28,193 nt of DNA from a virus, in the IMG/VR virus record IMGVR_UViG_3300046721_000158, positions 1-28,193 of that record. One strand, 5' to 3'. The notes under the pieces are model-generated. The model was not told the origin of the DNA, ran no database searches, and saw only the letters and a program-made list of their open reading frames with translations. This document shows positions 1 to 28,193 of this stretch, piece by piece. Positions within the stretch are counted from its first letter, which is position 1. Each line of letters opens with the position of its first letter. Both the position numbers and the translations under genes were made by a program.

Positions 1-2598
1 CTTGGCCATATTGCCAAAGCCAGTGAGGATGCCGAGGCCGTCGGTGGCGGGAGCAGCAGGCGCCTCTGGCAGCGGCGGCGTCGGCAGCTTGGCCGCCTCG
101 GCATTCACCGCATCGTTATGCATATGCGCGGCGTCGGCGATGCCGAGCGGGTGATCTTCATTCTCCAGGAGCCGCGTGCCGGTCGGGTCGGTCAGGTGAT
201 AACCGGCTCCTGGCTCGTGACCAATCTGATAACCCGGTGGCAGGTTGGCCTGCTCGTCGGCCAGCACCGGCAAATGGTCGAGCGGCGGCCCACCACCAGG
301 CATGGTCAGCGGCGGGGTCTCAGCCACCGGCGCCACTGGCTTCACCTCTTGCGGCAGCTCTGCGGCCTGGTGATCGGTCGGCGCCATCGCTGACGCCTGG
401 TTGATCGTGTCGGCGCGGATGTAGCGGCCATTCTGCAAGGTGATCAGCCCGCGCTGCACCAGAGCGGCGCGCAGGTCCTCGACATCGCCGCGGGTATCGA
501 CGCCGCCGATCTGACGCAGCCTGGTGTGCGTCATCGGGACGCCAGGCTGTATTGCGGTCAAGGCCTCGATCGCGCGTGATAGCGGCGTATCAGCAGCGGC
601 TGCGACAGGTGTGGCAGGCGGCTGTCCGGTTGTCGTCGGTGCAGCAGCGCCGCCCCCCAGGACATCGCCAGTGGTGGCCATGCCCGCTTCAAGCCCATCG
701 GCTCCGCCGCCAACCGCCGCCGATCTCAAGGCAGCCTCGGCCGAGCTGGGCACGGTGCTGCCGTGCAAAGCTGCCGGGAAGCCTGCGTCGCCGCCGGAGA
801 TGCGGGCCGCTAGCTGCGCGGCGCTCTCGGTGAACTTTGGGTTGCCCGCGCGCTCGTAAAACTCCATCGCCCGGGCCGCATCGGCAGCCGTCTGGGCGTT
901 CTTGATCCTGCTAAAGGCATCCGCTTCGGAGCCATTAAACTCCTGCCAGATGTATTCGAGCTGCTTCTGGAAATCGCCCTTGGCGCCAGCCGCCTCCATC
1001 GCCGGGCGGCGGTCGTACCACTGGGCAATACCGGTGGCACCGATGCTGTTGGTGTTGTTCGGGTCGAGCCCCGACTCGGCGTGCAGCCGCGAGACAACGC
1101 CGATCGCCTGATCGCGGGTCAGCCCCTTCGCGACAAAGAAGTCGACCGCCTGACCAAACCTTTCACCCGGCATTGCCTCAGGCGCCGTCGGGGTAGTGCC
1201 CGGGTCGGGCGCGGGACCGCCTTGCGACCGCGGGATGGTGTGCGCGCCGTAGCGGTTGCCATTGGCGTCGAGCGGTTCGAGATGATTGTCCTCGCCAGCG
1301 AGATGCTGCAGCGGGAAACCGATACCGGTCTCGCTCTGATGCGCGTTGAGCCACGCTTGGACATCGGGATCGCGCACGATGTCGATCGCCAGCCCCTTAC
1401 CATGCTGCGAGTTCTGCGGCACCGGCTGACCGGGGTGCTGCTCGGCGTAGACCTGGTCTTCGCGGTGCTGGTCGCGGAAGCCACTGTCGATCGCAAACTT
1501 GGCGGCAATATTCGGCGGCATCATCTGGATCGCCGCAGCGATGCGCTGGGCGAAATACGGGTCGACCCGCTCGATCGACGACGGAGCGCCAGGCATCGCG
1601 TTGCTGCCCGGGCGGACAAAGGGGCTCAGCATATCGGTCGAGGACAGCGTCGGCGGTGGCGCGCCATTGCTGATGTCGACCGCATTGGGATCGCGCGGGC
1701 GCAGGTTAAGCGGCGCCGTGAGGTCGGGCGACACGCCGGAGAGGGTTAGATCGCCGCCACCCCCACCACCACCTGGCGGCGGCGGGGGAGGTGGCTGCGC
1801 CCCCGCATTACCGCCGGGAGGAGGAGGCGGCGGCTTTGGCTCGACATAGAGCGGGCTGCCGGGACGTATCGGCACGCGCAGCCCTTGATTGACAGCCCTC
1901 GCACCGAGGTTCTCGGCGAGGCTGCCCGCCAACCACGGCTTATTAGCAAACGCGCCAAACGCCAGAGCCTGCGGGAGCCCCTCCCAAGCGGGGTTGCCGA
2001 GGACCAGGTTTTGCCCGGTATTGACGGCGCCACCGACGGCCGCGCCGGTGGCGGCCCCTTTGAGAATTTTTGCGGCGCCGCCGGAAAGGTTGGGCCGACC
2101 GGTGGCCAGCACAGTCGTGGCCTCACCGCCCAGCGCAGCTAACGGGTGCGCCGCTATATCGGCCTGCTGGGTCTCTGGATCTTGTCCGAGAAACTTCGCC
2201 AGCTCGGGGTGCGCCTGGAGAAAATCGCTTTGCAGCTTTGCCGCATAGAGTCCTGAGCCGACGCCGAGCCCGAGCCCGCCGACAAAAGCGCCCGGCGGGC
2301 CGCCAACAAAACCGCCTCCGGCCATGCCCGCGCCCGATCCGGCCATGGTCGCGAGAGCCGGTGCGATACCGCGTTCCACCGAGCGGCCAAACACACCGAG
2401 CGCGCTCGGCCGCGCCATCTCCGCCGACAGATCAGGGATGTCGGCAAAAACACCGCTTGGCGACAGCGGATTTACCGGGGCTGGCGCTTGCTGATCCGCG
2501 TCGCCACCGCCGAGAGGCGGGGCAACGTTGGCTAGAGCGCCGGAGTAATCCGGGACCTGCGGCAGCCGGGCGAGGATGTCGTCGATGTTGCTGGCCAC
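1..2598 (-). CDS. Giant ejection/internal virion protein with M15 peptidase and phage tail lysozyme domains (partial, runs off left edge)
   Basis: An uninterrupted frame of 866 codons runs from a GTG at 2598-2596 to base 1 with no stop, so the C-terminus is missing. From the N-terminus: Gly-rich, membrane-active-looking segments near residues 83-120 and 175-200; a Pro/Gly linker near 250-285; an M15-type (D-Ala-D-Ala/L-Ala-D-Glu) peptidase near 335-455 with the SQHGKGLAID motif (H399, D406) and EDNHLE (E436, H439) as probable zinc ligands and catalytic Glu; a phage tail lysozyme (Phage_lysozyme2-like) domain near 480-600 with FFVAKGLTRDQAIGVVSRLH, candidate catalytic E508 in AESGLDPN and GIAQW; a possible winged-helix-like stretch near 675-733. 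Such virion hydrolases open the peptidoglycan during DNA injection. The start is uncertain: no good ribosome site precedes the GTG, which lies nine bases after the amber stop of the preceding gene and in the same frame. Domain calls are firm; the ejection role is inferred from neighbours. Confidence 0.85.
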   Translation of the reverse strand, partial: MASNIDDILARLPQVPDYSGALANVAPPLGGGDADQQAPAPVNPLSPSGVFADIPDLSAEMARPSALGVFGRSVERGIAPALATMAGSGAGMAGGGFVGGPPGAFVGGLGLGVGSGLYAAKLQSDFLQAHPELAKFLGQDPETQQADIAAHPLAALGGEATTVLATGRPNLSGGAAKILKGAATGAAVGGAVNTGQNLVLGNPAWEGLPQALAFGAFANKPWLAGSLAENLGARAVNQGLRVPIRPGSPLYVEPKPPPPPPGGNAGAQPPPPPPPGGGGGGGDLTLSGVSPDLTAPLNLRPRDPNAVDISNGAPPPTLSSTDMLSPFVRPGSNAMPGAPSSIERVDPYFAQRIAAAIQMMPPNIAAKFAIDSGFRDQHREDQVYAEQHPGQPVPQNSQHGKGLAIDIVRDPDVQAWLNAHQSETGIGFPLQHLAGEDNHLEPLDANGNRYGAHTIPRSQGGPAPDPGTTPTAPEAMPGERFGQAVDFFVAKGLTRDQAIGVVSRLHAESGLDPNNTNSIGATGIAQWYDRRPAMEAAGAKGDFQKQLEYIWQEFNGSEADAFSRIKNAQTAADAARAMEFYERAGNPKFTESAAQLAARISGGDAGFPAALHGSTVPSSAEAALRSAAVGGGADGLEAGMATTGDVLGGGAAAPTTTGQPPATPVAAAADTPLSRAIEALTAIQPGVPMTHTRLRQIGGVDTRGDVEDLRAALVQRGLITLQNGRYIRADTINQASAMAPTDHQAAELPQEVKPVAPVAETPPLTMPGGGPPLDHLPVLADEQANLPPGYQIGHEPGAGYHLTDPTGTRLLENEDHPLGIADAAHMHNDAVNAEAAKLPTPPLPEAPAAPATDGLGILTGFGNMAK

Positions 2599-2607
2599 GG
2601 CGACCCG

Positions 2608-4959
2608 CTACCGCGGCGACAAGGTGACGTTCGTGACCCCATAAGCGTTTAGCCTCGCTTGGAGCTGAGGGATCGTATTCGGGTACGCCTTGGCGTTTGC
2701 CTGAGCCTCTTGAGTGATCTGGGCTATCCTGTTGCCCGCCGCTATGACCTCGGGACGATTGGCGTAAGCGCCATATTTCATGGCGGCAAGCGTGCGCGTC
2801 GTTGCCGCGTCATCCGGCACGCCGAGCGTTGTCGGCATGCGACCCTTAACGTCCGCGTACTGTTTCTCATAGGCCGCGTTGAAGGCTGCTTCACCCTGCT
2901 GGCTTACCGCGGCCGCCCGGTCCTTCTCGGTCTGGGCCTTGGTATCGGCGTTCTGCTGAGCGATGTTGCCCTGGAGCGTCTGGTTCGCCAGCCCTTGGTT
3001 CGCCAGTTGCTGCTGGATCGCCAGCTGTTGCACTCTGAGCTGCTCGTTCTGCGCGTTGAGCGCGACCTTATCCTCGTGCGCCAGCAGATGGTTCGACGCG
3101 GTCACCGCGAGCTGAGCCCGCTGACCCGAGATCTGCGCGTTGAGCTTCATCATCTCAACGCTGTGGTCGTAGGACGCCTTCTGCTGCGCCGTCATCCCGG
3201 CATAGGCTTCCTGCAGCCCAAGACCGACACCGATCATTCCTGGCCGATCGGCGTGCGCCATCATCCCGGCGCCGAGCTGGATGAGGAAATCCCAAGTGTT
3301 GCTCGGGAGCTTGAGGCCGTGATTGGCGAGCGCACCCTGGACATTCGGCGGCAATGAACCGGCGAGCACCCCATCAGGATTAGCTTTGATCTGGCCGCCC
3401 TGCTCCAACACCTGTTCTGCCGCGGTTGTCTGCGGCTTAGCAGCAGCTGACGGAGCGTTGGCGGCATTTGCCGCAGCTGCCGGACCCTCCTTCGCTAGCA
3501 CTGGAGCATTCTCGACAAACGGGCGAGAGCCGAGAGGAGGTTTGGCGCCAGCTGCCGCGTCAGCGATCGCTTTGGTTCGCGCCGGATCGATTACGCCGCC
3601 CGTCGCCACATTGTTTGCCCCCGGGACATACACCGGCGCCGCTGGCGCGGCTCCGGCAGCCGGAACAACAGGAGGTGCAATGGGATGCCGTCCCCGCCCG
3701 CGATCGTCGCCCGGCGGCGCGACAATAGGAGCTGTCGGCAGCCCTCGATCGCCTGCCGCCGGGGTTGGCGGCGGTTGGGTCGACGGCGCGGTAACCGGAG
3801 CTACGACGGGCGTCGGCGGAGCTGCAGCAGCAGCACCGCCTCCGCCAGGATTAAACGCAGGCACGGGCGACCGAGGGCCCATCGCCCCAGTCGAGCTGCC
3901 GTCTCCTGCCGAGCCCTGCGCCGCGCTAATGAGACCGGCGAGACGGCTGCCGCCCTGTCCCGACGCGCCCCTGAGCGTTGCCAGAGCGTTAATCTGCTCC
4001 GGGGTCATCAGCGAATTACCGTCTTCGTCGAAGAGCCCTGTAGCGGGGATCGCGCCCCCTCTAGGCGCACCCATCATCGACGCTGGCTGCGGAGCAGCAG
4101 CTGCTGCGGGTGAGCCGCCGCCGCGACCAAACAGGCCCCCGAGATCGGTACTAAGCCTACTGAAAAGCCCCGGCGACGCCGCGGCAGGCGAAGCGGCGGC
4201 GAGAGCTGTAGCGGAGTCGCCCGCGGCGGGCGGGCCGCTGCCTGACCCGTATAGCGCCTGAACCACAGGTGAGACGCTGCCCGAACCATAGGGCCCGGCA
4301 CCGCCGCCGCGATCGGCCATCAACGCCGCGCCGCCGCGACCCAGCGCATCTGTGGCGCCGCTAAGCAACGCGCTCAACCGGTCCATCGGACCGGGGCCAC
4401 CGCCTCCGGTGGCTCGAGGATCATTTGAGCCGTATGGCATAAAGGGTGCTGGCGCGACAGCGCCGCCATAAGCGTCGTTAGCTGGGAGGTTCAGTCTACC
4501 GTAGGGCGATGGCGCGCTCGGCGGCAGCATCGTCGGGCTGGGCGACTCTTGCGCAGTGGCGAAAGGATCGGTGCCGCCGAGATCCTGGTTATAGTTCGGA
4601 TCGCCAGCACCGATGGTCCGCGCATAATCCCTTACCATCTGCCGCGCCGAACTCTCCGGAGCAACGGCTGGCCCGCCGGTCAAATCCGGCACATCTCTCC
4701 GGGGGAGATCTCGGGGACCAAGTAAGTCAAAAGGGCTATAGGTCGAATTGGCCGGAGTCAGTACCTGCGAAGGATCATTGGGCGACGTACCAGACGTCAA
4801 CGTCGACGGCAAAGGCAACTTAGCCATCATAGCCCGAATGCGATCGGACAAAGTCGACCCCTCTTGCGCGTCTGGCGCGAGTGCGGTCGGTGTCGGAGGC
4901 AAGCCCAGAAACTGCCGGAACATGTCGACATTGGCAGCGTAATCAGCTTCTCCGGCCAT
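2608..4959 (-). CDS. Putative internal virion/ejection protein, Pro/Ala/Gly-rich with C-terminal coiled coil
   Basis: 783 residues. The first two thirds are low-complexity Ala/Pro/Gly with few charged residues. The last third is different: a segment near residues 555-592 (TWDFLIQLGAGMMAH and following Gly-rich helix) resembles the GAGMMA-containing stretch seen in internal proteins of many short-tailed phages, and about residues 598-705 form a long Gln/Asn/Ala-rich helix likely to be a coiled coil. No enzymatic motif was seen. The gene sits 12 bases after the 18-residue-repeat protein and just before the giant hydrolase, where T7-like phages keep their ejected core proteins; the role is inferred from this position and composition. 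It ends with a TAG amber codon, followed in the same frame by the next gene. Confidence 0.7.
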   Translation of the reverse strand: MAGEADYAANVDMFRQFLGLPPTPTALAPDAQEGSTLSDRIRAMMAKLPLPSTLTSGTSPNDPSQVLTPANSTYSPFDLLGPRDLPRRDVPDLTGGPAVAPESSARQMVRDYARTIGAGDPNYNQDLGGTDPFATAQESPSPTMLPPSAPSPYGRLNLPANDAYGGAVAPAPFMPYGSNDPRATGGGGPGPMDRLSALLSGATDALGRGGAALMADRGGGAGPYGSGSVSPVVQALYGSGSGPPAAGDSATALAAASPAAASPGLFSRLSTDLGGLFGRGGGSPAAAAAPQPASMMGAPRGGAIPATGLFDEDGNSLMTPEQINALATLRGASGQGGSRLAGLISAAQGSAGDGSSTGAMGPRSPVPAFNPGGGGAAAAAPPTPVVAPVTAPSTQPPPTPAAGDRGLPTAPIVAPPGDDRGRGRHPIAPPVVPAAGAAPAAPVYVPGANNVATGGVIDPARTKAIADAAAGAKPPLGSRPFVENAPVLAKEGPAAAANAANAPSAAAKPQTTAAEQVLEQGGQIKANPDGVLAGSLPPNVQGALANHGLKLPSNTWDFLIQLGAGMMAHADRPGMIGVGLGLQEAYAGMTAQQKASYDHSVEMMKLNAQISGQRAQLAVTASNHLLAHEDKVALNAQNEQLRVQQLAIQQQLANQGLANQTLQGNIAQQNADTKAQTEKDRAAAVSQQGEAAFNAAYEKQYADVKGRMPTTLGVPDDAATTRTLAAMKYGAYANRPEVIAAGNRIAQITQEAQANAKAYPNTIPQLQARLNAYGVTNVTLSPR

Positions 4960-4971
4960 TAGCTCGTTTCC

Positions 4972-7104
4972 TTATGCGCTCGCACCGGGGTTCGCCAGCT
5001 TGCCGCCGACCCCGAGCAGCGAGGTGATCGCGCCGAGGTTGGCCGCGGTCGCATTGTATGGCGTGGTGGTGAGGCGCGTCGTTGCATACGGCACGCCCTG
5101 GATCGCCGCCAGCAGCAGGTTGAGGTTCTCCTTGGGCGCCTCTCTCTGATTGACGAAATCCTGGTAAGCCTGCGACAGCGAAGCCTGCGTTTGATCCTGC
5201 TGGGTCTTACCGTAGCCCATCAGATCTTGAGCCTGCTGCTGCTGCAGCGCGTAATCCTGCGCAGCTTGGGTACCCTGCTGCGCCGCTGCCGTCAGGTTGG
5301 TTGCCCCCATCTGGCTCGCGATCTGGCTCCCCACCTGGGCCGCATTGGTTTGACCGCTCTCCTGCGAGGCGCCGACCTGGCGCAGCAAATCGGCCGCGCT
5401 GAGGCCGGTCGAGCCCTGCGCCGAGGCGATCCGCTGGATCAGGTCGGCAACGTTGGTTTGCGTCCCCGCCTGCTGCTGCGCAAGCGTCCCCAATGTCTGG
5501 GCGGTCTGATTGTTGGTGGTCCCCAGCGAACCGGCGATTTGCGACAGCGTCTGCGCCGCATTGGTGTCGGTGGTGCCGCGCTGCGCGGCGATCCCCGACA
5601 CCAGCTGCGCGGCGTTGAGACCGGTCTGGCCTTGCGCCGTGCCGATCCGCTGCAGCAAATCGGCAACGTTGATCCCAGTCTGGCCCTGCGCTGTGCCAAG
5701 CTGGGTCAGCGCCTGCCCGGCATTGACGCCGAGCCCGCCCTGCTGGGTGGCGAGCTGCCCTAGAGCCTGCCCGGCATTGACCGACAGCCCGCCCTGACCG
5801 GTAGCAATACGCTGCAGGAGGTCGGCAGCATTGGTCGCGGTCGAGCCCTGCGCCGAAGCGATATTCGCCAAGGCCGTCCCGGCCGCCTGCTGCTGCGTGT
5901 TGGCGGTCAGGCGTTGCCCGGTGAGCGCCTGCTGCTGACCAGTGACCGCCTGTGCTGCCGCCACTGCACGATCGTAAGCCGACTGATAGCCGGTACCGAC
6001 CGCGTTGGAGATGCCCTCCATCACATTACGATCGTTCACTCCGGCTTGGATGCCGGTGCGCGCGTCGCCAAAGGCTCCAGCGCCGGTCGCCGCCCGGTTG
6101 ATCCCCTGCGCGGTGACGTTGCCCTGTCGCTGAATAGCTCTAATCTGCGGCGCCAGAGCCTGGTCGAGGTAAGGCGTCATCCATGGCGCGATATCGCCCG
6201 TCTGGGTCACCGCGCTGTTGTCGACCAGCCCCTGCGCGTTGGCTGAACCGGCAACCGTCCCGGCCCCTGCCGCATAAAGCGGGTTGACGCTGCGAGGGAT
6301 ATTGGCTGCCTGCATGGCCGATAGGCCATAGAGCGGTGCGGCGCTGCCCGGCGCGCCAGCGATCTGGCCAGCGCCAGCGCCGTAAAGCGGAGCGACGCTG
6401 CCGGGCGCACCAGCGATCGCACTGCCCGCAGCGCCATAGGCAGGATTGGTGAGGCTCTGAACGCTGCCCGCCACGCCGCCCGAGGCGTCGTAATACGGCT
6501 GAGCGCTACCGGGCACCCCAGCCGCTGCGCCGGTGGCATAATCAAAGGCCCCTGACGTCTCGCCGGGAACATTGGCCGCGGTGCCAGCGGCGGCGCCATA
6601 AAGCGGCGCCGTGGCATTCATCGTGTTCTCGGCCGTGCTAGCACCGGCCTGATACAGCGGCCGGGCCTGGCTCTGCGCGTCGGCGGCCTGCCCGGTGGCA
6701 TAATTGTAAAGCTGGTTCGCCGGTCCTAAAATATTGACCGCTTCACCGGCCGCGCCGGTGTAAAGCGGCTGCGCGCCGCCAGGCGCTCCTAGCGCCGTAT
6801 TGGCCGCCGCCCCGTAGGTCGGGTCGACCATGCCGGGGACTTGCGTCGTCCGATTGAGCGCGTCAGTCGCTTGTGAGGCGTAATACGGGTTGGTGGCGTT
6901 GCTCGAGCCCTGCTGGATCGCCTGCGTCTGCTGTGGCGTCAGCCCGGCGATGGTCTGCCCGGTGTATTGCTGGTAGGGCTGAGACGCGAGGTCTTGGCTG
7001 GCCTGAACCGCCTTGAGGCTAGCGTCCTGCAGGTAATCAGGGATCTTGACGGTCTGAACGGTCGATGAGGTATTCTGCCCACCGCCACCGCCACCGCTGC
7101 TCAT
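4972..7104 (-). CDS. Repeat-rich virion protein with two 18-residue repeat arrays (putative tail/ejection protein)
   Basis: 710 residues starting ATG 6 bases after the acetyltransferase stop. Two repeat arrays share an 18-residue period without insertions. Array 1 (about residues 96-293) places an aromatic at 97, 115, 133, 151, 169, 187, 205, 223, 241, 259 and 277, with consensus like LYGAGAGQIAGAPGSAAP. Array 2 (407-604) has eleven units such as NVADLLQRIGTAQGQTGL. Between them lies a non-repeated segment (about 300-400) with GAFGDARTGIQAGVNDRN and GYQSAYDRA, a pattern I associate with phage virion proteins of unknown role. The C-terminus (605-710) is Gln-rich helix followed by a small hydrophobic tail. 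No catalytic motif. It is probably a structural or ejected protein; the fold of the repeats (helical or solenoid) cannot be decided from sequence alone. Confidence 0.75.
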   Translation of the reverse strand: MSSGGGGGGQNTSSTVQTVKIPDYLQDASLKAVQASQDLASQPYQQYTGQTIAGLTPQQTQAIQQGSSNATNPYYASQATDALNRTTQVPGMVDPTYGAAANTALGAPGGAQPLYTGAAGEAVNILGPANQLYNYATGQAADAQSQARPLYQAGASTAENTMNATAPLYGAAAGTAANVPGETSGAFDYATGAAAGVPGSAQPYYDASGGVAGSVQSLTNPAYGAAGSAIAGAPGSVAPLYGAGAGQIAGAPGSAAPLYGLSAMQAANIPRSVNPLYAAGAGTVAGSANAQGLVDNSAVTQTGDIAPWMTPYLDQALAPQIRAIQRQGNVTAQGINRAATGAGAFGDARTGIQAGVNDRNVMEGISNAVGTGYQSAYDRAVAAAQAVTGQQQALTGQRLTANTQQQAAGTALANIASAQGSTATNAADLLQRIATGQGGLSVNAGQALGQLATQQGGLGVNAGQALTQLGTAQGQTGINVADLLQRIGTAQGQTGLNAAQLVSGIAAQRGTTDTNAAQTLSQIAGSLGTTNNQTAQTLGTLAQQQAGTQTNVADLIQRIASAQGSTGLSAADLLRQVGASQESGQTNAAQVGSQIASQMGATNLTAAAQQGTQAAQDYALQQQQAQDLMGYGKTQQDQTQASLSQAYQDFVNQREAPKENLNLLLAAIQGVPYATTRLTTTPYNATAANLGAITSLLGVGGKLANPGASA
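5293..5886 (-). repeat. Coding repeat array 2: eleven 54-bp units (18 residues)
   Basis: Units begin at residues 407, 425, 443, 461, 479, 497, 515, 533, 551, 569 and 587 of the 710-residue protein, each 18 residues long. Typical units are NAGQALTQLGTAQGQTGI and NVADLLQRIGTAQGQTGL: an Asn/Ala start, hydrophobics at positions 5, 6 and 9, and a Gly/Thr-rich end. Register is kept with no indel, although the units differ at many positions. Confidence 0.85.
6226..6819 (-). repeat. Coding repeat array 1: eleven 54-bp units (18 residues) with an aromatic register
   Basis: Eleven units of 18 residues in the N-terminal half of the 710-residue protein, marked by Tyr (once Phe) every 18 residues from 97 to 277. 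The consensus is aromatic-Gly-Ala-rich with a Pro-Gly-Ser turn, for example LYGAGAGQIAGAPGSAAP. The sequence is unrelated to array 2 although the period is the same. Confidence 0.85.
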
Positions 7105-7110
7105 AGCCGC

Positions 7111-7653
7111 CTACCCCCAGCGATAAAAGCCGCCGACACGGCGGAAGCCCTTGGTGCGGAACCAGCGATCTTTTCTCTCAACGTCGACCTCCGTCATCGG
7201 GGTGACGAATAATGGAACCCCCTGATCGTCAGCGATCGCCTTTGCCGTATCGACGAGCAACCCAGCGGCGCCGGTGCCCTTGCGCACCATCGACTGAACA
7301 AAGAACCCAGCTTCCCAAAGCGCGTTGGCGGAACTCCACCACGGCGGTTCCTCCGACAGTATCATGCAACCGACGGGAGCGCCGTCCTGTTCTACGCAGA
7401 TCGCCAGCGACTTCTCGATCGCAAAGTACATCCACTTCATCGCCTTATCGACATCGAGCGGCAACCGAGAGTCACCCGCTTCGCTGTGGTATTGCAGCCC
7501 GAGCACCATCAGCTGCGGCAAGTCGTCAGGCACACAGAGCCGCACCTCCAGCTGCGGAGCTGGATTGGAGGCCACAACCTCCAGCTGGGGCGGCGGTGCC
7601 GCGTCAGCTAAAGTTGAGGAAACGGACTGGCGGCGTCGCCGGGCTTGCCCCAT
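7111..7653 (-). CDS. GNAT-family N-acetyltransferase-like protein
   Basis: About 180 residues if started at the ATG at 7653. The C-terminal 150 residues read as a GNAT fold: a first strand and helix LEVRLCVPDDLPQLMVLGL, a central AICVEQDGAPVGCMILSE strand pair, and a strand followed by an Arg/Lys-Gly-Thr-Gly-Ala-Ala acyl-CoA loop (SMVRKGTGAAGLLVDTAKAI), ending with FRTKGFRRVGGFYRW. The substrate is unknown. GNAT proteins of this sort occur among structural genes of several podoviruses, where they may modify a virion or host protein. The start is doubtful: the ATG overlaps the previous gene by 50 bases and lacks a ribosome site, while a GTG at 7575 is preceded by GGAGG and would still keep the first GNAT strand. 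A short in-frame duplication (PQLEV twice) lies between the two candidate starts. Confidence 0.75.
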   Translation of the reverse strand: MGQARRRRQSVSSTLADAAPPPQLEVVASNPAPQLEVRLCVPDDLPQLMVLGLQYHSEAGDSRLPLDVDKAMKWMYFAIEKSLAICVEQDGAPVGCMILSEEPPWWSSANALWEAGFFVQSMVRKGTGAAGLLVDTAKAIADDQGVPLFVTPMTEVDVERKDRWFRTKGFRRVGGFYRWG

Positions 7654-9124
7654 AGGTCTGCAGATACGGGTTATCAGGCATAGTGCCGAGGGTGAGCTGT
7701 GCTCGCCGCCGGATCTGCTCAAGCGCATCCGATGTCAGCGGGACCGGGTTTTGCTGTCCACCACCAGCCGCGCTGGCGATCTTGCTGGCGTTCTTGGCGG
7801 GGAACAGCGCATTGCCAGCCATATCGCCAATAACACCGCCAGCTAAGCTTGCACCAATCCCAGTGATGCCTTTAGGCGCGAGCGTGTGCCACAACGTGTC
7901 GAGCGGATGAGCCGAGAGCTGATCCATAAAGCCGGGCGCGCCCGATGCAGCCGCGTCTGCAGCCACACCAGCGCCAGGGCCATAATCAAAGCCGCCAGTC
8001 GCAGTCGTGGGCACACCCGCATTCGCCACGCCGGGGCCAAAATCTGCGCCCCCCGCTACCGGCGCGCCAGTAGCATAGTTGGCCTCTGGCAGCGGATTGG
8101 CGACCGTCGCACCTGCCGTGGCGTTGGCCCCAGCCCCAGCCGTAGCATTCGCCCCGGCCCCGGCGGCAGCGGCGCCGCTGGGGATCAGGGCGCCAAGCCC
8201 CGCGCCTGCCGCAGAACCAATAGCCGCGCGCCCAAAATTGTTCAAAAACCCCGCATTGGGATTGACGATCTCGTTGCCAATTCCGCCGCCGATCGCTCCG
8301 CCAGCCGCACCCAAAGCGGCAGAGCCCAGCCCGCCAGCCTCCAGACCCAAACTTGTGCCTATTCCCGGCAGGGCAAACGTGCCAATCGCCGCCAGCGCCA
8401 TCGGCAGGAGCGTTTGTAGATCGAACCCAAACCCTTCTCCCAGACCAGTAACAGGATTGACGCTTTGCTGCAGGTTGCCGACCTGGTGCGCCCGGCTGTC
8501 GCGTCCATGTGCGGCGAAGGCAAGCTGGATCGCCCGATGCAGCTCAGGATGCGCCGCCAAGAGATCCGGCGGCACCATCTGCTCACCACCCGTCGCATGG
8601 ACAAGCTGATTATCGCCGCCACGCCCCAGCGCAGAAGCCATACTCGTGTGCGTCACCGGCCCCTGGATCACCCGCGAAGGATTGAGCATCTGCTCTAAGG
8701 TAGGTGGTGGTGGGGGAGGGGGAGGCGGCCCTTGCGGCGCATTGGGCGTCGGTGGCGGACCCTGCGGCACCTGCGCATTTGGGGTTAGCGGCGGACCCTG
8801 CGGCACTTGCGCGTTGGGGGTCGGCGGCGGCTGGCCCGGCGCCCCCGGTATCGGCAGCGGCACGTTTAAACCAGCCGTGCGCCGGGCGACGCCAGGAGCT
8901 AAGGCCCCAGGCAAGCCAGGCGCTGGGTTGGCCGCTGCGGCAGCGGGAGACCCTGCACCCATGTATTGCGCAGCAAGGAGCTGTTGCACCTGCTGCGACA
9001 GGGGGTCAGCTGCCGACGCATCTGGCGGAGCCGCTGCTGCTGGCACGGCAGCAGGAGCTGCCCCCGCCGCCGGGGGTGTGCCAGAGACTGCCGCTAGCGC
9101 GGCCAGCTCCGGGGAAATAGCCAT
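7604..9124 (-). CDS. Putative internal virion protein, Pro/Ala-rich with glycine-zipper hydrophobic region
   Basis: 506 residues, starting in a TGATG overlap with the preceding 80-residue gene. The first 140 residues are Ala/Pro-rich and carry a 12-residue repeat (PPLTPNAQVPQG) and a run of nine prolines. Residues 168-190 (GRGGDNQLVHATGGEQMVPP) resemble the GDT-x-x-AH-x-x-x-GE motif common in phage virion proteins near the tail genes. Residues 236-340 are hydrophobic and Gly/Ala-rich (ALGAAGGAIGGGIGNEI, AAIGSAAGAGLGALIP), a glycine-zipper pattern typical of membrane-active ejection proteins. No enzyme motif is visible. The final 50 bases overlap the acetyltransferase frame if that gene starts at its upstream ATG. 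Ejection role is inferred. Confidence 0.7.
   Translation of the reverse strand: MAISPELAALAAVSGTPPAAGAAPAAVPAAAAPPDASAADPLSQQVQQLLAAQYMGAGSPAAAAANPAPGLPGALAPGVARRTAGLNVPLPIPGAPGQPPPTPNAQVPQGPPLTPNAQVPQGPPPTPNAPQGPPPPPPPPPTLEQMLNPSRVIQGPVTHTSMASALGRGGDNQLVHATGGEQMVPPDLLAAHPELHRAIQLAFAAHGRDSRAHQVGNLQQSVNPVTGLGEGFGFDLQTLLPMALAAIGTFALPGIGTSLGLEAGGLGSAALGAAGGAIGGGIGNEIVNPNAGFLNNFGRAAIGSAAGAGLGALIPSGAAAAGAGANATAGAGANATAGATVANPLPEANYATGAPVAGGADFGPGVANAGVPTTATGGFDYGPGAGVAADAAASGAPGFMDQLSAHPLDTLWHTLAPKGITGIGASLAGGVIGDMAGNALFPAKNASKIASAAGGGQQNPVPLTSDALEQIRRRAQLTLGTMPDNPYLQTYGASPATPPVRFLNFS
8729..8830 (-). repeat. Coding 36-bp tandem repeat, followed by a poly-proline run
   Basis: Residues 99-132 of the 506-residue protein hold two full 12-residue units (PPPTPNAQVPQG, PPLTPNAQVPQG) and a shortened third lacking two residues (PPPTPNAPQG). 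The nucleotide copies are close to identical, and a nine-proline run (down to about 8702) follows directly. Confidence 0.8.
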
Positions 9125-9366
9125 CAGGTCACCGGCGGCGGCCGCGGCACTGGGTCGTAATCCCCCTGGACGATGGGATGCTTGTCGACGCCATTCGATC
9201 CAGCGGGAGCCGTCTGCTCCGGCGGCGGCTGCAGCTGATCCAGCAGCAGCTTCTCGATCGGGCCCGCCAGCTTATGCGGCAGCTCGCCCAACCCGGCGAT
9301 GACCACATTCCACTGCTGCGCTTCGAGCTTTGCCGCCAGTACCGTGTCGGGATTGATCGGCGTCAT
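9124..9366 (-). CDS. Small hypothetical phage protein (80 aa)
   Basis: 80 residues with a convincing ribosome site (GGAGG six bases before the ATG). The N-terminal half (MTPINPDTVLAAKLEAQQWN, then GELPHKLAGPIEKLLLDQL) is likely helical; the C-terminal third is Pro-rich. It is followed by a TGATG overlap with the next gene. No function is recognised; it lies between the tail hub and the ejection proteins, so a minor virion or chaperone role is possible. Confidence 0.65.
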   Translation of the reverse strand: MTPINPDTVLAAKLEAQQWNVVIAGLGELPHKLAGPIEKLLLDQLQPPPEQTAPAGSNGVDKHPIVQGDYDPVPRPPPVT

Positions 9367-9377
9367 GTTGCCTCCAG

Positions 9378-9638
9378 TTACGTTGTTGCGTCCCTAACAA
9401 GCCCAATCTTCACCAAAGCGCCAATAAGCGATGTCAAGACAGCCTTGGTGTTTGGGTCGGCAACCGCAGAAAGCCTGCCGGTGATTACCTGCGGGCTTTG
9501 CAAGCTCAGCTGCAACCGCGACTCGTCCTCGATCAGGCCACCGGCAACGCGCGCCCAATCTTCAAGATTGATCGCCCATTTGCACGGATCCTTGGGGTAA
9601 TCGGTCCCGCGCGGCGGGCGTGGCAAGGTAATCGACAT
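9378..9638 (-). CDS. Small hypothetical phage protein (86 aa)
   Basis: 86 residues from the ATG that overlaps the tail hub stop as TGATG. A longer reading upstream would lie wholly inside the hub gene and is not supported. The sequence MSITLPRPPRGTDYPKDPCK is followed by likely helices (WAINLEDWARVAGGLIEDES; NTKAVLTSLIGALVKIGLV). Not recognised as any named family. Its tight coupling to the hub gene suggests a small tail or ejection accessory. Confidence 0.65.
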   Translation of the reverse strand: MSITLPRPPRGTDYPKDPCKWAINLEDWARVAGGLIEDESRLQLSLQSPQVITGRLSAVADPNTKAVLTSLIGALVKIGLVRDATT

Positions 9639-11680
9639 CAGCGCGATCCCCCCGGCTGGATGTAGGCCCGGCATACGCCGAGACGCCAATCCCCACCAGG
9701 CGTGTTGGACTCCAGCCGGTAGCCGATCGCCGCACCCGCCTCGCGCAGATCGACGTGATCGCCCGCCTGATTGAGGGTGAACGGGCCCGACGAGTCGATA
9801 GGATCCTGGCTGTTATCGGGGCGCAGCTGAACCCGCAATGTCATCGGCCCCTTTTGGTTTCTGACATCAGGCCAAAAAGCAAAAATGTCCATGTTGACAT
9901 TGCCGTCTTCGAGATCGATCTGCGCAGCCTCGATATAGCTGTCGATCGGCGAGCCATCGTAATCGTCGGTGCCAGTGTATTCCTCGTAGAGGATCAACCC
10001 GTTTGGCAGAAAGCTGATCGGGCAGTCGAACAGCTCGCGATCGAGCCAGGTGGTGATCGTCGCAAAGCCCGGGGTCCACACATTGGTCAGCACGTTGTAG
10101 ATCAGGTAGCGGTTGATCTCGCTCTGGTTCAGCTCTTGATAAAGAATGATCAACTCATTCTGAGAGGCGTAAGGCCCCATAAAGATCTTGGTCCGCTGGC
10201 GCCGGTCGATATTCTGGAAGAACCACTCGCGAATATCATCGCTCGGCAGCTGACTGAGCCCGCCATCCCATTTCCAAAACGCCCCATCGCCGACCCAGTA
10301 GCCCGCTTCGCCAAGCACGCAACCGGCATGCGGCCCAAAGATGCCGGTTCCGTTGCCGAGCCCGAGGGTGGTGAAGATAAGGTCGTCGTTGCGCCATTGA
10401 TGGGTAAACGCCTGCGTATCAGTCCATAGAAGATTAACACCGTTGCGTATTACCCTGCCTGTTATTAGGCGCGAGCCGCCTTGGATCCGGCGGTCCTCGT
10501 TGGCGGTGTTGCTTTCTGACGTCAGCCAATCAGTCGGGTCGAGCTGGTCGGCCCAGCGCAGCTTGAGCTTTACGCCGTCGGTGCCCAGGGCCGTGATATA
10601 GCGCTCGGGCGTGACAAACATGCCTTCGCACTGAGTCGGCGCGCCGTACAGCTCGACCGCGCGAATATTGAGGTTCTTGGTGTTGGGATCCCACTTGTAG
10701 ATCCCCCCGCCATTTGGATTGGCGAGCAGCCACTCGCCATAGGCGTCGAGGTGCCAGTAGCGGATATCGACGCGGAGCGTGCCCGTCCGCAGCGTGCCGT
10801 AGGTGCTGAGACCGTACCGGCCGAGACCGTAGCCATGATAATCGGCCGCGGTGTCGAGACCGCCCGCCAGCTCCAGCTGGACCCGCACAGCGCTGCCGCC
10901 GCCAACCGCGGTCGATGTCGCGTTGCTCGGCATCGTGATGGTGTAATCGTTGGTGTGCACGCTCTGGATCGTGTGCGTGCCATTGACGTTGAGCCCACCA
11001 ACCGGGGTTGCGCCCGAGATGATGACGACGTCCTTCTCGGCCGAATTATTGTTAGGGTGCGAGATCACCACGTTGGGCGATCCTGCTGTGGTCGATAGCG
11101 GGTTCGCCGCCAGCAGCAGGTGGTAATAGGTATAACTCAGCGTCCCGCCGCCACCGGTCGCCGTCGAGGTCGCCATGGTCCCGGCATCGATCGTGTAGTG
11201 GTCGGCATCGATAACCGACGTGACCAGGTAGACGCCAGCAATCGTCAAACCGCCGACCGGCGCGCTCGCCACCAGCTGCACCCAGTCATTGAGCATCAGC
11301 AAATGCGCGGTATCAAACACCGTGACGGTCGACGAGCCCGAGCTGGTCGACAGCGGTCCGATAAGCGTTCCGGCGGTCAGCTTGCGCAGCGGGGTGACGT
11401 CGTAGAGTGTGGCATTTTCGTAGACGTAAAGCTTTGAACTGGTACCGAGCGCGAGACGCTTATTGGTGTGGTTGTCCTCCCACTGCAGCGCGCCGCGACA
11501 GATGCCGACAAAAGACTGGATACCTTCGTCAAACAAATCGCGGCCGCCGCGCTTCTCGGGAAAACCACCCTGAAACCGCACCCACTGCGAGTCGACATAA
11601 CGCCCGGGCTGACTGTACGGCGTGTTCGACTTGACCACGCCGGGCGGCACCTGGATGCGCGTCATGCCCGGCACCGGCAT
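9638..11680 (-). CDS. Tail hub/nozzle protein, P22 gp10-like (packaged DNA stabilisation)
   Basis: 680 residues. The N-terminus (MTRIQVPPGVVKSNTPYSQPGRYVDSQWVRF, cited here in pieces: start, then GVVKSNT and WVRFQGGFPEKRGG) is typical of gp10-type stabilisation/nozzle proteins, which plug and extend the portal channel of short-tailed phages. The rest is beta-rich with repeated Trp/Gly motifs (LYVYENATLYDVTP, WHLDAYGEWLLA, GIYKWDPNTKNL, YWVGDGAFWKWDGG, YLIYNVLTNVWTPGF), as expected for a beta-propeller-like body. It is about 200 residues longer than P22 gp10; part of this is a duplicated beta module at residues 108-264. The ATG overlaps the adaptor stop as TGATG, and the position after the adaptor fits the tail assembly order. 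Family assignment rests on pattern memory, not a search. Confidence 0.75.
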   Translation of the reverse strand: MPVPGMTRIQVPPGVVKSNTPYSQPGRYVDSQWVRFQGGFPEKRGGRDLFDEGIQSFVGICRGALQWEDNHTNKRLALGTSSKLYVYENATLYDVTPLRKLTAGTLIGPLSTSSGSSTVTVFDTAHLLMLNDWVQLVASAPVGGLTIAGVYLVTSVIDADHYTIDAGTMATSTATGGGGTLSYTYYHLLLAANPLSTTAGSPNVVISHPNNNSAEKDVVIISGATPVGGLNVNGTHTIQSVHTNDYTITMPSNATSTAVGGGSAVRVQLELAGGLDTAADYHGYGLGRYGLSTYGTLRTGTLRVDIRYWHLDAYGEWLLANPNGGGIYKWDPNTKNLNIRAVELYGAPTQCEGMFVTPERYITALGTDGVKLKLRWADQLDPTDWLTSESNTANEDRRIQGGSRLITGRVIRNGVNLLWTDTQAFTHQWRNDDLIFTTLGLGNGTGIFGPHAGCVLGEAGYWVGDGAFWKWDGGLSQLPSDDIREWFFQNIDRRQRTKIFMGPYASQNELIILYQELNQSEINRYLIYNVLTNVWTPGFATITTWLDRELFDCPISFLPNGLILYEEYTGTDDYDGSPIDSYIEAAQIDLEDGNVNMDIFAFWPDVRNQKGPMTLRVQLRPDNSQDPIDSSGPFTLNQAGDHVDLREAGAAIGYRLESNTPGGDWRLGVCRAYIQPGGSR

Positions 11681-12321
11681 CAGGCAAACTCCACCGGCGC
11701 GTCGCTGGCACGATCGACGATATCGCTGAGCCCCTGGATCTCGTTCTTCTCGGCCTCGAAGATATTCATCCAGTAGGTCCGGTCAAAAGAACCCTGACCG
11801 GCCTCCTTCTCAAACTCGACCGAAAGCAACATGCAGGCGCTGCGCAGCAGGCGCGGATAAAGCCGGGTCAGCCAATTGGTCGGATTGTCAACGCTGAGGT
11901 CAGCTGGCACCTGGTAATAGGTCAAAAGGTAGGGGTATTCATGATCGGGGACCGCGTCAAAAGACAACCCTTCAGCGGTGATATAGTACCAGCCCGGCGT
12001 CTCCAGGATGCGCGAACCATTGACGTCGTAATTGTAATGCGCCTGCAGCGCCCGCTCATCGCCGCGCTTTAGCCGCGTGTTGTAATTACCGGTGATGCGG
12101 AACTCCCGCGCATCGATAAAATCATCCGGCACATCGATAAAAGCCTGGCCGTAGATCATAAAATCCTCGACCTCGGCCTTCATCCGCCAGTGCTTCAGCC
12201 GCGTGTAGATATAAGCCTGCGCCTCGGTGAGGATCGTCGGGCCGTCTGTCGTATCGCGGTTGATCCAGTTGGCGATCGAACCCGGCACGACCTTAGAAGC
12301 GACCAGCGTGGCGTAATCCAT
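11680..12321 (-). CDS. Head-tail adaptor protein, SU10-type phage adaptor
   Basis: 213 residues with a strong ribosome site (AAAGGAGG before ATG). The pattern YIYTRLKHWRMKAEVEDF, then IDVPDDFIDAREFRITG, a central beta stretch (ETPGWYYITAEGLSFDAVPD), YLLTYYQVPADLSVDNPTNW and LYPRLLRSACMLLSVEF matches the family of adaptors that sit below the portal ring (SU10/P22 gp4 class): LP-x-DF near the start, a YY-x-x-P loop, then NWL and a C-terminal helix. Its place before the gp10-like hub supports this. Length is within the range of the family. Confidence 0.75.
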   Translation of the reverse strand: MDYATLVASKVVPGSIANWINRDTTDGPTILTEAQAYIYTRLKHWRMKAEVEDFMIYGQAFIDVPDDFIDAREFRITGNYNTRLKRGDERALQAHYNYDVNGSRILETPGWYYITAEGLSFDAVPDHEYPYLLTYYQVPADLSVDNPTNWLTRLYPRLLRSACMLLSVEFEKEAGQGSFDRTYWMNIFEAEKNEIQGLSDIVDRASDAPVEFA

Positions 12322-12333
12322 GACCGGCCTCCT

Positions 12334-13941
12334 TTAATCGCTCGCCAGCTGGAGCTTATTCTCCAGTCCGAGGGCAAAAGCGATCGCGTCATAAACCACC
12401 TCGGGCGCGATGTTGACGGCGCACAGCGCGCCGCCCGGCTTCTCGACCCAATGGCAATCTTCCCAGGTGTAGTGCATCGCGTGGCACGGGTGGCAGGGAC
12501 AATCGACCGGCTCCAGCACCACAGTGCGGTGCCAATGCTTGGTCAGGTTTTCGTGGCCGCTATGGCTCAGCATGACCACCTTGGGCACCCGGAGCATCGC
12601 CGCTGCGTTTAATGCCCCGGTTTCGGGGCCAATTATCACATCGGCCTGCTCGATAAAGGCCAGGCTGCGGCGGATGTCCCAATCCCCGGCATGCACCAGC
12701 AACCGGTTAAAATCGATCGGCGCATCAGAGCCGAGCATTTGGGCCGCATCGGGATGACTCAGCGCGATCTCGACCATCGAAGCCAGATCAGCCTCGCCCG
12801 GGCCGCCAAACAGTACCACGGTAGCGTCGGTGCGCTGCAGCAGCCAGCCGACCACCACCTGGGTCCAGGGATAGGTCTTATGAAACGAAGTGCCGCTGAG
12901 CGCCCAGTAGACGATCGGCCCCGGCTCGATCTCGGCGCGATCATGCGCAGCTTGCGATCGCTCAGCTAGGGTTGAATAGAACCGCGCCCCGGCGAAATCG
13001 TCATACGGCACGCCAGCGATATCGTGCTGCCGCTCCAGGTAATTGACATGACCAGCGATGCGGCGCCGCGCCTCTAGATCGTGCCAGTGATTGCTGCGGC
13101 CACGCACCATCAGCAGCGCCACCTCGACGCTCTCCGACAGATTGATCACCTTGTCGAAGCGGGTCTGCAGCGTGCGCAGATAGGGCTCCAGGCTGTGGTT
13201 CGGCACCTGGTCCTTATCCTGCACCCACCAGGCATCGACGTGGGGGTTGTGCCGTACCACCTCCTGGCCCTTTGGCGTGGTGCAGACAGTGACGTGGTAG
13301 CCCTGCTCCTTGAGGCCGGGCAGCACCGTCGACATCATGATCATGTCGCCGATCGCGCCAAACCTAACGACCAGCGCCCGCTTCTTGCCCTTGGGGTTCC
13401 GCTCCCAGGGATCGATCAAGCACTCATGATCGCCCAGCTCCGCCTTGCGGTAGACCTGGAAGAAGCTGTACTCGTCGCCCTCACTGCGCACCTCGTTTTC
13501 GACCAGCCGCCAGGGGCCGATCCGATCCATGTGCCTGACGATGTCGCCGGGATCGAAATCATGCTTATGCGCCGGGTTTGCGTCCTCTTCACCGACATGC
13601 GGGTAGAAGTCGGCGTGCGGCAAATAGAGCACCAAATGGCCGCCCGGCTTGATGACGCGCCACCATTCTCGCAATGTCGCTTCGGTATCTTCGAGGTCTT
13701 CGAGGGTATGGCTAGAGAAGACAAAATCGAGCCCGCCATCGGCGAACATTCCGAGGCTGTCGGCCTCGGCAACGACGTCGACCTCGGACCCGGAATTACG
13801 ATCGACGCCGATCATATGCGGCCAGCATTTGCGGCCCAGCGCGCAACCGATATCGAGACCGAGGCCGCGCGTGTAAGGCACGACAAAACTAGCGATCTTG
13901 TCCTGCTCGTTACCCTGGCTGGTCTCGCGGCTCCAGGTCAT
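12334..13941 (-). CDS. Fusion of SAM-dependent methyltransferase and GT9 (heptosyltransferase-like) glycosyltransferase
   Basis: 535 residues, start in an ATGA overlap with the preceding gene. Residues 1-170 form a class I methyltransferase: motif I GLDIGCALGRKCWPHMIGVD (28-47), acidic D47 for SAM ribose, FSSHTLEDLED (75-85) and WWRVIKPGGHLVLYLPH (93-109), a Methyltransf_11-like pattern. Residues 188-530 form a GT-B glycosyltransferase of family GT9: ALVVRFGAIGDMIMMSTVLP at its start, then GPIVYWALSG and the nucleotide-sugar site GPETGALNAAAMLRVPKVVM (438-457), with a Cys/His cluster DCPCHPCHAMHYTWEDCHW at 480-498. GT9 enzymes usually add heptose or related sugars to LPS. Here both halves lie among virion genes, so decoration of a virion protein, a small glycan or the host surface are all possible; the sequence does not decide. 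Confidence 0.85.
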   Translation of the reverse strand: MTWSRETSQGNEQDKIASFVVPYTRGLGLDIGCALGRKCWPHMIGVDRNSGSEVDVVAEADSLGMFADGGLDFVFSSHTLEDLEDTEATLREWWRVIKPGGHLVLYLPHADFYPHVGEEDANPAHKHDFDPGDIVRHMDRIGPWRLVENEVRSEGDEYSFFQVYRKAELGDHECLIDPWERNPKGKKRALVVRFGAIGDMIMMSTVLPGLKEQGYHVTVCTTPKGQEVVRHNPHVDAWWVQDKDQVPNHSLEPYLRTLQTRFDKVINLSESVEVALLMVRGRSNHWHDLEARRRIAGHVNYLERQHDIAGVPYDDFAGARFYSTLAERSQAAHDRAEIEPGPIVYWALSGTSFHKTYPWTQVVVGWLLQRTDATVVLFGGPGEADLASMVEIALSHPDAAQMLGSDAPIDFNRLLVHAGDWDIRRSLAFIEQADVIIGPETGALNAAAMLRVPKVVMLSHSGHENLTKHWHRTVVLEPVDCPCHPCHAMHYTWEDCHWVEKPGGALCAVNIAPEVVYDAIAFALGLENKLQLASD

Positions 13942-14312
13942 TCCCCGGCCTCACAGACTGCGGCAGCGCGATCGAGCATCTCGTGGATTTCCACAAGCGT
14001 GCGCTCCGGCTGGTCTTCCCACGCCTCGTCCCACCAACCGTTGTCGCTACCTTTGGGCGGCGCCAACCGGTACATCAACTCCATACTTGCGATCGTCAGT
14101 TGATCACAGGCGTCGCTGTGCTCCTGGACTCGGTCAGTAATCGCCTGGAAGATCGCCATAGCCATATCGAGACGGCGATCCGGCGCCGAGCGCGGCTTGT
14201 ACCATTCATGGAAGAGGTCGGTGCCTGGCGCAACGCTCGGGTGCAACCATTTATCTTCGGTCGAAATCAAGGCTTTTGCCGCCCGAAAGATGTCAGCGGT
14301 CAGCTGGGTCAT
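13938..14312 (-). CDS. Hypothetical phage protein (124 aa)
   Basis: 124 residues from the ATG in an ATGA overlap with the upstream gene; a reading extended 14 codons further lies inside that gene and is not supported. It looks all-helical: FRAAKALISTEDKW, RRLDMAMAIFQAITDRVQ, CDQLTIASMELMYRLAPP, then an acidic C-terminus with WWDEAWEDQPERTLVEIHEML. The first helix weakly recalls the DUF6197 start, which is not enough to assign it. It overlaps the methyltransferase-glycosyltransferase start, so the two are probably translated together. Confidence 0.65.
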   Translation of the reverse strand: MTQLTADIFRAAKALISTEDKWLHPSVAPGTDLFHEWYKPRSAPDRRLDMAMAIFQAITDRVQEHSDACDQLTIASMELMYRLAPPKGSDNGWWDEAWEDQPERTLVEIHEMLDRAAAVCEAGE

Positions 14313-14629
14313 TCGGCCTCCAGCGAGGCGATCGCCGCTTCGCGCCCCTGCCACTCATCGCCGCGCACCTCGACGAGGCCGCGCAGCGTGTCGTCATCCA
14401 TCGCCCGGTAGCCAGCAACCGGCGCCGCCGACGGCATCGGCGCTGCCGGGACGGCGAGCGATCCCCGCGGCGGCGCCTTTGGCGCAGCCTTTGGCCGCGC
14501 GTTCGGGAACTGCCCCGGCAGCGGCTCGCCTGCGGCATTAAACTCGATCCCCTCCTGGAAGTAGCCGACGAGCCCGCCAGGCGACCACACCTCCGAGAAG
14601 GGCCGAGCGCGATCAAGCTTCCACGGCAT
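14309..14629 (-). CDS. Hypothetical phage protein (106 aa), Pro/Ala-rich centre
   Basis: 106 residues. The ordered N-terminus (MPWKLDRARPFSEVWSPGG, then GYFQEGIEFNAAGEPLPG) is followed by a Pro/Ala linker and a short acidic C-terminal helix (DDDTLRGLVEVRGDEWQGRE). The start is one base after the previous stop and the end overlaps the next gene as ATGA. The N-terminal part, with a Trp and a YFQEGIEFNAAGE stretch, is a form I have seen in small proteins of podovirus head regions, without a known function. Confidence 0.65.
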   Translation of the reverse strand: MPWKLDRARPFSEVWSPGGLVGYFQEGIEFNAAGEPLPGQFPNARPKAAPKAPPRGSLAVPAAPMPSAAPVAGYRAMDDDTLRGLVEVRGDEWQGREAAIASLEAE

Positions 14630-14630
14630 C

Positions 14631-14879
14631 TCAGGTGCGCGGTCTGGGCGACGCCTTGCACTGCTCAGGCGGGTCGCTCTTGGCGCTGGTGATCTTTCCC
14701 ATCACGCCTTCGCTGTTCCTGTCGAGATCGGACATTGACCGGCCCGGCATACTCGACCGGTAGTCGTAGATGCCGCCCTCCGGGCTCGTCGAATGATCGC
14801 TCATCGGGATATTGTCCGACACGCCTTGAGCATTCGGCTCAGGGCCGCCCATCGGCCGGGGGTAAACTTTGCTCGGCAT
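14631..14879 (-). CDS. Hypothetical phage protein (82 aa)
   Basis: 82 residues preceded by AGAGGAGG, a strong ribosome site. Polar, Ser/Pro/Gly/Asp-rich and probably disordered, with repeated MS-x-D turns (NIPMSDHS, GRSMSDLDRN) and VMGKITSAK. It is one of a set of short, polar genes downstream of the coat protein. No family is recognised. Confidence 0.6.
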   Translation of the reverse strand: MPSKVYPRPMGGPEPNAQGVSDNIPMSDHSTSPEGGIYDYRSSMPGRSMSDLDRNSEGVMGKITSAKSDPPEQCKASPRPRT

Positions 14880-14891
14880 TGCTCGCCTCCT

Positions 14892-15152
14892 CTAATATTT
14901 GGACGGCATCTTCCCCGTCACCTTGCGCGCAGCCGGTGTCGCGCCCGCCATGTACATCTCGTCCTCGTCCTTCATGTCGGTCGGACCCTCGGCCTCACCG
15001 CCGGTGACGCTCTTCGCGGTCTGGCCAAAATCGGTCGAGTGACGCAGGTTCTGCGTGTCCTCCGGGCGCGGCGGGCCGCCACTGAGGTCGCGCGTGCGCA
15101 GATGGTTGTCGTCGACGAACTTGGCGCTCTTGCGCGGGTCGCTATAAGCCAT
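14892..15152 (-). CDS. Hypothetical phage protein (86 aa)
   Basis: 86 residues with a near-consensus ribosome site (AGGAGGT), which overlaps the previous stop codon. Polar and charged, rich in Asp, Lys, Arg and Thr (DPRKSAKFVDDNHLRTRDLS; GPTDMKDEDEMYM), and ending KVTGKMPSKY. Its C-terminal GKMPSK and the MPSK start of the next protein hint at related peptides, but this may be chance. Not recognised. Confidence 0.6.
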   Translation of the reverse strand: MAYSDPRKSAKFVDDNHLRTRDLSGGPPRPEDTQNLRHSTDFGQTAKSVTGGEAEGPTDMKDEDEMYMAGATPAARKVTGKMPSKY

Positions 15153-15162
15153 GGCTTACCTC

Positions 15163-15450
15163 CTAGCGGTCAGCAGCGATCGGCAGGCGCGGCAGGAAGC
15201 CGTGCAGCTTCTCGGTCAGCACCAGCGAGTCGGTGCCGGTATCGAGCGGCCCCATCGGCCCCATCGGCATCACGCCGATCCTGCTGTCGCTGTCGCTGTC
15301 GGGGACGGTGAGGCAACCGGCGCTGATATCCTGCGCCGTCGCGCCGTAGCCGAGGTCGGCCTCGATCGCCCGCCGCTTGAGATCGTCGCCGCCGATCCCG
15401 CCATTGGGCATGTCGCGGCCATTGCCTTGGTCCATTTGATCCTGTGCCAT
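15163..15450 (-). CDS. Hypothetical phage protein (95 aa)
   Basis: 95 residues from the ATG at 15450, chosen because GGAGG stands eight bases upstream; a start 15 codons earlier would lie in the palindrome and has no ribosome site. The sequence includes RRAIEADLGYGATAQDIS, a polar DSDSDSRIG stretch, MPMGPMGPLDTG and KLHGFLPRLPIA. It is the first gene after the coat protein. Not recognised; a minor head protein is possible. Confidence 0.6.
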   Translation of the reverse strand: MAQDQMDQGNGRDMPNGGIGGDDLKRRAIEADLGYGATAQDISAGCLTVPDSDSDSRIGVMPMGPMGPLDTGTDSLVLTEKLHGFLPRLPIAADR

Positions 15451-15549
15451 TGTCGCCTCCGGTTGAGTCGGAGCGTTTAAACGCTCCGACCGCATCTAAC
15501 CCATTGTTTATTCTCGATCGGTTGTTGACTTATATATCAACTTGACAAG
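15451..15549 (-). other. Intergenic region between coat protein and downstream small genes
   Basis: 99 bases, by far the longest non-coding stretch in the window. Read on the minus strand it has an AT-rich half containing TTGATATATAAGTCAAC, a 5-bp inverted repeat (GTTGA/TCAAC) around an 8-base loop, followed by the 22-bp palindrome and then the ribosome site of the next gene. A weak promoter-like pair (TTGATA, 19 bases, GAGAAT) is present at 15510-15540 but the spacing is poor. Confidence 0.7.
15468..15489 (-). terminator. Perfect 22-bp palindrome after the capsid gene, possible hairpin terminator or attenuator
   Basis: The left arm TCGGAGCGTTT is followed directly by its exact complement. 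In RNA this gives an 8-bp GC-rich stem (TCGGAGCG/CGCTCCGA) with a six-base TTTAAA loop. No U-tract follows (the next bases are CTCAACC), so a classical intrinsic terminator is not shown. Partial termination after the coat gene, RNA processing, or a protein-binding site are all possible. Confidence 0.45.
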
Positions 15550-16491
15550 TCAGCTCGCCGAGTCCCATTTGACGATGCGTGCCTGTAATGCGGTAGTTTG
15601 GATTAGAGCATACCCGCCCAAGTAGTACCAGGCGATGCCGCGCGAACGACCGTAATCCCCAGGGATCTTGCCGCGGATTTCCTCTGGCACGCAGAGCGCC
15701 TCGGCGACCGTATCCTCGCCAAAGAAAATCGCCTGGTGCGACAGGTTATTCGACCAGGTCTCCTTCACGATATTGGTCTGCTCGACAAAACGAACACCCT
15801 CGTAGCGACCAATTTCACCATTCAAAATCATCGTAAAGCCTTGGTCGGTGTACTGGTGTACTGACTCAAGGTCATTCTTCATTTGACGCCAGGTGGTCGG
15901 GTGGGCGATGCCGATGTAATCGTCGGCCATGTAAGGCGGGATATTCCGCTCTTTCATGATATCGACGATCGCTTTGACGTGGTTCTTGCCAAAGGCGACG
16001 TTATTCACCGCGGTGGCCGTGCCGTTGGTGGTGAGAATTACTTGGTCAGTCGCAGTCGTTGCGACAACGCGCAGCGGTGTCGACCTGAACTGGTTCCACG
16101 CGCCAGTATCGAGTTCTTTTTTACAATGATTTTTTAACACTTTTTGGATGATCTCTTCTACTGGATGCTTCGACATGTCGTCGAGCATGCCGGTATAAGG
16201 GACACTGCGGCCGTGCTCGACTACAGTTCCGGTTCCCTGAGTAATCGTGAAGTTGTCCTCGGGGATTGTCGCGGTCTCGATCAATGCTGCATAAGCAGTA
16301 TCGGCTACATCACTGTAGACGTTCCAGGTGAATGTTTGTCCTTTATGGAGACCCTTGTCTGTGAAGTCTTTGGCGTCACAGAATTGACGATATTTTACTA
16401 GCGGCTGTACTGCGGTGCGCAAAGTATCCGACAGCTCCAGCGCATACATAAAGCCGCCGAGGGTGTTTGTCGTCCAGACTTGACCAGCCAT
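15550..16491 (-). CDS. Major capsid protein, N4-gp56 family
   Basis: 313 residues from the ATG at 16491, which has GGAG about nine bases upstream; a longer reading starts inside the scaffold gene and is rejected. The sequence matches the N4-gp56 coat family: an N-terminal helix region (LELSDTLRTAVQPLVKYRQF), KGQTFTWNVYSDV, VVEHGRSVPYTGMLDD, a DP-like helix in HPVEEIIQKVLKNH, the conserved core GIAHPTTWRQMKNDLE, HQYTDQGFTMILNGEIGR and EGVRFVEQTNIV. This HK97-fold coat forms the icosahedral head. The length is close to the shorter members of the family. It lies just after the scaffold gene, and no head maturation protease was found, as in P22- and N4-like phages. Confidence 0.9.
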   Translation of the reverse strand: MAGQVWTTNTLGGFMYALELSDTLRTAVQPLVKYRQFCDAKDFTDKGLHKGQTFTWNVYSDVADTAYAALIETATIPEDNFTITQGTGTVVEHGRSVPYTGMLDDMSKHPVEEIIQKVLKNHCKKELDTGAWNQFRSTPLRVVATTATDQVILTTNGTATAVNNVAFGKNHVKAIVDIMKERNIPPYMADDYIGIAHPTTWRQMKNDLESVHQYTDQGFTMILNGEIGRYEGVRFVEQTNIVKETWSNNLSHQAIFFGEDTVAEALCVPEEIRGKIPGDYGRSRGIAWYYLGGYALIQTTALQARIVKWDSAS

Positions 16492-16502
16492 GTCGCGTGC
16501 TC

Positions 16503-17663
16503 CTAGCGATAGACCGGCTGGTTCCTCGTCCGCCTCATCCAATCGACAACTTGGCTACCCGTAACGCCCGATCGGACGTTCGGCGTGTCTGCTGGCTGCG
16601 GTGCGGAGGAAGCTGCCGGTGCCTGTGGGGTGGACCGTTTTACAGCGACCCTGCCGCCATTCGCTGCCAGGGCCGGTGCGGATCGCACGGGCTGAGCTGG
16701 TGTAATGGACCCAGGGGTAGATGCGGGGGTTTCACCGCGCCACCGGGCAATCGTGCTGCGGACGCTATCAGCGGCCTCATACATGATCTGCTCGACGGTG
16801 CGAGGAATGCCTGCTGCATTGTAGCGATCTTTAAGCGTCTCGGCTTCCAAGGCGGCTAGCCTGGTCGCCTTCTCGTCGCTGACGATGTCAGCATAATCGT
16901 TCTGAAACCGGGTGAGCGAGTCTGTCAGGGACTGCACGTTGCTGACCCGCTGGTAGACCGCGTCGGCGATCTGGTTGGGGTCGATATATTGCTGCTGGGG
17001 CTGTGGCGCCGGGCGCAGATTACGCGCAATCTCGGCACCATACTGGGCCAGCGCCTCGGCCGCAGCCTCCTCATCGCCATATTGCAGCGCTTTGACATGC
17101 TCGACCAGCCGCGGCCGGTCGAATTGCGGCTCGGGCGGCTGCTGCTGGCGCAGGATCTCTTGGTCGCGCTGCTGCGCCGCCATTTCGATCGCGTGCTCCG
17201 CGGCGCGCACCATATCCTGCTCGGAGAGGTCGAGCGGCGTGCCACGCACCACGATGCGGTGCACCCGGGGCTGTGGCTGCTGATATTGCGGCTGCTGATA
17301 TTGTGGCTGTTGCGGCTCAGGTTGCGGTGGCGGCCGTGGTGGTGGCGGGGCTTCCGGCTCGCGGCGCGGCGCGCTTTCGATTGGCGCCGGTTCAGGCGGC
17401 GGCTCCTGCGCCACACCAGCAGCCCGCTCGCCCGCTAGTCGCTCCTGCTCGATCTGCTCGCGCCGCTTGACGAGGATCGCCTCCATGCCTCTGGCATGCG
17501 GCGTCTGCGACCCGGGAAGTGGTTTGTCGTCTTCACCTGACGGTGTCTCTACCGGCTCCGGCGGTAGCGCATCTTCCAGCCGCACAGTTTCAGTTGGACG
17601 GAAACTGTCTATAGGCGGGGCATCTTGTGGCAGTGCGCCACTATCGGTCTGTGGATCGGCCAT
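16503..17663 (-). CDS. Putative scaffolding protein
   Basis: 386 residues, start in a TGATG overlap with the upstream small gene. The N-terminal 160 residues are acidic and Pro/Gln-rich (including QPQYQQPQYQQPQP), followed by helical stretches likely to be coiled coils (LDLSEQDMVRAAEHAIEMAA; VEHVKALQYGDEEAAAEALA; QSLTDSLTRFQNDYADIVSD), and a basic Ala/Pro/Arg-rich tail ending RRTRNQPVYR. This composition, the position between portal and coat protein and the length are those of scaffolding proteins, which bind the coat through a basic C-terminus and leave the head before packaging. There is no single diagnostic motif, so the call relies on position and composition. Confidence 0.8.
   Translation of the reverse strand: MADPQTDSGALPQDAPPIDSFRPTETVRLEDALPPEPVETPSGEDDKPLPGSQTPHARGMEAILVKRREQIEQERLAGERAAGVAQEPPPEPAPIESAPRREPEAPPPPRPPPQPEPQQPQYQQPQYQQPQPRVHRIVVRGTPLDLSEQDMVRAAEHAIEMAAQQRDQEILRQQQPPEPQFDRPRLVEHVKALQYGDEEAAAEALAQYGAEIARNLRPAPQPQQQYIDPNQIADAVYQRVSNVQSLTDSLTRFQNDYADIVSDEKATRLAALEAETLKDRYNAAGIPRTVEQIMYEAADSVRSTIARWRGETPASTPGSITPAQPVRSAPALAANGGRVAVKRSTPQAPAASSAPQPADTPNVRSGVTGSQVVDWMRRTRNQPVYR
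17275..17304 (-). repeat. 15-bp tandem repeat in the scaffold gene
   Basis: Two copies of a 15-bp unit (forward GGCTGCTGATATTGC and GGCTGCTGATATTGT) encode the QYQQP repeat in the Pro/Gln-rich linker. One base differs between the copies, so they probably arose by slippage. Confidence 0.8.
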
Positions 17664-18025
17664 CAAGCGGTGTCACTGGGCAACAATCCGTCTTCACGCT
17701 TGATCTTCTCATGGGCGGTTTTTGCCCGTTCGTCAACCTCTTGCAGCCACAGCTGCAGCACGGTGATGAACCTGGCGCGGTGCTGCAAGCTGCGAATAGC
17801 GTTCTGATCGTGTGGCGGGATTTCGGCCAATTTGGCCAAAGCCTCGTCACGCTCAAACTGCGCGCGGGCTAGAATATACCGCCAGGCCGGAGTGTCTTCG
17901 ATCGACCGGTTGATGCCGATCGCCAGGTCGATCGCAGCGTAATCGTCATCGCGCGCGATCCGCTGCTGAGTGATCTCCTCCATCTCCTCAGGCGTCGTCG
18001 GATAATAATCGTCGTCATCCGCCAT
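17663..18025 (-). CDS. Small helical protein between portal and scaffold (120 aa)
   Basis: 120 residues. Starts inside the last 11 bases of the portal gene and ends as TGATG with the scaffold start. After an acidic N-terminus (MADDDDYYPTTPEEMEE) it is almost all helix: AWRYILARAQFERDEALAKL, PHDQNAIRSLQHRARF, ITVLQLWLQEVDERAKTAHE. Small helical proteins of this type are common beside podovirus portal genes, but no specific role is established from the sequence. The tight overlap on both sides suggests synthesis coupled to portal and scaffold. Confidence 0.7.
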   Translation of the reverse strand: MADDDDYYPTTPEEMEEITQQRIARDDDYAAIDLAIGINRSIEDTPAWRYILARAQFERDEALAKLAEIPPHDQNAIRSLQHRARFITVLQLWLQEVDERAKTAHEKIKREDGLLPSDTA

Positions 18026-20300
18026 TGCGCTGCGCCGCCATGCCGATGCGGTGATCGCTGATCACCTTGGAGAGGGCAGGGATCGCGCTGATGACATGCC
18101 CCGAGGCTTTGGTGCGAGCATCGATCAGCGCACGCTGGGTCTCCGCCGCCTGAGCTTCCCGGTCCTTTTGTGCGTTGATCGCGGCGATCCGCTGGTCAGA
18201 GTCGCTCTTCAGCCCGGCGATGCGCAGCGCATTCTCCTGTTTAAATTGCTCGATCTGCAGCGTTTCGGGTTGGAATTTCACACCCGGCGGCGGGTTCTTC
18301 ATCGCCGCGATCCGCTCCTGGCTGGCAGTCTCCATCTCGGTCTTCTGGATGACCGCCTGGGTCTGCATCTGCACTTCCTGCATTCGGTTCGGGTCGACCC
18401 CGACCGGCATCTGCTTCTGGCTCTGGTTCAATGCCATCTGCGCCGCGTGCGGGTCAAAGCCAGGAACAAAGAAGCGCTTGCCTTCGCTGAACCCAAGGGC
18501 ACCAAACACCTCGCTGCACACCTCGTCCCATTGCAGCCCCGACCCGGCGGCCTCGCCAAACAGCTTCTCGATGACGCTGGCGGCGGTCATCATGTTGTTG
18601 AGGCGAATCTGCGGATTAGTCGCGCCGATCCCGACATCGAGGTGGCAGGTCACCTTCTGGCTCATCAGCCAATCGTCGACCTTATTGATGCTGTAGCGCT
18701 GCACCAACTGCGCCTTCGCGCCCGCCAGGGCGATGACCATCTCGTCTTCTTCGAGACGCTCTTCCAAATCGAGCAGGTCTTCGAGGACACCAGTGACCCA
18801 AGTCTGTTTAAACAGCTCCAGCTGCAGCTCACCGATTGAGCCCGCAGCCCCGGCGATCAGCTCCATGCCGCCGACGGTCTCGTTGAGATTGTTCGCGGTA
18901 CCGACCGATGCCTGGCTGAACGAGCCAGCCAATTCGTCAAAATCTTGGTTGATGCGATCCTGCTCGGCGAGCGAGCTGGCGCTCGGGTCGGGCGCCCTGT
19001 CCCAGCTGACATCGTCGGCGGCGTTCACCGTGATCGGTTTGCCAGGCATGAATATTCTGAAGTCGCCAAGGCTTGAGGCGGCTGGTGATCCGGCCTTGAC
19101 CTTTGGCTGTGGCTGCAGCGCGAGCTTGAGGGCGTCGAGCCGCAGGTTCACCGTCTCGTTGGCCTGAGCTTGCAGGTCGCGGCCGAGTTCGACATTGCTC
19201 GCCGGGTAGTTACGGTGGGTCTCCAGGTTGGTGATGCCGATCCTGTAGGGCCGCTTCTCGGTGCCGTAGACCTCGACATGAGTGCGCGGGTCGGTCAGCA
19301 GCTTGTCGCTGCCCAGCGTGTAATAGACGTAATCGGTGCCCTTCCACTTCATCGTCACCAGGTGGACCCAGGCGACATCAAAGTCGCGCGCCGATTGCGG
19401 CTGAGACCGGCGCGGATCCTGGCGATGAGCGTTGCGTGTCAGGCGCGTCGCGTCGTCGCTGACCGTATTGCTTGAGAGGATCGAGCCATCATCGTAAGGC
19501 CGCCACTCGGGATCCTCGCCGTTCTGGCTGCGCATCTTCTGGCGCACCTCGCCGACATACATCGGGATGCGGTGAATGAGGTAGGGACTGCTTTCGACCG
19601 GCCGCATCCAATCGCAGGCCGGGTCAAAGCGGAAATTATCCGGGGCGATCAGCTCGACCGCAGGGTGGTCAGCAACCACCTGGTAATACTGGTAGGTGTC
19701 GGGCGCTGCCTGACCCATATCGGAGCCCTGGCCCGAGCCAAATTCCGGCGTCTCGGCTTGCTTCTCGCCGATCAGCTTTTCCTCGTATTTCCAGTATTGC
19801 CGCGAGATGCACACCCCGTAGACATCACAATCCTGACGCGCGCCGAGCACGGTGAGAAACCACGGGATGCTGGTTCTCAGGCGATAATTCAGCAGCTCCT
19901 CTTTGAACTTGGCGCTGGCGAGCTGCGCCGGGTCGTCCTCGTTCTGCGCGTGCACGCTGACAATGTTGTTGGTTGAGAAGAAGGCTTGCGCCGTCGCCGC
20001 TTCATTCTTCCTGACAACGCTCCTGGTCTTTGGCCTAAAGAGGCGGGTGCGGTAGCGGTAGTCGGTGCTGTGGTATTTCGAGCCCGCGACGTGGCGTCCC
20101 TGGAACATCCTGATGCTGTCGCCCCAGGCGCTGCGGCGGCTGGCGTTGAGCCAGTTGGTTGATGCGTCGTAAGCGTCACGCGCCATGCGACCCCAATCAG
20201 CGTCTTCCGGTCCACCGGTGCCGCCGGTCCCGCTACCGACGCCTTCGCTCGTCGAGCTGAGCGCCGAGCCTTCGCCGGGCGGCTGGTCGCGACCCATCAT
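18015..20300 (-). CDS. Portal protein, P22-like
   Basis: 761 residues, beginning in an ATGA overlap with the preceding gene. The N-terminal third contains helices and the motif RYRTRLFRPKTRSVVRKNEA, followed by AAFFSTNNIVSV-type segments (TAQAFFSTNNIVSVHAQNED), a conserved LTVLGARQDCDVYGVCISRQ and a beta-rich wing region with WEY-type motifs. The C-terminal 120 residues are a long Gln/Glu/Lys helix (QTQAVIQKTEMETASQERIA and on), matching the barrel helices of P22-class portals. The ring is the packaging gate for TerL and the seat for the adaptor. Its large size (about 720-760 residues in this class) fits, and it lies directly before scaffold and coat genes. Confidence 0.85.
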   Translation of the reverse strand: MMGRDQPPGEGSALSSTSEGVGSGTGGTGGPEDADWGRMARDAYDASTNWLNASRRSAWGDSIRMFQGRHVAGSKYHSTDYRYRTRLFRPKTRSVVRKNEAATAQAFFSTNNIVSVHAQNEDDPAQLASAKFKEELLNYRLRTSIPWFLTVLGARQDCDVYGVCISRQYWKYEEKLIGEKQAETPEFGSGQGSDMGQAAPDTYQYYQVVADHPAVELIAPDNFRFDPACDWMRPVESSPYLIHRIPMYVGEVRQKMRSQNGEDPEWRPYDDGSILSSNTVSDDATRLTRNAHRQDPRRSQPQSARDFDVAWVHLVTMKWKGTDYVYYTLGSDKLLTDPRTHVEVYGTEKRPYRIGITNLETHRNYPASNVELGRDLQAQANETVNLRLDALKLALQPQPKVKAGSPAASSLGDFRIFMPGKPITVNAADDVSWDRAPDPSASSLAEQDRINQDFDELAGSFSQASVGTANNLNETVGGMELIAGAAGSIGELQLELFKQTWVTGVLEDLLDLEERLEEDEMVIALAGAKAQLVQRYSINKVDDWLMSQKVTCHLDVGIGATNPQIRLNNMMTAASVIEKLFGEAAGSGLQWDEVCSEVFGALGFSEGKRFFVPGFDPHAAQMALNQSQKQMPVGVDPNRMQEVQMQTQAVIQKTEMETASQERIAAMKNPPPGVKFQPETLQIEQFKQENALRIAGLKSDSDQRIAAINAQKDREAQAAETQRALIDARTKASGHVISAIPALSKVISDHRIGMAAQRNGG

Positions 20301-20653
20301 GGCGTGATGTCCAGCCCGTGCTGCCGGGCGAGCGCTTTGCTATCGGCCGTCGCCGGGCCGCGCTTGAGGCGGTAGCGCTCGAGCAGCTCACCACCGGCAC
20401 GCACCACGCATTGCAGCCTGGGATCGCTGTTGAGTTGGGTGAGATGCAATTGGAAGCCGTAGCGGCCGTTGATGCCTTTGGCGTCGAGGTAGAGCAGCTT
20501 GACGTGCGCCATGCCGGTGCGGTGATCCGCCGAGGTCGCCCACTGGTGACCCGGATAGTGGCGCTCCAGCACATGATGCATCGCCGCTGCTACCTCGACA
20601 TCGCGCGGTGCGTGCTCGATCAGGCTGTCGACATCGGTAAATACCCAAGCCAT
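20297..20653 (-). CDS. Conserved phage protein upstream of portal (118 aa)
   Basis: 118 residues from the ATG in a TGATG overlap; a GTG one codon earlier is the alternative. The core MHHVLERHYPGHQWATSADH, then MAHVKLLYLDAKG, NGRYGFQLHLTQL and VRAGGELLERYRLKRGPA resembles a small protein family that I associate with podovirus genomes near the portal gene, where VVRAGGE-x-LERY-x-LxR recurs. It would be a small alpha/beta domain. Function unknown. The end overlaps the portal start as ATGA. Confidence 0.7.
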   Translation of the reverse strand: MAWVFTDVDSLIEHAPRDVEVAAAMHHVLERHYPGHQWATSADHRTGMAHVKLLYLDAKGINGRYGFQLHLTQLNSDPRLQCVVRAGGELLERYRLKRGPATADSKALARQHGLDITP

Positions 20654-20991
20654 CACCTAGCGCTCCCACCCGGGTAACCGGGCGAAGTGGCATCGCCAGG
20701 CGAGGTCGCGTAGGGGTCCGGCTTCTGGCGGAACTTGCGACCGTTGGAAAACTCGTAGACCACCGGGCGGCGGCTTTCGAGATCGAAATCCTTATCGGCA
20801 TCGCGCACAATCTGCGCCCAGCTGCGCACTGATGTGTTGGGCGGCCGGTAATCAGCCCCCGGCTGGCCGATCGGCGGCGGCCGAAAGACCACATCCCAAA
20901 TCGCCTCGCCATCATCCCAATGGGTCTTGTTCGCATCCCAATGGCTGTAGCTGACGACGAGGCTGTTGCTCTCCTTGGTCGAGGCTGCCAT
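20653..20991 (-). CDS. Hypothetical phage protein (112 aa)
   Basis: 112 residues, start overlapping the fibre stop (TGATG) and end overlapping the next gene the same way. N-terminal half has several Trp residues (SYSHWDANKTHWDDGEAIWD), then VVFRPPPIGQPGADYRPPN and a charged helix SWAQIVRDADKDFDLESRR, with a polar Ser/Gly/Pro tail. No family is recognised. Placement between the tail fibre and portal genes suggests a virion or assembly role, but nothing in the sequence proves one. Confidence 0.65.
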   Translation of the reverse strand: MAASTKESNSLVVSYSHWDANKTHWDDGEAIWDVVFRPPPIGQPGADYRPPNTSVRSWAQIVRDADKDFDLESRRPVVYEFSNGRKFRQKPDPYATSPGDATSPGYPGGSAR

Positions 20992-23090
20992 CAGGCGGCC
21001 TTTCTTCGCGCTGGCGGCGGGGTCATAGCCTCGACCTTGGCGTTCAGCTCTTTCACCGCGTTGATGAGCGCATAAATCAAGTTGCCCGGTTCGAGCGTCG
21101 AAAGCTCGACGCCTTCCTTTTTGCCGACCGTCGCCACCATAGTCCCGACGACCTCGGGAATGTGGGGCTTCACCTCGTCTGCAATCAGCCCGAATAAACG
21201 CCGGGACGGCTTTTCACCGCTGCCCATCGGCGTGTTCGGCGCATAGCGGAAATAAACCGGCGACAATTTTACAATCGCATCAAGACCACGCTCGTATAGC
21301 GTAATATCCTGTTTAACCTGCCGATCCGACAAACTTCCCCACGACCCGGAAATATTGTAACAAGCGCCGTTGCCGTAAATAATACACAGGTTGGTCACGC
21401 CCGTTGTGTCTTGAATCAAAAGCGGATATTCAGTGCTGGTCGCGCCTGCCGTTATAATGACGCCATGCGCGCCGCTCACCGAACTAAATCTCGCAGCCCA
21501 CCAGCCAGCGGTAGTATTGCTGGCATATAGTTTAACGCCGGTTACTAGCGACGTGGTGCCGATGGCGACCCTGCCGCCCGTCGCCACAAAAATTCCGTTC
21601 GCGGGATTATTGTCGGTAAAGATGCCGATATTCTGGCCGGTGTTGATGGTCTTCACCGCCCAGAAATTGGTCAGCGAGGTATCGCGGGAGATCTGAAATC
21701 CTGCGTAGGCACTGGTCACCGACATATCGATCCCCGGCGCATACGCGGTCGCCGAGCGCGCGTAGAGACCGATATAGCCGTCATGCGCCGTCAGGTCGCC
21801 CACGGTGAGGTTGTAACTTTTGGCGCTGCCCGCAACATCGAGGAGAAACTGCGGCGTCGTCGTGCCGATGCCGACATTGCCGGAAGACGATTGCACCGTC
21901 AGGCTGACGCTCGCCGTCGTGCTGTTGTACAAACCAAAATCGTGGCTGGCGCTCGCGCTCGTAAACAAACCCCATCGCGCATTACCGCCATCGCGAAAAC
22001 TAATCGACGCCGTCTGATTTGCGGTGGGAGTGTCGAGGATCAGGTTGCTGTCGTTATTAACCACATGCAGCTTGCCGCTCGGCCCCGTCGTGCCGATGCC
22101 GACGTTGCCGTTGTGGTCGATCCGCATCGCCTCGGCAAGCGCGACCGAGCCGTTTGGCACTGTCTGAAACGTCGTCGCCCCGCCCTGTGCGGTATCCGTC
22201 CAATTCTGAGTCGCTCGGAAATCGATACGCGGGCCAAGCCCATAGTTCGTCGCAGCGCGCCCGCGCCCGAGGATCGCGCCGATCACGTCGTTTGCTTGCA
22301 AAGCAGTCGGCGCGGCGCCTGTGCCGCGCGCCTGTCGCAGCCACAGCACCGGCACATTGCCGGTGCCGAAACTGTCAATAATAATCTGCGAATTTACCCC
22401 GTCCGCTGCAGCGACGACTAGGTTTGCGGGCAAGAGATCCGTTGCCGATGGACCCGCCGCGTTGGCGTTGAGCACCAGGCCACCCTGGCCGGGGTCCGGC
22501 GCCGGGTTGCCGATGACGACGCCCTGGTTGATCGTTGCCCGCTGAACAATCGATGTCGTGCCGGGGGTATTTGTCGAAAAGGCAAAAAACGATCCCTGTG
22601 CGGTATTGCTCCAATTTTCGCTTGCCTTGACCGCGAGCGTTGTTGCGTTGCCATAAGCCGAGGCGCCGTAACCTGTTGTAATGATGTTGCTTAACGTGTC
22701 CGCAGCTTGTACCGCTGTCGGCGCCGCCGCAGTGCCACGCGCTTTGCGCGCGGTCAGGTTGGCGCTCGCTGACGGACTGTAAATATCGATCAGCACACCG
22801 TTGCCGCCAGCCTCGCTCGCGGCCCAGATCAAGGGCGTCGTCGATGTTTGCGGTGTTGACGCCGCCTTGTTGATCACCAACGATGTCGCTGGCGGGCTGG
22901 TGACCGGGTTGCCGATGACGATATTGGGATTGACCGTCAGCTGCCCGGTCAAGGCCCCGCCGGTGAGCAAAAGGTAAGGCCCGCCGCCAGCGACGGTCGC
23001 TCCCTCCCACTTGCTGCCATCCCACTGCCAGGACGATCCAGCCGTGGTGAAGATCTGGGCGAGGGTAGGGGTGTTGGGGAAATTGATCAT
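20991..23090 (-). CDS. Tail fibre/spike protein with C-terminal S74 intramolecular chaperone peptidase
   Basis: 699 residues from the ATG at 23090, preferred because MINFPNTPT followed by WQWDGSKWEG is the usual fibre N-terminus and a GAGGG site precedes it; a start 21 codons upstream lies in the previous gene. The body holds two copies of the fibre module with RGTxAAP, ENWSxTAxG and GVVIGNP, plus GNVGIGTTxP collagen-like or fibre repeats. The last 113 residues are a Peptidase S74 domain: LSDRQVKQDI places the Ser-Lys dyad at S588 and K593, and RRLFGLIADEV and KELNAKVEAM follow. These domains trimerise fibres and then cut themselves off. Receptor-binding role is inferred from this family. Confidence 0.85.
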   Translation of the reverse strand: MINFPNTPTLAQIFTTAGSSWQWDGSKWEGATVAGGGPYLLLTGGALTGQLTVNPNIVIGNPVTSPPATSLVINKAASTPQTSTTPLIWAASEAGGNGVLIDIYSPSASANLTARKARGTAAAPTAVQAADTLSNIITTGYGASAYGNATTLAVKASENWSNTAQGSFFAFSTNTPGTTSIVQRATINQGVVIGNPAPDPGQGGLVLNANAAGPSATDLLPANLVVAAADGVNSQIIIDSFGTGNVPVLWLRQARGTGAAPTALQANDVIGAILGRGRAATNYGLGPRIDFRATQNWTDTAQGGATTFQTVPNGSVALAEAMRIDHNGNVGIGTTGPSGKLHVVNNDSNLILDTPTANQTASISFRDGGNARWGLFTSASASHDFGLYNSTTASVSLTVQSSSGNVGIGTTTPQFLLDVAGSAKSYNLTVGDLTAHDGYIGLYARSATAYAPGIDMSVTSAYAGFQISRDTSLTNFWAVKTINTGQNIGIFTDNNPANGIFVATGGRVAIGTTSLVTGVKLYASNTTAGWWAARFSSVSGAHGVIITAGATSTEYPLLIQDTTGVTNLCIIYGNGACYNISGSWGSLSDRQVKQDITLYERGLDAIVKLSPVYFRYAPNTPMGSGEKPSRRLFGLIADEVKPHIPEVVGTMVATVGKKEGVELSTLEPGNLIYALINAVKELNAKVEAMTPPPARRKAA
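22458..22922 (-). repeat. Duplicated fibre module, copy in the S74 fibre gene
   Basis: Residues 57-211 of the 699-residue fibre align with residues 337-492 of the adjacent 784-residue fibre. Shared landmarks are AASTPQ, PLIWAASE, ANLT-x-RK-x-RGTAAAP, ENWS-x-TA-x-GS and GVVIGNPA-x-DPGQGG. The 66 bases at 22461-22526 differ from 23983-24048 at only four positions. Confidence 0.85.
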
Positions 23091-23100
23091 GCCACCCTCA

Positions 23101-25455
23101 TCAGCGCATCCGCCGTGCGCGCAGCTTGCCGAAGCCTGCAGGCGTCGCACCACCGCCGGTCTGTGAGGCGACCAGATAAACCGTAGTCGTTGTCGTAAAG
23201 GACATGCGGCACGGGGCTAGAGCAAGCACTGTATTGAAAAGGATCGCCGTGGTCGCCTGCGCCACGCTCAGCGAAGTATTATCCGCTGGCCCATTCGGCA
23301 TGACAGCGGAAGCGGTGCTAATCCCTGCCTGGATCAGGGTAGAACCATTGGTGACAAGGGTAAGCTCGCCCGCGACATCCCAATCCCCTGGCGTCAAACT
23401 GATCGTCGTCAAGTTTACCACCGCGGCGCTGGCGATTGTCAGCCCGCTGCCACTGCCGCGGATCGACGAGATGTACTCGCCAACCTGCCCCGCCGCCGCG
23501 TTGTCGTTGGTCTGGGTGCCGGGAAGGTGACCGGCGCCGATGTTGGCGCCGTTGATGTAGTAGCTGCCCGAAGCCGGAACGTTGATCGTGCCAACGCCCA
23601 TGTCCGCCGCCGGAATCCCGCCTGCATCACAGACTTGCAAGCCCTGCGTGAGGCGTAGCCTGTCGTTTAGAAGCGTGGTTCCAGGGGCGCAAGTCTGCAA
23701 CCGCAACGACGTTCCGGCCGCAGTGCCGCTAAACGTATCGACCGCCAAGGCCATGATACCGGCGCCAATATTGTATCCGCCGACGCCATAAGCCTGGAAT
23801 TGTACCTGTCCGAGATTTGACCCTGACACGATAGCACTTGGCGCCGCCGCCGATCCCGATGCCCGCCTGATAACCTCGATTGGCAATCCGCCATAGGCAT
23901 CAAGCAACATCTGCGGCCCCGTACCGTCCACATTGGCGACCTGTAACAGCGTCCCGGCGGTCGCTGGCTGCGGCGCGGTCGCGTTGGCGTTGAGCACCAG
24001 CCCGCCCTGGCCGGGGTCCCCCGCCGGGTTGCCGATGACGACGCCCTGCGGGCCAATTGTCATGCGATAAGTATTCGTTATCGAGCCGAGAGAATTGGTC
24101 GCGAACGCCAGATGTGAGCCGCGCGCCGTTTCTGACCAATTTTCCATCGCCGAGGTTGTTATCAATGCACCAGCGGCATAGGTTGTCGCGCCCATACCCG
24201 TGATAATGATATTGCTTACGACATCCCCAGACTGTACCGCACTCGGCGCCGCAGCCGTGCCGCGCGACTTGCGTAGCGTCAGATTGGCGCTGATCGCGCC
24301 ATAGCTATCGACAAGGATGCCTGGACCGCCGGTTTCACTTGCCGCCCATATTAGCGGGCCGGGACTTGTCGCCTGTGGCGTCGAGGCCGCGTTGTTGACC
24401 ACCAGCGCGTGCGACGGCGGCGAGGTGACCGCGTTGCCGATCACCGCGTTTGTCGTGACCCGCAAAGTCGAGCCGTTGTCCGAGGTGATCGCGCTCGCGA
24501 CGACAGGGTTGGAGCCGTTGCCGACGAGAACGGCGTTGGCGGTCAGCGGCATCGTCACATTTGGCGCCAACGGGACATTGGTCGCCGCGACCCACTGGCT
24601 GGACGTCCCGTCATTCACATAGACGTAGAGTTGCCCGCCGACGCTGTCCCACCATTGATTGCCCTGCGCCGGGGTCGCCGGTGGCGTGTCGCTGACCGCG
24701 ACCGCGGTGCCGCCGATCGCGACGCCATTGACATAATAGCCGCCAGCGACATTGAGGGTGCCGGGCCCCATCGCTCCGCTCGCGCCGCCGGTGGCGCTGC
24801 CGACGATGATGTTGGAAGAGATCTTGAAGCTCACCCCATCGTCGCTGGCGATCAGGCTAGGGTGGACCGGGCTGGTGCCGGTGCCGACCAGCAAGCTATT
24901 TGCGGTGAGGCTGCTTACCCCGAGGCCGCCATTGGGCACGCTGACCGGTGTCGTCAGGCTGATCGTGACATTGCCGGTGGTGCCGCCGCCGGTGAGGCCG
25001 TTGCCAGCGGTAACCCCGGTCAGACCAAGGGCACCGTTTGACGCGGCGGTGATCCGCCCCTTTTGATCGACCGTCAGGCTGGTATTGGTATAGCTGCCGG
25101 GGGCGACCGCAGTGCTAGCCAGGGTGATGGGGATTGCCGTCGTACCCGTGCCCGTGGCGTCGCCGCTGATGGTGATCGCCTGGTTGGTGGTGAGGTACGA
25201 CTGGTTGGTGGCGCCGGTGACCTGGCCCTTGGCATTGATCTGGAGGCCCTGGAAGGTGCCGACATTGCTGTTGATTATTGGCAGGGTGGTCGGCACCGTG
25301 CCGCTGCCGCTGCCGGTGATATCGCCGGTCAGGGTGACGATATCGCTCAATTGCAACGCCTCGATCTCGGCCTTGGCGGTGGCGAAATTCTGGCGAACAC
25401 TCAGTGTTGTCGGGTTGCCGGTTATCGGGATGTTGGGGTCGATCAGCGACGCCAT
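23101..25455 (-). CDS. Tail fibre protein with C-terminal beta-rich knob
   Basis: 784 residues; GGAG nine bases before the ATG. The N-terminal part holds short fibre repeats (LQINAKGQVTGATNQ; LTVDQKGRITAASNG), then TPPATPAQGNQWWDSVGGQL and LYVYVNDGTSSQWVAA, a motif widespread in phage fibres, and the RGTAAAP-type module from 337 to 492. Two related VGTGxxP and VGNGSNP modules with GTLNVAGGYYVNG and GTINVPASGSYYING show internal duplication. The C-terminus (about 655-784, with LTPGDWDVAGELTLVTNG and the ending LVASQTGGGATPAGFGKLRA) resembles the jelly-roll or TNF-like tip of other fibre proteins. It probably binds the receptor or connects to the S74 fibre. No enzyme motif seen. Confidence 0.8.
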   Translation of the reverse strand: MASLIDPNIPITGNPTTLSVRQNFATAKAEIEALQLSDIVTLTGDITGSGSGTVPTTLPIINSNVGTFQGLQINAKGQVTGATNQSYLTTNQAITISGDATGTGTTAIPITLASTAVAPGSYTNTSLTVDQKGRITAASNGALGLTGVTAGNGLTGGGTTGNVTISLTTPVSVPNGGLGVSSLTANSLLVGTGTSPVHPSLIASDDGVSFKISSNIIVGSATGGASGAMGPGTLNVAGGYYVNGVAIGGTAVAVSDTPPATPAQGNQWWDSVGGQLYVYVNDGTSSQWVAATNVPLAPNVTMPLTANAVLVGNGSNPVVASAITSDNGSTLRVTTNAVIGNAVTSPPSHALVVNNAASTPQATSPGPLIWAASETGGPGILVDSYGAISANLTLRKSRGTAAAPSAVQSGDVVSNIIITGMGATTYAAGALITTSAMENWSETARGSHLAFATNSLGSITNTYRMTIGPQGVVIGNPAGDPGQGGLVLNANATAPQPATAGTLLQVANVDGTGPQMLLDAYGGLPIEVIRRASGSAAAPSAIVSGSNLGQVQFQAYGVGGYNIGAGIMALAVDTFSGTAAGTSLRLQTCAPGTTLLNDRLRLTQGLQVCDAGGIPAADMGVGTINVPASGSYYINGANIGAGHLPGTQTNDNAAAGQVGEYISSIRGSGSGLTIASAAVVNLTTISLTPGDWDVAGELTLVTNGSTLIQAGISTASAVMPNGPADNTSLSVAQATTAILFNTVLALAPCRMSFTTTTTVYLVASQTGGGATPAGFGKLRARRMR
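23980..24447 (-). repeat. Duplicated fibre module, copy in the 784-residue fibre gene
   Basis: Encodes residues 337-492 of the 784-residue fibre and is the counterpart of the copy at 22458-22922. Some stretches are nearly identical at the DNA level, including 62 of 66 bases at 23983-24048. Confidence 0.85.
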
Positions 25456-25475
25456 CGGCTCAGCTCCCGCTTGGT

Positions 25476-25706
25476 TTAGGCGCCGACCGCGGTCGCCCTG
25501 TCATAGACCGACACGCCGCCGTCGAGAGCTTGGATAACTTTACCCAAGCGCATGGATGCGTCTTCGAGATGGCGGTAGGCCAGCATGACATTGGCGATCG
25601 CCTCAGGCTCGCCCGCCACCACATTGCGCAGCAGCCACAAATCAGCAGCGACCCGCTTTAGCTCGGCGCGCAACGAGTTCATCGCCTCGATGGTTTGGGT
25701 GCTCAT
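25476..25706 (-). CDS. Small helical-hairpin protein, possibly Acb2/Tad1-like
   Basis: 76 residues, start in an ATGA overlap. Two predicted helices form a hairpin: TIEAMNSLRAELKRVAADLW and MLAYRHLEDASMRLGKVIQA, then GGVSVYDR. The second helix, with YRHLEDA-x-MRLGK, resembles the hairpin domain of the Acb2 and Tad1 anti-defence proteins, which sequester cyclic nucleotides made by CBASS or Thoeris, and of related small proteins in many phages. This similarity is judged from memory; there is no conserved catalytic residue to check. The gene lies in the small-gene cluster after the terminase, a usual place for accessory genes. It could equally be a minor structural or unknown helper protein. Confidence 0.7.
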   Translation of the reverse strand: MSTQTIEAMNSLRAELKRVAADLWLLRNVVAGEPEAIANVMLAYRHLEDASMRLGKVIQALDGGVSVYDRATAVGA

Positions 25707-25933
25707 GCGTAAGGCTTTCGCTGGTTGTGCTCTTTTATCGTCGCGCCTCCTGCGCGCGCATCTTTTCTTGCCGCTTCGGGCGCGCGCTTATTGGCGGTGG
25801 CGATAGCGATCCCCTCGTCGGTGCCGCCCTTGATCATGGCGTTGGCCATCCGCGCCGCCTTGGATGAGACCGCCGGTTTGCCGACCATCGCGTGATTGTG
25901 GCGGCTAGCGAAGGTCGGGCCGTTAAACGGCAC
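25703..25933 (-). CDS. Small phage protein with MIKGGTDEGIAIATANK motif (76 aa, GTG start)
   Basis: 76 residues from the GTG at 25933, which has AAGGAAG eight bases before it; a longer ATG-started reading overlaps the preceding gene in another frame for 170 bases and has no ribosome site. The sequence begins PFNGPTFASRHNHAMVGKPA and contains MANAMIKGGTDEGIAIATANK, similar to the short helix repeats of small phage proteins with an AIAxAxxK ending. It ends in a basic Arg/Lys-rich tail. Function unknown. The ends overlap neighbours by 11 bases upstream and as ATGA downstream. Confidence 0.65.
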   Translation of the reverse strand: MPFNGPTFASRHNHAMVGKPAVSSKAARMANAMIKGGTDEGIAIATANKRAPEAARKDARAGGATIKEHNQRKPYA

Positions 25934-26129
25934 GCGCTGCTTCCTTATCCTCGCCGCCCTCTTCCTCCTCGGGCTCCGGGGGCTGCTCGGGCTCGCCGAC
26001 CGGGGGCGGATCCTCGGGACCGCCCAGCCTGGCATAGGCGCGCCGACTATGCCGATTGGCACCAACGGGCGCGTCCCGAAAGAAGGCGACGCCACGCCAC
26101 TCTCCAACGACGCTGATCATATCCATCAC
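25923..26129 (-). CDS. Small acidic hypothetical protein (68 aa)
   Basis: 68 residues from an ATG in an ATGA overlap with the preceding gene, with GGAGG upstream; an adjacent second ATG is the alternative start. The N-terminal 40 residues (MISVVGEWRGVAFFRDAP, RHSRRAYARLGG) may be a small ordered unit, followed by an acidic Pro/Glu tail (PEQPPEPEEEEGGEDKE). Unrecognised. Confidence 0.6.
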   Translation of the reverse strand: MMDMISVVGEWRGVAFFRDAPVGANRHSRRAYARLGGPEDPPPVGEPEQPPEPEEEEGGEDKEAARAV

Positions 26130-26344
26130 ATGCCTCCATTGTTGCGGGTGGTCGAGATCGCTTCCTTAATCCTCGTGCTGGCGACGCGCGCCGCCTTGGC
26201 TCTATCGCGGATACTCGCCTTTGGGCTCAGCGGCGCGACTGCCTGCTGCACGCTGTTGCGATCAAGACCGGGCGCGGCAGGCAGGCCAAATTTACCCGCA
26301 AGCTTGGGCGCGTTATTCGCCGGAGGGCGCCGCACGATCCGCAT
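26126..26344 (-). CDS. Small basic hypothetical protein (72 aa)
   Basis: 72 residues starting 12 bases after the TerL stop, with a clear AGGAGAG site. Basic and Pro/Ala-rich at the start (MRIVRRPPANNAPKLAGK), then a helix (SIRDRAKAARVASTRIKEAI) and NNGGM end. No family is recognised. It may bind nucleic acid because of its charge, but that is only a guess. Confidence 0.65.
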   Translation of the reverse strand: MRIVRRPPANNAPKLAGKFGLPAAPGLDRNSVQQAVAPLSPKASIRDRAKAARVASTRIKEAISTTRNNGGM

Positions 26345-26356
26345 CGGGCTCTCTCC

Positions 26357-28078
26357 TCAAGTATCGAAATGCGACTCCGGCATCTCAAATCTATTGCCAG
26401 CGGCCGGAGGCGGGCTCACCTCCATATCATAAACCCGGCTGCAAGCATCCAAGAAGTCGTCATGCGTGGCGTAAGGGTGGTCTTCCAGCTCGGTGATAAA
26501 TCTAATCGTCACGTCGTAGAGGCTGTTCTGCTCGTCGACCCGCTTGATCGCTCTTGCCAGCAACTCGCGATCGCCGCGATTGACCGCGTCGCGCTGGGCG
26601 CTCGTCAGCTGCTTTAGCTGGGTGTACTTGAGATCGACCACCTCGCCGCTTTCCTCGTCGACCTCAAGCCGCCACTGCGCGGCGCCGATGCCGGAGCGAT
26701 AGACCGGGGTCGGGATGTAGAAGCGGCCCAGTCTTAGATCGGGTTCGAGCCGCTCTATTCTGTCGTCCTTCGACTGCCTGCCGTCCCTGGTCCAGTTCAA
26801 TTCCTTGAGGGGAAAACTGTAACGCTCGACGACCATTCTTTCCCTAAAGTATTCGTCGTCGGTCTGCATGCCGTAGCGCTCGTAGCCGACGCCGACGACC
26901 ATGCACCCCGGAGCCTTATCCCAGCGTTTATGAAGATCGCGAATGACCCGCCATCGATCGCTGAGCGACATTCGGTGGCAGTAGCCGTCGAGCAGGTACT
27001 TGGTTCCGGCTGAGGCAAGGCCGATGACGGCGATAGCAGTGTAGTCACTGTTGGCGCTCCTGCCTTTTGAGGGATCGCACAGGATGACGATGTTGAGGTT
27101 TCGCGGCCGCACCTCGTAACCGAGGAGCCAACCGACCTCAAAGGTGAGGTCCTCGCCGGACATCGGGTTCTGCAGCATCTGCGCGGCGACCGTGCTGCGC
27201 TGCTTCCTTTTCTTGTCTTCCCACTCTTCCGGGGTCAGCAACACGGGCGTGCCGTCGAGCTTCCCGTTATGGGTCGCCGGGTAGATGCGCGGCTTGACGA
27301 CCTGACGCTCCATCATCTCGGCGTAGGTGTCGGCCAGCTTATATCTCGTGCCGATATATCTCGCGACGCCACCTCTGGTGCCGAGGTTGTCGCTCATCTC
27401 CCAGGACATCGTGGTCTTTCTGACCTGATCCGAGGTGCCGACGCTCTCCAAGGTCACCATGTCGTCGTAGACCCTGATATCAAAATGCTTGCTGGTCGGC
27501 TGACCGTCGACCACCCCCCAGGCCTCGATCGTCGCCTCCTTGGGATTGTTCTTTCTTTTGACAATGATGCCGTCGGTTACCGACCATTGCGGTGCGTCGC
27601 GCTCGGGATCCTGCCAAAGGACATCCGGGTAGAGCCCCTTCAGATCCTCGTTGTCGCGCATCTCGCGCATCAGCTGTCCAAGAAAATCCTTAGCGATGCC
27701 TCTGGTGTGCGAGAAGATCGCCACCGTCAGCTCGGGGTTGTTGAGGATATCCTGCAGTGTCAGGCCGTAGGTGATGATGGTCGATTTGTAATGCTCTCTC
27801 GCCCACAAGTCTAAATGTCCATCAGGGCTGGCTTGTACTTCGCGGCAGCGCTGGTAGATCCACTCCCTGCGCATATCCTGGCGATGCAGGATATCGACCA
27901 TCAAGAAGTAAAGATCCTGTTTGCCGAGCGCTCGCCTCGCCTTATAGAGCCCCTCCTTGCCGCCGAGCTTGGCCGCCTCGGTCAAGACCTGCATATGATT
28001 ACGGTGCGCCGCCTCCATGCTGCTGGGGCTGGCGAACAGCGACCGCGGTGGGGTCGATCGCCTTAGGGGTTCAGCCAT
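26357..28078 (-). CDS. Terminase large subunit (TerL)
   Basis: 573 residues. The ATPase domain carries a deviant Walker A, AREHYKST (93-100, with K98), and a Walker B-like IRVYDDMV with D205-D206. Substructure RGIAKDFLGQLMREM follows the nucleotide loop. The RNase H-like nuclease domain has ILCDPSKGR (D335), NSDYTAI (D345) and the late THDDFLDA (D546) acidic residues. This protein docks to the portal, pumps DNA and cuts the concatemer. No small terminase was recognised in the window; it may lie beyond the right edge. The start ATG at 28078 overlaps the end of the upstream gene by 16 bases, and the length is usual for this class. Confidence 0.9.
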   Translation of the reverse strand: MAEPLRRSTPPRSLFASPSSMEAAHRNHMQVLTEAAKLGGKEGLYKARRALGKQDLYFLMVDILHRQDMRREWIYQRCREVQASPDGHLDLWAREHYKSTIITYGLTLQDILNNPELTVAIFSHTRGIAKDFLGQLMREMRDNEDLKGLYPDVLWQDPERDAPQWSVTDGIIVKRKNNPKEATIEAWGVVDGQPTSKHFDIRVYDDMVTLESVGTSDQVRKTTMSWEMSDNLGTRGGVARYIGTRYKLADTYAEMMERQVVKPRIYPATHNGKLDGTPVLLTPEEWEDKKRKQRSTVAAQMLQNPMSGEDLTFEVGWLLGYEVRPRNLNIVILCDPSKGRSANSDYTAIAVIGLASAGTKYLLDGYCHRMSLSDRWRVIRDLHKRWDKAPGCMVVGVGYERYGMQTDDEYFRERMVVERYSFPLKELNWTRDGRQSKDDRIERLEPDLRLGRFYIPTPVYRSGIGAAQWRLEVDEESGEVVDLKYTQLKQLTSAQRDAVNRGDRELLARAIKRVDEQNSLYDVTIRFITELEDHPYATHDDFLDACSRVYDMEVSPPPAAGNRFEMPESHFDT

Positions 28079-28193
28079 AGCGCCAAATGTCCAAAGAGCG
28101 CCGCAAGGGCAACAGCGAGCAAAACGACCAGCAGCATCGCGATGCTCATGTCGCGCATCAGGCTGCGCCCGAAGAACGCTTCGCGAGCATCAG
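28063..28193 (-). CDS. C-terminal end of a small membrane protein (partial, enters from right edge)
   Basis: 42 residues and a TAA are visible. The sequence includes DAREAFFGRSLMRDM followed by a hydrophobic stretch of about 25 residues (SIAMLLVVLLAVALAALFGH) and LALWLNP, so a single membrane span close to the C-terminus is likely. A holin, spanin-like or other lysis/membrane accessory is possible. The last 16 bases overlap the TerL start. The real start may be upstream of the window or at the internal ATG (MRDMSIAM), which would give a 31-residue peptide. Confidence 0.55.
   Translation of the reverse strand, partial: DAREAFFGRSLMRDMSIAMLLVVLLAVALAALFGHLALWLNP

Follow-up and report, generated by a model that had tools for sequence, protein, structure and literature searches.

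Glycosylation of phage-particle proteins is known mainly from mycobacteriophages, in which phage-encoded glycosyltransferases (GTs) such as Che8 gp110 and Corndog gp38 glycosylate the phages' own capsid and tail-tube proteins (PMC12363180). Among bacterial enzymes, TibC is soluble, has a protein acceptor, and carries a four-Cys iron finger (PMC4358343). TibC/BAHT (4rap, 4rb4) have an N-terminal β-barrel, assemble into a dodecameric ring, and act on an autotransporter substrate. The fold of glycosyltransferase family 9 (GT9) is that of the LPS heptosyltransferases WaaF and WaaC (1psw, 2h1h). Separate 'glycosyltransferase family 9' and methyltransferase (MT) annotations have been reported in P. 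aeruginosa prophages (PMC10449497). Our literature searches yielded no account of a GT9, or of an MT-GT fusion, within a phage structural module.

We analysed a 28,193-base IMG/VR record (hereafter the window), which carries a late gene block typical of podoviruses: terminase, fibres, portal, scaffold-like gene, capsid, small genes, fusion, SU10-type adaptor, and tail, in that order (Table 1). The fusion is an intact ORF with an ATG start, located exactly where the first-pass annotation had placed it. Pfam and PHROG matches positioned it between the capsid, portal, and terminase genes upstream and the SU10 adaptor downstream, and the ATGA overlap of the fusion start with the upstream stop (13941-13938), from which translational coupling had been proposed, is present. 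No promoter- or terminator-like signals of the fusion gene exceeded chance, which is consistent with the suggested late-operon expression, and its GC3 resembles that of the neighbouring genes. The location in the capsid module may reflect expression timing only. We propose, at about even confidence, that the product is a late soluble bifunctional enzyme, which adds both a sugar and a methyl group to a virion protein and draws the sugar from a host sugar nucleotide.

Table 1. Features of the fusion gene and its surroundings in the window.
Feature	Position	Strand	Details
MT-GT9 fusion gene	12334..13941	-	535 aa
Class I SAM methyltransferase domain, about residues 4-170	13432..13932	-	Pfam Methyltransf_11, fold match 3dli
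Predicted GT-B / GT9-like glycosyltransferase domain, about residues 187-529	12355..13383	-	fold matches, hhalign
RFGAIGD motif, residues 193-199	13345..13365	-	R193, G195, G198, D199 invariant
Rewritten donor motif GPETGALNAA, residues 438-447	12600..12630	-	conservation, bacterial GT9 comparison
Four-Cys knuckle, C483-x2-C486-x9-C496-x10-C507	12421..12495	-	Cys invariant in 74/74
Upstream gene, DUF6197, 138 aa	13938..14354	-	overlaps fusion by ATGA (Pfam)
Small protein with LDxxRPxxE start, 106 aa (RPxxE gene)	14309..14629	-	
Major capsid protein	15550..16542	-	phrog_1357, E 2.7e-21
SU10-type head-tail adaptor, directly downstream of fusion	11680..12321	-	PF24175, E 4.8e-19
SU10-type portal	18015..20300	-	PF23899, E 5.5e-22
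Terminase large subunit	26357..28078	-	phrog_38, E 6.3e-42

Several other genes of the window were also identified. The small RPxxE gene is the usual immediate 5' neighbour of the fusion in relatives; here, the DUF6197 gene is inserted between the two, and no homologue of it was detected in the other loci searched. A GNAT-type acetyltransferase (7111-7728, minus strand; phrog_1249, E 3.1e-15) lies in the tail-gene block, with homologues downstream of the fusion in five other loci. The product of 20991-23153 (minus strand) resembles a tail fibre and has a Peptidase_S74 intramolecular chaperone domain at its C terminus.

The MT half matched Pfam Methyltransf_11 above the cut-off (E 4.5e-11), and its predicted fold gave 3dli as the best class I methyltransferase match (Z 15.9, residues 4-166; VIA-align), in agreement with the SAM-dependent methyltransferase claimed by the first-pass annotation. 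Together with this Rossmann-like MT fold, we detected the SAM motif I GLDIGCALGRKCW, the acidic D47 after strand 2, DFVFSSHTLED, and a conserved NPAHKHDF. Among the 66 members with an MT half, G26 (98%), D30 (82%, otherwise E or Q), G32 (94%), D47 (88%), and D72 (98%) are conserved. The type 11 methyltransferases of the cyanophages Synechococcus phage S-T4 and Microcystis phage Mel-JY01 are 31-34% identical to the MT half but, unlike it, are unfused and encoded outside the capsid module.

The GT half scored below the Pfam GT9 cut-off (PF01075; E 0.0042, 16.9 bits against 22), so that the advised separate Pfam search of the halves recovered the MT but not the GT. At an E value of 0.01, the window protein alone matched GT9 among the six members scanned. 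An AlphaFold2 model of the fusion was compared by fold; built on a 74-sequence alignment (pLDDT 94.0, pTM 0.91), it superseded an earlier poor fold from a 7-sequence alignment (pLDDT 64.6). Residues 187-529 matched WaaF (1psw, Z 23.8), 3tov (Z 23.5), WaaC (2h1h, Z 19.9), and TibC (Z 19.3) (VIA-align), and the profile of the GT half aligned with bacterial GT9s at 99.9% and E 1.2e-34 (hhalign). Although the sequence alone is sub-threshold, the confident fold match to WaaF/WaaC and the profile-profile match settle the GT9 assignment, and the model indicates a GT-B glycosyltransferase with a fold closest to GT9 enzymes. The comparison with WaaC and WaaF thus bore out the reading of an MT and a GT9 fold within one frame. 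The fusion shares with WaaF/WaaC and 3tov the GT-B fold over the C-terminal half (Z 19.9-23.8), the GxxGD motif, the conserved Lys (K355), and a similar C-terminal layout. It differs from them in the fused MT, the donor motif, and the lack of basic charge, and from GT9 heptosyltransferases in its location inside a capsid operon and its sub-threshold Pfam score.

Across the 74 aligned members, R193, G195, G198, D199, E273, Y301, E327, G350, and K355 are invariant (74/74), as are R424, E440, H460, S461, C483, C486, C496, and C507. D199 falls at the position of the Asp that is proposed to be catalytic in WaaC. With G198, D199, and K355 invariant, the N-terminal GxxGD bearing the catalytic Asp and the donor-phosphate Lys of GT9 are both retained. 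The donor motif is not: the phage family has E-T-G..N, with E440 in 74/74 (100%) and N445 in 72/74 (97%), whereas bacterial GT9s have D-T/S-G/A..H (13 of the 15 compared; the remaining two showed no pattern match). Owing to this change, heptose transfer from ADP-heptose is uncertain, and the rewritten but conserved site, as read from the alignment, points to an unstudied sugar donor. The departure from the canonical motif might also suit a protein that acts on a host metabolite or other small molecule, or one that has become a structural, non-catalytic part of the particle. Such roles are improbable, since the rewritten pocket is near-invariant over the 74 members, as expected of an active site with a changed donor.

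The charge of the GT half was also distinct. By isoelectric point, a coarse measure that ignores proteome-wide bias and was compared with 15 bacterial sequences, the GT half has an acidic median of 6.5 and its N-lobe a near-neutral value of 7.25, whereas the N-lobes of bacterial GT9s are basic in 15/15 cases (8.0-11.0). These values speak against a membrane lipid as the acceptor and for a soluble one. The altered donor motif and the loss of the basic charge both weaken the parallel with LPS heptosylation on which the first-pass annotation drew.

The same two changes weigh against the main rival to a virion-protein acceptor, in which a methylated sugar would be added to an envelope glycan such as the LPS core, either in the lysogen or towards the end of infection, and might block superinfection, as the first-pass annotation suggested, or the re-adsorption of progeny to debris. 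The LPS heptosyltransferase fold of GT9 favours modification of the host surface, as does the evidence of temperate members and of a host that bears LPS. An integrase occurs in 8 of the 26 long contigs, and a 204 kb Geobacteraceae MAG contig (JAMXLF010000035.1, locus L013) harbours what looks like a prophage with this module, together with one integrase-family gene and, about 90 kb away, GT9 genes of the ordinary kind. The other 18 contigs show no integrase, although some may be fragments. Moreover, the gene is embedded in the head operon and has no promoter of its own beyond chance, unlike typical lysogenic-conversion genes. On balance, we regard host-surface modification as unlikely, but as the first alternative to be considered. 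The two roles named in the first-pass annotation, on the virion or on the host surface, thus stay the leading ones.

The suggested Cys/His cluster proved to be real, with four Cys invariant and H487 and H490 nearly invariant in the 74 aligned members, but not special to this family. A similar four-Cys stretch occurs at the same place in ordinary bacterial GT9s, including those of the Geobacteraceae host. The knuckle is likely a structural metal site, as far as its sequence allows. It recalls the C-terminal four-Cys site of TibC/BAHT, with which the fusion also shares its fold; the spacing is C-x2-C-x9-C-x10-C in the fusion and C-x2-C-x15-C-x11-C in TibC. An MT fold replaces the β-barrel at the N terminus, and no autotransporter is encoded near the fusion. 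We therefore rejected a TibC-type identity based on the cluster, since bacterial GT9s share a similar stretch and the TibC barrel is missing.

A single-sequence scan yielded six full-length relatives at about 40% identity, while a GT-half profile detected 459 relatives in IMG/VR, the best 80 of which are mostly MT-GT fusions. An MT-motif scan detected 396 relatives in IMG/VR, and the best 80 of these match nearly the whole query. Paired comparisons, in which a few contig pairs entered twice, gave median dN/dS values of 0.13 (MT) and 0.14 (GT), indicating that both halves are under purifying selection. Full-length homologues at ~40-55% identity, together with dN/dS values of about 0.13-0.14 in both halves, show that the ORF is not due to chance. 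The first-pass annotation had held that a rare or degenerate fusion, or unconserved pockets, would make a functional system doubtful; the search for the same fusion in related phages returned several hundred relatives, and the pocket is near-invariant.

Outside these metagenomic records, the distribution was narrow. In 50,697 GenBank phage records, the MT half found matches and the GT half was absent, except for a weak partial match in Mel-JY01. There, a separate methyltransferase gene is followed by an adjoining gene weakly matching GT residues up to 253, in a glycosyltransferase cluster. No PHROG model covers the GT half, and plasmids gave MT-only matches. Among 297 bacterial genomes from the phylum to which the L013 host belongs, four gave strong hits, all adjoining capsid, adaptor, or RPxxE phage genes, and ordinary GT9s followed after a wide E-value gap. 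The family thus stays with virion genes even in prophages. Two long ORFs checked as candidate bacterial MT-GT9 fusions were instead a GT9 with LpxK and a GT9 with a weak Kdo-transferase-like match.

The loci anchored on the GT recurrently show the order terminase, portal, scaffold, capsid, small genes, fusion, adaptor, and the slot between the capsid gene and the adaptor is kept in nearly all those of podovirus type. To avoid circularity, we also collected loci by the capsid protein alone, blind to the GT. In this survey, the GT occupied the same slot in 40 of 46 dereplicated informative loci, an upper estimate because the survey was limited to the 80 top-scoring loci for a capsid profile that was itself derived from GT-bearing phages. 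The 46 loci consisted of 27 with the fusion, 2 with separate MT and GT genes, 11 with the GT alone, and 6 with none. The fusion is thus close to a standard gene in the capsid block of SU10-type podovirus-like contigs, and is encoded with late virion genes both in the window and in these loci. In cultured phages with the same capsid type (52% identity in Vibrio phages, 48% in Escherichia phages), the slot holds small genes only, as in Escherichia phages Pondi and Bas95 and the Vibrio phages. The fusion is therefore accessory to assembly, and the capsid does not need it.

L064, L045/L128, and L149 encode MT and GT in adjoining separate genes, an arrangement that favours a joint function. Other arrangements were an MT gene flanked by two GT copies (L072, 7980-10578) and, in L048 (5793-8954), an additional GT-alone gene behind a fusion. 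In Vibrio phage 1.232.O (L291, 7992-8477), an annotated HNH nuclease gene directly follows the capsid gene, in the region that the fusion occupies elsewhere. The RPxxE gene was considered as a required partner and dismissed, as L164 and L174 have it but no GT, and there are loci with the GT alone that lack it.

Modification of nucleic acid was considered in the light of gene content. Phage GTs that glycosylate DNA are common according to a reference cited in PMC12619734, and the GT could glycosylate hypermodified phage DNA as in T4, with the MT acting on the base or the sugar. This is very improbable: members of the thymidylate synthase / dCMP hydroxymethylase family are absent from the 26 contigs of 41-67 kb (0/26), which led us to reject T4-like DNA glycosylation, the gene is grouped with late head genes, and the fold is GT9 rather than that of a known DNA GT. 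The same contigs contained no epimerase or nucleotidyltransferase family member of a sugar-nucleotide pathway, and a GT2 was found in 3 of the 26. We therefore set aside a pathway encoded by the phages themselves and take the donor to be host-made.

For the proposed modification of a virion protein, the enzyme would be expressed late from the head operon in soluble form, and its GT9-like half would take a sugar from a nucleotide-sugar of the host and pass it to a soluble acceptor. The acceptor would most likely be a virion protein of the same operon, either the capsid protein or a small head protein. The MT half might then methylate the transferred sugar (or the acceptor), leaving a methylated glycan on the particle. 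In favour of this reading are the kept slot in the capsid module, the head-module location in siphovirus-type phages as well, the virion-gene neighbours in bacterial genomes, the adjoining separate MT and GT genes, the TylF-type gene behind the fusion in L007, the near-invariant pocket, purifying selection, and the loss of basic charge; the cultured relatives that do without the gene, and the absence of a co-travelling capsid-module partner from the gene lists of the siphovirus-type phages, count against it. This role would be the same as that of the mycobacteriophage virion GTs, which are likewise phage-encoded; the fusion differs from them in its MT and its GT9-like fold, and its acceptor is only proposed. 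More tentatively, and at somewhat less than even confidence, we suggest a large, hitherto undescribed family of phage enzymes whose GT9 donor site has been remodelled and which puts a methylated non-heptose sugar on capsid-module proteins of SU10-type podoviruses, as a near-core, one-gene decoration module moving between phage orders. If the family does glycosylate virion proteins as the mycobacteriophage enzymes do, decorated particles would be widespread among phages that infect Gram-negative bacteria of soil, water, and sediment. Such decoration would have escaped notice until now, as none of the GenBank phage records searched contains the gene.

In a quick tree of the GT, siphovirus-type L004, L005, L006, and L011 are nested in a podovirus-type clade (SH-aLRT 95-98), indicating that the gene has passed to siphovirus-type phages. 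By inspection of the gene lists, we saw no podovirus capsid-module partner co-travelling with it into these phages. In L005, the gene directly follows an HK97-type protease/capsid gene, while in L006 and L007, as read from the ORFs, it precedes ClpP-like protease and capsid genes. A methyltransferase gene and the MT-GT9 fusion form a head-module mini-cassette in L007 (5450-8051) and L006 (1753-3884), and in L007 the gene after the fusion encodes a TylF-type O-methyltransferase.
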